From assembly GCA_017621495.1 (NCBI GenBank), contig JAGATB010000026.1, forward strand, positions 1 to 64,000: DNA of 64,000 nt, written 5' to 3'. Position 1 is the stretch's first letter. Every line of letters starts with the position of its first letter. The translations under genes were made by a program, and so were the position numbers. The notes beneath the pieces were generated by a model. It searched no databases, was not told the origin of the DNA, and saw only the letters and a list, made by a program, of their open reading frames with translations. Source of the stretch: Clostridia bacterium (GTDB taxonomy: Bacteria > Bacillota > Clostridia > UMGS1810). This document shows, one piece after another, positions 1 to 64,000 of this stretch.

Positions 1-97
1 TCAAATTAACGAGAACCTCATTACTTTTTATATGCTGTTCATTTTTCAAAGACCAAGTGTCATCCTGCTTTATGAGGTGTACCCTCTCGCAAGCGAC
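1..97 (-). other. Probable rRNA operon leader (leftward)
   Basis: Transcribed leader downstream of the promoter at 104-132, running off the left edge. Read on the minus strand it contains GGTCTTTGAAAAATGAAC (38-55), which resembles the boxA-type antitermination element and the TTTGAAAA-(C/T)TGAA(C/T)A blocks common upstream of 16S genes in Clostridia. No protein reading frame starts in it. That a 16S rRNA gene lies just left of base 1 is an inference; none of the mature rRNA is visible. Confidence 0.5.
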
Positions 98-103
98 TTG
101 TAT

Positions 104-132
104 ATGATACCACAACATACTTCATTTGTCAA
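104..132 (-). promoter_or_regulatory. Strong sigma-A promoter reading out of the left edge
   Basis: Minus-strand TTGACA (127-132), 17-base spacer, TATCAT (104-109). It drives the leader at 1-97 and has no coding gene downstream inside the window, which fits an rRNA promoter. Confidence 0.7.
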
Positions 133-151
133 CACTTTTTTGCGAAAAAAT

Positions 152-664
152 TTAAAAAAATTTTTTGTTGTGGAATTTGGCATATTCATCCATAACTGCC
201 TTTTCAAAAATACGTTTAAAAGCTACAAATTTTGTTTCATTTTCTCCCACAGCAGTTACGAGAACAGTATAGAATTTCATACGCAGTCCGCCGTATATAT
301 CGGTAAAAATCTGATCCCCCACAAGGCAAATCTCATTTTCGGGGAGATTAAATTCTTTTTTTATACGTTTCAGATTCTTTTTAAAGGGTTTCCAAGCTCT
401 GGATATATATGTGTAGCCCAAATCCTTGGAAAAAGTTTCTACACGTTCTCTATGATTATTTGACGCAATTGCAATTTTTATACCCAAATTTTCAAGAAAT
501 TTAAAATAATCTGAAATTTCCTTAGGGGGTGTCTTGGTATCATGAGTAACCAAGGTGTTGTCTATATCAAATATCACTCCCTTTATATTATTTGAAGTAT
601 AGAATTTCTCGTCCAGTTCAAAAACATTCTTGGCTGTCCGGTGTGGATAAAATCTTTCAAACAT
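152..664 (-). CDS. YqeG family HAD IIIA-type phosphatase
   Basis: 170 aa, the usual size for the YqeG family of HAD-superfamily phosphatases. The nucleophile motif is visible as FDIDNTL (about residues 32-38, Asp at first and third positions), followed by the motif II stretch AIASNN and the motif III/IV stretch GDQIFTDIYGG. These residues coordinate Mg2+ and form the aspartyl-phosphate in this family. The physiological substrate of YqeG is not established. The start at 664 has an AAGGAG site. The gene follows the rpsU-yqeY pair on the same strand but lies behind an intrinsic terminator, so it depends on readthrough or its own unseen promoter. The protein is cytoplasmic, with no signal peptide or membrane segment. 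Confidence 0.88.
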   Translation of the reverse strand: MFERFYPHRTAKNVFELDEKFYTSNNIKGVIFDIDNTLVTHDTKTPPKEISDYFKFLENLGIKIAIASNNHRERVETFSKDLGYTYISRAWKPFKKNLKRIKKEFNLPENEICLVGDQIFTDIYGGLRMKFYTVLVTAVGENETKFVAFKRIFEKAVMDEYAKFHNKKFF

Positions 665-680
665 ATTCTACGTCTCCTTA

Positions 681-712
681 GAAAAAAGAAGGGAAGCGAA
701 TCCTCGCTCCCC
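681..712 (-). terminator. Intrinsic terminator after yqeY
   Basis: On the minus strand a 9-bp GC-rich stem with one G-U pair (arms 704-712 and 691-699), a 4-base loop, and a T-rich tail TTCTTTTTTC (681-690). It ends the rpsU-yqeY transcript just before yqeG. Confidence 0.85.
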
Positions 713-726
713 TCGATTTTAAATGC

Positions 727-1170
727 TTACATTAAATATTTCCTGGCAAGTGCATTTACCATCTTGCCATCGGCTCTGCCTTTTACCTTCGGCAAAACCT
801 CTGCCATAATGGAGCCCATGTCCTTCATTGAAGAAGCACCAGTGGCTTCTACGGCACATTTTACAATTTCGTCTAACTCGTCTTCAGATAATTGGGAAGG
901 TAAATAACCCATTACAATTTCTATTTCTCTGTTTAACTGTGTTATTAAATCTTCTCTGCCGCTCTTTTCATACTCAGGAAGTACATCTCTGCGCTTTTTG
1001 AGCTCTTTGGCGATTACATCGAGTACGCCGTCGTCATCAAGCTCAGTGAGGTTATCCTTTTCAAATTGCAGTACAGCAGCTCTGATACCTTGAACGGTAT
1101 TTTTTCTGATTATGTCCTTTTCCTTAAGGGCGAGCTTAAGATCCTGTGTAAGTGTTTCTTTAATACTCAT
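727..1170 (-). CDS. yqeY: GatB/YqeY domain-containing protein
   Basis: 147 aa, full length for YqeY. It begins SIKETLTQDLKLALKEKD, has the family stretch LPEYEKSGREDLI in the helical half and ends in the small C-terminal domain (KVKGRADGKMVNALARKYL) also found at the tail of GatB. In GatB that tail contacts tRNA during transamidation; the free-standing protein has no firmly known role. It is cytoplasmic. The start is preceded by GGAGGGG and lies 33 bases after rpsU, a very common pairing in Bacillota, so the two share a transcript. An intrinsic terminator follows directly. Confidence 0.95.
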   Translation of the reverse strand: MSIKETLTQDLKLALKEKDIIRKNTVQGIRAAVLQFEKDNLTELDDDGVLDVIAKELKKRRDVLPEYEKSGREDLITQLNREIEIVMGYLPSQLSEDELDEIVKCAVEATGASSMKDMGSIMAEVLPKVKGRADGKMVNALARKYLM

Positions 1171-1203
1171 ATCAAAACCCCTCCTGACATAAACGGATAT
1201 AAA

Positions 1204-1380
1204 TTATTTATAAGAACGCTTTCTTGCAGCCTCGGACTTTTTCTTACGTCTAACGCTTGGCTTCTCGTAGTGTTCTCTCTTTCTGATTTCGGATAAAACA
1301 CCGGACTTAGCACACTGTCTCTTAAATCTGCGAAGTGCACTATCCAAAGATTCATTATCTTTAATTCTGATTTCTGCCAT
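1204..1380 (-). CDS. rpsU: 30S ribosomal protein S21
   Basis: 58 codons. Translation from the ATG at 1378-1380 gives [19 protein letters not shown] and ends in the basic [13 protein letters not shown] tail typical of S21, ending at TAA 1204-1206. S21 is a small-subunit protein near the mRNA exit/anti-Shine-Dalgarno region. The start has a very strong purine-rich site (GGAGGGAGGG). A consensus promoter lies 72-100 bases upstream, and yqeY follows 33 bases downstream. A 62-codon frame overlapping it in another phase is spurious. Confidence 0.97.
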
Positions 1381-1451
1381 TAAAATTCCCTCCCTCCGTT
1401 ACTGCCTGTCTCTTTAACACATAACGGGTAAGACAAAACTTATACATTCTA

Positions 1452-1480
1452 ATTATACAAAATTTTTATAGCTATGTCAA
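1452..1480 (-). promoter_or_regulatory. Consensus sigma-A promoter for rpsU-yqeY
   Basis: Minus-strand TTGACA (1475-1480), 17-base spacer, TATAAT (1452-1457): both hexamers perfect. The resulting leader of roughly 65 bases contains a 6-bp inverted repeat (arms 1422-1427 and 1396-1401) whose 3' arm abuts the rpsU ribosome binding site. Confidence 0.88.
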
Positions 1481-1538
1481 GTAAAAATTTTGTACATGTA
1501 TAAATATAATGTATATTTTGTGCAATTTGGGGTACAAA

Positions 1539-1883
1539 TCAGCCCGGAGGCCACTGCAAATATCTGCCTGCGAGTATATGGAAGTGCAAATGACCCACTG
1601 TCTGTCCGCCATCTCTGCCGCAGTTATTTACTATTCTGAACCCATCTTGTGCAAATCCCAGCTCTTTTGCAAGCTTTGATGCCACCATAAACACGTGTCC
1701 GGGGATATCGCAGTTTGCATCGTTTATCTCAAGTGCAGAGTCAATATGCTCCTTGGGAATTATAAGGATGTGATGCGGTGCCTGAGGCTCTATGTCCTTA
1801 AAGGCAACCACCTTGTCGTCCTCATAGAGAAATTCCGTGGGTATATCGCCATTTGCAATTTTGCAGAATAAGCAATCTGACAT
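1539..1883 (-). CDS. HIT family (HINT-like) nucleotide-binding protein
   Basis: 114 aa, full length for bacterial HinT-like proteins. The histidine triad is intact: His98-Leu-His100-Phe-His102 within GHLHFHILAG, and Cys4/Cys7 at the N-terminus match the zinc-site pair common in Clostridia. The family hydrolyses or transfers nucleoside phosphoramidates and related adenylylated compounds in the cytoplasm, and can remove adenylyl groups from lysyl-AMP. The start has AAAGGAGG. It lies 32 bases after alaS on the same strand, so it is probably cotranscribed with alaS. Confidence 0.95.
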   Translation of the reverse strand: MSDCLFCKIANGDIPTEFLYEDDKVVAFKDIEPQAPHHILIIPKEHIDSALEINDANCDIPGHVFMVASKLAKELGFAQDGFRIVNNCGRDGGQTVGHLHFHILAGRYLQWPPG

Positions 1884-1915
1884 TTAATCTTCCTCCTTTT
1901 TACTGAGGTTACAGT

Positions 1916-4561
1916 TTATTTCGTTTGTTCGGATACAACCTCTGCAGCCGCCTTAAGAGCCGCATCTATACCGGAGGCATCCTTACCGCCTGCCTGTGCG
2001 CTGTCGGGTCTGCCGCCGCCGGAGCCGCCTACATGAGAAGCAATGCTCTTTATAATCATACCGCAGTGGATACCCTTTGCCACAGCTGCTTTATTAGCGG
2101 AGCATACCAGGCTCACCTTACCGTCGGATTCGGAAGCAGTGATGCAAACCTCACATTCAAAAGCATCCTTCATGGTATCGCCCACCTTGCGCAGAGTGTT
2201 TACATCTGCATCACGGAATTTACCGGTGATAACCATCACACCGTTAATCTCCACTGCACTGTTCTTCATATCATCTATGCCGCTGCCTGCCATCTTTTCT
2301 TTGAGAGCTTCTATTTCTTTAGCAAGGGTCTTGTTATCATTCTGCATAGCTTCGATTTTGGAAACAGCCTCGGAGGGTGCACATTTAAGTGCAGCTCCAA
2401 CCTCTGCTATGAGAGCTTCCTTCTCTGCAAGGTATTTAAGTATTCCCGTGCCGGTGATAGCTTCAATTCTTCTGATACCTGCAGCAGCGGAAGATTCGGA
2501 GAGAATCTTGAAAAGCCCTATGGCAGATGTGTTCTTAACGTGAGTACCGCCACAGAACTCAAGGCTGAAGTCGCCCATCTTGACAACCCTTACCTCGCTG
2601 CCGTACTTTTCACCAAAGAGTGACATAGCACCCAGCTTGTTTGCTTCCTCTATAGGCATAACCCTGCAGTCAACATCTACAGCTTCGGAAATAACCTTAT
2701 TAACCATCACCTCAACCTGTGCAAGCTGCTCTGCGGTCATAGCCTCATAATGAGAGAAGTCAAATCTGAGTCTTTCATCACTTACGAAGGAGCCCGCCTG
2801 CTCAACATGGTCTCCCAGGACAAGCTTCAAGGCTTTCTGGAGGAGGTGAGTAGCAGAGTGGTTAGCCTCGGTCTGACTGCGGAGAGTATCGCACACAATG
2901 GCGGTAACCTCCTCACCCTCGGAGATAGAGCCCTCAGTAATCTTACACACATGCACGAACTTATCTGTGCCCATCTTCTTGGTATCTATAACCTCTGCAA
3001 CTGCTGTCTCGGTCTTTAATATACCCTTGTCGCCTATCTGACCGCCGCCTTCACCGTAGAAGGGGGTCTTGTCAAGCATTATCATAACCTCACCGCTCTT
3101 GGCATCAGCGTGTTTGAATTCATCAAGTCCGCTTACTATAGCCTTAACGGTTGCCTTAATCTCTCTGTTTTCATAACCCACAAATTCAGTGGTCATTATA
3201 TCATTAAACTTCTTCTTGAAGTCATCTTCCTTCCAGGCGAGCTCGTCAGTGTTGCCGCGACTGTTACGTGCGGTTTCTCTCTGTTTTGCCATGCATGCAT
3301 CAAACTCATCACGATTTACGGTGATGCCCTGCTCGGAGAGAATCTCTATGGTGATATCCACAGGGAAGCCGTAGGTATCGTAAAGCTTAAACGCCTTGTC
3401 ACCGGAGAGCTCTGTCTTGCCCTCTGCCTTAAGCTCATCCACATAGCTTTCAAGGATAGACAGTCCATCATTGATGGTCTCACTGAAACGGATTTCCTCT
3501 GTCTGGATAATCTTCTTGATGTAATCCGCCTTGCTCTCAAGCTCGGGATATGCGGTGCGGTTTTCTTCAATAACAGTATCTACTATTTTATATAAGAAGG
3601 GATCATTAACACCCAGAAGCTTGCCGTGACGTGCAGCGTGTCTTAAAAGACGTCTCAGAACGTAGCCTCTGCCTTCGTTGGATATCTGTACACCATCGGC
3701 AATCATAAAGGTTGTACTTCTGATATGGTCGGTGATAACCCTTAAGGATACGTCGGATTCTTCATCATCACCGTACTCCACATCGGCAACCTCGCTTATT
3801 TTCTTCATTATATTTCTAACGGTATCCACCTCAAAGAGGTTGTCCACACCCTGCATGATGCATGCAATTCTCTCAAGACCCATACCGGTATCGATATTGG
3901 GGTGTGCGAGTCTGTTGTAGTTACCGTCCTCATCCTTATCAAACTGAGTGAAAACGAGGTTCCAGAATTCCATATAACGGTCACAGTCACAGCCGATCTT
4001 GCAGTCGGGCTTGCCGCAGCCGAATTCTGCACCACGGTCATAGTGGATTTCGGAGCAGGGTCCGCAGGGGCCTGTACCGATTTCCCAGAAGTTGTCCTCC
4101 TTGCCCAGTCTTACGATGCGGTCTGCCTGTACGCCCACTTCGTTTACCCAGATATCCTTGGCTTCATCGTCATCCTCATAAATGGTAACCCAGAGCTTTT
4201 CTTCGGGGATTTCCAACACTTTGGTGATGAACTCCCATGCCCATGCGGTAGCCTCATGCTTGAAGTAATCACCAAAGGAGAAGTTACCCAGCATCTCGAA
4301 GTATGTACCGTGACGAGCTGTCTTACCTACTCGCTCTATATCGGGTGTACGGATACACTTCTGGCAGGTGGTAACTCTCTTGCGCGGGGGAACCTGCTCA
4401 CCCTTGAAGTAGGGTTTTAACGGTGCCATACCTGCATTTATAAGAAGAAGGCTGTTGTCGTCCTTGGGGATAAGGGGGAAGCTGGGAAGCCTCAGATGAC
4501 CCTTGCTCTCAAAGAACGAAAGATACTTTTCTCTGATTTCATTTAAACCTAATTTTTGCAT
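1916..4561 (-). CDS. alaS: Alanine--tRNA ligase
   Basis: 881 aa, the normal full length. The N-terminal class II catalytic core is clear (GHLRLPSFPLIP, NAGMAPLKPYF, CIRTPDIERVGKTARHGTYF). The editing domain has its zinc motifs (NHSATHLL and CGGTH), and the C-terminal DHHA1 region has GGSGGGRPDSAQAGG. The enzyme charges tRNA-Ala and clears mischarged Ser/Gly. Start ATG 4559-4561 has AAAGGA about 10 bases upstream. The leader between the promoter and the start is only about 30 bases, so no T-box can be present. It shares a divergent region with recR and is followed by the HIT gene. Confidence 0.99.
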   Translation of the reverse strand: MQKLGLNEIREKYLSFFESKGHLRLPSFPLIPKDDNSLLLINAGMAPLKPYFKGEQVPPRKRVTTCQKCIRTPDIERVGKTARHGTYFEMLGNFSFGDYFKHEATAWAWEFITKVLEIPEEKLWVTIYEDDDEAKDIWVNEVGVQADRIVRLGKEDNFWEIGTGPCGPCSEIHYDRGAEFGCGKPDCKIGCDCDRYMEFWNLVFTQFDKDEDGNYNRLAHPNIDTGMGLERIACIMQGVDNLFEVDTVRNIMKKISEVADVEYGDDEESDVSLRVITDHIRSTTFMIADGVQISNEGRGYVLRRLLRHAARHGKLLGVNDPFLYKIVDTVIEENRTAYPELESKADYIKKIIQTEEIRFSETINDGLSILESYVDELKAEGKTELSGDKAFKLYDTYGFPVDITIEILSEQGITVNRDEFDACMAKQRETARNSRGNTDELAWKEDDFKKKFNDIMTTEFVGYENREIKATVKAIVSGLDEFKHADAKSGEVMIMLDKTPFYGEGGGQIGDKGILKTETAVAEVIDTKKMGTDKFVHVCKITEGSISEGEEVTAIVCDTLRSQTEANHSATHLLQKALKLVLGDHVEQAGSFVSDERLRFDFSHYEAMTAEQLAQVEVMVNKVISEAVDVDCRVMPIEEANKLGAMSLFGEKYGSEVRVVKMGDFSLEFCGGTHVKNTSAIGLFKILSESSAAAGIRRIEAITGTGILKYLAEKEALIAEVGAALKCAPSEAVSKIEAMQNDNKTLAKEIEALKEKMAGSGIDDMKNSAVEINGVMVITGKFRDADVNTLRKVGDTMKDAFECEVCITASESDGKVSLVCSANKAAVAKGIHCGMIIKSIASHVGGSGGGRPDSAQAGGKDASGIDAALKAAAEVVSEQTK

Positions 4562-4599
4562 TAGTGCTCAAATCCTTTCAAATAGACATATATATTAAT

Positions 4600-4627
4600 A
4601 TTATACCAAAACATACCCGATTGTCAA
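4600..4627 (-). promoter_or_regulatory. Sigma-A promoter for alaS
   Basis: Minus-strand TTGACA (4622-4627), 16-base spacer, TATAAT (4600-4605). Distance to the alaS start is about 38 bases. Confidence 0.85.
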
Positions 4628-4667
4628 CATTTTAAGCAAGATAATTTTGTTTTAGCACAAAAAAATA

Positions 4668-4696
4668 TTGAAAGATTGCTTTTGATATGTTAAAAT
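4668..4696 (+). promoter_or_regulatory. Sigma-A promoter for recR
   Basis: TTGAAA (4668-4673), 17-base spacer, TAAAAT (4691-4696), about 33 bases before the recR start. It is back-to-back with the alaS promoter. Confidence 0.8.
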
Positions 4697-4729
4697 AGAC
4701 ATATAATTATAATAGGAGATTTAAAAACC

Positions 4730-5326
4730 ATGCTGTATACCGCTTCTTTTTCAAAATTAATAGATATATTTAGCAAGATGCCCGGGGTGGGGAGCAAAAG
4801 TGCCGTAAGGATGGCGTATCACATACTGTCCCTCTCCGCGGAGGAGACCGATGAAATAATAAATGCCATAAAAGACGCCAAGCAGAAGATACACTACTGC
4901 TCCGTATGCCAGAACATTACGGAGACCGACCCCTGTGAAATCTGCTCCAACGACAAACGTGACAGCTCTATCCTCTGTGTCATGGAAAAGCCCAAGGACG
5001 TAATAGCCTTAGAGAAAACCCGTGAATACTTCGGTATGTATCACGTGCTCCACGGCTCCATATCTCCCATGGACGGCATAGGCCCCGAGGACTTAAAGAT
5101 TAAAGAGCTGCTCAGCCGCATAGCCGAGGGCGACTTCAAGGAAGTAATCATGGCAAACAGCCCCAGCATAGAGGGCGAGGCAACAGCCATGTATATATCC
5201 AAGCTCATAAAGCCCTTCGGAGTAAAGGTGAGCCGCATAGCATACGGAGTACCCGTAGGCGGTGACCTGGAGTACGCAGACCAGGTGACATTGGCGAAGG
5301 CTATAGAGGGCAGACGGGAGATATAG
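4730..5326 (+). CDS. recR: Recombination mediator protein RecR
   Basis: 198 aa, full length. The protein has the N-terminal helix-hairpin-helix ([18 protein letters not shown]), a four-Cys zinc finger (CSVC...CEIC), the Toprim domain with [13 protein letters not shown], and the C-terminal [16 protein letters not shown] block. RecR works with RecO, and in some pathways RecF, to load RecA on SSB-coated single-stranded DNA. The start ATG has AGGAG 11 bases upstream and its own promoter. It is usually next to dnaX and ybaB; here it stands alone and is followed by a perfect hairpin, marking the end of the housekeeping region. Confidence 0.98.
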
Positions 5327-5368
5327 AAATTGAAAATGTCGCATAAATGCGACATTTTCAATTTCTAT
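5323..5368. terminator. Long perfect hairpin between convergent genes
   Basis: A perfect 22-bp stem (5323-5344 with 5347-5368) with a 2-base loop, overlapping the recR stop codon. It sits between recR (+) and the leftward 5383-6309 gene, so it can serve both directions. The stem is AT-rich in its outer half, giving A/T runs on each side of a GTCGCAT core. Confidence 0.75.
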
Positions 5369-5382
5369 TTTCTGCGAACTTA

Positions 5383-6309
5383 TCATATACGATAATTTAT
5401 GAATGGATCTTCTATATTTGTCTTACCCTCATATGCATCACTGATTCCACTGTAGAGTTCTACTCTCCCTCCTACAGGTTCGGTGATTCCTGATGTAAAT
5501 GCACAATCTGTCAAAAAGCTCTTCTTAGCAGGGGTTTCAGGATAACTCTTCCTTACACCTATTATCTTTTTGTCATTTATCTTAAATGTCTGAGGATCAA
5601 AAACAAATGAAATATTGGTATATACCTGTATTTCACCGTCAAGATAGCACTGGTGTCCGATTACACCTATCAAGCCATCCTTTAATGCTATACACTGATT
5701 GCATCCACCCCATTCATCCTTAGCAAACAGGTCTTGGATAACTTTGGCATTTTGAATAACATCATCAGAAAGGTCGCTTAATTTGTCTATAACCGTGAAA
5801 CCAACAACACTCTCCGAGCCATACTTTGCTCTGATATGCTCACCTCTGGGTCTTGAAAATACCCCTATCTTACCATCATTCATCTGAACCATGCGTATAT
5901 CCTTCATATCCTTGGGACCATGAGTAAACATATGCAGGTGTTTCAAATCCTTGCCTGCATAAAAATACGCATAAAAGCACTCAAGCTCACCACAGTGATA
6001 CAGCACATGAGTGCCGCAGAGCACATACTTATCATCTATGTGCATTACACAAGGGTCCTCCAGTGGATACTCCACTGCATCTTCACACTTCTTCCATGTA
6101 TCGGGGCCTACGTTTTCAAAGAGACAGACATGGCTTCTAGCCCATTCGTCCCTTTTCTCCACTCTGCCAAACATATATAATCTGCCTTCCTGCTCTATAG
6201 GAACAGAAGTATTGTATACATCCCAGCCATCAACGCCCAAAAACTTCAATACACTTGAATTATCGTTATTTATATTTAATTCAAACTTTTCCTTTTCTTG
6301 CTGAAACAT
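5383..6309 (-). CDS. DUF1861 family beta-propeller protein
   Basis: 308 aa, cytoplasmic. It resembles the DUF1861 family, predicted five-bladed propellers related to the GH43/GH130-type glycosidase and phosphorylase folds. Visible blocks are DVYNTSVPIEQEGRLYMFGR near residues 30-50, YPLEDPCVMHIDDKYVLCGTH near 80-100 and DKLSDLSDDVIQNAKVI. GH130 proteins are often phosphorylases of mannosides, but no catalytic assignment can be made. It is the last gene of the long leftward operon, 11 bases after the aldolase, with TAGGAG before the ATG. The position beside sialidase-like and sialic-acid-lyase-like genes suggests an intracellular glycan-processing job. Confidence 0.75.
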   Translation of the reverse strand: MFQQEKEKFELNINNDNSSVLKFLGVDGWDVYNTSVPIEQEGRLYMFGRVEKRDEWARSHVCLFENVGPDTWKKCEDAVEYPLEDPCVMHIDDKYVLCGTHVLYHCGELECFYAYFYAGKDLKHLHMFTHGPKDMKDIRMVQMNDGKIGVFSRPRGEHIRAKYGSESVVGFTVIDKLSDLSDDVIQNAKVIQDLFAKDEWGGCNQCIALKDGLIGVIGHQCYLDGEIQVYTNISFVFDPQTFKINDKKIIGVRKSYPETPAKKSFLTDCAFTSGITEPVGGRVELYSGISDAYEGKTNIEDPFINYRI

Positions 6310-6320
6310 ATGATTCTCTC

Positions 6321-7217
6321 CTATATATCAAAGCCTACTGATTTCAAATCATCTTTTAATGCTGTAATCTGTGCATCTGTATAAGTTTTGGCAGGGAAGG
6401 CACTGCAGCCGGCGTCAAATCCCATAAGCTTTAGAGTCTCCTTGGTTGCCTTAATTGCTCCAACATCGGAATGTTTTATAAGTAAATCCACCACACGGTT
6501 AATTTTATACTGATACTCCTGTGCTTGCTTTAAATCACCGTTTGTGAAACATTCGTAGAGCTTGACAAACCACTCAGACATAACATTGTAGGTAGTACCG
6601 ATACCACCGTCAGCGCCCATTACAAGGCCGCATATGAGCATCTCATCGGGACCGTTGATAACATTGATATCCCCATTGTTTATCTCTTTGATTTTTCTGA
6701 ACTCAAAATAGTTGGGCTTTGTATACTTAAGGCCTATGATATTGGGGACTTCCACCAGCCTCTTAACCAAGCCTACCATATCACCTGTTTTGATCATATC
6801 GGTTATATAGGCAATTACGGGCTTGTCAGTCATATCGGCAATTGCCTTGTAGAAGCTGACAACCTCGTCATCGGTATATCCGAAATAGAATGGAGGCAAT
6901 GCAGAAACTGCATCCACATTGATTTCATTTGAATGCTTAACAAGCTGAGCAATTTCTTCAAAAGAATTGGCACCCACATGATTGATTATTGCTCCCCTGC
7001 CGTTATTGCACTGCATAACCTCTTCTGCCATTTCCATGCGCATTTTGGCAGTAAGCACCGGGCCTTCGCCTGTGCTTCCGCAAATATAAAATCCGTTAAC
7101 ACCCTTATCATAATTATAATCAATCAGCTCTTTTACTGTATTTTTTATTATTTTATAATTGTTATCAAATGGAGTAATAAGAGCGGGCATGATACCCTTA
7201 AATTTAACATTTGTCAT
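6321..7217 (-). CDS. N-acetylneuraminate lyase family aldolase (DHDPS/NAL superfamily)
   Basis: 298 aa class I aldolase. Counting from the ATG at 7217, the family features are GSTGEG (47-52), Tyr137 in VIAYITDM, the Schiff-base Lys164 in GLKYTKP, and NGPDEMLICGLVMGADGGIG, which matches the sialic acid lyase signature GADGGIGSTYN better than that of dihydrodipicolinate synthase. Predicted reaction: cleavage of N-acetylneuraminate or a similar keto acid to pyruvate and an aldose. An ATG three codons upstream overlaps the AAGGAG site directly, so the second ATG is chosen. It lies between the sialidase-like and DUF1861 genes. No ManNAc kinase or NanE epimerase is present in the window. Confidence 0.85.
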   Translation of the reverse strand: MTNVKFKGIMPALITPFDNNYKIIKNTVKELIDYNYDKGVNGFYICGSTGEGPVLTAKMRMEMAEEVMQCNNGRGAIINHVGANSFEEIAQLVKHSNEINVDAVSALPPFYFGYTDDEVVSFYKAIADMTDKPVIAYITDMIKTGDMVGLVKRLVEVPNIIGLKYTKPNYFEFRKIKEINNGDINVINGPDEMLICGLVMGADGGIGTTYNVMSEWFVKLYECFTNGDLKQAQEYQYKINRVVDLLIKHSDVGAIKATKETLKLMGFDAGCSAFPAKTYTDAQITALKDDLKSVGFDI

Positions 7218-7230
7218 CAAAAACATCTCC

Positions 7231-8274
7231 TTAATCTTTGGTTATTAACACATCGTCTTTGGTAAAACTATATCCCCGGATATGTGCCTTGGGGGCATCA
7301 TCCACAATATAGTTTACTACATATATTTCTCCGTCATCAAATTGTACCCAACCCGTATATCCTAAATCGGACACCGGACTTCTGTCGAAATCCAACGGAA
7401 ATAATCTGGCTGTCTGTTCATTTCGTTCTTTAGCACGGGCACTGTCATCATCGGTAAATGCGGCAAATACATTCTGACACCATGTGCCAAGCCATCCCTT
7501 GCCGCCTTGCATAAAACGGTATGTAATCATAATAGAACCATCATCTAAAAATCCTGCCATAGGTCTGTGGCAACAAGGAATCGGTGTAGTATACACCTCA
7601 GACCAAGTTTCGCCCATATCATAGGAAATAGTCTTTAAACATTCATAACCAATCCCTGTGTTTTCGCGGAGATATGCTACCAAAACTCCGTCTTTCAGTT
7701 CAATTAAGGAGGCCTCACAGAGATTATATCGACTGTCTTTGGCTACTGTAACAGGCCCTGTCCATGAATTACCTTTATCGTCACTATACCACAGGTATTG
7801 CTCAAGCTTACCCGAAGCTTTACCTTCATAATGCGCTGATATTATCCATCTGCCTCCTGATAGCTCCAAGAGCTTATCAGGCACTATTCCTCGTGCCGGC
7901 GTGTGTATCTCTTCGCTCCAGGTTTCACCCTCAGCATCACCAATCCACATACATATTGGTCTCAAGGATAAGTCTTCACCTTCGTCTTCATGCTTATCAA
8001 TCAAAACTACTATCCTGTCATCAGACAGTCTGCGTATACTCACACAATCATAATAGTGCTCCGGATTATCACATTCTGCAAACACGGTCTTGGGGGTCCA
8101 TGTTCTGCCTTTGTCATAGCTTCTGGTTATCATAAGTCTTGCACCTGTATAATCACCGTGACAGCTGCATTCCGTAAAGATGCAGATAAGTGTACCGGAT
8201 TTAGTCAGAACTACATCCGGCCATGCCTCATGCAGAGCATCATCACGACTAATGATGAATTTTTCTAATGCCAT
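7231..8274 (-). CDS. Sialidase-like BNR/Asp-box propeller protein
   Basis: 347 aa, no signal peptide, so predicted cytoplasmic. It has three good Asp boxes (SYDKGRTW 52-59, SDDKGNSW 164-171, SYDMGETW 217-224), a degenerate one at 111-119 and the YLREN block (201-205) common in the six-bladed BNR exo-sialidase-like family. Family members are exo-sialidases or related glycoside-processing enzymes. The catalytic Arg triad cannot be verified by eye, so activity on sialic acids is inferred. The start has AAGGAGG. The gene follows a hairpin and precedes the sialate lyase-like gene by 13 bases (measured to its chosen start). Confidence 0.8.
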   Translation of the reverse strand: MALEKFIISRDDALHEAWPDVVLTKSGTLICIFTECSCHGDYTGARLMITRSYDKGRTWTPKTVFAECDNPEHYYDCVSIRRLSDDRIVVLIDKHEDEGEDLSLRPICMWIGDAEGETWSEEIHTPARGIVPDKLLELSGGRWIISAHYEGKASGKLEQYLWYSDDKGNSWTGPVTVAKDSRYNLCEASLIELKDGVLVAYLRENTGIGYECLKTISYDMGETWSEVYTTPIPCCHRPMAGFLDDGSIMITYRFMQGGKGWLGTWCQNVFAAFTDDDSARAKERNEQTARLFPLDFDRSPVSDLGYTGWVQFDDGEIYVVNYIVDDAPKAHIRGYSFTKDDVLITKD

Positions 8275-8295
8275 AAATTTTCCTCCTTAAATGTC

Positions 8296-8317
8296 TCGGG
8301 CGGTAAATACCGCCCGA
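8296..8317 (-). promoter_or_regulatory. Intergenic GC-rich stem-loop within the operon
   Basis: Inverted repeat with 10-base arms (8296-8305 and 8308-8317, TCGGGCGGTA), effectively an 8-bp stem with a small loop. It lies between the last surface-protein gene and the first cytoplasmic gene. There is no T-tract in the direction of transcription, so an mRNA processing/stability or attenuation element is more likely than a full terminator. Confidence 0.65.
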
Positions 8318-8330
8318 ATCTGTAAACTGA

Positions 8331-9905
8331 TTATTCCGCTGTAACAGGACCTACATATGTAAGACTCAGGTTGTCTACATACCAGGGTGTGTTCCAGTTA
8401 GTTGTATCAAGGTTGGCGCCCAATACTACGGTAGGTCTTGCCTCTGCAATAACACTGGTTGTCCTTTTGCATGCTGAATTGGCAGTAATGTCAACAGTAA
8501 CTTTAACCCAACCGTTTTCATCAGCTTCGCTGAACCTTGCATCACCGATAGATAAATTGTAGTCAACACTATTTACTGTGCCGGTTGCACTTGTATTTGT
8601 AGTCAATGCACCGTTAGTAGCGAGTTTAAGAAAATTCTTTGCATCAAGCCTGTTGTTTCCTTCAACTGACGGAACTCCTTTTACATATGCTTCAAAACGA
8701 TATACTCCTGCACGTCCGTCCATCATCAGACTGTTAGAGAGAACCACACCGATTTTTCTGTTTGTTGAATTATCTACCACATATGACATACTTCCGTCAT
8801 ATTTTTCGGTAGTTGTGGTAGCCGCCTTCATAGCATTGCCTCCCGTACCACCGGCTGCTATAACCATCTTTGCATGGTCCACAGAAGTATTTTCGACATG
8901 AGGATTGTAGATAAGGTTATCTGTTACCTCTACCTTGTCGACATAAACTTTTTTTCCTGTATTTAAACCGCTAACTTCCATATAAAATGGATAATAGCCG
9001 CTTGTTGTAGGTGTTACATAGGAAGCTGGGAATGATTTGTATGAATCATTACTACGATTCACCAGACATAAGCTACCATCGGCAACTACGTTTCCTCTGA
9101 TGCCATCGCCCGCAGTAGCGGATGTACCCGCAATATCTTCATAAAATGATGGTAAATAAGCCGGAGCTGTAGATACAAGACCGGTTATATTACCTGCATT
9201 TGAATATACAAACTTTCTTATGCCATATCTCATACTAACTGCTGAACCGCTATCTGTACGAGCATACACATTTATTTTATAAGTTTTTCCGGCTTCCAGA
9301 TATACCTTTTTATATGCATTTTGATTGCCGGTAAATACTAACGACACATCGGATAACCCACTATTTGATATTTCATCGGTATAATCAACACTTACAGAGG
9401 ATGTTTTCCAGTAAGAGTTGTCATCTGTTTCCTCAAGCTTAACTGCATTGGAGTAGGGTATGTAACCACCATCTGTGCTCCATACAAATGCAGAAACTGT
9501 ATCGGTAGTTGCTGCGGGCTCACTAAGGTTCACATAAACATCAGCGTCTGCAGCTGTACCCACAGCTGATAATGTAACATCCGTGTAGGCAACCTTCTTC
9601 ATAACTTTTTCGGAATTATAATATGCCAGATATACTCTGTATGTGCCCAGTGCAGCTTCCTTGGTAGCTTCGAGCCTGATATTGGCGGCTATACTCATAG
9701 CACCTTCAATATTTGGGATGACATAAGTAGTATCAATGGCAGAATAGAATCCGAAGCCTTCATTCTGTACTATAAGCCCATCATTAATTGTGTACTCGTC
9801 AAATCCGCCGTTTGACAAGTAATTGGTTGCTGCAAAGGCAGAGCTTGTGCATATCATGCACAATACCAATGCAAGCATTAATACATTTTTAATCATTTTT
9901 TTCAT
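8331..9905 (-). CDS. Secreted carbohydrate-binding-like protein, unanchored
   Basis: 524 aa. Signal peptide of about 25 residues (MKKMIKNVLMLALVLC then cleavage near AFA-A). The mature start NYLSNGGFDEY is the typical opening of jelly-roll carbohydrate-binding modules of the CBM4/9/16 type, and a second similar unit begins near residue 330 (NLIYNPHVENTS). No SLH repeat, sortase motif or lipobox is present, so it is either released or held by a partner. No catalytic motif was recognised. The start has AGGAGG. It is 23 bases after the SLH-anchored hydrolase gene, within one operon. Function as a glycan-binding accessory is an inference. Confidence 0.65.
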   Translation of the reverse strand: MKKMIKNVLMLALVLCMICTSSAFAATNYLSNGGFDEYTINDGLIVQNEGFGFYSAIDTTYVIPNIEGAMSIAANIRLEATKEAALGTYRVYLAYYNSEKVMKKVAYTDVTLSAVGTAADADVYVNLSEPAATTDTVSAFVWSTDGGYIPYSNAVKLEETDDNSYWKTSSVSVDYTDEISNSGLSDVSLVFTGNQNAYKKVYLEAGKTYKINVYARTDSGSAVSMRYGIRKFVYSNAGNITGLVSTAPAYLPSFYEDIAGTSATAGDGIRGNVVADGSLCLVNRSNDSYKSFPASYVTPTTSGYYPFYMEVSGLNTGKKVYVDKVEVTDNLIYNPHVENTSVDHAKMVIAAGGTGGNAMKAATTTTEKYDGSMSYVVDNSTNRKIGVVLSNSLMMDGRAGVYRFEAYVKGVPSVEGNNRLDAKNFLKLATNGALTTNTSATGTVNSVDYNLSIGDARFSEADENGWVKVTVDITANSACKRTTSVIAEARPTVVLGANLDTTNWNTPWYVDNLSLTYVGPVTAE

Positions 9906-9928
9906 TTTGAGTTACCTCCTGAAATTTT

Positions 9929-12607
9929 TTATTTCCAAACCGCAGAATCCAGTATCAAAGCTGTTTCCAGCCTCGTGATATTCTGCGATTTACCTATAAC
10001 ATTATCCTCCGGCAGATTAGAGAGAACCTCATCTGCCGATTTATCTTTAAAAGACCACCCGAGAGCACCCTCAAGCCAGCTCTCCATAGTATCACGGGTC
10101 AGCACTGCGTCAGGATATAAATACCCCTTACCGTCCGGGATAATCTGCAGCATCCTGAACGTGTATATGCTTTCATAATCCGGGTCATCTGCAGGTACAT
10201 CGGCGTATAGTGCCAAATCCGTATCAATCCAGCTTTTAAGACCGAGTGCCTTTACCAGACCCCGTATGAAATCTCTGCGTGTTATATATGTATCGGGCAT
10301 AAATTGCGTATCGGTTTCACCGTCCATATAACCCAGTAGTACCGCTCGTTCTGTTTCTTCTTTGTATTTATGGGACGATATATCACTAAAGAGACTGTCC
10401 TCAACGGATAAATTGCCCAAGCTTATGTGTTCATTTTTCGTCTGAGAAGATGTAAGCCTTACTATTTCAATATGCATTGCTTTATCCTCAGCTGAGATTG
10501 AAAAACACTTACCCCCGGCAGAATCACTTACTGATATTTCGTGGTCTCTTTGCCCGGATGAATCAAGTGCATAAACTGCAATATCATCTGTAGTTTTAAC
10601 TACAAAGCTTCCCGTAACGGGTTCAATCAGAATGGGTGCTGTACCGGGATTTACAAAGGTGGTGTTATCCTCCGACATGGTCTGTCCGGTGTTGGCTGTT
10701 CTGCCAACAAGAGTAATTAATATATGCTCTGAGTTATATATGGCATCGTCGGTTAACGAAGTGGTATATACTGTGGCAAAATCATTGTCGATACTGTATA
10801 TGACATCGTCGAGCTCTATACTTTTGCCGCCTACGAAACCCGTAATTGCCTGGCTGCGTTCTGTATTGAGCCTGAATATCTGCTCGTTGGTATCAAGTGA
10901 CATATCTCCTGTTGAAGATACATATATACCCGTCTCCAGACCCTGCTTATTTAATTTTAAGATATCAATATCATTGCAGTTCCCGTCGTACTCGTCAAAT
11001 ATCTTGCCGCTTTTGCCTATAAGGTTCAAGCCTATAACATCGCTGCCGAGTCCGTATGACTTTTCTTCAACGTACGGTTCTCTGCCTTCATACCTCACAG
11101 GATAAAATCCATTATCAGCCTCTACAGCATCACGTCTGTGATATATAAGTGCTGCAGCGGGCATTGCGGCAAGCTTTGCAGGATTCATCATATTGTCAAA
11201 CAACGTGGTCTTCATCACATTGTTTCCTGAAAGCCATTCATTTGAACCTTGAAATGCCATAGGATGAAATCCCTGAAGCGAGGCGTATGAAGCCATCAGA
11301 AGCTGTCCCTCATGAGCATAAGCATGCGGATATACATAATCCCACTCCGACAGAGTAGTGGGTCTGCCGTACATTTTTGAAGCAAAGAAATATCTCAAAT
11401 CTCCGAGCCCGTTGGTTGATACCAGCGCAGTCTCGGAATTAGGCGATACTGTACCGGCAGTTACCGACTTGGAGCCCGTAGGATGATTGACATAAGCATG
11501 TACATCTATGTAATCCATATCAATCAAAGCATTTTCAAGTGAGTTGCGATTATCCCACACTACAGTTGCTCCGCTTACGGGGCATTTAACACCTATACTG
11601 TGCAGATAAGACTTCATCCCGTCCACATACGACTTTTGAGTTTCGCTTAAAAACATCATAGTATCTATATCACGGGGTGTGGAATATTTTGATTTGTTTT
11701 CCTCGGATATGATAGCAACCGTACCCTCCTTGGGGTCTTCACCCTCATCCAGAGCTACCTTGTTTCTGCCCATAGTCCACGCCTCGAGCAGACCTTCACG
11801 GTTTTGGTATTTTGCTAAAAGTCGGTCATTAAACATCTGTTTAAGCTCAGCCGAGTAATAATCCGAGCCGTCTATATATCGCTTATCCGGCAGACTGTCT
11901 TCATTTTTAATCTCAATCATCGCCAGAACCGGATCATTATAAAGATAATAACCGGTATACGGATTAAATGTCGTCAGCAGATTATACGCATAATCTTTTT
12001 GAATCTTTATTAGTTTATCATCATATATTCCCGCGCTTTTCAAACCGTGAGTGATATTTGACATATCATCTGCATTATCATCCAATACAGGTACATAATA
12101 ACAACAAAGCGGTATACAGCAATATATTCCTCGCGCTTTTAACTCACTTATGAAAAAGCACAACTTATCCATAAACTCTGAATCTGCAATTCTACCAAGG
12201 TCAGATTTTCTGCCTATTACACCTTGACCGTGAATTCTGTCAAGAGATAAAAGGCGAACTATGTTGTAGCCCTTCTGTGCACACTGTTCTGCCAGTTTTG
12301 ACAAATGTTCACGAGTATAAGACATATCAAGGATTATATTAATGCCCCAGAAATTAGCCTCCGTACCATCTTCAAAAACAAAGTTATCTCCCTCAGTACT
12401 GAGATATCCGTGTTTTCCTGCCGGAGCATCCAATATCCACGATACGTCAAGCACAGTGCCTTCGGTATCGGATACATCTACCGGCTCATAAGCATACCAG
12501 GTGCTCGTATCCGGATTATACAGGGTGCTATCTGCATATGTATGCAGGCACATGGCAAACACAGATGCCGCAATTAAAGCAATTATCGTAAAATTACGAA
12601 GCTTCAT
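9929..12607 (-). CDS. SLH-anchored GH-A-like TIM-barrel glycoside hydrolase
   Basis: 892 aa with a signal peptide (about 1-25). The N-terminal domain contains the block LDAPAGKHGYL (60-70), then a TIM barrel starting near FWGIN (86-90). Candidate acid/base Glu236 follows Asn235 in IEIKNED, and candidate nucleophile Glu421 is in TLSEWD, the NE...E pattern of clan GH-A (GH5/GH39-like). A beta-rich region follows, then C-terminal SLH repeats in the last ~160 residues (ITRRDF, LTRDTM, and a weak third). The enzyme should sit in the S-layer and cut a glycan outside the cell. Paralog of the 15340-18810 product, without that protein's long N-terminal domain. It overlaps the preceding GLUG gene by 14 bases, implying translational coupling. 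Confidence 0.8.
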   Translation of the reverse strand: MKLRNFTIIALIAASVFAMCLHTYADSTLYNPDTSTWYAYEPVDVSDTEGTVLDVSWILDAPAGKHGYLSTEGDNFVFEDGTEANFWGINIILDMSYTREHLSKLAEQCAQKGYNIVRLLSLDRIHGQGVIGRKSDLGRIADSEFMDKLCFFISELKARGIYCCIPLCCYYVPVLDDNADDMSNITHGLKSAGIYDDKLIKIQKDYAYNLLTTFNPYTGYYLYNDPVLAMIEIKNEDSLPDKRYIDGSDYYSAELKQMFNDRLLAKYQNREGLLEAWTMGRNKVALDEGEDPKEGTVAIISEENKSKYSTPRDIDTMMFLSETQKSYVDGMKSYLHSIGVKCPVSGATVVWDNRNSLENALIDMDYIDVHAYVNHPTGSKSVTAGTVSPNSETALVSTNGLGDLRYFFASKMYGRPTTLSEWDYVYPHAYAHEGQLLMASYASLQGFHPMAFQGSNEWLSGNNVMKTTLFDNMMNPAKLAAMPAAALIYHRRDAVEADNGFYPVRYEGREPYVEEKSYGLGSDVIGLNLIGKSGKIFDEYDGNCNDIDILKLNKQGLETGIYVSSTGDMSLDTNEQIFRLNTERSQAITGFVGGKSIELDDVIYSIDNDFATVYTTSLTDDAIYNSEHILITLVGRTANTGQTMSEDNTTFVNPGTAPILIEPVTGSFVVKTTDDIAVYALDSSGQRDHEISVSDSAGGKCFSISAEDKAMHIEIVRLTSSQTKNEHISLGNLSVEDSLFSDISSHKYKEETERAVLLGYMDGETDTQFMPDTYITRRDFIRGLVKALGLKSWIDTDLALYADVPADDPDYESIYTFRMLQIIPDGKGYLYPDAVLTRDTMESWLEGALGWSFKDKSADEVLSNLPEDNVIGKSQNITRLETALILDSAVWK

Positions 12608-15332
12608 CTTCGCTCACCTCCCCTGCATCTATTGTATGAATACCCAAAGGCTTTAAAGTATCGCTTTCCCACAGGAAAATCTTTATAAGCTCTGCCTCCG
12701 GGGGCATGATTATCTTGTTTGACGCATTGTATAAAGAAATACCGTAACCACCGTTTAAATATTCTCTATTGGCGGCTATAAGCTCCTTACCGTCGGATTT
12801 ATAATACGCAGTTGTGTGCATATATGATTTTCCCGCGTCTGTTAATGCATCATTTATTACAGTTTCAATATTACCGTTATTTTCATATATAAACGAGCGG
12901 AAATACGGGTAATTACCGGGGAGCTTATTGCCTATAATCAAAGGATAAGCAGTTCCTCTGCACCAAATCTCCACTCCGGCAGTGTTTAACAAAGAGGTAA
13001 ATTTGTAAGAACTCATATCGGCATTAGCAATACTTTGCGCAGTTGTATGAGTATAGAGCTCCTTACCGTCTTCATAAAAAACGACCGTAATATTGGGACT
13101 AATAGGATTGGCTGCTATGGCATCAACTGTATCCGCCGTACAAGCTGTGCTTACATTACCTGCAAAATATGCAGATTTAATGTCACCTCCGACCTCTCCG
13201 TAGAGTCCGCCTGCATGAACAATACTGCCTTCTGATGAACCGAGAGCTATATCCGAGCTCGAAAATACTGCCTGTGTATCTCCGCGTATTGTGCCGGCTA
13301 TACCGCCTGCCCAAACTTGAGCATCTGCCGCATACTCTGCAGATACCGCCACAAAGCCGGATGTATATGTATTTTGTATATCACCCTGCATCATACCCAC
13401 GGCATCGCCTATATACAAGATCCCGGTGCCGGATAAACATTCGGCAGACAATCCTGCTTCTGAAGCACATGTTATGATGCTGCCATTCATCCTGCCCGCT
13501 AATCCTCCAACATATGCATAACCGGCAGTTATACTTACATTGCCGTATACGAAGCATTTTTCAAAAATACTGTCTTCTGCGTATGCCGCCAGTACTGCAG
13601 CATACGCTACAGAGCTGTCATCTGAGAACAGAGCTGTGACGCCTGTCTCGCCCGTAGTAACATTGATATTACTTATATGTGCATCCTTGATATATCCGAA
13701 TAATCCGGAATATTTATAATTTCCGGTATTAAGCCCGGAAACAGTATGCAGCTTCCCGTTCAGATACCCGCTGAATGGTCTGCCCTCTGTGCCTATAGGC
13801 TGCCATGAACCTTCAAGAACTATATCGGATGCCAATTCAAAGTATGAATCCGGATAATATCGCATATTGCTGAGGTCTGCCTCAGTCTTTATAATATACG
13901 GCGATATCTCTGTACCACTTCCTTCGGCATAAACCGGAGCTGTCGCCTTAGCAGTGCAGCAGGTCACCAGACCTCCGATGTTTTCTCCTGCTTCGGCGTC
14001 GGCGCTTACTATACTGTAAGTAACCGATGAACTGCTCAGCTCCACAGCACCCGAGCGTATACGCCCTGCCAATGAACCGCATTTTAATTCCGTATAAGTG
14101 CCCTCACGTATGACTAAAGTGCATTTCGAGCTGCAGGACTGCACAAGTCCGCTGTCGTTATTGCCAACCATGCCCCCGATTCGTATTTCGCGTGAAATAG
14201 AATTTGCAGGTACTGCAACAGTAATTGGGTTTGATACACAGTTTAAGATTTTGCCACTGTTATAGCCTGCAAATCCGCCTGCGTTAACATACGCCTCGTC
14301 AGATGCTGAGTATACAGTAACCGTACCTGCCGACTCACAGCTTTTTACTGTGCCGTAATTATAGCCTACTATGCCGCCGCTGTCCGCAGATAAATCTCCG
14401 GTTGTCCTTTCATATCTCACTGTAAGGGTGGATTTGGCGTAGCAATCCTCTATAATCCCGGTATTGCTTCCGCAAATACCTCCACCGTATGCATATGAAG
14501 AACTCGTGATACCCGATACCATGATTGAGGTCAGGTTTGCACTTTTTACCGAACATTCTTTAATGCTGCCGCTGTTATCACCGCATATGCCTCCACAGGC
14601 GGAGCTTGCATTTGCAGATCGTGCATATACTGTGCCTGAAGCCTCACAATTATCTATTGTGCCGGTATTTTGAGCCGCTATACCTCCCGAATACACATCA
14701 TTATATATCTTAAGATACGCATCCGAAGATGAGGATGCAGAAGTCACATAAAGTTTATCCGATGTAACAGTGCAGTCTGTCACAGTACCGTTGTTAATAC
14801 CGCAAATGCCTCCAAGCAGTGCATAGGCTTCCATTACCTTAAAACGCATCGTACCCTGCACAGTGCACCCGGTAATACTCCCGTTGTTTATTGCAGCAAT
14901 ACCACCGGCAACTAACGCATCATTAAGCTCAACCGCAGAATCCGAACCGGTCAGCAAAGTGATATCAAGATTACTCACTCTGCCTTCTAAAACGCCAAAC
15001 AAACCACAGTAGCCCTCAATATCTTCAGCTGTAAATTTCAGATTGGTCAAGCTGCAATCGTTTCCGTCGAAGCTACCTCGATAGGGATTGGTTTTGGTAC
15101 CAATTGGTCTTAAAGATATGTCTGACATATCAACAGACGACATTAGCCTGATATTTGATTTGGCTGCATCAATGTTGTTATCATATATCTGCTCTGAAAT
15201 CCATTCAAGCTCAGAAGCATTATATATCAAATACACTCCACCCGACATCTGCGGCTCATTGGCGGCAGCACTTACCGGCACAGTAAATATCAATAATGCA
15301 AGCAATAATAAAATAGTTTTTCTCAATCGCAT
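12594..15332 (-). CDS. Secreted GLUG-repeat surface protein
   Basis: 912 aa with an N-terminal signal segment (RKTILLLLALLIF, cleavage near VSA-A). Most of the protein is about 13 imperfect units of the form GGI-x-G-x-N-x-G-x-I-x-x-C, for example near GGICGINNGTVTDC and GGIVGYNYGTVKSC, matching the GLUG motif of extracellular beta-helix-like proteins. There is a break around residue 480 (SGTEISPYIIKTEADLSNM) before a second repeat block. No anchor is visible. GLUG proteins occur in adhesins and surface enzymes; the role here is unknown, possibly glycan binding. The start is ambiguous: GTG 15335, ATG 15332 or TTG 15326, the last best spaced from AGGGG. Confidence 0.8.
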   Translation of the reverse strand: MRLRKTILLLLALLIFTVPVSAAANEPQMSGGVYLIYNASELEWISEQIYDNNIDAAKSNIRLMSSVDMSDISLRPIGTKTNPYRGSFDGNDCSLTNLKFTAEDIEGYCGLFGVLEGRVSNLDITLLTGSDSAVELNDALVAGGIAAINNGSITGCTVQGTMRFKVMEAYALLGGICGINNGTVTDCTVTSDKLYVTSASSSSDAYLKIYNDVYSGGIAAQNTGTIDNCEASGTVYARSANASSACGGICGDNSGSIKECSVKSANLTSIMVSGITSSSYAYGGGICGSNTGIIEDCYAKSTLTVRYERTTGDLSADSGGIVGYNYGTVKSCESAGTVTVYSASDEAYVNAGGFAGYNSGKILNCVSNPITVAVPANSISREIRIGGMVGNNDSGLVQSCSSKCTLVIREGTYTELKCGSLAGRIRSGAVELSSSSVTYSIVSADAEAGENIGGLVTCCTAKATAPVYAEGSGTEISPYIIKTEADLSNMRYYPDSYFELASDIVLEGSWQPIGTEGRPFSGYLNGKLHTVSGLNTGNYKYSGLFGYIKDAHISNINVTTGETGVTALFSDDSSVAYAAVLAAYAEDSIFEKCFVYGNVSITAGYAYVGGLAGRMNGSIITCASEAGLSAECLSGTGILYIGDAVGMMQGDIQNTYTSGFVAVSAEYAADAQVWAGGIAGTIRGDTQAVFSSSDIALGSSEGSIVHAGGLYGEVGGDIKSAYFAGNVSTACTADTVDAIAANPISPNITVVFYEDGKELYTHTTAQSIANADMSSYKFTSLLNTAGVEIWCRGTAYPLIIGNKLPGNYPYFRSFIYENNGNIETVINDALTDAGKSYMHTTAYYKSDGKELIAANREYLNGGYGISLYNASNKIIMPPEAELIKIFLWESDTLKPLGIHTIDAGEVSEDEAS

Positions 15333-15339
15333 CACCCCT

Positions 15340-18300
15340 CTACTGCCACAGAATGTTATAAATTAGTTCTGCCATTTGTGCACGAGTTGCAAAATCACCG
15401 GGGTTAAGTCTGCCATTTTTTAGGTTTATATAATTCCAACTCAGCATATCCGCCACATGCTGTTTTGCATAAGCGGATATTTCGCTGCCATCTGCAATAT
15501 CGGCAATTTCAATATCGTTTACGGTCACAGGCTCAAACGAAAACGGTATCGCCTTGGCAGCTATTGTAAGCATCTGTTCAACCGTAATAAAGTCGTCCGG
15601 CTTAAACAATCCTTCACTGTCACCGTTTACAATTCCCAGTGTACGTGCAGTTGAGATTTCTGCATATGCTTCATCCTTTTTATCCACATCTGCAAAATCT
15701 GTGTCACTTGCTTTAGATAAGCCGAGGCCCCGCATAAGTCCGTAAACAAATTCGCGTCTCGTAACATTGCCCTCGGGAGAAAATTTACCCTCAGTAACTT
15801 CAGCCATAAGCTCCTGCAATACAATCCTGTCTATCTTATCTCTGATATCATCGTACCCGCCCAAATCAGTAAAAAGCTCAGGTACGGTGGTATCTCCAAA
15901 AGATATATGTTCATTCTCCGAAGTCTTATGAGAGATTGATGTCCTTACTATCTCATAGTTTGATGCCTGATATTCCGCCGAGATGATAATTTTCTTAAAA
16001 CCGCTTGCTTCATCATAGACAGGGAGCATAGTGGTTCTCTGACCTGATGAATCCAATGCATATACAGCTATATCATCATGGGTTTTAAATACAATCTCAC
16101 CATCAACAGGCTCTACCAGAATTGGAGCGAGTCCGGCATTTTTTATTTTAAGACCCTTGTCTTCCAATACCATATTGGTATTTCTGGACATCTGTCCTAC
16201 TGCGGTAAGAAGAAGCCTGTCGGACTGCCATATGGGTTTATCCGTTACAGAACTTACAAACATAGTTGCAAATTCATTGTCAATATCAAAAATTACATCA
16301 TCAAGCTCAATCTGTGTGTTGCTGATTGCTCCTGTAACAGCCTGAGTATTTTTTGTGTTAACTTTAAAAGTATGAGTATTGTAATCGGTTACCATCTCTC
16401 CGGTCACAGAAACAAAGGGTTCGCCGTTATTCTTTGCCTTTTGAGCAAGATAAAGCACATCGTTATCGTTTTCATCCGGGTCATACGCAATTTCATCAAA
16501 CGCCATACCCATCTTACCGATAAGACCTATTGATACATCGGCAGATATAGTCTGATTGGCAGTGGTAAAGAACTGCTTATCTCTCCACCTTGTGTAAAAT
16601 CCCTTGTCTGCCTCGGTAACATCTCTTAATCTAATCATAGCCGCCGAGGGGAAGCATGCCATCATATGCGGCTGCTCTGCTATATTAAATATATTTAAAA
16701 ACGACCTATAGCCCACATCATACTGTCCCGGGGGGCGCTTAGCTCTAAGCTCACTCTGATTGACTTCACACCAAGAATAGAGCATAGGATGAAAATCCTG
16801 GAATGCCGACATCGCCGGTACTATGAGCATGGATTCCGACATGGTATAGCTGGGAAATACATCATTCCACTCGGACACAGTGTAGGGAAGTCCTCTGGTA
16901 AGCCTACCCAGCATATTACCAACATATGCAAGTGACGGTGCACTCTTTAGCATAGTGCTTGATGTAACCGTCTTGGCATTAGTTACCTTAGTACCAGTTG
17001 AAGGATGGGATTTATAGTTATGATAATCTATATAATCCATATCCAAATTTGAACTGAGAACAGCTCTTTGGTTTTTGTCCCATACAGTGTTACCGGTAAT
17101 CAGAGCTTTAATCCCCAGTGAACGCATATATTCATACAGTTCATTGTGAAATTCCCTCATAACAAATGACAGGAATTCATTTGAATCCGTCTGTCTCTGT
17201 TCAGAGTACAGAGCTCGTTTATCGTTTCCTTCAATCAGAACCGTTCCTGCCATAGGGTCTTCGGATTCTGCTAATCCGTTAACCTCTCCCCAAGCTTCAT
17301 TGAGGGCATTTCTAGTCTTGTATCTGTCAAGCAGCCATTTATTAAACTTTTCCTGCAAAAATGCCGTCTCTGCAGCACTGAAGGATTTGTTCTGTGATGT
17401 ACCTAAAAGACTTCTCTCGTTTACCAAATCTATAAATACTATCGCCGGATCTTCTGCAAGAGTTATATCCGTATATGGATTTTTAGTTGTAAACAATCTT
17501 TTTATATTGTTTTTGATAATCTCTTTATAACGTGGCTCTGCGTATACCGTGGTAGCCTGTGCCACCTGACCTTGGGTATTTCTGATATTGTCGTTTTCCA
17601 GTACAACATCGGCACAGGAAATATCTATCATGGTATATATACCGCGTTGTTTAAGCTCATTTATATAATAGAAAAGCAAATCCAGCTTTCTGTCATTAAA
17701 TGTCTGCGTATCACCCTGCATCTTACCGCCTTTACCGTCGTCAAACAGATTAAATCTGCCAAACAATGCATGGAAACGCACAAGGTTAAAGCCCATGCAT
17801 GCAAGTGCATCTGCACTCTCTACAGCGTCCTGATAGGAATTGGGTATGCTATACGTTATCGCGGCATTATACTGACTGAATACATTCACACCCCAGAACT
17901 TAGCCACAGTACCGTCATCAAATATGAAATCATCACCGACTGCATTTAAGTAACCATGCTTACCTGCAGGAGCGTCCAGCAGGAAGGATGCATCCATGGC
18001 GGTCCCCTTCATATTACGGTAGTCGGGATATGTATATGGGAACCACCTTGAGGTATCCGGGTTGGAATCATCTACTACCGTAGGAAGATAAGCTTTATCG
18101 CAAAGAGTAGCCGCTACAACCATTACAATAGCACCATCACCCGGAGTTGAAAGTGTAATGCTTTCTATCTCCAAATCGGGCTTGGGATTTTCACACGCAA
18201 AAGCAGACAAGCCTATTGAACCCGAAGACTCATTTGAGCCAAGCCATGCTGTCCTTGCAGTAGGAGAGTTTCCGGGAACCCACCAGTCAAAGATATCGGC

Positions 18301-18810
18301 ATTTGCACCGGTACCGCGAATGGGCACAGATTGCGAGGTGCCATCCGCATAGTTAAATGTGTACTCAGCTACAGTCTCAGCAGACCACGCCATTGCGTGA
18401 AGGAAATATACCACTGCGCCTTTCTTATTAACCGGTATCTGAACACTTGTAGGCAGAAATGCCCAGTTTTGCCCACGCAGTACAATGGCTGATTTACCAT
18501 CATTATCCTTGGGCTCTATTATGTTAAAATCCACTCCGCACAGGTGGTTTACTCCACGCAAGTCAAAGCTTGAAAAGTCATTCGCGGAGCCTTGGTCTGT
18601 CCAGCCACCAAGTCCATCGCCTGATATATCATCAGAAAAGCCTCTGTTTACCGCTTTGGTTATATCAAGCATTGTGAATTCACGATTCATGGCATTTATC
18701 TGCTCAACCGGAAGCTCTGTAATTTCAGCAGTTGCTGTAATCATACCGGCAGCAAGCATACACATACAAAGTACAAGGCATATAAACTTGTATATCAATT
18801 TTTTTCTCAT
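15340..18810 (-). CDS. Large SLH-anchored GH-A-like TIM-barrel glycoside hydrolase
   Basis: 1156 aa. Signal peptide (1-28), a beta-sandwich-like N-terminal region (about 45-245) that its paralog at 9929-12607 lacks, the shared LDAPAGKHGYL block (278-288), then the TIM barrel (FWGVN 305-309). Candidate catalytic pair: Glu465 after Asn464 in IDLVNERS, and Glu647 in YTVSEWND. A beta-rich domain (about 770-960) leads to three SLH repeats in the last ~180 residues (VTRREF, ITVEQM, ATRAQM). An extracellular endo- or exo-glycosidase on the S-layer is predicted, with unknown substrate and no confident GH family number. GAGGTG precedes the ATG; 23 bases follow the upstream gene. Confidence 0.8.
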   Translation of the reverse strand: MRKKLIYKFICLVLCMCMLAAGMITATAEITELPVEQINAMNREFTMLDITKAVNRGFSDDISGDGLGGWTDQGSANDFSSFDLRGVNHLCGVDFNIIEPKDNDGKSAIVLRGQNWAFLPTSVQIPVNKKGAVVYFLHAMAWSAETVAEYTFNYADGTSQSVPIRGTGANADIFDWWVPGNSPTARTAWLGSNESSGSIGLSAFACENPKPDLEIESITLSTPGDGAIVMVVAATLCDKAYLPTVVDDSNPDTSRWFPYTYPDYRNMKGTAMDASFLLDAPAGKHGYLNAVGDDFIFDDGTVAKFWGVNVFSQYNAAITYSIPNSYQDAVESADALACMGFNLVRFHALFGRFNLFDDGKGGKMQGDTQTFNDRKLDLLFYYINELKQRGIYTMIDISCADVVLENDNIRNTQGQVAQATTVYAEPRYKEIIKNNIKRLFTTKNPYTDITLAEDPAIVFIDLVNERSLLGTSQNKSFSAAETAFLQEKFNKWLLDRYKTRNALNEAWGEVNGLAESEDPMAGTVLIEGNDKRALYSEQRQTDSNEFLSFVMREFHNELYEYMRSLGIKALITGNTVWDKNQRAVLSSNLDMDYIDYHNYKSHPSTGTKVTNAKTVTSSTMLKSAPSLAYVGNMLGRLTRGLPYTVSEWNDVFPSYTMSESMLIVPAMSAFQDFHPMLYSWCEVNQSELRAKRPPGQYDVGYRSFLNIFNIAEQPHMMACFPSAAMIRLRDVTEADKGFYTRWRDKQFFTTANQTISADVSIGLIGKMGMAFDEIAYDPDENDNDVLYLAQKAKNNGEPFVSVTGEMVTDYNTHTFKVNTKNTQAVTGAISNTQIELDDVIFDIDNEFATMFVSSVTDKPIWQSDRLLLTAVGQMSRNTNMVLEDKGLKIKNAGLAPILVEPVDGEIVFKTHDDIAVYALDSSGQRTTMLPVYDEASGFKKIIISAEYQASNYEIVRTSISHKTSENEHISFGDTTVPELFTDLGGYDDIRDKIDRIVLQELMAEVTEGKFSPEGNVTRREFVYGLMRGLGLSKASDTDFADVDKKDEAYAEISTARTLGIVNGDSEGLFKPDDFITVEQMLTIAAKAIPFSFEPVTVNDIEIADIADGSEISAYAKQHVADMLSWNYINLKNGRLNPGDFATRAQMAELIYNILWQ

Positions 18811-18833
18811 ATATTACACCTCGTCTCCGAAAC

Positions 18834-21389
18834 TCACTTCTTGTATATAATTACTCTTACTGTACGCATTCCGGGCCAATTTGCAACATAGAACCATGCC
18901 TCTGTAGTTTCATTAGTCTCGCCCAGAGGTGAAATTTTGGTGGGTGGATTGGAAAAATTCACCTTACCGCCATCATCTGTCACCTCATATACAGTTATAG
19001 CATTACTGTAAAAAGGATAAACATCAGTTTCAGTGCCACCCACTATAAACTGAGCAGCATTCATATTGTGGAAAGCAAGTCCATCCGCTTTAAAGAATCC
19101 CGATGTCTTGTCATGTGCAAATTCATCTGTCTTCCACGTGTCTGTACCACCATTTAAATTATAAACTGACGACAACTGATATTTATCCTTACCAAGCCCT
19201 CTGGTCCTGTAACATATAAATGACGGAGCCACTATCTTTGAGGCTTTGTGAAAATCCTCACTGACCATAAGGGAGCCGCCGCCTGCAAGTACGTATTTCA
19301 CCTTTTCATCCTCAAGCATTCTTACGGAGGTAATCAATGCATAGTTATCTGTAGTGGTGAAAAGCTGATCTACATCTCCGGTAACCACCAATATATCCGG
19401 GATAGGATTGTACTTTATATCATAGTCAGAAACAAGGGTCACCGAACCCGTCATAGGCTTGGTTTTAATTAAATCTGAAACGAAGTTAAGCACCTTTACA
19501 GTGAATTCACCGTCTATATTGACCAGTGCATAGGTTTCAACATCACTGTACATTATACCATCAATATATGTATATGCAGTTTCAGTAAACTCCGAGCTTT
19601 TAGGATGGCTATGACCGTAATAGGGGATATAGTCAATCTTTTTAATTACATTTTCTGCATTTGCGGTGAATCTGAAAGCTCCGTGTCCGCTGTAATCAGC
19701 AGCGTGACTTGCTGCGTATTCAAAGCTTACGGGTGAATTTTTTAATTTATCATCAACAGTATAAATCTGCTCACCGGTAGTAGCGTCCATGTGGAAAATC
19801 TTAAGCTTGCGCTCCTTATCAAGGCCGCTCGTTCCCTCAGAAGCAGCTACCACTATACCGTTGAAGGTCCTTTCATCAATATAATCGGGGCTTATCCTCA
19901 TGTACCGCACCTGCATATTGTCATCAACAGCAATCTCCACGGGTTTACCGGAAAACTCAGAAATATCATAAGTGTTGCGATAGAGATTTACATCTTTTGA
20001 CAGATACAATGGATATACATCACCGAACTCGTAGGGCATCTCATCAATATATACCAAGCCATCTGTCTCTGAATATGCTGTCAGGGTACCGCTTATTCTG
20101 CGGCTTGATGCTACAAGTATGTATTCATCCTTGCGTTCATCGCACCAATAATCAAATACCATATCTGTTTCCAAAGCATATAAATCCTCTGCTGTATCAC
20201 CATCAATGATAACAGTGATTTCCTTGTCATTCAAACCTGCAAGAACTATGTCCGACTTTTCTCCGGAGGCATATTTAATCATTGACGGGTCAGAATGGAA
20301 TATTATACCGCCCTCATTTAAGGGATATACATACATGCGGCTTACTTTATCATTCTTCATCACCACTCTTGCAAAACAGTTTACAAGTTTATTGGCACCG
20401 CCCATCTGCTCATCGCCATAATACAGCTTTAAGTTATCTGTTTTGAATTCTTCATCTGCATTTTTAAAATACACTGTCTTTACCGAACCGGCAAAATATT
20501 TATTATCCGAATCCGTGTTTCCGTTTATATCGGTAATATAGTCATAGAAAAGCTCTATGCTATTATCATATTCGATGTAAACTATTTCGTTAGTAATGGT
20601 ATTGTAATACACAGTAGCTTCTTCATCTATCACATCAGAAATCTTAATTTTGTCACAAAGCTTATATGACTTTGAACTGCCGTCCTCAGTAACCATAATT
20701 CTGCGTCCGTCCTTGTCATCTATGCGAACATCACCAATCATGGTATCTATATGATGGTAGTCTGTAAGCACTGTCTGCTCTTTTGACACCTTGTGTATCA
20801 CTTCAGAACCGTAGGTTTCTGTCATAAGTTCAACTTCCAGTGCATTATCAAGCATTCTGAACAGTTCAATGTATGTGATGCCGGCATTAACATCTGCATC
20901 CATACCGTAGAGAAGGTCCGACTGATAAGCCACAGTAAGGTAACCCGACGGATAGCCGCCCCTTTGAATAGCAGAGGGTTTATATCCCAATGCTGTTACA
21001 AGCATCTTCACTGCATCACGGCACAAGAGTTCATCTTCATATGCAAAGTTACCGGTGCCGTTGCCCTCAATCAGTCCCAAATCCTGTCCTATTGCCACAT
21101 AGCTTTCATAGTCATGTTTGATATGAGAATCGGCAAATGATGAATTATCATCTCCTGTAACATCAAATCCCAGGTACTCTACGATTATTTTGATGCCTTC
21201 TGCTCTTGTAACAACATCATCAGCTTCAAATCCATCATCTGTGTATTCTTCTCCTATTACACCTAAAGCACATAATTTATCAAGCATTGATAAATCGCTT
21301 GCATCCATATCCGTCTCAGCACCGGCCGCCGGAAAAGCACTCGGAAGAATCATTATCAAAGATATAATAAGTGCAAGTATTTTTTTCAT
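18834..21389 (-). CDS. N-terminal SLH protein with long unknown C-terminal region
   Basis: 851 aa. Signal peptide (about 1-24) followed immediately by three SLH repeats (about 30-200: VTRAEGIKIIVEYLGF, LCRDAVKMLVTALGY, ITYIELFRMLDNAL). The remaining ~650 residues are Asp/Tyr-rich, predicted beta, with no recognised family or catalytic motif. They contain many short units of the type GxVxxxx-D-x-x-x-Y. The anchor at the N-terminus projects the unknown part outward, the reverse of the hydrolases in this operon. The architecture matches the 39398-42073 product in the second operon, which suggests a common structural or binding role. The start has AAGGAG. I do not recognise a function. Confidence 0.8.
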   Translation of the reverse strand: MKKILALIISLIMILPSAFPAAGAETDMDASDLSMLDKLCALGVIGEEYTDDGFEADDVVTRAEGIKIIVEYLGFDVTGDDNSSFADSHIKHDYESYVAIGQDLGLIEGNGTGNFAYEDELLCRDAVKMLVTALGYKPSAIQRGGYPSGYLTVAYQSDLLYGMDADVNAGITYIELFRMLDNALEVELMTETYGSEVIHKVSKEQTVLTDYHHIDTMIGDVRIDDKDGRRIMVTEDGSSKSYKLCDKIKISDVIDEEATVYYNTITNEIVYIEYDNSIELFYDYITDINGNTDSDNKYFAGSVKTVYFKNADEEFKTDNLKLYYGDEQMGGANKLVNCFARVVMKNDKVSRMYVYPLNEGGIIFHSDPSMIKYASGEKSDIVLAGLNDKEITVIIDGDTAEDLYALETDMVFDYWCDERKDEYILVASSRRISGTLTAYSETDGLVYIDEMPYEFGDVYPLYLSKDVNLYRNTYDISEFSGKPVEIAVDDNMQVRYMRISPDYIDERTFNGIVVAASEGTSGLDKERKLKIFHMDATTGEQIYTVDDKLKNSPVSFEYAASHAADYSGHGAFRFTANAENVIKKIDYIPYYGHSHPKSSEFTETAYTYIDGIMYSDVETYALVNIDGEFTVKVLNFVSDLIKTKPMTGSVTLVSDYDIKYNPIPDILVVTGDVDQLFTTTDNYALITSVRMLEDEKVKYVLAGGGSLMVSEDFHKASKIVAPSFICYRTRGLGKDKYQLSSVYNLNGGTDTWKTDEFAHDKTSGFFKADGLAFHNMNAAQFIVGGTETDVYPFYSNAITVYEVTDDGGKVNFSNPPTKISPLGETNETTEAWFYVANWPGMRTVRVIIYKK

Positions 21390-21411
21390 TCTGCTAACTC
21401 CTTTCTATGCT

Positions 21412-24400
21412 TTAGTATCTGGTAATTACTTCATATATTATTTTTGCTGCCATTGCACGGGTCACGTCACCGCAGGGGTCAAATCTGTTGTCTCCGACTC
21501 CGTTAACTATACCCATATTATAAAGCTTTGTCACGCTTGAAGCGGCATATGCAGCCATAATATCATTATCAGCAAACACACCATCTGACGTACTGTCGCC
21601 CGCCTCAATACCCTTCAAGTCAAGAATATTTGATATAATAACACACATATCCTGTCTGGCTATATATTCATTGGGGCCGAAAGTGCCGTCCGGATAGCCG
21701 GATATGATTTTGTTTGAGCTTGCATTCACAACATCGGCATAATACCAGTCACCGGAATTTACATCGGCAAATTCCGAAGCAGTCTCGGAAGCTTTGATAC
21801 CAAATGCATCTATTACCATCGTTACAAGCTCCGCTCTGGTAACGTTATTTCCCGGGCGGAAGGTGCCGTCTGAATAACCGCTTACAAAACCGTTATCATA
21901 AAGATACTTTATACTTTGTGCAGCCCATGGCACGGAATCAGCATCTTTAAGCGGTGTTTTCACAGGCGGTGTAATTACAGATGGACTGTTGCCGCTGCCG
22001 TTTGACTTGTTGGGCCTTTTGCCGCCGACATCCGAATCGGTGCTGTCCGAACCGGTATTTGATGAAGCAACAGTTGCGATTATGTTCACAGAGGATTTAT
22101 CTGCCGAAATATCATATGTGTTGTCTCCTATTGCGACTTTTTGTGTGCCGCTGATACTAAGCTCACTTGTACCGCTGATTACGGGATTAAATGTGATGCT
22201 GAATAAATCACCCTGTAAAACGCACGGCTCCGAAGCATCAAAGGTTATTTTAATTACACCTTCGTTGTCAGCATCAACCTGTGCACCGGAAATTGCGTCG
22301 GAAAGTGTCACACTTTCAGCCGTGGTGTTCAAGTAGGCGGGGTTATAATTCAAGCTGTACTCTATACTCGTAATCGGTGCAGATAGTACATCTTTTTCGT
22401 CAATACTTACCTTTGCCGTCACAGCCGAACCGTCCGAGCCTGACGCACAGTTCATACTGAGAATCTGCTTAGGTAATACAGCTGTTTGCACCTGCTGAGA
22501 GCTCGTCGTAAAGTTAATCTTTATCGGTGATGAGAGCACATAGCCATCTTTGGATATGACAGATGATACATCAAGCTCATATGACTGACTTGCACCGAGT
22601 GCCTCCGCAAAGTAAATGCGATATACTCTGCCCTCACCCTGACCTACGATATCATATTCCGCATCGCCGGATACAAGCCTTACATTACCGGCAAATGATG
22701 ACATATCCATGGGGTCACTGAAAGTCAACTCTATACCGTCTATAGAATCAGTAAGAACACCTTCCGATTCGGTTATTTCATTTTCACCCGAAACATAGCG
22801 GATATCAGATACTATGGGTGCTGTACCTGTCGATATGGCAACATTGGCAATATATGCCTTTGCTTCGTTGGTATTTTTACTGATATCAGATGTAACAGAA
22901 ATACTCTGTATTGCCGAAAAATCAAATTCACTGCGATAGAAATCCCCATATGCAGATGCATAGTATAATCCCTCACCGGGGAAATCACTCAAGGGTATAG
23001 ATACAAATGCCCATTTGCCCTTCTCCGATACATAATCCTCTAAAGGTACCCTGCTTCTTAAAACAAATGTTCCCTTTGTAAGCTTTGTAGAATATGACAG
23101 TGTTGCATAAAGAGTATCTTCATAAGTTTCCTCAGGTATGTAAACGTTCATTTCAAGTGCCGCAGTTCCTGTACGCAATGAAGATAAATCAAGAGGTGTG
23201 ATACATTCAAATCCGGAAGACGTTTCATCAGCTCCGTCATATATAAATGTAAGCTCCGCACAAGGCAGGTTATCCATAATTACATCTTCTATATCAGCAT
23301 CCAGAACTTCAAATTCAAATCCACTCAGAGTTTTATCATCATAAATTCTGTGTTTATATTCTCTGCTTAAATCAAGATAATTAACATATACCGGGTCTGT
23401 AAGCCTGGATTTGTTATCCAACGCATCCTTGGCCATAATCTGATAGCTATAACAAGTATTGAGATCACATTGTGTGTCTGTGTACGTGTTATCCGCGGTT
23501 TGTGCTATCACATCGCCATTACGGTAAACATCATATATCACCGCATCCTCTATCAGATCCCAGCTTATTTCTACCGAGGTATCTTTTTGTGCTGCGGTTA
23601 CATTTTCCGGATATGCCACGAGCCTTACAACCACAGATACACCGGGCGTTACGTTTGACATATCACCATCAGCAGCCACACTCTGTATAGAATATGTATA
23701 CTCTCTGTAATCCTCCAAAGAATCATCATCTACATATGAGTTTACACCATAATCAACTCTTGCTATCTCATCACCGTCACGATAAATTATGTATTCCTTG
23801 CAGTCTCCAAACAAAGGGTCATCCCATGTGAGCTCTGCGGCGATACTGTACTTAACGGGAGCTGCCGCAAAATTCACCGGCTCTCCTATGGTCGTGACAG
23901 AGACCTCTTTGGAAGCAGACATTGGCGATCCGGTAAGGGAATTATAATCAATTGCCCGCACAGAATATGAATATGTATTACCTATCTGTACATCTGTGTC
24001 TTTGAAATCCTCGCCCTTTGTCACACAGTCCACTAATGTCCCATCTTTGTAAATCTCAAACATAGCAGCATCAATTATGTAATCATTCATCACAATGTTT
24101 ATTTCATTTTGCCCCGGAACAACACTAAAATCCGGAGTTGGCATAGTATTCTTTAAATCATCGGAGTTATATACAAACACATTGCTCATCGCTCCGATAA
24201 CCGGTGCCGTATAATCAGAGCTCTCCAGCTTATAGCCTATACCAAAGGCAAGTATACGGGCAAAATTAATTGAAGCGGTGCCGATTCCGAAAAGATTGGG
24301 CGCATCTGCAAATGCACTTAAAGGCACTTTAATCCTCTTTATGCTTCCCACATCCTCCTGAGAATAATAAGGTGCCAATGGTATACCAAATACATCATTC

Positions 24401-24942
24401 TGGAAAGAGTCATTCGCTCTTCCTGTAATAATCATCAGATCATCAACATTGGCTGCAGCATAGTTACCATCGGTGCTTGAGTCTCCTCCCAGCCAGATAT
24501 CGGCAACAAAAAATGCCTTATCCAGATATGAGCTTACATTAAGCTCACGCCATGACGGACTCACACCTGCAGCATTTCTGGCTCTGGAACCCAAAGAACC
24601 CATCGTCATCTTGTTTAACGGAAGATTAAATATAATCATATTTTCATCCGGAAAATAGCAGTCCTCGTCCAATAGCTGTCTGGAAATTTCTGCACCGTTA
24701 TAATCAAAGGTTTTGCCGCCATAGGTACTTTTGTTATTCTTCACTTTAGATTTAAAAGTATCCCATGGTGCAAAAGCCCAGCTGCCGTTTTCCACAGCAG
24801 TCTCCGACATATGATCCCTTATGATAACAGAACGTATGGGGAGCTCGTTTTCTCCCGGCAAAGCACTCGCTGTAAATGTAATTCCTGTAAGAAGTGTTAA
24901 ACCTAATGTTAAGCTCAATATAATGCATAAAAATCTCTTCAT
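21412..24942 (-). CDS. Multidomain SLH surface protein with FN3 and cohesin-like domains
   Basis: 1176 aa. Signal peptide (1-28); a jelly-roll-like N-terminal region (about 35-270); three fibronectin type III domains (about 275-530, repeated YxIYRDGDxIA pattern); a second jelly-roll-like region; a Big_5-type Ig-like domain (VLTDSIDGIELTFSDPMDMSS); and a cohesin-like domain (ITSIEYSLNYNPAYLN, then GVIKITFDAS). A low-complexity linker containing GKRPNK leads to three SLH repeats in the last ~180 residues (VTRAEL, IARQDM, VTRAMA). No catalytic site was recognised, so it looks like a binding or scaffold fibre. The start has AAGGAAGG; the transporter gene ends 38 bases upstream. Confidence 0.8.
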   Translation of the reverse strand: MKRFLCIILSLTLGLTLLTGITFTASALPGENELPIRSVIIRDHMSETAVENGSWAFAPWDTFKSKVKNNKSTYGGKTFDYNGAEISRQLLDEDCYFPDENMIIFNLPLNKMTMGSLGSRARNAAGVSPSWRELNVSSYLDKAFFVADIWLGGDSSTDGNYAAANVDDLMIITGRANDSFQNDVFGIPLAPYYSQEDVGSIKRIKVPLSAFADAPNLFGIGTASINFARILAFGIGYKLESSDYTAPVIGAMSNVFVYNSDDLKNTMPTPDFSVVPGQNEINIVMNDYIIDAAMFEIYKDGTLVDCVTKGEDFKDTDVQIGNTYSYSVRAIDYNSLTGSPMSASKEVSVTTIGEPVNFAAAPVKYSIAAELTWDDPLFGDCKEYIIYRDGDEIARVDYGVNSYVDDDSLEDYREYTYSIQSVAADGDMSNVTPGVSVVVRLVAYPENVTAAQKDTSVEISWDLIEDAVIYDVYRNGDVIAQTADNTYTDTQCDLNTCYSYQIMAKDALDNKSRLTDPVYVNYLDLSREYKHRIYDDKTLSGFEFEVLDADIEDVIMDNLPCAELTFIYDGADETSSGFECITPLDLSSLRTGTAALEMNVYIPEETYEDTLYATLSYSTKLTKGTFVLRSRVPLEDYVSEKGKWAFVSIPLSDFPGEGLYYASAYGDFYRSEFDFSAIQSISVTSDISKNTNEAKAYIANVAISTGTAPIVSDIRYVSGENEITESEGVLTDSIDGIELTFSDPMDMSSFAGNVRLVSGDAEYDIVGQGEGRVYRIYFAEALGASQSYELDVSSVISKDGYVLSSPIKINFTTSSQQVQTAVLPKQILSMNCASGSDGSAVTAKVSIDEKDVLSAPITSIEYSLNYNPAYLNTTAESVTLSDAISGAQVDADNEGVIKITFDASEPCVLQGDLFSITFNPVISGTSELSISGTQKVAIGDNTYDISADKSSVNIIATVASSNTGSDSTDSDVGGKRPNKSNGSGNSPSVITPPVKTPLKDADSVPWAAQSIKYLYDNGFVSGYSDGTFRPGNNVTRAELVTMVIDAFGIKASETASEFADVNSGDWYYADVVNASSNKIISGYPDGTFGPNEYIARQDMCVIISNILDLKGIEAGDSTSDGVFADNDIMAAYAASSVTKLYNMGIVNGVGDNRFDPCGDVTRAMAAKIIYEVITRY

Positions 24943-24980
24943 AACACTTTTCCTTCCTTTTAAATAGTTTGAGCAGAAGT

Positions 24981-25832
24981 CTATCCTTTCACAGCTCCTG
25001 CAGCCAATCCCGAAATAAAATATCTGTTACCGAACAAATAGAATATAAGCACTGGTACCAGAGCTATTACTGTACCTGCAAGCATCAAATTCCAGCTCGC
25101 TGCCGCTTCACCGGTAGACTTAAGAGCAGTGATACCTACTATAAGTGTTCTCTGTTCGGGATGGTTTATTGTAAATATTGTAGGCAACATATACTCATTC
25201 CACGAAGCCTGGAATGCCAAAAGACCTATTGTAGCTAAAGTGGGCTTCATAAGAGGTATTATAATTCTAAACAATATGCCTCCAAAACCCAATCCGTCCA
25301 TTTTGGCTGCTTCATCCAGTGAATACGGAAGCTGCTGTATGAAACTTCGTGTTATATAAATATTTACGATATTTACAGAGAAAACTCTTACAAGCATAAG
25401 CGACCATATGGAACTGGTGAGGTTTATTTTACCCAAAACCTCAAATGTGGGATACACGCCAACACCTACAATATGTATAAACATGGTTGCCGAAAACAAG
25501 GCAAGCCACAGCTTTTTAAGAAAAAACTTACCTCTGGCAAATGCATATCCCGCCATAGACGAGGTCATTATTGTAGCGAAAACATATACTCCTGTATAAG
25601 CAATACTGTAAAAAAGCATCATGCCCACCTTGAAATTTTCCGATTGCCATGCCTGTATATAGTTATCCACAGTAAATTCCTTAGGCCAGAATGTTTCGGG
25701 ACTGCTAAGCAGCTCCGAATTGGTCTTAAACGAAGAAACTACAGTGTAAATAATCGGAAACAACGCAAACAGTGCCACCGCCAACAAAAATATCATTGTA
25801 ATAATATTTGAAATTCTCTTTTTTGTTTTCAT
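24981..25832 (-). CDS. Carbohydrate ABC transporter permease (MalG-type)
   Basis: 283 aa with six predicted membrane segments, the first at about 12-32. The EAA loop that docks the ATPase is clear: EAAKMDGLGFGGILFRIIIP. The last residues (GNRYFISGLAAGAVKG) are the usual MalG-type C-terminus. It forms the heterodimeric channel with the 25845-26813 product. The gap to that gene is 12 bases. No ATPase is encoded nearby, so a shared MsmX/MsiK-type ATPase elsewhere is expected. Confidence 0.95.
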   Translation of the reverse strand: MKTKKRISNIITMIFLLAVALFALFPIIYTVVSSFKTNSELLSSPETFWPKEFTVDNYIQAWQSENFKVGMMLFYSIAYTGVYVFATIMTSSMAGYAFARGKFFLKKLWLALFSATMFIHIVGVGVYPTFEVLGKINLTSSIWSLMLVRVFSVNIVNIYITRSFIQQLPYSLDEAAKMDGLGFGGILFRIIIPLMKPTLATIGLLAFQASWNEYMLPTIFTINHPEQRTLIVGITALKSTGEAAASWNLMLAGTVIALVPVLIFYLFGNRYFISGLAAGAVKG

Positions 25833-25844
25833 ACTTTTTCATCC

Positions 25845-26813
25845 TTAATAAATATTCTGCAATCTGGCACTTAATTTAGAATAACCAAATGCTATAAATC
25901 CAAGTATAACGGCTGAAATCAACGACAACGAAGAGCCATAGCCGATATTGGGCATAATCTCACCGGTGAAGAAACCGGGTGCAAAGTTGTGAGTAAGATA
26001 TGAATTCACCGTAAATGTGCCTCCTGCAGGTGCACCGTTTGTCAGTACCAATATCAAATCATTGGTCTGAAGTGAGCCTACTATTGAAAGCAGCAACACT
26101 GTCTGAAGAACAGGTGCAATCATAGGTAATGTAATTTTAAAGAACATAGTCACGGCACCGGCGCCTTCGAGCCTTGCGGATTCATACAATTCCTCAGGCA
26201 CATTAGCAACAGCGGCAGAGAAATACAGCACGTTCATACCGAAAGTGTTCCATAACGAACACAAAATTACAATAGCCATTGCCGTACCTCTGTTTTCAAA
26301 CCAATTGATGTTTGTTTCTACAATTCCAAGCTTCATTAAAAAACCGTTTATTATACCGAAATAATCAAACATATTGGAAAAAATCAAGCCTATTATAGCC
26401 ACACTTATAATATGAGGCAAAAAGTACAATGCACGAAAGAAATTACCAACTTGCTTTAATTTGGAAAGCACAACGGCTATACACAGAGCAAGAGGCAATT
26501 CAAGACATATCTTCACCACTGCAAACAATATAGTATTTTTCCATGCTTGCCAATACATAGGCTCATTTGTAAAAATCTTAATGAAATTATCAAGACCCGT
26601 AAACACTGTATCGCTTGGTGTCAGGTTATAATAGTAAAATGCCCAACGGAAAGTCCAGATTATAGGGTAGATGGTAAGAACCAAAAACCCTATAATCTGA
26701 GTTGCTATAAGTAAATAGCAGGTTATATTTTCCGATATGGTATCTTTTTTCAAAGAATTTCCGCCAAATGTTTTTCGGCTTTTAAGTGTCATATGCATGT
26801 CGTTTGAACTCAT
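25845..26813 (-). CDS. Sugar ABC transporter permease (MalF/UgpA-type)
   Basis: 322 aa, slightly long for the family because of a ~30-residue polar N-terminus before the first membrane helix (CYLLIATQIIGFLVLTIYPI). It has six predicted membrane segments and an EAA loop ESARLEGAGAVTMFFKITLP. It is the partner of the downstream permease. GGAGGTC precedes ATG 26813, and 27 bases separate it from the binding-protein gene. Confidence 0.95.
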   Translation of the reverse strand: MSSNDMHMTLKSRKTFGGNSLKKDTISENITCYLLIATQIIGFLVLTIYPIIWTFRWAFYYYNLTPSDTVFTGLDNFIKIFTNEPMYWQAWKNTILFAVVKICLELPLALCIAVVLSKLKQVGNFFRALYFLPHIISVAIIGLIFSNMFDYFGIINGFLMKLGIVETNINWFENRGTAMAIVILCSLWNTFGMNVLYFSAAVANVPEELYESARLEGAGAVTMFFKITLPMIAPVLQTVLLLSIVGSLQTNDLILVLTNGAPAGGTFTVNSYLTHNFAPGFFTGEIMPNIGYGSSLSLISAVILGFIAFGYSKLSARLQNIY

Positions 26814-26840
26814 AGTTGACCTCCTCTAAATACACTTTCA

Positions 26841-28241
26841 TCATTTACGTTTTGTATTCCAGTCGGCAAGAATAAAGGTATCCAGCTTCTCATCGGTATG
26901 TGCTTCATAATACGCAGTGGTAGCTGTATTAACTTCAGCAGTATATTCATTTATCATTTGTTTCGCCGAAATTTTGCCGGACCATACTTCATTTACAAAT
27001 CTATCCTGCATTGCAGCGGAGATTTTTGACGAATCATTTGAAGGAGTATTAGGATAGGTTTCACTGATTTTTAAAAGCTCAGCAAATTCCTTCCAACCTT
27101 TCTTAGCATTTTTAAAATCTGCTTTGTCAATTAATTCGCTGAATATAGGAAGCTCTACACCTGCATTCAGCTTCTTAATCATAAATTCATCACTTGCCAG
27201 GAATTTGTACACCTCCAAAATAGCCTCAGCTCCAACTGTTTCGAGTGCTTTGCTGTTTATCCAAGGAAGTACAGAAGTCTGTGAACGCTGCATGTAGGTA
27301 TCCTTTGTATCCAGAACCGGTACCGGAGCCACACCCCAGTTTATATCTGCGGGAAACTGGTCATTGTATACACCTACGTCAAAAGACATAGCAAACTTCA
27401 TACCTACTCCACCTGCCGCAAAGCGAGCACGAGCGGCATCATTGTCCAGAGATTCTGCTCCGGGATAATAACTGTTATCTTTCTTTATACCCATAAAAGT
27501 TTCTGCAATAGGTATCAGCTTATCATACTCGTATTTACCTTCAACAGGGTTCCAACCGGGATGCCCCGCAGACGCCATCATTGCGTAAGCGATATCATGA
27601 TTAAACCATCCACTCCACTTCATGGGCAATATGATACCGTATTCTTTCTTTTTCGGATTAGTAAGCTTCTTTGCATACTCTCTTAACTCTTCATATGTTT
27701 TCGGTGGTGTGGGGTTGCCCTTCTTATCCACAAGACCTGCAGCTTTAAACATATCTTTATTATAAACAAGAGCCTGTGTAGTAACAGCAACCGGCAATGT
27801 GTATGTACCGTTATACTTCTCCGAAAGCTTACCGGGTCTTATAACCGGCTCGTATTTTTTTAATAGCTCCTCACTTCCCGGGATATCTTCAAGAGGAATT
27901 ATATATTTGCTTTCTGCAAGTCTCATGGCATTACCACCGGTAAAAAGCTCCGGAGCATCTCCAGATTGCAGAGCAACCTCAATACTCTGATTTAAGGTGT
28001 CGCCCTCTTTTACGATATACTCAATTTCTATTCCCTTTTCTTTTCCTGTGGTGTTGTTCCATTCATTGATGGCATCCTGATACACATCTTTGCTATGCGA
28101 ATCGGTGCTCCAAATTGTAACAACCTTCACATCCTTGTTTGCTGCCTTTTTGCCACCGTCAGAGCAGCCTGTCACGCCAAAGAGCACGCAGACCGACATT
28201 GCAAGTGCCGCAGCCCTCTTCAAACAACCATTGATTTTCAT
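26841..28241 (-). CDS. Extracellular sugar-binding lipoprotein (SBP family 1)
   Basis: 466 aa from the ATG at 28239-28241, chosen because GAAGGGAG lies about 7 bases upstream and the resulting N-terminus is a proper lipoprotein signal (lipobox VTGC, Cys26). A longer frame reaches back to 28304 but would bury the signal and cross the -10 box at 28276-28281. The mature part shows the SBP_bac_1 pattern: VVTIWSTDSHSKD, NQSIEVALQSGDAPELFTGG and TYEELREYAKKLT. It captures oligosaccharides for the two permeases that follow. It is the first gene of the 22.9-kb operon and divergent from the histidine kinase. Confidence 0.95.
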   Translation of the reverse strand: MKINGCLKRAAALAMSVCVLFGVTGCSDGGKKAANKDVKVVTIWSTDSHSKDVYQDAINEWNNTTGKEKGIEIEYIVKEGDTLNQSIEVALQSGDAPELFTGGNAMRLAESKYIIPLEDIPGSEELLKKYEPVIRPGKLSEKYNGTYTLPVAVTTQALVYNKDMFKAAGLVDKKGNPTPPKTYEELREYAKKLTNPKKKEYGIILPMKWSGWFNHDIAYAMMASAGHPGWNPVEGKYEYDKLIPIAETFMGIKKDNSYYPGAESLDNDAARARFAAGGVGMKFAMSFDVGVYNDQFPADINWGVAPVPVLDTKDTYMQRSQTSVLPWINSKALETVGAEAILEVYKFLASDEFMIKKLNAGVELPIFSELIDKADFKNAKKGWKEFAELLKISETYPNTPSNDSSKISAAMQDRFVNEVWSGKISAKQMINEYTAEVNTATTAYYEAHTDEKLDTFILADWNTKRK

Positions 28242-28275
28242 ATTAAAACTCCCTTCAATATTAGTTCTTACATTT

Positions 28276-28304
28276 ATTTTAAACCATTTGCTATGCAACA
28301 TCAA
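28276..28304 (-). promoter_or_regulatory. Promoter for the 28241-5383 operon
   Basis: Minus-strand TTGATG (28299-28304), 17-base spacer, TAAAAT (28276-28281), about 35 bases before the lipoprotein start. A short inverted repeat AGACA-5-TGTCT (28306-28320) abuts the -35 box and could be a regulator site. Confidence 0.7.
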
Positions 28305-28336
28305 GAGACAAAATCTGTCTTATTTTATATTAGATA

Positions 28337-28365
28337 TTGAAATTTTCTTTAATTTAGGTTATTAT
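28337..28365 (+). promoter_or_regulatory. Promoter for the histidine kinase/response regulator pair
   Basis: TTGAAA (28337-28342), 17-base spacer, TATTAT (28360-28365), about 37 bases before the kinase start and divergent from the transporter promoter. Confidence 0.7.
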
Positions 28366-28401
28366 AAGTGTAGAAAGCAATATGCCGGAGGTGAATACGA
28401 T

Positions 28402-29865
28402 ATGTTGTTTATGTCAATTATGATCGCTTTTGCTGCTTGTATGTTTACTGTGTTTTATTACAGACAAAAGTACAATTACGTAATTGCTTTGTACTTTATA
28501 AGCTTATCAATGATGATGATCATAGGAGTATTATATCTGTCCAAGACCACAACATATAAATTCTATTCTACAATTGACTACTCAATATATGCGTTTTTGA
28601 GAAATATCCCGCTTCATATAAATATAATTTCAAGGATATACAACTTATCCGTCTTTTCGTTTTATATTACATCTGTGATTTTTATAACTGTGATTTATAC
28701 AACGAAGCGCATTATACTGTCAGTATTGGCATGCATCCCGGCAGTGGCTTTCATAATCATAAATGACTATACAATAACCTGGGATTTGTTTTTAAAACTG
28801 CACATAAACGCAGAGTCTACAAGCAATCTCCTTGAGATTATCAAAATATTTAATGTATTATGTATGATATTTTATATTTTAATGCCCATAGTTTGTCTGT
28901 GCATAGAATGTATGCGTTCAAAAATATATATCTACAAAAGATACACACTTATTGCGATGCTAAACATAATTTTGATTGATGCATTTTTCCTTAAAATATT
29001 TGTATATGGCGCATTCGAATCAATATGGGTTAATAACGTTAAAATAACCAAGTTTCCCTCTAACATTGATGCCTTGGGACTAAACATATTTTTGCCAATA
29101 TCTGTATTGATGCTTTTGCTTATCAGCATAGTAATAACAGTTTTTATTAAACCATTCCGATACTCTGTATTCAGGCAAAACTCATCATCCGCACTAAAGT
29201 ATGTGTCTCTTCAAAAGAACATACGATACACGTTCCATGCATATAAAAATTCAATAATGTGTATAGAAAAATATGTTCAGCTTATTAAACTGTGTCTTAA
29301 ATCCAACAATACCGAAGAGATATCCAAATATGCAGATGACATACTGAATATAATTACCGAAACTACCTCATCACTAAGCAGAGATATACACTCAATGAAG
29401 AAAATCAGACTAAACCGGGAATTATTTTCAATAACCGATTGCATAAATAAAACCATAGCAAAGCTGCATGCCGGAGATATAGTATCGGTTAATTATCCTG
29501 ATAATCAAGAATTATTTATACGAGGAGACGAAAAGTACATTTCTGAGTGTTTTCACAATATAATTAAAAATTCTCTTGAAGCAACTGCCAATAAGGATGA
29601 CGGACATATAAATGTCACTATCTATTCCGAGAGGAACATATTATATGCAGAAATAACCGATAACGGATGCGGTATAGAAAAAAATGAGCTTAAATATATC
29701 TTTAATGAATTTTATACAACCAAATCCCGTACAAAAGGAAGCGGTATCGGACTGAGCTTTTCCAAAAAAGTAATCGAAAGTCACAATGGATATATTTCAG
29801 TAAAAAGTGAACCGGGTAAATATACGACTACAAAAATAGTATTGCCTGTATCAAGTAGACAATAG
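28402..29865 (+). CDS. Membrane sensor histidine kinase
   Basis: 487 aa from ATG 28402, which has GGAGGTG (28387-28393) upstream; the frame stays open back to 28090 but that part overlaps the divergent gene. Residues 1-250 hold about seven hydrophobic segments with short loops, so the sensor is membrane-embedded rather than extracellular. The phospho-acceptor is probably His279 in TFHAYKNS. The HATPase domain has an N box (FHNIIKNSLEA, 384-394), G1 (DNGCGI, 420-425) and G2 (GSGIGL, 446-451). It pairs with the response regulator 13 bases downstream. Divergence from the sugar transporter suggests that it controls that operon. Confidence 0.9.
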   Translation: MLFMSIMIAFAACMFTVFYYRQKYNYVIALYFISLSMMMIIGVLYLSKTTTYKFYSTIDYSIYAFLRNIPLHINIISRIYNLSVFSFYITSVIFITVIYTTKRIILSVLACIPAVAFIIINDYTITWDLFLKLHINAESTSNLLEIIKIFNVLCMIFYILMPIVCLCIECMRSKIYIYKRYTLIAMLNIILIDAFFLKIFVYGAFESIWVNNVKITKFPSNIDALGLNIFLPISVLMLLLISIVITVFIKPFRYSVFRQNSSSALKYVSLQKNIRYTFHAYKNSIMCIEKYVQLIKLCLKSNNTEEISKYADDILNIITETTSSLSRDIHSMKKIRLNRELFSITDCINKTIAKLHAGDIVSVNYPDNQELFIRGDEKYISECFHNIIKNSLEATANKDDGHINVTIYSERNILYAEITDNGCGIEKNELKYIFNEFYTTKSRTKGSGIGLSFSKKVIESHNGYISVKSEPGKYTTTKIVLPVSSRQ

Positions 29866-29878
29866 GAGGATGTATTAA

Positions 29879-30556
29879 ATGGATAATATCAGAATTATTA
29901 TTTGCGATGATGCACTATACTGGTGTGATTTTTTTGAAAAGGCTGTGAAATATGCTCCCGATATCAAACTTATAGGAACATGCCATACATCCAAAGAATG
30001 TATGGAACTTATTAAAAAAGAAATGCCGGATATCCTTTTGCTTGATATACAGTTGGATTCCGATACAGAGGGGCTGGAAATACTTCCTGATATTTATAAT
30101 ATAATGCCCGGTCTCAAAATAATAATGCTAACAAGTTTTGATGATGAAGACTATATTTTTTCCGCTTTTTCTCAGGGGATTTCTGATTATGTACTTAAAT
30201 CAGCGCCTTTGGACGAAATGTTTAATTCAATTCGAGCTGTATACAATAATACCACAAGACTGCGTCCTTCTACCGCAAATGTAATAACGAAAAAAGCCCG
30301 GGAGATTAAAGAAAGCCAAAAATCTCTGCTGTATATATTTAATAAAATGATAAAATTGTCTGCATATGAATTTGATGTATTAAAATCTCTATACTACGGT
30401 AAAACGATAAAAGATATAGCATCTTACAGAGTAATTGAAGAAAGCTCAGTAAGACGAACCATATCAAGAATACTTGCAAAATTTGATGCAGACTCTACAA
30501 AAGAGCTGTTAAAACAGCTTCATGAGCTTAAAGTTTTTGAATTATTTAAAGAATAA
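29879..30556 (+). CDS. Response regulator with C-terminal helix-turn-helix
   Basis: 225 aa. The receiver domain has the acidic pair Asp10/Asp11, phospho-acceptor Asp56 (LLLDIQL), Thr85 (MLTSF) and Lys107 (YVLKS). A linker leads to a NarL/LuxR-like DNA-binding helix-turn-helix (about 160-215: LSAYEFDVLKSLYYG, IKDIA, SSVRRTISRILAKF). AGGAGG lies 9 bases before the ATG, and the gene immediately follows the kinase. Likely target: the divergent transporter/surface operon, by position only. Confidence 0.92.
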   Translation: MDNIRIIICDDALYWCDFFEKAVKYAPDIKLIGTCHTSKECMELIKKEMPDILLLDIQLDSDTEGLEILPDIYNIMPGLKIIMLTSFDDEDYIFSAFSQGISDYVLKSAPLDEMFNSIRAVYNNTTRLRPSTANVITKKAREIKESQKSLLYIFNKMIKLSAYEFDVLKSLYYGKTIKDIASYRVIEESSVRRTISRILAKFDADSTKELLKQLHELKVFELFKE

Positions 30557-30560
30557 ATGA

Positions 30561-30610
30561 TATTTAAACCGGCTGTGATATACGATTGTTGTTCACAGCC
30601 GGTTTAAATA
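30561..30610. terminator. Terminator between convergent genes
   Basis: An 18-bp perfect stem (30561-30578 with 30593-30610) with a 14-base loop, followed on the plus strand by a T-rich tail (30614-30629). It ends the kinase/regulator transcript. The 113 bases from here to 30723 hold no gene with a recognisable start. Confidence 0.85.
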
Positions 30611-30723
30611 AACTTATTTTTTATTTTTATGTGATATATTAACTATAACAACAGAAACAGCAATACAAATAACTGCAATAACATATGATGGCTTAAATAT
30701 ATTTTCCCCTTTTTCGTCATTAA

Positions 30724-31608
30724 TTACTCCACGTAAAATCCCATATTCTTTAATGTAGCAATCGCCATATCTGTTTCCTCTTTTTGCGGCAATTCCCTCG
30801 GAAGAGTATTTCTCATAGCTAAAGAAGTATACTTTGAACCGGCATAATTGTGATAGGGCAGCAGCTTTATCTTTGTTAGATTTTTCACATTTTTTAAATA
30901 TTCGCCTATCTTTTTAATCTCACCGGCATTATAAGACGGAACAAATGGAATTCTTATCTCTATTTTTTTATTACAACTATCTATATATTTCAAATTATCC
31001 AATATCAGCTTGTTGGATTTTCCGGTACACTTTATATGTACATTTTCATCAATTGCCTTTAAATCATATAAAAATATATCTGTATAGGGAATTACCTTTT
31101 CAATAGCCTTTCTTTTAACAAAGCCACATGTATCTACCGCAGTATTTATACCATTATGTTTAAGCTCTATGAGCAGTTCTTCGCAAAAATCAGCTTGACA
31201 TAGACACTCACCTCCGGAGAGAGTAACCCCTCCGCCGGATTGTTCATAAAAGATTCTGTCTTCAAGTAAAATTGACAATAAGCTTTGAATACTTATCTGC
31301 TCACCGTATTTTTTTAATGCTCCGCTTAAACATATTTCTTCACACTTTCCGCATGAAGTACACATAATTGATTGATATACATGAAGGTTGTTTACAATTC
31401 TGTGTGCAGATGACGGGCACACCTTCACACATTCACCGCAGTTTATACATTTTTCCGGCATATATGCCATTTGTTTTTCAAAGGATATACCCTCAGGGTT
31501 ATGACACCATACACACTTCAAAGGGCATCCTTTAAAAAATACCGTTGTTCTTATTCCGTTACCGTCGTGTACGGCAAACCGTTTTATTTCAAAAATTGTA
31601 CCCATCAT
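30724..31608 (-). CDS. Glycyl radical enzyme activating protein
   Basis: 294 aa from ATG 31608; AAGGGG lies about 9 bases upstream and the resulting start MMGTIFEIKRFAVHDGNGIR is canonical. A longer frame to 31656 overlaps the previous gene. The radical SAM motif is Cys28-x3-Cys32-x2-Cys35, followed by two ferredoxin-type [4Fe-4S] sites (Cys54/57/60/64 and Cys83/86/89/93), the layout of activases for non-PFL glycyl radical enzymes. It abstracts H from the partner glycine using SAM. The partner gene ends 13 bases upstream. The GGE-type SAM-binding motif (VTLSGGE) is present. Confidence 0.95.
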   Translation of the reverse strand: MMGTIFEIKRFAVHDGNGIRTTVFFKGCPLKCVWCHNPEGISFEKQMAYMPEKCINCGECVKVCPSSAHRIVNNLHVYQSIMCTSCGKCEEICLSGALKKYGEQISIQSLLSILLEDRIFYEQSGGGVTLSGGECLCQADFCEELLIELKHNGINTAVDTCGFVKRKAIEKVIPYTDIFLYDLKAIDENVHIKCTGKSNKLILDNLKYIDSCNKKIEIRIPFVPSYNAGEIKKIGEYLKNVKNLTKIKLLPYHNYAGSKYTSLAMRNTLPRELPQKEETDMAIATLKNMGFYVE

Positions 31609-31621
31609 TGTGCAGCACCCC

Positions 31622-33784
31622 TTACAGAGCATTTTCAGCCTGAGCAATAAACGCATCCTGCTCTTCTTTACTTAGCGTAACAAAATATGCATTCCAGCCG
31701 CATACACGCACCTGCAATGTTGAATATGCTTCCGGTCTTTCCTGAGCTTTTTTCAAATCCTCGGAGTTGAATACATTTCCGTGAAGCAAAGCTCCGCCTG
31801 CTGCGAAATATGATTTCAATAATCCATACATAGCATTGAGCCCGTCATCACCCTTAACCGCAGATGGATGAAGCACAAAATCAAGTACTGCTCCGTTAGA
31901 AAAATCAGTAAAATCAATCTCCGCAGCAGATTTCATAAGAGCGGTAATACCGCATTTATCCATACCCGTAACCGCACACAAATTTTTGGAAAGAGGTTCT
32001 CCTGCAAATCTGCCATCCGGAGTAGCCATAGTTACCTTACCCAGTCTGAAACATTCATCTATAGTAAACAAGCCCGCTTTGTATACTCCGCCTCGTCCGT
32101 TTGCCTTATTGTTAATTAATCCGGCTGTGTACTCCGTTATTTGTTTTGTTAACATATCTGCCTCTTTGTTGCCATTTCCATATTTTTGCATTAATTTTTT
32201 TGCTGTTAATCGCAGCTTCTCATTGCCTTCCCAGTTTTTCTTTAGGATTTCGCACAATTCATCATAGCTGACAAGCTTTTGGTTAAACACAAGCTCTTTA
32301 ACAGCAAGTACTGCGTCCACAAAACTCGCAACACACATTACCTGCAAAGATGTATTATTATATTTAGCTCCTCCAGCATAAGCATCTTTCCCTTTTTTAA
32401 CACAATCGTATATTGTTGATGATATAATAGGATCAGGGCTTATTTCCATATAATGGCTTTCAAGCTTATTTGTAAATGCTATCGCCTTGTCAATGAGATA
32501 TTTTATTTGTAATTTAAGTGCATTTTCAAAATCGTCAAAGCTTCTTATTTCACCACTGGGAAGACCCAGCTGTACTCCCGTATTTAAGTCCTTGCCGCCT
32601 GTCATGACAAGCTCAATTGCTTTTGCAAGATTAATACTGGCACAACCGGTACATCCTAATTCTACTCCCCAAGCAGCGGGTTCGTAGCATCCTATTAATA
32701 CATAATCCTTTGCTTCACTATCACCGATTCCCGCCTTTTGAAGTGCTTTTATAGTAACATTGTCATTAGAAAACACAAAACTGCTGTTGCCCCCTCTTAT
32801 GCAGTTAAGCACCAGTTTTATAAATCGGGGAGGTGTTTTTTCCGAAACTCGTATATGAATTTTAGGGCTGTAAATATTCAATTCGTTATACGTTTCAACT
32901 ATCATATATGATAACTCATTTGTTACTTCATTGCCATTCTCATCCATACCGCCGAGCAAAAACGGCATATCAAAAGGAACCTTTGCTGCCCAGAATTTGT
33001 TTAAGAAATACTTAAGCATTTGTTTTATTTCAACCTTGGTATACTTACCTGTTTTTATATCATTCTCATAATACGGGAACAATAGCTTATCCAGTCTTCC
33101 AAGGGTTCTGAGTCTGGTACCAAACACATATTCATGCAATCTGTAGTGGATAATCATAAGCTGCATTGCTTCATAAATATTGGTAGGTTTGCCTCGTGAA
33201 ATTTGCTTTAAACACTCATAGCTATCCAAATCATATTGCTTTACTGCTTCTGCCAATCGCAAAATAAATCCCATAATTGCATTAAGAACAATTTCGCAAG
33301 ATTCATAGAATTCTTTTTGTTCTTCGGCAAGATTCTGATTACTTGACATATGCTTGTGTAATCTATCAAGCAAGCCACCGTAACCATAATCAATTAAATC
33401 TCTGCTAAGCGACGTATGACCAAAGTCAGCTTCAGCAGTTATTGCACCCAAATCATAGGCATGATTTTTATATACCAAATCATCAGAAAAATAACTGTCA
33501 TAGACTTCTCTAAGCCATATATACCTTTGCTTATTCATTATACCTTCTGCATTTATTTTATCATGAAATATATCTTTATTATCAATGGCAATCTGCGCAT
33601 TTTCCAATATATACTTGAAAGTTTTCGCCTTAATCATTGCTATAGAAATATCCTTTACTTCATAGGTCATTTCCAACACTTTGTTCTGGAGCTCATCCTT
33701 TGTAAGACCACCATCAATCCACTCTGCTTCATTATATTGCTTATTCAAAATTGTCCTGTTTGCGTCAAAATCAAATAAATTCAT
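31622..33784 (-). CDS. Glycyl radical enzyme of unassigned substrate (PFL-like family)
   Basis: 720 aa from ATG 33784 (AAGGAG 9 bases upstream; the in-frame GTG at 33793 abuts that site). The catalytic loop is LIGCYEP with Cys366 and Glu368, the Cys-x-Glu pattern shared by dehydratases, choline lyase and similar enzymes. The C-terminal radical loop is QVRVCGWNAYF with Gly696; the residues around it differ from the usual RV(S/A)GY. The length is short compared with ~790-aa dehydratases. The product is oxygen-sensitive and cytoplasmic. The adjacent activase and divergent AraC regulator make a self-contained inducible unit. Substrate unknown; a sugar-derived diol is a guess from context. Confidence 0.92.
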   Translation of the reverse strand: MNLFDFDANRTILNKQYNEAEWIDGGLTKDELQNKVLEMTYEVKDISIAMIKAKTFKYILENAQIAIDNKDIFHDKINAEGIMNKQRYIWLREVYDSYFSDDLVYKNHAYDLGAITAEADFGHTSLSRDLIDYGYGGLLDRLHKHMSSNQNLAEEQKEFYESCEIVLNAIMGFILRLAEAVKQYDLDSYECLKQISRGKPTNIYEAMQLMIIHYRLHEYVFGTRLRTLGRLDKLLFPYYENDIKTGKYTKVEIKQMLKYFLNKFWAAKVPFDMPFLLGGMDENGNEVTNELSYMIVETYNELNIYSPKIHIRVSEKTPPRFIKLVLNCIRGGNSSFVFSNDNVTIKALQKAGIGDSEAKDYVLIGCYEPAAWGVELGCTGCASINLAKAIELVMTGGKDLNTGVQLGLPSGEIRSFDDFENALKLQIKYLIDKAIAFTNKLESHYMEISPDPIISSTIYDCVKKGKDAYAGGAKYNNTSLQVMCVASFVDAVLAVKELVFNQKLVSYDELCEILKKNWEGNEKLRLTAKKLMQKYGNGNKEADMLTKQITEYTAGLINNKANGRGGVYKAGLFTIDECFRLGKVTMATPDGRFAGEPLSKNLCAVTGMDKCGITALMKSAAEIDFTDFSNGAVLDFVLHPSAVKGDDGLNAMYGLLKSYFAAGGALLHGNVFNSEDLKKAQERPEAYSTLQVRVCGWNAYFVTLSKEEQDAFIAQAENAL

Positions 33785-33813
33785 TAAAGCCACTCCTTGT
33801 ATTTTTTTATTTT

Positions 33814-33841
33814 ATTATAATCCGATAAAAAATTTTTTCAA
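33814..33841 (-). promoter_or_regulatory. Promoter for the glycyl radical enzyme operon
   Basis: Minus-strand TTGAAA (33836-33841), 16-base spacer, TATAAT (33814-33819), 30 bases before the start codon. Confidence 0.65.
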
Positions 33842-33880
33842 GATACAAAACGCAAAAACATAACATTTCAAAACTAAATA

Positions 33881-33909
33881 TTGCAATTATATAATTTATA
33901 TGATATAGT
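33881..33909 (+). promoter_or_regulatory. Promoter for the AraC-type regulator
   Basis: TTGCAA (33881-33886), 17-base spacer, TATAGT (33904-33909). The start codon is only 19 bases downstream of the -10 box, so the leader is very short. Confidence 0.55.
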
Positions 33910-33927
33910 AATATTGGGGTGATTAAC

Positions 33928-34719
33928 ATGAAAAAATTGCTTAGTTTAGACGTTGATATTAAAAACGTCTTTAATACCGTATATGTTGGATTTGGAAAAG
34001 GCAAACCACAACATTTCAACAGAGAATTTCATGGATTGTGTTATTATCCATGTGCTAACACTATATTTGAATTCAGTGATAAAACATCTGTCGAAACAAA
34101 GCCCAATTCTATCATATATCTTCCAAAAGGATCCACATACACTGTACATGACTTAAATACCGACAAAAATACCAGAGGTTGCTACGCAATAAACTTTAAT
34201 ATTTCTCAAGTTGGTGCGTTCAGACCGTATTGTGTGAATATCAAAAATTTTACTCATATGGAAAGACTGTTTGTCTCTGCTGAAAAGGCATGGCGTCAAA
34301 AAGCATTTGGTTATAATACCAAGTGCAAGGGAATCTTATACGAAATATTTTATTTAATGCAAAAAGAGGTTTACGGCGAATATATACCACATTCAAAAAA
34401 ATCAAAGCTTGCTCCCGCAATCGACTATATACATAACAGATATCTGGAAGAAGAAATAAGAATTTCATATCTTGCTGAAATGTGCAACATGAGTGAAACA
34501 TATTTCAGAAAATTATTTTTAGAGAGTTTTAACATCTCACCTATAAAATATATAAATTCTTTAAAAATCGCTCATGCAAAGGAACTCTTGCAATCGAACA
34601 TGTATAATTCCATAGGAATCATATCCCAATTGTCCGGATTTACTGATGAGAATTATTTTAGAAAGGTGTTTAAACAAATTACTTCCCTATCACCCGGGGA
34701 ATTCAGAAAACAATTATAA
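33928..34719 (+). CDS. AraC family transcriptional regulator
   Basis: 263 aa from ATG 33928, preferred over the GTG at 33919 because GGGGTG lies 7 bases before it. The N-terminal ~150 residues look like a cupin-type effector domain (SIIYLPKGSTYTVHDL). The C-terminal ~100 residues hold the two AraC helix-turn-helices (ISYLAEMCNMSETYFRKLF and IGIISQLSGFTDENYFRKVF, then SPGEFRK). Divergent from the glycyl radical enzyme operon, so it probably activates that operon in response to its substrate. Confidence 0.93.
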   Translation: MKKLLSLDVDIKNVFNTVYVGFGKGKPQHFNREFHGLCYYPCANTIFEFSDKTSVETKPNSIIYLPKGSTYTVHDLNTDKNTRGCYAINFNISQVGAFRPYCVNIKNFTHMERLFVSAEKAWRQKAFGYNTKCKGILYEIFYLMQKEVYGEYIPHSKKSKLAPAIDYIHNRYLEEEIRISYLAEMCNMSETYFRKLFLESFNISPIKYINSLKIAHAKELLQSNMYNSIGIISQLSGFTDENYFRKVFKQITSLSPGEFRKQL

Positions 34720-34759
34720 ATATTATAATACACCCGGTGCAAAAGAACCTGTAAGCAAT

Positions 34760-34800
34760 ACGGAGCTGTCATAAATTTTCACAGCTCCGTTAATTATTTT
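34760..34800. terminator. Terminator between convergent genes
   Basis: A 10-bp perfect stem ACGGAGCTGT/ACAGCTCCGT (34760-34769 with 34781-34790), 11-base loop and a T-rich plus-strand tail (34791-34800). It serves the AraC gene and possibly the opposing operon, which ends at 34815. Confidence 0.75.
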
Positions 34801-34814
34801 GTCTGTTTAAGCAA

Positions 34815-37166
34815 TCAGAATATTTTGAGCATGACCTTACTGAGCAGTCCGGATGGCTGAGGCTTGTCGGTATACTTATTGGCAAGGCTGTTGGTTACAG
34901 CTACGGTAAGCTTATTTTTGCCTTCGGTCAGGCTTTCGGTTACATCCATGGTATATGGTGCCCAAAGCTTAAATCCCACATAATCACCGTTAAGATAAAC
35001 CTCTGCCTGTTCGCCCACCTCACCCATATCAAGGATGATTTTCCCGGCATCTGCCGGGTTTATCTCAAACTCGGTGTCGTATGATACCGTGCCGCAAAAA
35101 TCTTTCATGCGGTCACTTTGTGTCCATGAACCCAAAGCGATTTTATTTGAGTTAACGTACCAGTCATCAAGCTCTATCACCTTTCGGGGGGTATGTGTTT
35201 CGCTGCCAAATAATATTTCTTTCCTCTCTTTGGCTTTCCCTGCACAAATCACCATGCTTTCACGACGGCTTAGAGTAAGCTTGCAGCCATTGTAGGGTGA
35301 TACGGTTCCGCTCCAGGGATCAAGTATCACAATCTCATCGTCTCCCCAAATCGTTGCGGTGCCGGTTACGGCATCCTCACCTTCATTGGTCAAAACATAA
35401 TAATGCTCGCCCTCTTTAACAATATGACTGACACGCAAATCTCTGCACTCCGGCGTGATTACGAAATCCCTTTCAATAAGTGCCGGTATATCCTCTGCCT
35501 TAGCTACGGAAATAATACTATCATCCAAAGCTTCATTGGCAGGGTTTACAGCAATCACACTGCCGCCGGCACGAGCAAATTCACCTGTCGCTCCATCCAA
35601 AAGCTCCAAATCCTCTGCAATAAGTGTTGTATAACACTGATCTGCTATTTTAATGCAGCCGGAGTTAATTTGGCATCCGTCGCTTCCGAGCAGGCTTTCT
35701 TCCAGATAATTAAATTCAATCTGATTTTCATACAGTGGCTTTGCTGCCGCAAAGGGCAGTGAATCTGACTTGCACAAAACCGCAACAGGTGTGACGTTAA
35801 CACAATCGGTCATCATATATGACATCCTTTTGATGTAATCGGAGATGGTACCGTAGTGCTTCCACCATATATTATTAATACCCACATCCGGCGGACGTTC
35901 TCCGTATCTGCGCTCTCCATCCAAAGAATAGAAAAACGCATGAGGCACCAGCATATTTACTCCTCTGACAAAGAGCCAGTCCATGGTCCACTTCATATCA
36001 TCTGCACTAAATGCCCATTCGACTCCGTCCTTGCCTCCGCAGGCGAAGCATTCGTTTAAGTTCCTGCGGCGTCCGTTGTGACGTGCTGCATCTGACGAAC
36101 ACTTTGCCTGAGTGCTGTCAACGCCTGTAAGCGCCTTATCCTCCTCTGGAGCAACACGCCTGAAAATCAAATCCTGACCCGGCACATGGAATAAATCCAA
36201 AAGACCGATATCACAGGAATGTCCCGGGTGACCAACCAGAGCAATATTATGACCTTCGCACCAATCATATATCTGCTTATAAAAGGTCTCCTTTAACCGT
36301 TTCTCCACAATAGCCGAATACTTCTTATTTATTTCATGGCTGTCTGCTCCGGTGTCATACCACAGCAGGGGTAATTGACTAAGCTCCATACCCTCGCTCC
36401 TCAGTACATCGGCAAAATCCCAAGTCCAGGGCTTCATCCGCTCATCGCCCTCACGCCCCAAAACACAGGGCTCATCAACGAATATACCTATGATGGTATT
36501 GCCAAAATACCGTGAAAGTACCTCGTAGTACCTTTCATGCGTAAGCTCTATAAAGGCGGCAACGGCATCGGGGTTTAATATATCTGCAGAGCGGGGAGGA
36601 TTTTCCCAGTCGTCCTCACCTATGTGGATTCCACGTATGTGACCGTATGTAAAGCCCTCGATAAGGTGCAAAAATACATATCCCTTGGGCAGATAACCCC
36701 CGGTGTATTCTGTTATGCTGTCTTGCTTTATTGCTCCTTTGGAGGTCTTTTTTGCCATAAGAGTACAAATCAGCTTTTCACCTGCAGATAGATTAAGTAC
36801 ATATTCAGAGGTCTCCTCCATACGTATACCACGGCTGCCGAATTTAGGGTCTTTGTCCACAACCATGCCGTGAGCACTGCCGGAGGGGTACATACCCTCA
36901 TCATACAGGATTACACTCATGCCCAGCTTGTGAGCTTCCTCTACGGCACAGCACACGTATCTTAAGAATGCATCGGACATATATGGTATCTCACGGGGGA
37001 TACCTATCCTGGGGTGAATTACAAATCCGTTCACACCCTTGTCATTCATCTCATGAATTTGTCTTATAATTTCTCCTTCGTCAAAGGAATCATTCCAGAA
37101 CCAGAACGGCATGGGTGAAAATTCCGCCGAAGGCTCAAGAAAATTTTTCAATACATTATCATTCAT
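34815..37166 (-). CDS. GH106-like (alpha-L-rhamnosidase-like) glycoside hydrolase
   Basis: 783 aa, no signal peptide, so cytoplasmic. The N-terminal TIM barrel opens with PFWFWND (20-26), GFVIHPR (47-53) and LYDEGMYPSG (87-96), blocks typical of the GH106/Glyco_hydro_106-like group; Asp231-Glu232-Pro233 (GIFVDEP) is a candidate catalytic or binding cluster. The C-terminus is a GH2-type sugar-binding jelly roll (VYLNGDYVGFKLWAPYTMDV). Known GH106 enzymes remove terminal alpha-L-rhamnose from pectic glycans; many relatives are uncharacterised, so the substrate is tentative. Last gene of the second operon, 14 bases after its neighbour. Confidence 0.75.
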   Translation of the reverse strand: MNDNVLKNFLEPSAEFSPMPFWFWNDSFDEGEIIRQIHEMNDKGVNGFVIHPRIGIPREIPYMSDAFLRYVCCAVEEAHKLGMSVILYDEGMYPSGSAHGMVVDKDPKFGSRGIRMEETSEYVLNLSAGEKLICTLMAKKTSKGAIKQDSITEYTGGYLPKGYVFLHLIEGFTYGHIRGIHIGEDDWENPPRSADILNPDAVAAFIELTHERYYEVLSRYFGNTIIGIFVDEPCVLGREGDERMKPWTWDFADVLRSEGMELSQLPLLWYDTGADSHEINKKYSAIVEKRLKETFYKQIYDWCEGHNIALVGHPGHSCDIGLLDLFHVPGQDLIFRRVAPEEDKALTGVDSTQAKCSSDAARHNGRRRNLNECFACGGKDGVEWAFSADDMKWTMDWLFVRGVNMLVPHAFFYSLDGERRYGERPPDVGINNIWWKHYGTISDYIKRMSYMMTDCVNVTPVAVLCKSDSLPFAAAKPLYENQIEFNYLEESLLGSDGCQINSGCIKIADQCYTTLIAEDLELLDGATGEFARAGGSVIAVNPANEALDDSIISVAKAEDIPALIERDFVITPECRDLRVSHIVKEGEHYYVLTNEGEDAVTGTATIWGDDEIVILDPWSGTVSPYNGCKLTLSRRESMVICAGKAKERKEILFGSETHTPRKVIELDDWYVNSNKIALGSWTQSDRMKDFCGTVSYDTEFEINPADAGKIILDMGEVGEQAEVYLNGDYVGFKLWAPYTMDVTESLTEGKNKLTVAVTNSLANKYTDKPQPSGLLSKVMLKIF

Positions 37167-37180
37167 GGCAATTTACCTCA

Positions 37181-39208
37181 TTATCTGCAAACCTTGATTG
37201 TGTACACACAGGGAGTAGCATTGGATATTTTATCAAAGCGTATCCTCACACTGTCATCTCCATGAGCTTCCGTATATATCAGTTCATATTCCGATACGCC
37301 GTTTTCTTCACGTGTCAGGATGTGTTCTTCACCGCCGATTGTTACCTTCATTTCCGGATTAGCTCCAAGTGCATCTGCAGAGATTTTAATAATATTTTTG
37401 CTGTTTGGCACTACCTTTACAAGATAGCTAAACCATCCATGTGCATTTATAGCGCACCACTCGGCACCCTTGCTGCTGCCCGCCAGTCTGCACAAGCCAT
37501 GCTCTTTTATAAGTGTATCGCTGAAGTTAACCTCTTTTTGCAGTCTGTGACCCTCCATAGCACCGCCGCAGATTACATAGTCAATGAGCTCCTCACTCTC
37601 TGCCGCTTCAATGGCAGCCTTTTCTTTGTAAAAGCTGTCTTTAATCTCCCCTACAAATTCACCTATATAGTCAAATGCAGCACTATCATCATTCAGAGTT
37701 GCTTTCTTAAGGCAGAAGAAGTCATCACCCAGGGCTTTTACAGCTTCATCTCTTTTTTGCGTCATAATTTCTATGTATGCCTCAAAATCACCTATGCATG
37801 AGTCATCTCTCGTGTCAAAATATTTGGTGTAACAGAGAATCAACCGGGTGAGGATATTCCAGATTTGAGCACCGTACATCAAATTTGCAAACTTGTCATA
37901 TAGCGCCTTATAATCCTCTGCCGGCACTCTGTCCTTCAAAGCTTCAAATCTGTTAAACAGCTCCATGGCACCGGTTTCGGCTTCTTCTTTATCCTGCAGG
38001 AGTTTTTCTATACTGCCTCTGTCATAATTTCGCGGCACAAACCACTCATTGGAGTCCATATCACAATTCTGACGTAATATCTCGAAGTAATAATGGTTCT
38101 TAGAGTGATTAAGGTCGGGGAAAAAGCTCTGCTGATTGAAGTAGTAACCATTGAGATATATAGTCTTTATGATTATATCTTCTGTTTTTTTCATAAGCTC
38201 TTTGAGCTCTTTTGCGGCATCGGGGTATCTATCGGCAAAGAATTTGTCGATTTCATCATCTACATTCAAACCGTTTAAGTATGCTTTGGTTATGGCTAAA
38301 TTCACCTCATTGATATCACCAAAGGGGTGACCGCCGGCACGGTCTATCCTGAACACATATCCCACGGGAGAGTAACCCTCGCAATAGCTGAATTTCTCCT
38401 TGAGGTGGTCATAGAGCATCAGTGGCAAAAATCCCCTGCCGAAGAACTCTCCGTAAATATCAGCCTCTACCGCAAGGGGATTGTGCTGTATCTTGCTGAA
38501 GAATCGATTACTGGGCATAGTAAGGCTCCAGTCAAACTGAGTCCACTTGTCCATGACGATCAAATCCTCCGAGATTTCCTCATATGCCTTTGCCATCATC
38601 ACATAGTCGTCCTCTATGCTGGCAAAGGGACGCACTATAAGCTCCTTGCCCAAAGCTCTGCAGGTGTCAAACAAAATCTTAGTGACGTATTTTACCCTCT
38701 CTACGGGAGAGAGCTTCTGTTCCTTGAGCTTAAGCAGGGGAATCTGTGTTTCGTGGAGGGTGAGGATGATACCGCTCATCTTCGGATAGCAGTCAAAGAA
38801 GTCCCTAAGTTTATTCTCCAGAAAATCCCTTACCAACGGGTGAGTAACCTCTATGTCACCGTAGGAATTCACTATCTCGGGGTATCTGCTCTTAAACTCC
38901 GGCGGCATCTCCAGCTCATGATGCCACATATACACCTTGATGCCATAGCTGTCTGCTTTATCGCAGGCTTCATTTACCGCATCGAGGCACAAAGATACAT
39001 AATCGGAATCCTTATCGCCATTGAATTCCGCATATTTTTTGTAGGGTGTCATGCCGTCTATATTGCCCTTGACGTAGTTATGAATGGGGCCGTTAATCTG
39101 TATGTGATTAAATCCGTTATTATGAGCATACTCCACTGTATAGAGGAGGTATTCTTTGTCTACATCTACGGGATTGCACACATTTATACCTTTAATATCC
39201 TTGTTCAT
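37181..39208 (-). CDS. Putative cytoplasmic TIM-barrel glycoside hydrolase, family unassigned
   Basis: 675 aa without signal peptide. The first ~330 residues look like a TIM barrel (GFNHIQING 32-40, YGIKVYMWHHELE 88-100, SGIILTLHET 145-154, FRIDRAGGHPFGD). A helical middle follows (about 350-560), with a beta-sandwich tail (SYLVKVVPNSKNIIKISADA). The layout recalls GH67/GH115-type alpha-glucuronidases, but no diagnostic catalytic motif was identified and the assignment stays open. AAGGAG precedes the ATG. It follows a MITE-like hairpin that separates it from the surface genes, and it is paired with the GH106-like gene. Confidence 0.6.
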   Translation of the reverse strand: MNKDIKGINVCNPVDVDKEYLLYTVEYAHNNGFNHIQINGPIHNYVKGNIDGMTPYKKYAEFNGDKDSDYVSLCLDAVNEACDKADSYGIKVYMWHHELEMPPEFKSRYPEIVNSYGDIEVTHPLVRDFLENKLRDFFDCYPKMSGIILTLHETQIPLLKLKEQKLSPVERVKYVTKILFDTCRALGKELIVRPFASIEDDYVMMAKAYEEISEDLIVMDKWTQFDWSLTMPSNRFFSKIQHNPLAVEADIYGEFFGRGFLPLMLYDHLKEKFSYCEGYSPVGYVFRIDRAGGHPFGDINEVNLAITKAYLNGLNVDDEIDKFFADRYPDAAKELKELMKKTEDIIIKTIYLNGYYFNQQSFFPDLNHSKNHYYFEILRQNCDMDSNEWFVPRNYDRGSIEKLLQDKEEAETGAMELFNRFEALKDRVPAEDYKALYDKFANLMYGAQIWNILTRLILCYTKYFDTRDDSCIGDFEAYIEIMTQKRDEAVKALGDDFFCLKKATLNDDSAAFDYIGEFVGEIKDSFYKEKAAIEAAESEELIDYVICGGAMEGHRLQKEVNFSDTLIKEHGLCRLAGSSKGAEWCAINAHGWFSYLVKVVPNSKNIIKISADALGANPEMKVTIGGEEHILTREENGVSEYELIYTEAHGDDSVRIRFDKISNATPCVYTIKVCR

Positions 39209-39235
39209 AATTTTTATCTCCTTATCAAAAGAGGC

Positions 39236-39352
39236 CTGTAAAAAAGTCGTAGATAACGGTTTGTCATAAATGCCAAACCCTACAATTTATATCAAATATA
39301 TTGTGTAGGGAATGGCGGTTTCCGACATTCCGCTAAAAAGACTTTCTTACAG
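39236..39352. repeat. MITE-like intergenic inverted repeat element
   Basis: About 117 bases bounded by near-perfect inverted ends (39236-39248 and 39340-39352, 12 of 13 matching: CTGTAAAAAAGTC). The inner parts also pair imperfectly around a CCCTACA / TGTAGGG core (39278-39284, 39304-39310). No open frame. A second element with the same design lies at 60317-60462. It sits inside the operon, between surface and cytoplasmic genes. In the direction of transcription the element ends with six T residues, so partial termination is possible. Confidence 0.7.
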
Positions 39353-39397
39353 TCCTCCTGTTATCAGCAGAAGCAAAATGCGTACTGCAAATTTATA

Positions 39398-42073
39398 TTA
39401 TTGTTCATATACAACAGCCAATGCTATACCACTTGCTTCTCCGGCATAAATATAAATCTTATCACCGGGAGCGATATCGCCTGCGGAGATTGATTTAACC
39501 TCACCCTTCTGTCCGAATCTGATAATATTCGTAGAGGAATTAAACGGAACTACACGAGTGTATATTTCACTGCCGGTCGAAGCGGATACGAGCATCCTTA
39601 TACCGGTTTCTATATTTGCATCTACGATACCATATGCGGAGTATCTCTGCATGTAGTAATAGTCGGCTACAGGTCTGCTGGTGGTATCTGCCCAGAGCTC
39701 ATAGCTATCGGCATATTTTACTCTCAGCATGACCTCCAAGCCACGTATTTCACCATCGGCACCTGCGTTATAGCAGATAATATCTCCTTCATCCAGTGCG
39801 GAGAGCTTGATTTTGAAGATTTCACTGTTTTCCTCCTTATAGTAAGGGTCTTTGGTCTTATTTGTGATTACGTTCTCCATATCACAGATAGCTTCATTAT
39901 CATCACTGTAGAGTGTCACTTCTTTGCCTCCGGTAACCACTGTAATTGCTTCACTCTCTTCGCCCTCGGAATTCATCATGGTCTTGATGCGTTTAACTAT
40001 ACCCACAGGTGAAGACTTGTCTATGCTGGTCACACCATCGGCAGGTATTACCACTACCTTGACCTTATTGGATTCACTTTCGTCATAAATCTTTACATTG
40101 CCGTAGAAGGTTTCATTTACCAGACCGCCGTGACCTATTATGGAGAACTTTTTGTCCTCGTCAAGGTCTGTAGGTATCAGAAACACCTTGGTATCATCAT
40201 CCAGGAGGTATCTGCCTGCAAACATCTTCCAGTTTTTTCCTATATATCTGGTAGCTCTGTTGGTATCGCCCACAAACGCTGCCTCCAAAGTAAAGAACTC
40301 CTGCTTCTCTGTATAATCCATGAGAGCACCGCCGGTCTTGGCAACATCAAACTCGGTGATGAAGTCATCTGCATTGGCATTGTAAGCTATAAGCTGCGGC
40401 TTGGGCTCTTCGCCGTCAAACAAGCCGGTGTTTGATTTAATATCCGAGGCTTTAATGCTGTCTCCGGAATTAATCATCTTTACCTTATCCTTAAGAGTGA
40501 ATATCTTAAGCTCGCCGTCTTCGGTGAAGATTTCAAAGGATACGGTGCTGTCAAGACCGTTGCCTATACCTATATCTCTCAAAAATCCATACTTGTATCT
40601 TACATCGCTGTCCACATAGGCTACCTTGCCCAGGTGATTTATATAGAATTCACCCTTGGTACCTACCTTCACAGCAGATGAGCCATAGAGCTTGGAGGTG
40701 AGCTCATACTCGGTATCGTCTATGGTGATATAATTATCGCTAAGCGATGCGCATGTACCTACCACAGTATCCACACCGGCTACGAGCTTTGCCACGGTAC
40801 CGTCAAGGCTTATGGCAGCAGAGAGCATACTGCCCTTTGTAATGCCGGTAAGCTCCATTTCATTGCCGGAAGCATCGGTAATCAGGTACTTAAGGTTGCC
40901 CTTGGTACTGAAATCCAGCTTTGCCGGTACAGAACCGGATTTAAAGTAAACGGTCTCATCCTCTGCAGATACACTGTTTACTATTAAATCGATATATTCG
41001 TCTGCAAAGATTATATCATATTTACCGCCGTTGTCACTGCTTAAAAGTCTGATTGTGCCGTTTGTAACCTTTTTAAGGTCCTCTACACCCCAGTTTACCT
41101 TAGCCATGCCGTTATAAATCAGATATCCGTTTGTGAGGTAATCCGCATCACGGTTTTTGCCGGATTCATCTGTATAAGTAATAGTGCCGTCTGTGATTTT
41201 CACCACGTCATATGAGCTTACGGTAAGCTCTGTCTTGTCATCATAATCCGCTCTCTCTATAGCACGGATTCTGTTGGTATCGTCTATATATGCCTTTACC
41301 TGCATGCCCAGGTAATCAGCTGCATTATCCTTGGAGGATATGTACACCTTGCGTGAGATTTCAATCTCGTTTTCATCAAGATTGCTTGCAGAAGCAAGAC
41401 CTGTATAATAGTTGGAAGTAACCTGTCCTTCTACAAGGGTAAGGTCAAGCACTGAGTTTAAAAGATTGGTACCCTTAGCTACGGTGAACATGGATTCATC
41501 ATTGCTTACACCGCTTATCTCCATAATATCTGCATCCAGGGTGTTTCTCACTGCATAAGCAAGCTCACCTACCGTAACTGCATCGGGATTATCAAAGGTG
41601 ACACCCTTTAAAATGCCCGCCTTGGCAGCAGCGGACATATATGCCGCGTAATCGCCGCCGTGGTAATCTGCTATGGCATCATAGCCTATGAGCCTGGTCA
41701 TAACTATGGTAACCTGAGTGGAAGTTATATATCCGTAGGGGTCAAACTTTATATCCGAGTAGCCCTTCATGAGACCTGTCTGGTATGCAGACAGGATATA
41801 TCCCGAACGGGGGTCATCCGCCTTGACATCGTCAAAGGGAGTATCCATAGGACTTTGCTGCTGTCCGCCGCGAGCCATTACCGCAATCTGCGCCAGGGAG
41901 CCTCTGTCGGCAGGAGCATTGATATCCTCTACGCTGTTCATAAGTCCCAGGTCTATGAGAAACTGAACCGCTTCTTCATATGCCGGGTCAATCTCTGCCT
42001 GCTGTGCCGCATATACCGGCAGTGTGCCTGCAAAGAGCACTATGCATAAAACTATAGCCAATAATTTCTTCAT
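39398..42073 (-). CDS. N-terminal SLH protein with long unknown C-terminal region
   Basis: 891 aa from ATG 42073, whose A is shared with the TGA of the preceding gene (TGATG) and which has AAGGGG 9 bases upstream. Signal peptide (about 1-23), then three SLH repeats (about 30-195: RGSLAQIAVMARG, ITSTQVTIVMTRLIGY, VTVGELAYAVRNTL). The remaining ~700 residues form a long beta-rich region with many acidic and Tyr residues and no recognised motif. The design and length are the same as the 18834-21389 product, with conserved transition after the third SLH repeat (LDADIMEI / LEVELMTE). No function recognised. It is translationally coupled to the secreted multi-module protein before it. Confidence 0.8.
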   Translation of the reverse strand: MKKLLAIVLCIVLFAGTLPVYAAQQAEIDPAYEEAVQFLIDLGLMNSVEDINAPADRGSLAQIAVMARGGQQQSPMDTPFDDVKADDPRSGYILSAYQTGLMKGYSDIKFDPYGYITSTQVTIVMTRLIGYDAIADYHGGDYAAYMSAAAKAGILKGVTFDNPDAVTVGELAYAVRNTLDADIMEISGVSNDESMFTVAKGTNLLNSVLDLTLVEGQVTSNYYTGLASASNLDENEIEISRKVYISSKDNAADYLGMQVKAYIDDTNRIRAIERADYDDKTELTVSSYDVVKITDGTITYTDESGKNRDADYLTNGYLIYNGMAKVNWGVEDLKKVTNGTIRLLSSDNGGKYDIIFADEYIDLIVNSVSAEDETVYFKSGSVPAKLDFSTKGNLKYLITDASGNEMELTGITKGSMLSAAISLDGTVAKLVAGVDTVVGTCASLSDNYITIDDTEYELTSKLYGSSAVKVGTKGEFYINHLGKVAYVDSDVRYKYGFLRDIGIGNGLDSTVSFEIFTEDGELKIFTLKDKVKMINSGDSIKASDIKSNTGLFDGEEPKPQLIAYNANADDFITEFDVAKTGGALMDYTEKQEFFTLEAAFVGDTNRATRYIGKNWKMFAGRYLLDDDTKVFLIPTDLDEDKKFSIIGHGGLVNETFYGNVKIYDESESNKVKVVVIPADGVTSIDKSSPVGIVKRIKTMMNSEGEESEAITVVTGGKEVTLYSDDNEAICDMENVITNKTKDPYYKEENSEIFKIKLSALDEGDIICYNAGADGEIRGLEVMLRVKYADSYELWADTTSRPVADYYYMQRYSAYGIVDANIETGIRMLVSASTGSEIYTRVVPFNSSTNIIRFGQKGEVKSISAGDIAPGDKIYIYAGEASGIALAVVYEQ

Positions 42074-44019
42074 CACTCTGCCCCCTTCAATTCAATTCCC
42101 TCTACATAGGGTTCGCCTGTGTCTTTGTCCCAAAGTACCGCTGCTATCACGGAGCCGTCATTATTTGCAAAATCTGCCGGCAATGTCATAGTAACTGTGA
42201 AAGGTACATTGCTCTCATCCGGCTCAAGTGCCACAAGTGATGCCGGTACATAAGACAACATACGTTTATAATCCGCCGAGTACAAAATCAACGCCATCTC
42301 AAGATTAACAGTGCTTTGTGCCATGCTTGTAACCTTTGCACTAATGGATATAACATCATTTGCGCTGAGAGACGATAAATCAGCAACAGCTTCACCGTCT
42401 TTGGTAATCTCAAATCCCGATACTTGTACGTCTGATGCTGTGAAAGCCTTTTCCACACTTGCACTGTTGCCCAACCTGTCATATGCATTGACCTTAATGT
42501 TAAGCTTCTTAAGAGGAGCTACATCAGGAAGTGTGATTGTATTACTGTCGGAGGGATACTTTTCTCCGTTAACTGTATACTCATATACGAGGTAATTATT
42601 TTCACCGTCATCGGCAATCGGGAAGGTTATATCACATTCACCATCAGCATACTCCACCTCTATGTCTGCAGAGGAAGCAAACTTCGGTGCAGCGACGTCA
42701 ATATATGCAATCGACTGAATATCGGCATAAGTTGTTCCTTTGCCGGGTGAGTAATTCTTATCCTCTGTAATAATCATACCCTGGAAGTTAGCGCTGTTGC
42801 TTCCGCCCACCTTGATTTTGAGCTTGTGGAGGCCGGGTGTGAGACTAAAGCCCTCGGCAAACTTATTCCAACCCATGCCGCCGCTTGTTACCGTGTGTAC
42901 TGTAGACTGAGCAAAAACGTCACTGTCATCGAATGCCACATATATGGGTCTGGCAGGATCACTTCTGCCGGCAGCCCACAGGTAGTATGTCTTGGGGGCA
43001 CCGCCATCACGTCCGTTGACTATTATATGAGCAGTGGCATACGCTGCACTGTCATATCCGGGAGTTGACATATTGGTAGATATACCCGGTAAGTTGGTAT
43101 CGCCATCAGCAAGCATGGAGTAATAATTAGCAGCACTTGCCTGATATTGCCAGCCTGCCAGGTCGGAAGTAATCGATATATTGTCACATCTCAAAAACAA
43201 GGTTTCCGGCGGCTGTGCACCGGTAATTTCAAATTCAATCGCTGCGAAGCTGCCTGTGTAATCGGTAGCTGTAAGCTTGACCGACTTAGTACCGTAGAAG
43301 CTCTTTAACGTCACAGGAGCAGTGATATCATCAATCACTGTTTCCTTGCCCTCTACAACATATGAATACACTATATTGCTGCTGTCATAATTAACAACCT
43401 GAGGGAAGGTAATCACACAGTCTGCTCCGCTCAATTCATACTGCGGTGCTGCATCGGAAGCAAATTCCGGTACAGAGTCACTGTAATATGCCATAAGCTC
43501 ATCATCTGTTTCCACTGTGGGTGTGTAGTCCAAATCATCGGTAATATACACAGCATTAATCAAGGTATTCTTCCAGCTGTTGCATATACCCAGGTTTATT
43601 TCATGCCAGCCTGCTTCAATAGTCCAGGTGGTCTTATCCCACTGATGGCTCTTGTGGGCTGTGAGCATCTGTTCCTCCTGAGAGTCTACAATCACCTTGC
43701 CGTAACGGTCTGCAACTCCGTTTTCGTTACCGCTGAGCACCCATATATTGTAGGTTGCTGTCTCTCTGAAATATATCTTGGCTTTGGAGTATCTTACGTT
43801 GCCGTCTGCTGCAATCTTCATTGATTTGGGGAAGAGGTTGTTAGTGGCAGCGCCGCCATTATTTATATAACCACCGTTAGAATATGCAGGAACGTCAAAG
43901 TTGTCACCGTTTAAAAGGATATTGAAGCCCTCCGCACTCGCCATCAAGGGCATAGCTGCAAGGAGCATCATAATGCAAAGGAGCCCGGAGAGGAGTCTTT
44001 TGTTTTTAATTTTCATCAT
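42073..44019 (-). CDS. Secreted multi-module binding-like protein, unanchored
   Basis: 648 aa with a signal peptide (about 1-29, MASA-E). Module B (about 32-190: ILLNGDNF to YITDDLDYTP) and module A (about 275-430: CDNISITSDLAGW to GMIITEDKNYSP) both look like jelly-roll carbohydrate-binding modules, each followed by an Ig-like domain (YSYVVEGKETVIDDITAP; YEYTVNGEKYPSDSNT). A final ~100-residue Ig-like domain ends the protein. Modules A and B recur in swapped order in the 45824-48613 product. No SLH, sortase or catalytic motif. The ATG overlaps the TGA of the SLH gene upstream (ATGA), with AAGGGGG 8 bases before it. Confidence 0.75.
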   Translation of the reverse strand: MMKIKNKRLLSGLLCIMMLLAAMPLMASAEGFNILLNGDNFDVPAYSNGGYINNGGAATNNLFPKSMKIAADGNVRYSKAKIYFRETATYNIWVLSGNENGVADRYGKVIVDSQEEQMLTAHKSHQWDKTTWTIEAGWHEINLGICNSWKNTLINAVYITDDLDYTPTVETDDELMAYYSDSVPEFASDAAPQYELSGADCVITFPQVVNYDSSNIVYSYVVEGKETVIDDITAPVTLKSFYGTKSVKLTATDYTGSFAAIEFEITGAQPPETLFLRCDNISITSDLAGWQYQASAANYYSMLADGDTNLPGISTNMSTPGYDSAAYATAHIIVNGRDGGAPKTYYLWAAGRSDPARPIYVAFDDSDVFAQSTVHTVTSGGMGWNKFAEGFSLTPGLHKLKIKVGGSNSANFQGMIITEDKNYSPGKGTTYADIQSIAYIDVAAPKFASSADIEVEYADGECDITFPIADDGENNYLVYEYTVNGEKYPSDSNTITLPDVAPLKKLNIKVNAYDRLGNSASVEKAFTASDVQVSGFEITKDGEAVADLSSLSANDVISISAKVTSMAQSTVNLEMALILYSADYKRMLSYVPASLVALEPDESNVPFTVTMTLPADFANNDGSVIAAVLWDKDTGEPYVEGIELKGAE

Positions 44020-45752
44020 TGTGCAGTCCCCCTTTTCATAAGCTGATAAATCATCTGTGCAGCCATGGCACGGGTAGCAGTTCCCTGAGGATTAAAGTGT
44101 GTATCACTCACACCGTTTACCACTCCTGCTCTGTAGAGTGCCTCTACAGCATCATAAGCGTATGGAGCTATATACGAATTATCCTCAAAGCTCATAACCT
44201 TTTCGTTATCGCTGATATTTATATCCATAAACTGCATAGCACGGTACAGCATGGTACACATCTGTTCACGGGAGATGTTCTGCCCTACGCCGAATACATC
44301 GAAGTCAATACCCGTAACGATATTGAGCGCGTATGCATCCTGAATGTAGTCATAATACCAGCTACCCTCGGCAACATCATTGAAGCGCTTTTGAGTATCT
44401 TCGGAGGGTATATTAAGAGCAATCATCATCATTTTGACGAATTCTTCACGCTTAACCTCACCGTTTGGCAGGAATCTGCCGTCGCCTACACCGTTTACCA
44501 CACCCTTTGCAGCTAAGCTGTTAATTGCCTCCACAGCCCAGGGAGTATCACCGAGGTCTGTGAATGCACCACTGATCTGAGGAGCTGCCGGTGTCTGGGT
44601 AACGGGCGGCTGTGAATTATTGGAAACCACCACAGTTCTGCCGGGGTCCTTTGAAGGACGTTTGCCGGTAGTTGTGGTAGGATTATTTACAGACTTCACC
44701 TTGTCCGATGCGATTTTTTCAAATGTTGTTTTAACTTCAGTGAGGTCTTTAAAAGGAGTTGATGCCGCCTTATCGAGTACCTCGTTGATAATCTCAACCC
44801 GGTCGGTGGCACTGAGCTTGGATGAATTGTAATCATCCAGAGAAATCTCTGCGTATTCGGCAGTATTTACTGCCTGTATATAAGTAATGAGTTTATCACG
44901 TGTGCTTGTGTTGAGCTCGTTGATAAGCTCGGTATACACTGCACGCTCAAACGCCTCAGATACCTTGGCAGGTTTATCCAAATCAAAGCCCTGCCCTGCC
45001 ATAGCACCGTAGAGACGTGTGAGGCTGTCTGCGGACTTGATATCGGCATAATTGGAAGCTTCACCCATGTTAACATTCAGGTGGGTTTTGTATTTATTTA
45101 AAAGCTCGTCTGCCGTTTCTGCTTTGGCTTCGTTAAGAGACTGTATACCTACAACCGTTTCAAAAAAGCTGATAATCTTCATAGCGGAATCGAAGCTCTG
45201 TACATCTGCAACGGAAGTATATACTGCCTGCTTACCGTCAGCGGAAAGTGAATCAAAATCGCTGCCGTCCTCTAAATCAAGATTCAGCACGGATGCATAT
45301 GCGCTAATCTGAGCCTTGGCGTCCTCCCAAGTGGCTGCACCGCTGATATCTCTGACTGCGTCTGCACCGTCTTTGACATTGACAAAGGTGTATTCTACAG
45401 GGATACCCGCAAGACCTGCACCGCCAATGGTAACTATATACTGACCGCTTTGGTCACCGGCTGTTTCCAAGGTACCGGGGTCCATAGTGTATGAAAGTGT
45501 AAACGCTCCGCCCTTGCCTGCAGATATCTCACGCATATAGTATGCAGAGCCGTCTACCTTTGCGTTTACGGTAACACGAATGCCCTCTCCCATAGGGTGC
45601 ACTCCGGAAACCGTGACAACATTTGTCTCAGCATTAAGAGCCACCTCCGGTGATGCTACTGTATCTGCTGCAGCAAACGAAGTGACACAGCCCATCACAG
45701 TAACCATACCGGCAAGTATCAAAGATAGAATACGTTTGCAATTGTTATTCAT
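44016..45752 (-). CDS. C-terminal SLH surface protein with helical middle
   Basis: 578 aa. Signal peptide (1-28); an Ig-like domain (about 30-130, VSGVHPMGEGIRVTVNAKV); a mostly helical region (about 140-360) rich in Ala, Asp and Lys; a Pro/Thr linker containing GKRPSK; then three SLH repeats in the last ~180 residues (VKREEF, ISREQM, ATRAMA). The SLH block and linker closely resemble those of the 21412-24942 product. No enzyme signature, so it is a surface fibre or binding protein. GGAGG precedes the ATG. A hairpin lies between this gene and the one upstream. Confidence 0.82.
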   Translation of the reverse strand: MNNNCKRILSLILAGMVTVMGCVTSFAAADTVASPEVALNAETNVVTVSGVHPMGEGIRVTVNAKVDGSAYYMREISAGKGGAFTLSYTMDPGTLETAGDQSGQYIVTIGGAGLAGIPVEYTFVNVKDGADAVRDISGAATWEDAKAQISAYASVLNLDLEDGSDFDSLSADGKQAVYTSVADVQSFDSAMKIISFFETVVGIQSLNEAKAETADELLNKYKTHLNVNMGEASNYADIKSADSLTRLYGAMAGQGFDLDKPAKVSEAFERAVYTELINELNTSTRDKLITYIQAVNTAEYAEISLDDYNSSKLSATDRVEIINEVLDKAASTPFKDLTEVKTTFEKIASDKVKSVNNPTTTTGKRPSKDPGRTVVVSNNSQPPVTQTPAAPQISGAFTDLGDTPWAVEAINSLAAKGVVNGVGDGRFLPNGEVKREEFVKMMMIALNIPSEDTQKRFNDVAEGSWYYDYIQDAYALNIVTGIDFDVFGVGQNISREQMCTMLYRAMQFMDINISDNEKVMSFEDNSYIAPYAYDAVEALYRAGVVNGVSDTHFNPQGTATRAMAAQMIYQLMKRGTAQ

Positions 45753-45782
45753 TGGTTATCCTCCTATATAATATGTAAGCTT

Positions 45783-45809
45783 GGGGATGGGTTTAAAAAA
45801 TCCATCCCC
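45783..45809 (-). promoter_or_regulatory. Intergenic stem-loop within the second operon
   Basis: An 8-bp stem (45783-45790 GGGGATGG with 45802-45809) and an 11-base loop lying after the stop of the 45824-48613 gene. No T-tract follows on the minus strand, so an mRNA-end stabiliser or partial terminator is likelier than a full stop. Confidence 0.6.
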
Positions 45810-45823
45810 TGTATGATTTTTTA

Positions 45824-48613
45824 TTATTCTGCTTCAGGATAAACTACCGCACCTGCAAGAGGTGTAGCATTATCTGTGGAATCCCATATAAATGCCTTGT
45901 AGCTTGCACCGGCTGTTATATCAAAAGCATTTGTGGTTATCTTGTATATGCCCTTATCTGTGTGAGTTAATCTGTTTACAGATGCACCATTCATCACATC
46001 ACCTGTATACTTAGCTGCAATTGCGGCTATGGTTGTATCATCATCTGTCTGCTTGTAGCAGTCATATGTTACACTGAATTTGCCGTCTGTGCTAATCACA
46101 GGCTCGGAGAAGAGATATTCGTCTACGTATACAAACTTAACAGAGTCTATGTATACGTGTGCTCCGTCCTGACCTTTGATTTCCACATATTCATCATCAC
46201 TTCCGGAGAAGTCGTATGTGTCCAGCTCAATCCAACCACCCACTGTACGACTGGTATCCGGCTTTTTATCTGTAATACCGGATTTGTGGCTTACAGCTAC
46301 TTGTGCATCGGCAGCTACAGATGCATCTTTACCCTCTGCACCTACCACATATATAGCAACTTTAGCCTTGCCTATAACATCTTTTGCAGAGAACTTAGCT
46401 GTTGATGAAGCACCGTCTAAATAGATTGCAGTGGTAACACCGTCATAACCTACGATGGAGCTTTCTACTCCACCTGTAATTGTAGCCGCACTATCAATGT
46501 GATTAATAACCTTGGCAGTGGATACCACGGGGAATGTGCAGTCTACTGTATCATCTGTAGAATCTACCGCAACTGTATTTATGCCCTTATTAAGTGTTAC
46601 TGCGTTAGCTGTATTCCATGCAGCTGATGCACCGTTTACAGTTACTGTATGAGTGCTGTCTGATGTGGATACTCCGACTACAGGTGTAATATTTACACTT
46701 GCATCATCAACCACATAGCCTGCTTTTTCGAGACTACTTGCCACGTAATAATCACCATTAACATTTACAGAGCTATCACCATATGCTGCGAGAAGTGTAT
46801 CGTCATTGTCGAGGGTAACTGTCTCTGTAAGGTCACTTGTAATATAAATTGCATCAATGTAATACGGTTTATATTCGGCATTTAAACCAAACTCAACGGT
46901 ATGCCAGCCTTTGGTGAGACTCCAACTTCCATTTCCGTCTGCCGGTCCTGTGCCTTCGCTCCACACAAAAGATAAGGAATCGTTATATGCCGTCTGGTCG
47001 GCTACTCCATCAACATATACCTTTGCAGTTCTGCCATCATTTATTTTTCCGTTTTTACTCAATACCCACACTGCATAATTTCCTGTTTCCTCTACATAAA
47101 ATACAGCCTTTGCTTTAGCATTGTTAGATTCAGTTCTGTAATCTCCAATGGTATTTGGAAATATGCTCTTACCTGTTAAAGATGAGGATGAATTGTAACC
47201 CCACTGCTCATATGATGAGCCGAAATCCGGCTTATAGAAGTTATTCCATGTAAGCATCCACTTATTTCTGGGTGCTGTAACGGTAAATGACTTTTCAGCC
47301 TTATTGCCCCACTTGTCATAAGCAGCAAGTGTTATTGTGCTTTCGCCTGCCGGAACATTTACAGAAACCGGCTGAGTAATATCTTCAATTGTTGCAGTTG
47401 TACCATTTAATGTATATTCATAAAATACCTTGTTGTTATCTGTCGCTGCAGGGAAGGTTATGCTGCATGAACCATTTTCAAATGATGTGGTTATATCTGC
47501 ATTTGCAGCAAATACAGGAGCAGTTGTGTCATGATATTGGAGTAAATCATCATCTGTGTCAAATGTAGGTGTGTACTCTAAATTATCTGTGATGTATACT
47601 GCGTGAAGATAGTAAGGCTTCCACTCTCCTACTGTATTAACACTTATCGTATTGCGTCCGGCATCAAGCACCCATTGTTGGCTGTTCCATGTAAGGAATT
47701 GAGAATGGGCATAATCTTTTACTTCATTATCTATTGTGACTCTCGGACATCTGTCACCCTTTGTGTTTGATGAAGCGTATAACATCCATACATTGTATGT
47801 GCCGGACTGTTCAACATATATATTGGCAGTCGCCGGTGTTAATTTTTTTACATTAATATGATTTTTATCAAAAATTTGATTATCAAAAAATGTTGTAGTA
47901 TCCTTAACAGTCTCGCCGCCTTCTATCAGGGTAAAATTATCTGCACTAAGCAAAATACTTTCATATCCATCTTCAGGCTCCGGGTCGGGTTCGGGCTCGG
48001 GTTCCGGTTCAGGTTCGGGTTCGGGCTCTGTTGCTACAAGTGCCAATATATCGGCATATGTAGTTGTTGCTTCCGGAGCATAGTTTGCATCGTCTGTAAT
48101 AAGTAATCCCTGGAAGTTAGAACTATTTCCTGCACCTACACGAATTTTTATGATATGTTCTCCGGGAGTAAGCGAAAATCCGTTGTCGTACTTATTCCAA
48201 GCCATGCCGCCGTTTGTTGCCACGGATACAGCTGATTTTGAGAATGTCTCATTTTCGTCAAATGCAATATATATCGGACGAGCAGCATCACTTCTTCCTG
48301 CTGCCCAAACATAGTAGGTTTTTGCATTACCGTTATCACCATCAACATTTATTGTTGCTGTTGCATAGGCAGTGCTGTCATAGCCTTCAGTTGATGCAAC
48401 AGTAGCTATTCCAGGAAGATTAGCTGTTCCGTCATTTAACATACTGTAATAATTATTCGCTGCTGCAGAATATGTCCATCCGGCATTATTTGTCGGAAGT
48501 GTTATTTCATCACAACAAACAAATATAGTCTCTGCACTTGCTGCCATCGAAACCACCGGCAGCATTCCAACCATCATAAGCACTGCAATAAGTAAGCTTA
48601 AAAATCTTTTCAT
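45824..48613 (-). CDS. Large secreted multi-module binding-like protein, unanchored
   Basis: 929 aa from ATG 48613 (GGAGTGG upstream; the longer frame to 48643 lacks a site and disrupts the signal peptide). Signal peptide about 1-27. Order of parts: module A (29-185, CDEITLPTNNAGW), an EP-repeat linker (196-215), module B1 (about 218-385), an Ig-like domain, module B2 (about 460-630, ending YITSDLTETVTLD), further beta domains, and a jelly-roll-like C-terminal region (about 750-850). Module A is highly similar to the one in 42073-44019. No anchor or catalytic motif. Probably a glycan-binding protein; the family is not one I can name. Confidence 0.75.
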   Translation of the reverse strand: MKRFLSLLIAVLMMVGMLPVVSMAASAETIFVCCDEITLPTNNAGWTYSAAANNYYSMLNDGTANLPGIATVASTEGYDSTAYATATINVDGDNGNAKTYYVWAAGRSDAARPIYIAFDENETFSKSAVSVATNGGMAWNKYDNGFSLTPGEHIIKIRVGAGNSSNFQGLLITDDANYAPEATTTYADILALVATEPEPEPEPEPEPEPDPEPEDGYESILLSADNFTLIEGGETVKDTTTFFDNQIFDKNHINVKKLTPATANIYVEQSGTYNVWMLYASSNTKGDRCPRVTIDNEVKDYAHSQFLTWNSQQWVLDAGRNTISVNTVGEWKPYYLHAVYITDNLEYTPTFDTDDDLLQYHDTTAPVFAANADITTSFENGSCSITFPAATDNNKVFYEYTLNGTTATIEDITQPVSVNVPAGESTITLAAYDKWGNKAEKSFTVTAPRNKWMLTWNNFYKPDFGSSYEQWGYNSSSSLTGKSIFPNTIGDYRTESNNAKAKAVFYVEETGNYAVWVLSKNGKINDGRTAKVYVDGVADQTAYNDSLSFVWSEGTGPADGNGSWSLTKGWHTVEFGLNAEYKPYYIDAIYITSDLTETVTLDNDDTLLAAYGDSSVNVNGDYYVASSLEKAGYVVDDASVNITPVVGVSTSDSTHTVTVNGASAAWNTANAVTLNKGINTVAVDSTDDTVDCTFPVVSTAKVINHIDSAATITGGVESSIVGYDGVTTAIYLDGASSTAKFSAKDVIGKAKVAIYVVGAEGKDASVAADAQVAVSHKSGITDKKPDTSRTVGGWIELDTYDFSGSDDEYVEIKGQDGAHVYIDSVKFVYVDEYLFSEPVISTDGKFSVTYDCYKQTDDDTTIAAIAAKYTGDVMNGASVNRLTHTDKGIYKITTNAFDITAGASYKAFIWDSTDNATPLAGAVVYPEAE
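47969..48028 (-). repeat. Glu-Pro (EP) linker repeat
   Basis: Coding repeat of about ten Glu-Pro (with one Asp-Pro) dipeptides, residues 196-215 of the secreted protein, as a run of 6-base units (+ strand ggttcg/ggctcg). It makes a stiff extended spacer between module A and the B modules and is a likely site of length variation. Confidence 0.85.
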
Positions 48614-48636
48614 AATTAATTCCACTCCTTTAATTT

Positions 48637-51603
48637 TTACCATTTATTTAAAACCTTGATATCATCAATAGCGCAGACACTGCCGTATCCGCCGCCGGTA
48701 AATTCCAGCTCGCTGAAGTAGTGGAAATTGCTGTCAAGCTGTAAATCTGCCTTCACGAGCTTGTCATTGAGATACAAGCTGAATTTATCGGTATCTGTAT
48801 TGATTTCAAGGCGTACATCGTACCACTTATTACGCTCATATCTACCTATATTTACGTAATAGCCGCCGAAGTTCTTTACCTTAATCCTGCCATCCGAGCC
48901 AAACATTATCTCGGCGCCGAGGTTGCCATAGTTGTCTGTGAAGCTGTGCTCAAAGTTGCCTCGTTCGTCAACCTTGAATTTATACTCTACATTTACAGGG
49001 CCCTGCAGTGCTGCCACACGCTTCAATACACTGCCCTTGTTGTGAGAGCGCTGTCCGCGGAGCTCCATGTAGCTGTTTTCATCCTCTGTCTTAATCTGTG
49101 AGTCTACATCGTAGATACCCACTTCATCAAGGATATCTTCTTTAGAGAAATCGAGCTCCAGCTCCAACTGGTCTCCGAATCTCTCCATCTCGGGCTTGAT
49201 AAGCTCTCTTACCTTTGGTCCGTAGTATTTCTCATAGAAGAAGGGGTCATCGCCCTTTTGCTCCCAAAGAGCTTCCAGCTCACGGAGGAATTTAACATAA
49301 GTGTTCTTGAAGTAGTCGTTACCAAGCTCTATTCTGCAGCGGCCGTTCTGCTCAAGTACTGCCAAAGGCCAGTAATCCTTGGAGAGTAATTCAAGCTCGC
49401 CGTTCGCATTATAATATTTCCAGTTATCACCCTTGGCGTATCCTACTATGTTTGATGTATTATACTGAGACACGGTATACTGCAATAGCGGTGGGGTCAC
49501 ATCAGCATACGCCAGTGACTCGGTCTTAAGTGTGCCGCTCCAGTAGGTATCTATTGCCGGTATATAGTGTCCCGGTGAAGAAAGCGGTGCACCGCCGTTA
49601 GCCGGAATACCTGTAGTATGGATTATCATAGTACCCTCATCAAACAGCTGTCTGAGCATTCTGGCGGCTTCGTATCCCGTAACCCACTGATGCTCAGAAG
49701 AGTTACCGTCGGAGTAGAGTCCGTCCAGACCATATCTCTCCTTGATACGTTTGACATCGGCAACATAGCTGTCGGGAGTATATTTATCGAAATAAAAATA
49801 CTGTGGTTTATAGGTGATTACCTCCACACCTGCGTTATGAGCCAGCTCAATCTGACGAATGAAGTCCTTCTCATGTGCATTGTATGTATGGAATGGTGTC
49901 CACTCCGCTGCATAACCCGTATCCGATGCAGTGAATATATTTGCTACCTTTACATTGAAATCATTATAACGAGCAGCATAATCGTCCTCGGAGTCCCAGT
50001 TTTTATTCATATAAGTCATATTAAATGACTTTTTCCAGTCGTACTCTCTGGGTGGGAAGGTAGATATAGCCAGTCTCTCTCCCGGGGAGATGGTCCAGGC
50101 TATCTGCCAGCCGGGCTTGCAATTGGAAATCTCATTCCAGTGAGGGTGCATGTCTTTGCCATCTACCAGATTCCTGGTGTTGTCAAACGGGATATCAACA
50201 AAATCCAATCCCTCTGTAAGTATCTCGTAATTACACTTCTTGCCGGTACCCTCAGGCAAATCCGGTGTCACGGTAAAACCGCCGTAGTCATCGATACAGG
50301 TAAGGAAGCCCCAGTCAAATCGATTCCACAAGCCTGAAATCTGTGACGTGCACTCCAGGCGGATGTCTCTGCCGTGGGGTGTCAGGAACACCATACCGTC
50401 CATCTGTACACCGAAGGTGACCTCCGGACAACTGATGACGCACTCTGTATCTGTCTTGCTGCGTATCTTGAGGTCAGCAAAGGAAACATCGGACTTCCAT
50501 GTAGAGACCTCACGCTTAAGGTTAATAAGCTGATTTGCAGATATGGTGCTGTTTTTCTTATCAAAAATATACTTGGTGCCCGTTGTGGTAACGGTGATTT
50601 CATTCTCCGTCTCCACAGCGTCAACCACCTTCATATCCAGTCCGCCGGAATTACCTCGGAAGGTGACTCCCTCGCCCTCTTTGTATATGGGGTAGTTGGT
50701 CTCTTCGGGGAGCTCCACTATAGAGAAGTCCGCTATACAAATCATATTGTCATCTACACCGTAGTCAAAATTCCATGATTGAAATATAGGGAAGAAGCCT
50801 CCGACCTCCATAAGACCCGGAGAGCAGATATATTCAAGTCGTATCCATCCGTCCGAATACGGGGGTACACCCATTCTCAAATCCACTCTTGCAGCACCCG
50901 GAGCTTCATCTCTATCTGATGCAGATAAGTTGATCAAGCACTCTCTGGTAGTACCATCGGACTCGGCAAGCGCAGTCCAGTCTGTCCATATGAGTACAGA
51001 TACCAGGTAGTTCCTGTTTGGCTTCATATCAAACACTTCGCTTGTAGCCGGTCTGGTATATATTGATTGCGATGTTCTGCGGGTCTGAGATATATAATAT
51101 CTGTGGCATCCGCTGCCGTCTCCCAGATTCATCCACTCCAGCTGCATTATGTCACGGTTTGAACCGTAATCCACGCCGCCCTCTCTGGAGAAGTCCCAGC
51201 TGCCTACATTGGGCTCCAGCTTAACACCACCTCGGGTATCAACCTCTTTCAGTTCTTCCGGAATGGGGGTCACCTTCCTGCCGGTATATACATGCTCTGT
51301 AACCCAGCTTACATCAAAGTCCGCCGATGATGTATCTACCTCCGGTGCCGGTGAAGTCCTGAGTATCTCCGGCAGATGTGATTGCTCATACTTACGCCAC
51401 TCTTCATTCCACTCGGGGTACAGTACAAGCTCGTCTCCGCTGTCTGCTGTAGCCTCGGATTCCGAAGTGGGCGCAGGGATTTCTTCTGTGACTGTCTGAA
51501 GCAAATCGCTGTCTGCATTTTGAGCTGAAGCTACGCAATTTACGCAAACAGTCAGCATCAGGCACAATACCGCAATCCGGTATGTACCACGCTTAATCTT
51601 CAT
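48637..51603 (-). CDS. Secreted TIM-barrel glycosidase-like protein with C-terminal laminin-G-like domain
   Basis: 988 aa. Signal peptide (about 1-27), a Ser/Glu-rich stretch, an N-terminal jelly roll (about 140-310), a beta-supersandwich region (about 320-540, FGVQMDGM), a TIM-barrel part with GVEVITYKPQYFYFD and RYGLDGLYSDGN, whose Asp is a candidate catalytic residue, and a C-terminal concanavalin-like domain (last ~170 residues, KWYDVRLEINTDTDKFSLYLND). The arrangement recalls alpha-galactosidase-like enzymes, but the family is unassigned. No anchor. Paralog of the 51627-54212 product. GGAGGTGG precedes the ATG; 23 bases follow the upstream gene. Confidence 0.72.
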   Translation of the reverse strand: MKIKRGTYRIAVLCLMLTVCVNCVASAQNADSDLLQTVTEEIPAPTSESEATADSGDELVLYPEWNEEWRKYEQSHLPEILRTSPAPEVDTSSADFDVSWVTEHVYTGRKVTPIPEELKEVDTRGGVKLEPNVGSWDFSREGGVDYGSNRDIMQLEWMNLGDGSGCHRYYISQTRRTSQSIYTRPATSEVFDMKPNRNYLVSVLIWTDWTALAESDGTTRECLINLSASDRDEAPGAARVDLRMGVPPYSDGWIRLEYICSPGLMEVGGFFPIFQSWNFDYGVDDNMICIADFSIVELPEETNYPIYKEGEGVTFRGNSGGLDMKVVDAVETENEITVTTTGTKYIFDKKNSTISANQLINLKREVSTWKSDVSFADLKIRSKTDTECVISCPEVTFGVQMDGMVFLTPHGRDIRLECTSQISGLWNRFDWGFLTCIDDYGGFTVTPDLPEGTGKKCNYEILTEGLDFVDIPFDNTRNLVDGKDMHPHWNEISNCKPGWQIAWTISPGERLAISTFPPREYDWKKSFNMTYMNKNWDSEDDYAARYNDFNVKVANIFTASDTGYAAEWTPFHTYNAHEKDFIRQIELAHNAGVEVITYKPQYFYFDKYTPDSYVADVKRIKERYGLDGLYSDGNSSEHQWVTGYEAARMLRQLFDEGTMIIHTTGIPANGGAPLSSPGHYIPAIDTYWSGTLKTESLAYADVTPPLLQYTVSQYNTSNIVGYAKGDNWKYYNANGELELLSKDYWPLAVLEQNGRCRIELGNDYFKNTYVKFLRELEALWEQKGDDPFFYEKYYGPKVRELIKPEMERFGDQLELELDFSKEDILDEVGIYDVDSQIKTEDENSYMELRGQRSHNKGSVLKRVAALQGPVNVEYKFKVDERGNFEHSFTDNYGNLGAEIMFGSDGRIKVKNFGGYYVNIGRYERNKWYDVRLEINTDTDKFSLYLNDKLVKADLQLDSNFHYFSELEFTGGGYGSVCAIDDIKVLNKW

Positions 51604-51626
51604 AGTATTACCACCTCCAATTGTAA

Positions 51627-54212
51627 TTACAGTCCACTGTTTATATTAATATCATCTATACACACAGATGCATTGCCGTTGTTTTCAATTGATATCCTGC
51701 TGAGCTCTGCAGTCCTTATATGGAAGGCTTCATTCGCAAGCACAGGTGTACCGCTTACCGCTACACTGTACTTACCCGTTGCCGGGTCTGCAGATATCAC
51801 TACATCTATGTAGGAGTCTGCATTCACCTTGCACAGCACTGCATAGCCGCCCCGTCTGTTTAAGTAACGGAGGGTATCTCCGCTTTGCAGCAGGGACACA
51901 GCTGCATTACCCTTTGAATCGGTTATATCTATCCTGCCCTGTGAATTTGCGGAGAACATAACCTTAAATGAAATCTCCGTCTGTCCATAGCTTGGCAGGA
52001 ACTCTCCCTGTGAGCTTTGTGCTCCGGCTAACTTAAGGGCTTCACTCTCTATTGCCCCTGTGCCGGGCTGCCACTTGCTGTCTGCACCGAAGGTCTCACT
52101 GAGTACATTTGTCACAGGGTACCCGGTAGCGGTGCCTGCACTTACAAGAGCAGCATGCTCTTCTCTTACAAGACGTCTTACATATGGCAGGTAGCAGTCC
52201 TCGTAGTAGGTATCCGACCAACTGTTGGCAAGCCACTGACTCTTTGCCTTAGCAAGGATATTAATGTAGCCCTTGCTGTAATGTCCGTCATACCGTGCAC
52301 GACCGTTATACAAAAGATGTATCAGCTGCTGCTCTGCGTCCGTAATTTTATTGCCATCCACATACCATGTATCGTATTTCTGGAGTCCAAATGCATTGGA
52401 AGCACCGTAGCCTGATGTTATATATCTGGGATATGCCCAATCCTTTGCAGTAGCGCTTACGCTTTCACCGCGAAGGGTAAAGGTAGTGTAGGCGTCTATG
52501 GCAGGTATATACACCTCGGGAGTTGCCAAGGGTGCACCGCCGTTGGCAGTCTGACCTGTAGTGTGGGCTATGATACCGCCCTCCGGGAACAATTCCCTTA
52601 AACGACGTATGCCCTCATATGCCTTAAGCCAGTCAATAGGAGGCACACCATCTGTATAAACACCGGTTATGCCATAGGTATCTCTGTGACGCTTTACTTC
52701 ATCTATATATTCATCCGGGGTTCCGTCCCAGAAAAACATGGACATATACTCCAAGGGCTCAACTCCTGCAGTCTCTGCTGCCGAAATATGTGCCTTGAAT
52801 TTATCCTCATCCTTGGGATTTAACTGTGTGCCGTAGCTTAATCCGTAGGCACCCTCGCATGCACTCCAGAGTACGCCGTATCTCATACCAAAGCTGTTTT
52901 TATAAGCTTGCCATACAGTCGTCTCCCTACTGAAATTCACATTCGCCACATTGGAGTCAAAGGAGTTTTCCCAGTCATACTCTCTGGGTGGGAAAGCAGT
53001 TACACCAAGGCGTTCACCGGAGCTTATGGTCCACTTAATGCTCCAGCCGGGCTCTGCACTGCTGAGAAATGTGGTGTCGCCACGTTCTCTCTCAAAGTCC
53101 ACGCCGCTTAACGCCTCGCACCTTGCCAATCTGCCTGTTCCAAGAGGAATTGCAGGGTTCACCGTAAATCCGCCGGTGTCGTCCATGACAATGAGGTTAC
53201 CGCTCAGGAGTCTGTTCCACTCGCCGCCTATCTCAGAGGTCAGTGTAACCTCGGCATCGGTACCGTGAGTGGATATGAGCATCATGCCGTCCATCTGGAT
53301 TCCGAAGCTAATGCCACCCTCTCCCGTGGTGAGGATTGCTTCTTTATCTGTAGGTGTGCCCTGCACAGCCAAGCTCGCCAAGGATTTATTGAGCTTAAGC
53401 ACTGCAAGGGTTCTGGGGTTGCCTATCCTCTGCTTTACGGTGATTGAAGCCGCTGTTTTATCGAATACATATTCGGCACCGTTGGTCTGCACTGTAATGC
53501 TGTTAGCTGATACTGCAGGGGTGCTTACCTTCATATCATACATACCGCTGCTGCCGCCGAAGGTGAGGCCCTCGCCGACTGCCAGAGGAGTAAGTGTCTC
53601 TGCAGGGAGCTCTGTTACCTCCATATCTGCTATACAGAAAACCTCATCGGTATTATAAAATCCATACCATGCACCGTAAAATCTGGCTTTCTCTGCTTCG
53701 GGCGGTGTGGTAACCGTGGTTTCAAACCTCAGCCATTGACCGTTGGTGTCGGCAGGGAGTCCGTGGAAGCCGTCAATAAGGGTTACGTACCCTTCACCGC
53801 CTTCATCATTTGCCGTGGTTACTCTCATGCCTATGTTTACCTCGCTGTTTGCTCTGTCAAAATCACAGTACACCAAGGCAGATACCAGGTAGTTTCTGTT
53901 TGGCAATACATCAAAAACCTCTTTCGTAGGGCTGAAAAAATACGAATTATCTCCGCTTATTTTACGGAATTTGTAGCAGCCGCTGCTCTGATAGTCGAAA
54001 CACGTGTAGTCGTCATCCCATGCCATAGGCTTACTACCCAGGTTGGTATTGAGCTCATAATCGAGCTTAACCGTACCGCCGTCAGGTCTTGAGCCATCAA
54101 GCTGTGAAGCAGTTACCGCAGGGGGATTGCTGCCCAGAGCAAATGCCGTACCCAAGCAGCTAAAGCATGTCACTACGATTGATACTGCCAATAAAATTAT
54201 AAACTTTTTCAT
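51627..54212 (-). CDS. Secreted TIM-barrel glycosidase-like protein, tandem paralog
   Basis: 861 aa from ATG 54212 (AAAGGTGG upstream; a longer frame to 54239 overlaps the previous gene). Signal peptide about 1-26 (LGTAFA-L). It has the same layout as its downstream paralog: N-terminal jelly roll, beta region with FGIQMDGM, TIM-barrel block AETAGVEPLEYMSMFFWD and TYGITGVYTDGV, the shared IIAHTTGQTANGGAPL stretch, and a shorter C-terminal jelly roll ending in CIDDININS. The conserved YxDG Asp and the HTTG-x-x-ANGGAPL block are the best candidates for the active site. No anchor. Substrate unknown. Confidence 0.72.
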   Translation of the reverse strand: MKKFIILLAVSIVVTCFSCLGTAFALGSNPPAVTASQLDGSRPDGGTVKLDYELNTNLGSKPMAWDDDYTCFDYQSSGCYKFRKISGDNSYFFSPTKEVFDVLPNRNYLVSALVYCDFDRANSEVNIGMRVTTANDEGGEGYVTLIDGFHGLPADTNGQWLRFETTVTTPPEAEKARFYGAWYGFYNTDEVFCIADMEVTELPAETLTPLAVGEGLTFGGSSGMYDMKVSTPAVSANSITVQTNGAEYVFDKTAASITVKQRIGNPRTLAVLKLNKSLASLAVQGTPTDKEAILTTGEGGISFGIQMDGMMLISTHGTDAEVTLTSEIGGEWNRLLSGNLIVMDDTGGFTVNPAIPLGTGRLARCEALSGVDFERERGDTTFLSSAEPGWSIKWTISSGERLGVTAFPPREYDWENSFDSNVANVNFSRETTVWQAYKNSFGMRYGVLWSACEGAYGLSYGTQLNPKDEDKFKAHISAAETAGVEPLEYMSMFFWDGTPDEYIDEVKRHRDTYGITGVYTDGVPPIDWLKAYEGIRRLRELFPEGGIIAHTTGQTANGGAPLATPEVYIPAIDAYTTFTLRGESVSATAKDWAYPRYITSGYGASNAFGLQKYDTWYVDGNKITDAEQQLIHLLYNGRARYDGHYSKGYINILAKAKSQWLANSWSDTYYEDCYLPYVRRLVREEHAALVSAGTATGYPVTNVLSETFGADSKWQPGTGAIESEALKLAGAQSSQGEFLPSYGQTEISFKVMFSANSQGRIDITDSKGNAAVSLLQSGDTLRYLNRRGGYAVLCKVNADSYIDVVISADPATGKYSVAVSGTPVLANEAFHIRTAELSRISIENNGNASVCIDDININSGL

Positions 54213-54231
54213 ATATTTCCACCTTTTAAAT

Positions 54232-55071
54232 TTATACATTCACCCATTCATGGGGGTTAAGCATCGCCTTGATGCCTGCCTCACGAATAGCGATTACGTC
54301 TATAGTCTGTGCGTGGCTCACCGGGATTTCACCGGTTTCAAAGAATTTAATCATCTCTTTGATGAAGTTTTCAAAATAAGCCGATTTAATCTCCAGGTGG
54401 TCTGTGGTGCCGTCCTCATAGCCTACATTAGTAAGGAATGGTGTTCTTCTGGGATAGCAGGCAAGCTGAGCATGTCTGCCGTCCTTGTACTCTATGTACA
54501 GGCTCGGGAATTTGTCTGTTCCCATAAACATCACTCTCTTGGCACCGGGACCCATAAGAGATACAATGGGCTCTATCTGGTGGATAGCATAGTTGGAGAA
54601 TGCGCCCTCGCCCCATGTACCCACTGTAGCTATACGGCTGCGGTCTATGTCTCTGTACTCCGAAGCGAAGTTAAGCGCAGAGCATGAGTAGCAGGGAGTG
54701 CCGTGCTTATCTGCAAAATCAAAGATTCTCTGTGCAGCTGCCTTATCGGGAGCGAAGGTCTTGTCTATATATACACGTTTGCCGCTCATAAGGGGGAGCT
54801 TGCAGAGCTCCTCATGACGTTCGGGGTTATCAGGCGAAAGTACAACTATGTAATCGCTCTTTTCTATAACCTCCTCGATCGATGACACCAGGGGTACTCC
54901 TGTCCTCTCGGACCACTGCAGATTGGTTGCCGCCTCGGGGTGGGGATTGTCCGTTTCACCGTAGGCATAGCACACCTCCATGGCGCCGCCGCTTAAATCC
55001 TTAATCATCTTAGGGTAATTATCTGCATGCCACTCTGCCAGATAATAGTCTATAAATCCTATCTTTTTCAT
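54232..55071 (-). CDS. Gfo/Idh/MocA-like protein with altered nucleotide-binding motif
   Basis: 279 aa, shorter than the usual ~330-350. It begins IGFIDYYLAEWHADNYP, so the first Rossmann strand lacks the Gly-x-Gly-x-x-Gly loop expected for NAD(P). The later fold markers are recognisable: SDYIVVLSPDNPERHEEL, YIDKTFAPD in place of CEKP, and YAIHQIEPI where the catalytic family motif has D-x-GxHxxD. Cofactor binding may be changed or lost. It lies 21 bases after a canonical family member and 19 bases before secreted hydrolases. It may act as a partner subunit; this is inference. Confidence 0.75.
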   Translation of the reverse strand: MKKIGFIDYYLAEWHADNYPKMIKDLSGGAMEVCYAYGETDNPHPEAATNLQWSERTGVPLVSSIEEVIEKSDYIVVLSPDNPERHEELCKLPLMSGKRVYIDKTFAPDKAAAQRIFDFADKHGTPCYSCSALNFASEYRDIDRSRIATVGTWGEGAFSNYAIHQIEPIVSLMGPGAKRVMFMGTDKFPSLYIEYKDGRHAQLACYPRRTPFLTNVGYEDGTTDHLEIKSAYFENFIKEMIKFFETGEIPVSHAQTIDVIAIREAGIKAMLNPHEWVNV

Positions 55072-55092
55072 ATTATCACCGCCATGTGTTTT

Positions 55093-56151
55093 TTAGAGAG
55101 TTATCTCTTTGTGTTCCTCTGCGGAACGGTAAATTGCATCCATGAGCTTTGCGGTAACTATAACCGTATCTATATTTGAAGGGAGCTTCTCTCCGCTGTC
55201 TATGCAGTCAAGGAATGCATCTATTTCATTCTGGAACATATTCCTTGAGGAGAAGTTGTACTTGGTCTCGGTGAGCATACCGTCTATGGCACCGAACTTC
55301 ACGAAGTCCTTACCGTACTGCAGACGGATACCGCCCTTATCGCCCATGAAGTCTATGTACATTTCATTTACGCCTATATTCTGAGCCCAGGCACCTTGGA
55401 AGCTCACTACCGGTCCCTCTGTACGTACCACACCTACTATAGATTCCTCCACGTCATAGGTACCGCCGGGTTTGTGGGGGCCTGCCCACATTGACACGTA
55501 TGTATAGTTATCTATATCATTGCCTAGTTTGGAGAACTGCTCGGAGCTTACGCTTACTGGCTGAGGGTCTCCGCAGCAATACATGATTATATCCAGGAAG
55601 TGTACACCCCAGTCAATAAGGACACCGCCGCCTGCTACCGCCTTGGTGGTGAAGTCTCCGCCGAGACCCGGGATGCTCCTGTGAGAACGGAAGCTTGCAT
55701 AAACATGGAAAATCTCCCCAAGCTCACCCTGCTCAATCATTGCCTTGATTTTGTTCACTGCATTGTTAAAACGGTTAACAACACCGATATTGAGCACCTT
55801 GCCGTATTTCTTCTGTGCCTCCTGCATACTCAGAGCCTCTTCATAGGTTCTTGCTGCAGGCTTCTCACACAATACATTCTTGCCTCTTTCGAGGGCATCT
55901 ATTGTAATTGTGCTGTGGCAGTTGTTGGGGGTACATACCGAGATTGCTTCAATCTCGGGGTCGTTTAAAGCAATCATATAATCCTCAATTGCCTGTCCGC
56001 ATCCGTATTTCTCCACAGCATTTTGCGCCCTTTCGGGGATTATATCACAAAAATACTTGATCTCTGCCTTTTCATTTGCCAAATAAGACGGAATGTGCGA
56101 ATTGTTCGCTATAGTTCCGCATCCGATTACCGCTACTTTAATTTTACGCAT
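55093..56151 (-). CDS. Gfo/Idh/MocA family oxidoreductase
   Basis: 352 aa, normal length. Rossmann motif VIGCGTIA near residues 8-15, the CEKPAA motif, and LIDWGVHFLDI, with the conserved Asp and His used in hydride transfer by sugar dehydrogenases of this family. It is NAD(P)-dependent and probably oxidises or reduces a sugar or cyclitol hydroxyl in the cytoplasm. First gene of the second leftward operon, with GGGAGG before the ATG and a good promoter upstream. A related dehydrogenase is transcribed divergently. Confidence 0.93.
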   Translation of the reverse strand: MRKIKVAVIGCGTIANNSHIPSYLANEKAEIKYFCDIIPERAQNAVEKYGCGQAIEDYMIALNDPEIEAISVCTPNNCHSTITIDALERGKNVLCEKPAARTYEEALSMQEAQKKYGKVLNIGVVNRFNNAVNKIKAMIEQGELGEIFHVYASFRSHRSIPGLGGDFTTKAVAGGGVLIDWGVHFLDIIMYCCGDPQPVSVSSEQFSKLGNDIDNYTYVSMWAGPHKPGGTYDVEESIVGVVRTEGPVVSFQGAWAQNIGVNEMYIDFMGDKGGIRLQYGKDFVKFGAIDGMLTETKYNFSSRNMFQNEIDAFLDCIDSGEKLPSNIDTVIVTAKLMDAIYRSAEEHKEITL

Positions 56152-56178
56152 TATTGTTTCCTCCCGGGTATGCTTGCA

Positions 56179-56195
56179 GTGCAGATACTCTGCAC
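56179..56195. promoter_or_regulatory. Candidate operator, inverted repeat
   Basis: Perfect GTGCAGA-TAC-TCTGCAC palindrome (7-3-7) between the -10 box at 56217-56222 and the start of the 55093-56151 gene, around +15 to +31 of that transcript. This position would suit a repressor. No matching repressor gene can be pointed to. Confidence 0.5.
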
Positions 56196-56216
56196 CGATA
56201 TCATTTTCTTACTCTA

Positions 56217-56245
56217 AGTATAGCAATTTGGCTTTCTTTTGTAAA
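56217..56245 (-). promoter_or_regulatory. Promoter for the 56151-34815 operon
   Basis: Minus-strand TTTACA (56240-56245), 17-base spacer, TATACT (56217-56222), about 65 bases before the first start codon. Confidence 0.65.
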
Positions 56246-56327
56246 TGAATTGTCGTGTTTAAAAAATGTCTTTTAGTGTTGCATTAAACAAATTTACCAA
56301 ACAGCATATTTTTGACACAAAAATTCA

Positions 56328-56356
56328 TTGACTATCGTTACGTCGGATGTTATCAT
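56328..56356 (+). promoter_or_regulatory. Promoter for the 56411-60311 operon
   Basis: TTGACT (56328-56333), 17-base spacer, TATCAT (56351-56356), about 55 bases before the first start codon. Confidence 0.7.
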
Positions 56357-56410
56357 ACATTATATATAACATAAATAATATTGGGTCAGTTATGCGAAAG
56401 AAGGATTTAT

Positions 56411-57421
56411 ATGCATACAAAAAAATACGGCGTTGCACTCATAGGCTGCGGCAGCATAGGTGCAGCGCATATGGACGATATATATACCAAAAATAATGTC
56501 ACCATACAGTGCGTGTGTGATTTAAAGGAAGACCTGGCACAGGAGTTCAAGGACAAATACAATGCCATAAGCTATGAGACAGACTGGAAGAAGGCAGTAG
56601 CCTCCAAAGAAACAGACATAGTAATCATAGCTACCTACCCGTCCTCACATCTGGAGATACTCACAGAGTGCATCCGTCATGGCAAGCATGTGGTATGCGA
56701 AAAACCCATCACGCCGGACAAAGAAAGCGGAGAGAAATTTGTAAACCTGGTAAAGGAGCACCCGGAGTGCAAGGTGCTGGTGGGGCATATATTACGCCAC
56801 AACAAGACGTATCAGAAGGTAGCCCAAATGATACAAGACGACGCTATAGGCAAGCCCATAGTAATGCGTATGGCTCAGAATCACCACACCATGAACTGGG
56901 AAAAATACTTAAATCTCATATGTGACACCTCGCCCATAGTGGACTGCGGTGTACACTACATAGACGTAATGCGCTGGTTTACCGGTGCAGAGGTTAAGGA
57001 TGTATACGGTATAGGCTTAAAGACAGAAGCCGATGTACCGGAGGGCAAATACAACTACGGACTTATGACAGCACGCATGTCAGACGGCTCTATAGCTTAC
57101 TATGAAGCCGGCTGGAGCAACACCATGTCCTCTGATAATTTAAAGGAATTCGTAGGACCAAAGGGCAGGATTAAGATAGTGTATCAGAACCTGCGCCATG
57201 AAAATCAGGAGGAGGGCGACCTGATAGAATACTACACATACCCGGATAAGCACTACGAAAGCATCAATGTGCTGTGCAAACGCAAGCCCATGGGTGACCA
57301 GTTAGATGTACTTATTGAAATGATTGAAAACAACACATCTGGCTCTCCTACTATAGACGAGGTCTGGGAAAGCTTCCGCTGGGCAATTAAGGCTGATGAA
57401 TTAATAAAACAAAATCTTTAA
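56411..57421 (+). CDS. Gfo/Idh/MocA family oxidoreductase
   Basis: 336 aa from ATG 56411, which has AAGGA about 7 bases upstream; a frame open to 56381 adds a tail without homology. Rossmann motif LIGCGSIGAAH, CEKPITPDKES and VDCGVHYIDVMRW are all intact. Predicted NAD(P)-dependent sugar or cyclitol dehydrogenase. First gene of a rightward four-gene operon with a metallo-hydrolase, a sugar isomerase-like protein and a glycosidase. Base use is a little more GC-rich than in the next two genes. Confidence 0.93.
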   Translation: MHTKKYGVALIGCGSIGAAHMDDIYTKNNVTIQCVCDLKEDLAQEFKDKYNAISYETDWKKAVASKETDIVIIATYPSSHLEILTECIRHGKHVVCEKPITPDKESGEKFVNLVKEHPECKVLVGHILRHNKTYQKVAQMIQDDAIGKPIVMRMAQNHHTMNWEKYLNLICDTSPIVDCGVHYIDVMRWFTGAEVKDVYGIGLKTEADVPEGKYNYGLMTARMSDGSIAYYEAGWSNTMSSDNLKEFVGPKGRIKIVYQNLRHENQEEGDLIEYYTYPDKHYESINVLCKRKPMGDQLDVLIEMIENNTSGSPTIDEVWESFRWAIKADELIKQNL

Positions 57422-57440
57422 TTATTGGAGGCAATATAAA

Positions 57441-58259
57441 ATGAAATTAACATATTTAGGCACCGCAGCAGCCGAAGGATTTCCTGCGATTTTCTGCAAC
57501 TGTAAGTACTGCACAGAAGCAAGACGTCTTGGTGGAAAAAATATAAGAACACGTTCCCAGGCTTTAATAAATGACGACCTACTGCTTGATTTGCCTGCGG
57601 ATACATACAGTCATTTTTTAAGCAATGGTATTGAAGGACACAAAATTAAATATCTTCTTGTAACTCATTCACACAGCGATCATTTTTACCCTGCCGAGCT
57701 AGAAATGAGACATAACGGCTTTGCTCATAATATGGATACTAACCAGTTAAAATTATTCTGCGGAAAAGGTGCCTTTACTGCTTTTGAATCATTAAAAAGA
57801 GAGAATTGGAATATTGGCTCAAATTTGCTAAAGCCATTTGAAACTGTTAGTTTTGGAAATTATACTGTAACTGCGCTTCCTGCAAGACATTTTATTGGGG
57901 ATGAACCATTGATTTATCTGATAGAAAGTGAAAAAACTCTTCTATACGCACATGATACGGGATATTTTTTAGATGAAGTGTTTGATTTTCTTAAAGAAAA
58001 ATCTGTAAAGCTTGATTTTATAAGTCTAGATTGTACCTGTGTGGATATTCCCACAAAAGATGAAAGTTCCCATATGGGTATAGATAATATAGAGAGAGTT
58101 GTTAAAAAGCTTACTGAAATCGAAGTCATAACAAACAACACAATTAAAGTTCTTAATCATTTTTCCCATAATGCAAACCCACTTCATCATGTTTTGGAGC
58201 AACGGGTTTCATCAATGGGATACATCGTTTCATATGATGGTTTTTCAATAGAAATATAA
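57441..58259 (+). CDS. PhnP-like metallo-beta-lactamase-fold hydrolase
   Basis: 272 aa. The zinc-binding motif is His76-Ser-His78-Ser-Asp80-His81, with further ligands at ALPARHF, YAHDTGYF and NHFSHN. The N-terminal Cys19-x-Cys21-x2-Cys24 cluster followed by RTRSQALI is characteristic of PhnP-type phosphodiesterases, which open cyclic sugar phosphates. No other phosphonate-pathway gene is present, so a cyclic-phosphate or sugar lactone/ester substrate from this locus is an open possibility. TTGGAGG precedes the ATG; 19 bases after the dehydrogenase gene. Confidence 0.85.
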   Translation: MKLTYLGTAAAEGFPAIFCNCKYCTEARRLGGKNIRTRSQALINDDLLLDLPADTYSHFLSNGIEGHKIKYLLVTHSHSDHFYPAELEMRHNGFAHNMDTNQLKLFCGKGAFTAFESLKRENWNIGSNLLKPFETVSFGNYTVTALPARHFIGDEPLIYLIESEKTLLYAHDTGYFLDEVFDFLKEKSVKLDFISLDCTCVDIPTKDESSHMGIDNIERVVKKLTEIEVITNNTIKVLNHFSHNANPLHHVLEQRVSSMGYIVSYDGFSIEI

Positions 58260-58278
58260 AATATGAGGAGGATTTTCT

Positions 58279-59127
58279 ATGTATCAATTTCCTATAGGTG
58301 TGATGCTTGACTCATTCAAGCTTGACACAAAAGAGGCTATCAAAAAGGCTGTGGAAATAGGAGCCAAAGGGCTACAAATGTATGCTACATCCGGACAATA
58401 TGCGCCTGAGAATTTGAATACTTCTCAGCGCCATGAGCTTCTAGACATCGTAAAATCAAATGGGCTTGTATTTTCAGCACTTTGCGGTGATTTAGGTCAT
58501 GGTTTTATAAACACGGAGCTAAACCCTTCGCTGATAGATAAATCAAAGAGAATACTTGACTTAGCTAAAGAGCTTGAAACTAATGTTGTAACCACACACA
58601 TCGGAGTAATCCCCACCGACAAAAGTCACGAACGCTATAAAATAATGCAGGAAGCATGCTTTGAGCTTTCACGCTATGCAGACAGCTTAGATGCACATTT
58701 TGCAATAGAAACAGGTCCTGAGCTTGCTGTAACACTTAAATCGTTTCTTGACGATTTAGGCTCTACAGGCGTTGCAGTAAACCTTGACCCTGCAAATTTC
58801 GTAATGGTAACCGGAGATGACCCTGTACAAGCAGTTTATACACTGAAGGATTATATTGTACATACACATGCAAAGGACGGCAGAAAGCTGAGAGAATGTA
58901 ATCCGGAAGTTATTTACAGAATTATAGACGAAGAAACCCACCAAGGAGATTCTTATATTGAGCTTCCTCTTGGTGAAGGTGATGTTGATTTTAACAGCTA
59001 TCTTAAAGCACTAGACGAGATTGGATACAAAGGCTTCCTCACAATTGAAAGAGAAGTAGGAGATAATCCTGCAGCAGATATAGAAATCGCGGCTAAATTC
59101 CTTATGGAGAAATTATGTTTACAATAG
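58279..59127 (+). CDS. Sugar phosphate isomerase/epimerase family TIM-barrel protein
   Basis: 282 aa, xylose-isomerase-like TIM barrel (AP_endonuc_2 fold). Candidate metal ligands are the Glu in FAIETGPE, the Asp in LDPANF, the His in HTHAKDG and the Glu in TIEREVG. Members epimerise keto-sugars, dehydrate inosose or cleave 3-keto glycosides, often in partnership with Gfo/Idh/MocA enzymes as here. The substrate is unknown. GAGGAGG precedes the ATG. It overlaps the next gene by 13 bases. Confidence 0.88.
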   Translation: MYQFPIGVMLDSFKLDTKEAIKKAVEIGAKGLQMYATSGQYAPENLNTSQRHELLDIVKSNGLVFSALCGDLGHGFINTELNPSLIDKSKRILDLAKELETNVVTTHIGVIPTDKSHERYKIMQEACFELSRYADSLDAHFAIETGPELAVTLKSFLDDLGSTGVAVNLDPANFVMVTGDDPVQAVYTLKDYIVHTHAKDGRKLRECNPEVIYRIIDEETHQGDSYIELPLGEGDVDFNSYLKALDEIGYKGFLTIEREVGDNPAADIEIAAKFLMEKLCLQ

Positions 59128-60311
59128 ACGAAACAAACAAAATTAAATCCTATCGTGACATAGCCATGGATAGGATAACTGCAAAACACATCAACTGCTT
59201 CAAAGGTCACACGAGGCCTGTTTTCCTTATATCGGAGCAGTATCCCGGTGTGTGGCTGGAGCACGTTTACGATTCGGTGTTTTTTGCAAGGCTGGACAGA
59301 AGCTATATTGATATCGCCAAAAATACATTGAATTTATTTCTGGACAATCAGAAAGAAAACGGACAGCTGCCATACAAGGTTGTGGATATGAATAAGTGTG
59401 AAGCACAGAGTGAATGCGGATATGCTCAGATTCAGGAATGTGTATCCTTTGCACGGCTTTGCTATGAATACTATGGAATGTCATCTGATACCGATTTCTT
59501 AAAGAAGGCTTATGACAAATGCATCAAATGGGTGCACTGGTACGAAAAGTGCCGCATGCCCTCAGGCAAGGGGCTGGCTGAGATGTTTTGCGGATATGAT
59601 ACAGGTCACGACAACTCCGGCAGACTGGAGGGTATGCTGTACAAGAAGGCTGCCAAGGACAACGATGCCACCTCTTACCCCACCGGTGACGAGGTACTGC
59701 CTGTAATAGCTCCGGATATCAATGCCGTGCTGTACGGCAATCTTACAGCTCTTTACAATATGGCAAAGGCTCTGGGCAACGGCGAAGAGAATTTCTGGAT
59801 GCAAAAGGCAGAGCGTGTAAAGAAAAAACTTATGGAAATATGTTATGATGAGGATGACGCATTCTTTTACGATGTGGACAAAAACGGGAATATGAGACGG
59901 TATTTATCCATTTCCATAACAAATGTATTCTCCGAGCATATGCTCACCAAGGATGAATTTGATATAATATATGACAGACATATGAGAAACCCTGATGAAT
60001 TCTATACCCCATACCCTTTCCCGTCAATGGCAGTATCCGACCCGAGCTTTAAACAAAACCTCAGCGGAAATTCATGGGGATTTTATTCACAGGCATTGAC
60101 TATACTAAGATGCACCCGGTGGATGGATTACTACGGCAGAGGAGAGGACTTTGACAAAATCCTGGAAATATGGATTCGTCAGTGGACATTTGATAATGAC
60201 ATCATGTTTGGTCAGGAGCTAAATCCCTTAACGGGCAAAACCTCCGACTGTTCACAGTGGTATTCAAGCTGTATGCTGCTCTATATTTATGCTGTACAAA
60301 GACTGCTTTAA
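59115..60311 (+). CDS. (alpha/alpha)6-barrel glycoside hydrolase (MGH1/GH63-like)
   Basis: 398 aa, cytoplasmic, no signal peptide. Blocks typical of the MGH1-like/GH63-trehalase superfamily are FCGYDTGHDNSGRLEGM (near 158-174, carrying a candidate catalytic Asp), a conserved acidic middle region, and SGNSWGFYSQALTILR with TSDCSQWYSSCMLL near the C-terminus. Predicted exo-glycosidase on a short imported oligosaccharide. The start lies inside the end of the isomerase gene with ATGGAGAA as the site, indicating translational coupling. Last gene of the rightward operon. Confidence 0.8.
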   Translation: MFTIDETNKIKSYRDIAMDRITAKHINCFKGHTRPVFLISEQYPGVWLEHVYDSVFFARLDRSYIDIAKNTLNLFLDNQKENGQLPYKVVDMNKCEAQSECGYAQIQECVSFARLCYEYYGMSSDTDFLKKAYDKCIKWVHWYEKCRMPSGKGLAEMFCGYDTGHDNSGRLEGMLYKKAAKDNDATSYPTGDEVLPVIAPDINAVLYGNLTALYNMAKALGNGEENFWMQKAERVKKKLMEICYDEDDAFFYDVDKNGNMRRYLSISITNVFSEHMLTKDEFDIIYDRHMRNPDEFYTPYPFPSMAVSDPSFKQNLSGNSWGFYSQALTILRCTRWMDYYGRGEDFDKILEIWIRQWTFDNDIMFGQELNPLTGKTSDCSQWYSSCMLLYIYAVQRLL

Positions 60312-60316
60312 AAAAT

Positions 60317-60462
60317 AAAGGGGCTGTTGTATTAAGCAAAAACAAATGTATAATTATTCATTTCGTAGGGGTCATTCACGAATGACCCGTGGGCGATTCG
60401 TGAATCGCCCCTACGATTCTGAATATTTATTCGTCTGAATTGTTTAATACAGCAGCCCCTTT
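60317..60462. repeat. MITE-like three-armed inverted repeat element
   Basis: 146 bases bounded by 19-base inverted ends (60317-60335 with 60444-60462, 18 of 19 matching). Inside are two adjacent perfect hairpins with 9-bp stems (60369-60388 and 60391-60410) enclosed by CGTAGGGG/CCCCTACG arms (60364-60371 and 60408-60415), giving a cruciform-like fold. No open frame. It fills the gap between two convergent operons and may also terminate both. Same design as the element at 39236-39352. GTAGGGG(C)-type hairpins are widespread intergenic repeats in Bacillota. Confidence 0.8.
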
Positions 60463-60480
60463 GCGTGTTGTATTTTCAAT

Positions 60481-61314
60481 TTATCCTTTAACTCCGGAGG
60501 ACACCAGACCATTCATGAAGTACTTCTGTGCGAACAGATATACCACAAACAGCGGCAGCATAGTCAGCATTGATGCAGACATGAGCAATTCCAGATTTTC
60601 GGAATAATTTTGTCTTAAGTACAGCAGACCAACCGAGAGGGTATACTTTTCTCTATCCGTCAGATAGATAAGCGGTGCAAAGGTCTCATTCCATGTACCT
60701 ATAAAGGTCTGTATAGCCAGTGTGGCGAGCATAGGCTTAACCAGGGGCAGATATATCCGGAAGAATATCCCGATGGGATGCAAACCATCCAGAGTTGCCG
60801 CCTCGTAGAACTGATTGGGCAGTGCCTTGAAGCTCTGACGCATCAGGAAGATACCGCCAATGCTTCCCAGGAACTTGGGCAATACCAGAGGTATGTAGGT
60901 ATCGAGTGCTCCAACCTTTGTCCACATGGTATACTGCGGTACCGCCAAAATTGTAGACGGTATATACATAGTAGCCAACGCTACCAAAAACAGGATATTA
61001 CTAAATTTAGTATCATATTTGGCGAAGCCGTATCCTGCAAAGGAATCCGCCAGGACCACGCCTATAATGCTAAGTGCAGTTACAATCACACTGTTAAATG
61101 TATATCCTGCAAAGTTACCCTCCTGCCACACTCTGAGATAGTTCTCAAAGTGAAACGGCGGTTTGAAGAACTCCGGCGGCAGCTGATATGCCTTTCCCGG
61201 ACCTTGTATTGAGGTGGAGATGGTCCAAATGAAGGGACCAAGCATTATAGCTGCACCTACAAGCAGCAAAAACACCGAAAAGGCTTTACCTGAATATTTC
61301 TTAAGCTTACTCAT
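60481..61314 (-). CDS. Carbohydrate ABC transporter permease (MalG-type)
   Basis: 277 aa with six predicted membrane segments. EAA loop EAATLDGLHPIGIFFRIYLP and the C-terminal YFMNGLVSSGVKG are typical. Its start overlaps the end of the partner permease gene by 8 bases, with GGTGGG as the ribosome site. Second sugar importer in the window. As with the first, no ATPase is nearby. Confidence 0.95.
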   Translation of the reverse strand: MSKLKKYSGKAFSVFLLLVGAAIMLGPFIWTISTSIQGPGKAYQLPPEFFKPPFHFENYLRVWQEGNFAGYTFNSVIVTALSIIGVVLADSFAGYGFAKYDTKFSNILFLVALATMYIPSTILAVPQYTMWTKVGALDTYIPLVLPKFLGSIGGIFLMRQSFKALPNQFYEAATLDGLHPIGIFFRIYLPLVKPMLATLAIQTFIGTWNETFAPLIYLTDREKYTLSVGLLYLRQNYSENLELLMSASMLTMLPLFVVYLFAQKYFMNGLVSSGVKG

Positions 61315-62188
61315 AATGCACCCACCTTTTCTCTGTTTTCGTCTGAATAAGTGTTATCACAAATACAAATGCCACAGCAACCCAACACAATGCGGAAGCA
61401 GTACCAATCTTGTTGAACTGGAATGCATTGTTGTAAATGAGCATACTCATAACAGTGTATTCACTGGAGGTAACTCCGCCTGTGCCCAGCATAACCAAGA
61501 ACGAGTCAAATACAGACAAGGAATTGGATAAGCCGAAAATCATAAGCATAAATATGGTAGGCGTTATCATAGGTATTATAATTCTGAAGAATTTGGTCAC
61601 CGGTCCTGCTCCGTCTATGGAAGCCGCCTCCAGCACATCCTCGCTGATATTCTGCAGACCTGCCAGCACATAAAGCGAAGCATAGCCCACGCCCTTCCAT
61701 ACTGCCATGATTGCCATAGAGCTTACTACCTCTACCCAGGATTTACTGAATGTAAACTGAAGGGGTCCTATACCCAGCACAGCAAGGAACTGATTGATTA
61801 TGCCGTATACGGGGTTGAACAACCCTGTAAATATCAAGCTCACAGCTACCCAGGGAAGCAGTGAAGGGACGAAATATATGGTCCTGAAAATCTTCATTCC
61901 CTTAAGCTTCTGATTAAGAGCTACTCCCAGCACACATGCCAGAAATACGTTTAAGCTTATGTATACCAGAGCATAGACACCCACATTTCTCAGTGCTCTC
62001 CATGTGTCCGGGCTTGTCAGCACGTCGGTATAATTTGCCAGTCCTACAAATCGCGGCGGATTAAACAAATTATACTCGGTAAATGAAAAGTATGCCAGGC
62101 ATATAATGGGTATAATTGTATATACAAACAAGCTTATAGTATACGGAGCCAAAAAGAATATACCCCATTTTTTATCTTTCTTTAACAC
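61307..62188 (-). CDS. Sugar ABC transporter permease (MalF/UgpA-type)
   Basis: 293 aa, GTG start at 62188 supported by GAGAGGTGAG upstream. Six membrane segments, EAA loop EAASIDGAGPVTKFFRIIIP. It forms the channel with the 60481-61314 product. It follows the binding-protein gene after 64 bases that contain a stem-loop. Confidence 0.95.
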   Translation of the reverse strand: MLKKDKKWGIFFLAPYTISLFVYTIIPIICLAYFSFTEYNLFNPPRFVGLANYTDVLTSPDTWRALRNVGVYALVYISLNVFLACVLGVALNQKLKGMKIFRTIYFVPSLLPWVAVSLIFTGLFNPVYGIINQFLAVLGIGPLQFTFSKSWVEVVSSMAIMAVWKGVGYASLYVLAGLQNISEDVLEAASIDGAGPVTKFFRIIIPMITPTIFMLMIFGLSNSLSVFDSFLVMLGTGGVTSSEYTVMSMLIYNNAFQFNKIGTASALCWVAVAFVFVITLIQTKTEKRWVHYE

Positions 62189-62214
62189 GATCTCACCTCT
62201 CGTTATTAGCTGCC

Positions 62215-62240
62215 ACCGTCACCTTGTCAAAGGTGACGGT
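62215..62240 (-). promoter_or_regulatory. Stem-loop between binding-protein and permease genes
   Basis: An 11-bp perfect stem (62215-62225 with 62230-62240) and a 4-base loop right after the binding-protein gene, without a T-tract. Such hairpins commonly raise binding-protein mRNA above permease mRNA, as after malE in enteric bacteria; that role is inferred here. Confidence 0.7.
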
Positions 62241-62252
62241 TATTAAATGTCA

Positions 62253-63536
62253 TTATTTAGAAAGCAATGCTTTAACTTCTTTATGAATTCTGTCGGATGC
62301 TTCCTTTGCAGTGATTGCACCTGACTGCATTTCCATAATTGCCTGTTCAGCCTTGGGCTTCCATTCCTCCCATGAAGGGCACTCAAACAGGGTTATACCG
62401 TGTTTATCGAGACCTTTGTAGAAGGCTGCCTTGTTTGCAGGGATTGTATCAATCTTGTCTATAGCTTCCAGAGCTGATTTTCTTACCGGTATACCGATAG
62501 TGCTGAAGGATTCAGCTACAGCATTCTGAGATTTTTCACTAAGATAGTACTTTATAAACTTCCATGCAGCTTCCTGCTGGGGCTGCTTTGCTTTGGAGTA
62601 GATTACCCACTGATTGGGCACGTAGATGCAGTGACGTTCGCCCGTCCAGCCGATAGGCATCATCTGAGCATCGTATTCAAAGCCCTCGGGAGCATTGTCA
62701 TTGATAGCATTTGTGGTACCCATAAGGCACACGAGCATAGCAACCTTACCGGTGTAGAACGCAGTTGTGGTGTTGCCGTTAGCGGTAACCCATGTTCTGT
62801 CCGGAGTTATCTTCATATCATTAACAGTAGCTCTGTATGTTTCCAGACCTTCCAAGGTTTTGGGGTCATTGAACATCGATTTGGTGAGTGTATCATCAAG
62901 TGGTGCACCACCCTTTGCAAGTATGAAGGGCAGCCATCCTGTAGTGATGTTTTCTCCGCTTGCCAGACCGTATATATCTGTCTTACCGTCGCCGTCTGTA
63001 TCCTTGGTAAGCTTTTTGGCAATGTCGAGCATTTCTTCAAATGTCCAGTCCTCTTCGGGATACTCCACGCCGTATTTATCGAATATCGCTTTGTTATAAA
63101 CTACTGCCGATGCAGCCAGAGAATGAGTTATACCAAATGTCTTGCCGCTGCCGTCCTGTATAACATCGAGTGCTGATGTATAGTCGTCTCTGTTTAAATC
63201 ATTTTTGATTTTGTCACTCAAATCAACTGCAGCACCCATACCGCCAAGTGATGCGGCATAACCGGAATCTGTAAGGAATACATCCGGTGCATTTCCTGCG
63301 GAAATCTGCATCTTGAGCTTGGTCTTGAAGTCAGACCAGGGGGTCTCGTCAAGGACAACCTCTATATCGGGGTTTTCCTTTTTGAAGCCGTCTATAATCT
63401 CCATAGGTGTGAGGTCATCACCATTTGGCACACCTATCTTCAACACAACCTTATCACCTTTTTTGTCGGATGAACCGCATCCTGCGCAGCTTACCAACAA
63501 AACCACAATCATAAGTAATGCACAGATTTTTTTCAT
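62253..63536 (-). CDS. Extracellular sugar-binding lipoprotein (SBP family 1)
   Basis: 427 aa. Lipoprotein signal at the N-terminus; the lipobox is LVSC (Cys17) or CAGC (Cys20). SBP_bac_1 features include VVLKIGVPNGDDLTPMEII, MQISAGNAPDVFLTDSG, TFEEMLDIAKKLTKDTDGDG (a likely Ca-binding loop) and KQPQQEAAWKFIKYYLS. It binds the transported oligosaccharide. AAGGAGG precedes the ATG. First gene of the 63536-60481 transporter operon. Confidence 0.95.
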   Translation of the reverse strand: MKKICALLMIVVLLVSCAGCGSSDKKGDKVVLKIGVPNGDDLTPMEIIDGFKKENPDIEVVLDETPWSDFKTKLKMQISAGNAPDVFLTDSGYAASLGGMGAAVDLSDKIKNDLNRDDYTSALDVIQDGSGKTFGITHSLAASAVVYNKAIFDKYGVEYPEEDWTFEEMLDIAKKLTKDTDGDGKTDIYGLASGENITTGWLPFILAKGGAPLDDTLTKSMFNDPKTLEGLETYRATVNDMKITPDRTWVTANGNTTTAFYTGKVAMLVCLMGTTNAINDNAPEGFEYDAQMMPIGWTGERHCIYVPNQWVIYSKAKQPQQEAAWKFIKYYLSEKSQNAVAESFSTIGIPVRKSALEAIDKIDTIPANKAAFYKGLDKHGITLFECPSWEEWKPKAEQAIMEMQSGAITAKEASDRIHKEVKALLSK

Positions 63537-63567
63537 AAAAATTTCCTCCTTGGATTATATTTGGTTT

Positions 63568-63590
63568 AATTGCACAATTTATATGCAATT
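63568..63590. promoter_or_regulatory. Candidate operator, inverted repeat
   Basis: Perfect 7-base arms AATTGCA/TGCAATT with a 9-base spacer, just downstream of the predicted transcription start of the transporter operon. The neighbouring AraC-family gene is a possible but unproven source of the binding protein. Confidence 0.4.
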
Positions 63591-63601
63591 CTAACAGTTT
63601 A

Positions 63602-63630
63602 ATTATACAACACCCTACAATTAGTGTATA
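63602..63630 (-). promoter_or_regulatory. Promoter for the 63536-60481 transporter operon
   Basis: Minus-strand TATAAT (63602-63607) with a weak -35 TATACA (63625-63630) at 17 bases, about 66 bases before the start codon. The poor -35 fits activator dependence. Confidence 0.5.
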
Positions 63631-63681
63631 TATTTTTTAATATTCAAAACTTGAACTTTTGTGTGCTTTTGTATTTGCATC

Positions 63682-64000
63682 TTACTTATCTGTTTTTCGA
63701 ACCTTGCCCGGAGTTACACCGAAACGCTTTTTAAACACCTTGGAAAAATAACTGTCCGAGCCAAATCCGGATAGATGCGCCACCTGAGATACAGTCATAT
63801 TGGTCATCTTTAGCATACCATTGGCGTAATTGAGCCTTGTGTTAAGGAGATAATCCTGAAATGGTATGCCTACTAATTTGTGAAATTTCTTGCTGAAATG
63901 TGTGGGAGACATATACATAATGCTGGCAACTGTAGCACGGCTTAAATCTTCTTCGGAGAAATGGTCATTAATATACAGCAGAACCTTTGAAAAGTTTGAC
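63682..64000 (-). CDS. AraC family transcriptional regulator, C-terminal part (cut by window edge)
   Basis: The frame stays open to base 64000, so only the last ~105 residues are visible. They hold both AraC helix-turn-helices: LSRATVASIMYMSPTHFSKKF and VSQVAHLSGFGSDSYFSKVFKKR followed by GVTPGKVRK. An internal ATG at 63918 is not the true start because homology extends upstream of it (YINDHFSEEDLSRA). The gene lies on the same strand immediately upstream of the sugar transporter operon, which it probably activates. Its N-terminal effector part is outside the window. Confidence 0.92.
   Translation of the reverse strand, partial: SNFSKVLLYINDHFSEEDLSRATVASIMYMSPTHFSKKFHKLVGIPFQDYLLNTRLNYANGMLKMTNMTVSQVAHLSGFGSDSYFSKVFKKRFGVTPGKVRKTDK

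Follow-up and report, generated by a model that had tools for sequence, protein, structure and literature searches.

The described proteins closest in layout to the gene studied here are the SLH-type S-layer proteins (Bacillus anthracis Sap and EA1, Geobacillus SbsB, Paenibacillus alvei SpaA), in which a signal peptide and an SLH trimer are joined to an acidic, beta-rich tail; in the Bacillus SLH S-layer proteins the tails are Ig-like, not OB-folds. SLH-anchored glycoside hydrolases, such as those of Paenibacillus sp. JDR-2 (PMC4765114) and Cel5I (PMC4976890), are likewise extracellular and belong to carbohydrate loci, and they carry recognisable catalytic and carbohydrate-binding modules. In Bacteroidota, SusC and SusD form a two-gene surface pair that is repeated and diversified from locus to locus. 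The Clostridia proteins described here, which bear their SLH repeats at the N-terminus (N-SLH), are similar in length to the first group, have members of the second as gene neighbours, and resemble the third in genome logic. Unlike the S-layer proteins, they occur as many diverged copies within sugar loci, paired with a protein bearing C-terminal SLH repeats (C-SLH), and one of their modules is predicted to be an OB-fold rather than Ig-like; the tails of the family have no sequence similarity to those of solved S-layer proteins. In contrast to SusC/SusD, there is no sequence relation, no outer membrane and no tie to a given transporter, and Pfam finds no TonB-dependent transporter or SusD-type domain in the pair proteins. 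Within the parts of the open PMC literature covered, neither the pair nor an SLH S-layer protein with an OB-fold was described, although an earlier mention may exist.

The window, a stretch of 64,000 nucleotides, comes from a draft genome of 2.2 Mb assembled into 40 contigs. The gene under study, P0001, lies on the minus strand (the plus-strand reading of the same coordinates is full of stops), and a second family member, its twin P0002, lies in another operon of the window. The features referred to below are as follows.

15340..18810, minus strand: GH42/GH5-like hydrolase, 1156 aa, with a C-terminal SLH trimer (Pfam; synteny)
18834..21389, minus strand: P0001, 851-aa N-SLH protein (ORF and translation; profile-profile comparison with shuffle controls)
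19602..19922, minus strand: P0001 residues 490-596, predicted OB-fold module (AlphaFold2 pLDDT 72.8, pTM 0.66; VIA-align)
20520..20777, minus strand: first beta module of the P0001 tail (strands at local pLDDT 55-75 in the low-confidence full-length model; matching module repeats in the family profile)
20820..21302, minus strand: degenerate SLH trimer of P0001, about residues 30-190 (residue columns against 32 core and 41 paired relatives)
21412..24942, minus strand: P0001 partner, 1176 aa, with three C-terminal SLH repeats and Ig-like domains (Pfam; synteny)
24981..28304, minus strand: two permeases and the binding protein of a sugar ABC transporter, in the P0001 operon (translations read; NCBIfam and SBP_bac_1 matches of the binding protein)
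39398..42076, minus strand: P0002, 892-aa N-SLH protein, twin of P0001 (ATG at 42073; iterative HMM search)
42073..44019, minus strand: secreted protein, 648 aa, without SLH repeats, between P0002 and its partner (Pfam; translation)
44016..45752, minus strand: P0002 partner, 578 aa, bearing three SLH repeats at its C-terminus and separated from P0002 by one gene (Pfam; partner alignment A3)

P0001 begins with a signal peptide (MKKILALIISLIMILPSAFPAAGA), continues through three degenerate SLH repeats (~30-190) and ends in ~650 residues in which predicted strands are abundant. The first-pass annotation had described this layout, and had noted that P0002 (892 aa from GTG, 891 from ATG) shares it together with its length; both observations stand. 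So does the reversed anchor order of the hydrolase at 15340-18810 in the same operon, which lies directly downstream of P0001, carries its three SLH repeats at the C-terminus, and has a homologue at the same place in three other loci (L029-L031). The further argument, that an N-terminal anchor displays the tail outward, does not discriminate, because a C-terminal SLH anchor exposes the remaining protein equally well. Pfam gives one sub-threshold SLH match on P0001 (16.9 bits, cut-off 20.8), NCBIfam gives no match, and a PDB sequence search yields two weak SLH matches, to Sap only (E 0.06). None of these searches matches the tail, in agreement with the earlier reading, which had recognised no known enzyme or binding motif.

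A direct comparison would have separated the two window proteins: in BLASTP only the SLH part is common to P0001 and P0002 (E 0.019), and the tails give no signal, which taken alone seemed to be the absence of similarity after the SLH repeats that the first-pass annotation had named as telling against its pairing of the two. Profile-profile comparison reverses this picture. A profile of 19 paralogous tails of this genome (A1) matched a profile of P0001 and its orthologues (A2) with E 4.5e-16, and with the SLH part removed the match remained at E 3.9e-16, score 132.6, over 585 colinear columns (each E-value refers to one comparison); as controls for the tails-only score, 50 column shuffles never exceeded 20.3 and reversing the alignment gave 14.5. 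From this score and its controls we conclude that the two tails are homologous and that P0001 is a very divergent member of the N-SLH family. P0002 was assigned to the family by iterative HMM search and P0001 by the controlled profile-profile comparison, and both proteins combine colinear tail homology with N-terminal SLH repeats.

The family is large. This genome holds 24 copies, 22 in annotated loci and two on contigs C11 and C13, and the 16 genomes examined from the same taxonomic family all have between 4 and 50 profile matches. Across a sample of Clostridia, 83 of 291 genomes have a match, and these fall into 18 group-coded families. Another two Clostridia genomes yield 52 and 46 matches, including a few that are split pieces of one gene. 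Besides this one, only 14 genomes of a phylum-wide sample match, mostly partially; the relatives retrieved from these are for the most part N-SLH proteins 780-1075 aa long. Two single-protein queries found no foldable relatives in viral contigs. The tails of 19 members have no fitting Pfam or NCBIfam model, and in this sense the family is uncatalogued. Two 'S-layer homology domain-containing proteins' of Monoglobus pectinilyticus (WP_320691001.1 and WP_320691516.1), whose records are annotated by the SLH domain only and assign no function, are members.

Most copies come with a partner. Of the 23 non-core copies in this genome, 19 (two of them in addition to 17 annotated ones) have a C-SLH gene at most three genes upstream, for which a rough binomial estimate of chance is 2e-23, assuming 27 such genes among 2000. 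In all sampled genomes the partner is the direct neighbour in 37 of 41 paired cases, and the median intergenic gap of adjacent pairs is 17 bp. The exceptions here are three non-core copies without a C-SLH neighbour (two in L009, one in L012) and L012:15917-19531, where the C-SLH gene is downstream instead of upstream. P0001 lies 22 bp from its 1176-aa partner, which is upstream; this gene order is found again in L029 and L030, from other Clostridia assemblies, and L031 has the same order downstream. P0001 has the most divergent tail, and its partner is also unusual. In the short partners the SLH repeats are canonical and the body is unrecognised (Pfam; partner alignment A3). WP_320691516.1 is preceded, with an overlap of 8 bp, by a 2068-aa protein with three C-terminal SLH repeats (the M. 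pectinilyticus pair is UL127_RS11255, 2068 aa, and family member UL127_RS11260), and five family members occur in a genome that is ~98.6% identical, across the region compared, to the M. pectinilyticus record. Tail and partner-body distances in this genome are correlated (r 0.52, or 0.59 when the short partners are taken by themselves; 0 of 5000 permutations as high), and the SLH part of the N-SLH copies and that of their partners are uncorrelated in distance (r 0.09); joint duplication can account for part of this co-divergence, and may account for all of it. Family, pairing and expansion, taken on their own, we regard as practically certain.

Phage or host immunity could have driven variation of the coat, the copies being antigenic variants for which the sugar loci are no more than a vehicle, as their long branches and high number would allow. 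This is highly improbable, as the copies are tightly linked, in several family groups, to a co-diverging second wall protein, and pairing is almost wholly limited to the non-core copies.

That limitation is seen on a tree of 84 tails (FastTree; deep joins unsure), on which the label 'C-SLH gene upstream' changes 5 times against 28.3 in shuffles. A strongly supported core clade of 34 forms has short branches and at most one sampled copy per genome, with genomes of one taxonomic family mostly grouped together, whereas the non-core copies sit on long branches. The core form appears to be single-copy and vertically inherited; the fast-diverging copies, both window genes among them, sit in carbohydrate loci. 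In this genome the core form is L013:7113-9734 (contig C28, 873 aa), outside the sugar loci, with codon adaptation at the 99th percentile; all remaining copies fall between the 24th and the 90th, and P0001 (82nd) and P0002 (87th) are not exceptional. Cysteine averages 0.03% in four core sequences against 0.72% in 41 paired copies, the same four core sequences have an average pI of 4.6, and the M. pectinilyticus core form (UL127_RS07915) has rodA, mltG, a WecB/TagA/CpsF transferase and ribosomal genes as neighbours. The SLH part of the core profile matches B. anthracis Sap (E 3e-11). Low cysteine and high codon adaptation are also features of SLH-type S-layer proteins, and by cysteine, pI, codon adaptation and gene setting the core form looks like an S-layer protein. 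Beyond the window, L026:6064-7902 (contig C10) encodes an N-SLH protein of 612 aa in which a class 3 lipase domain is recognised; N-SLH proteins of about this length are divergent neighbours of the core member in Monoglobus and other families.

The first-pass annotation had taken retention in both operons to argue for a core role. Retention does point to a general role of the family, for which the 24 copies and the 19 of 23 pairings are a far stronger pointer; for the window genes the core designation fails, the core member being L013:7113-9734 and P0001 and P0002 being diverged sugar-locus copies.

The residues that anchor the protein have been kept in part. Groove G2 of P. alvei SpaA is the main pocket for pyruvylated wall polymer and uses SLH1 Arg43, SLH2 Gly29 and SLH3 Trp13 (PMC6081394). 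The P0001 trimer retains the Arg and the Gly and has Tyr at the Trp position; among paired copies the Arg is present in 37 of 41, the Gly in 32 of 41 and Tyr at the Trp position in 35 of 41. By comparison, SLH3 Arg43 is found in 10 of 41 paired and 28 of 32 core forms, and SLH2 Trp13 in 13 of 41 and 31 of 32. As the G2 residues are kept in most copies, one wall-polymer groove seems to be preserved, judging by residue counts on the alignment. Both window proteins have a signal peptide and the residues of one groove, and the genome encodes csaB (TIGR03609, 255.7 bits, cut-off 213.1), whose product pyruvylates the wall polymer.

Structure prediction and fold search, proposed in the first-pass annotation, succeeded for one module: AlphaFold2 gave a pLDDT of 31.7 for full-length P0001 (4 sequences), while residues 490-596 modelled with orthologues reached 72.8. 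This model is a barrel of order b-b-b-a-a-b-b, as in an OB-fold, two short helices standing where the OB helix lies. Foldseek returned nothing below E 0.01; VIA-align gave a best Z of 8.9, values near 8 being borderline by the tool's own note, and its recognised rows are nearly all OB-folds (PriB, SSB, CusF, AB5 B subunits). It is the agreement of these matches on one fold, not the Z value, that leads us to propose, with modest confidence, that this module of the P0001 tail is an OB-fold. Off-diagonal matches of the family profile against itself (best E 2e-5, uncorrected) suggest a tail of about four similar modules, and a PDB sequence search with the tail profile gave chance-level matches only. 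The OB-fold does not indicate a function.

The surroundings of the pairs are carbohydrate loci, as judged from neighbouring sugar-enzyme, ABC and AraC domains: near the copies in this genome we find ABC permease, solute-binding, BNR, GH88, GH39, GH3, GH2, rhamnosidase, CBM9 and AraC domains, and in relatives additionally heparinase-like, GH20, GH28 and GH5 domains. We considered the pair as a subunit of a sugar ABC importer, which is ruled out by two genomes (G005 and G006) with 45 and 50 family matches and one and no SBP_bac_1 protein, respectively; from this near-absence, the pair tracks the extracellular sugar enzymes rather than the importer. The two genomes come from a related genus that apparently lacks sugar ABC binding proteins of the usual kind.

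Several other genes of the window merit a record. Between the sugar operons and on the opposite strand, 28090-29865 and 29879-30556 (plus strand) read as a histidine kinase and response regulator. A glycyl radical enzyme (31622-33793) and its radical-SAM activase (30724-31656) are on the minus strand; the former matches a PFL-like family and falls far under every NCBIfam named-substrate cut-off. Also on the minus strand, 48637-51603 and 51627-54239 encode adjacent secreted proteins of ~900 aa, alike by eye, whose only match is a C-terminal sialidase-like CBM (one below cut-off), the rest being unrecognised, and 42073-44019 and 45824-48643 encode secreted proteins with apparently common repeated modules (e.g. 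around NNAGWTYSAAANNYYSMLNDGTANLPGI), for which Pfam gives a weak golvesin-like match or none. At the end of the P0001 operon, 5383-8274 (minus strand) encodes a DUF1861 protein, a DHDPS-family aldolase and a BNR-repeat protein, which suggests a sialic-acid or host-glycan theme.

Of the roles that the first-pass annotation had put forward, scaffold, receptor and glycan tether are all possible, and the evidence tilts toward an S-layer-type structural or assembly role that it had not named. The strongest rival is a glycan receptor pair, in which the P0001 barrels would bind the polysaccharide of the locus, like surface glycan-binding proteins or SusD, and pass it to anchored hydrolases, with the C-SLH partner as a second binder or spacer. 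Location in carbohydrate loci and fast divergence are what ligand specificity would predict, and the predicted OB-fold resembles, among others, the glycan-binding AB5 B subunits; most of the OB-fold matches, however, bind nucleic acid or metal, so that the fold says little. In Pfam, neither P0001 and P0002 nor the 19 family tails match a CBM or lectin family, copy number does not track ABC binding proteins, and a conserved core homologue outside the sugar loci better fits a structural ancestor. We consider a receptor pair rather unlikely. A tail that docks the SLH-less secreted hydrolases of the locus, as a scaffoldin would, is more doubtful still and, in our estimate, improbable: several secreted locus proteins do lack SLH repeats, the tail modules are repeated and the P0001 partner has Ig-like domains, but the main hydrolases of the P0001 operon bear their own SLH repeats, and the scanned proteins match neither cohesin nor dockerin (for cohesin, P0001, P0002, the 1176-aa partner and the 19 tails; Pfam). 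P0001, P0002 and the 19 tails also have no catalytic domain in Pfam or NCBIfam.

The most economical account is that the copies originate from a duplicated S-layer-type protein. An ancestral protein of this kind would have duplicated repeatedly, its copies joining sugar loci with a C-SLH partner. A protein of the P0001 type would be exported by Sec and held on pyruvylated wall polymer by its one remaining SLH groove, presenting a chain of small beta modules, one of them a predicted OB-fold. Most sugar-locus copies would be co-produced with the partner encoded just upstream, and the two may assemble on the wall into a patch or lattice specific to the locus, which would keep the SLH-anchored hydrolases encoded there in place and spaced and would admit glycan; switching on a sugar locus would then also alter part of the coat. 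For this mechanism as a whole, with P0001 and P0002 as sugar-locus paralogues of an S-layer-type protein that form a locus-specific assembly with their partners, we see the chances as evenly balanced. Its extension is tentative, and we hold it with less than even confidence: that in many Clostridia the coat is set by diet, each sugar locus encoding its own S-layer-type tile and C-SLH partner. Such a system would have been built by duplicating a core coat protein that has OB-type modules, and in its genome logic it would be what the SusC/SusD expansion is, but in Gram-positive bacteria.

How polysaccharide is captured at the surface of Gram-positive bacteria, which have no outer membrane, is much less clear than in Bacteroidota. 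With members in more than a quarter of the sampled Clostridia genomes, up to ~50 copies per genome and a partner in the sugar loci, this family is a concrete candidate for part of the capture machinery, and it can be tested in Monoglobus pectinilyticus, a cultured species bearing both the core and the paired form. The family seems to derive from a conserved cell-coat protein, and the location of most copies in sugar-digestion clusters, beside a second wall-anchored protein, suggests that these bacteria alter part of their coat according to the sugar they eat.
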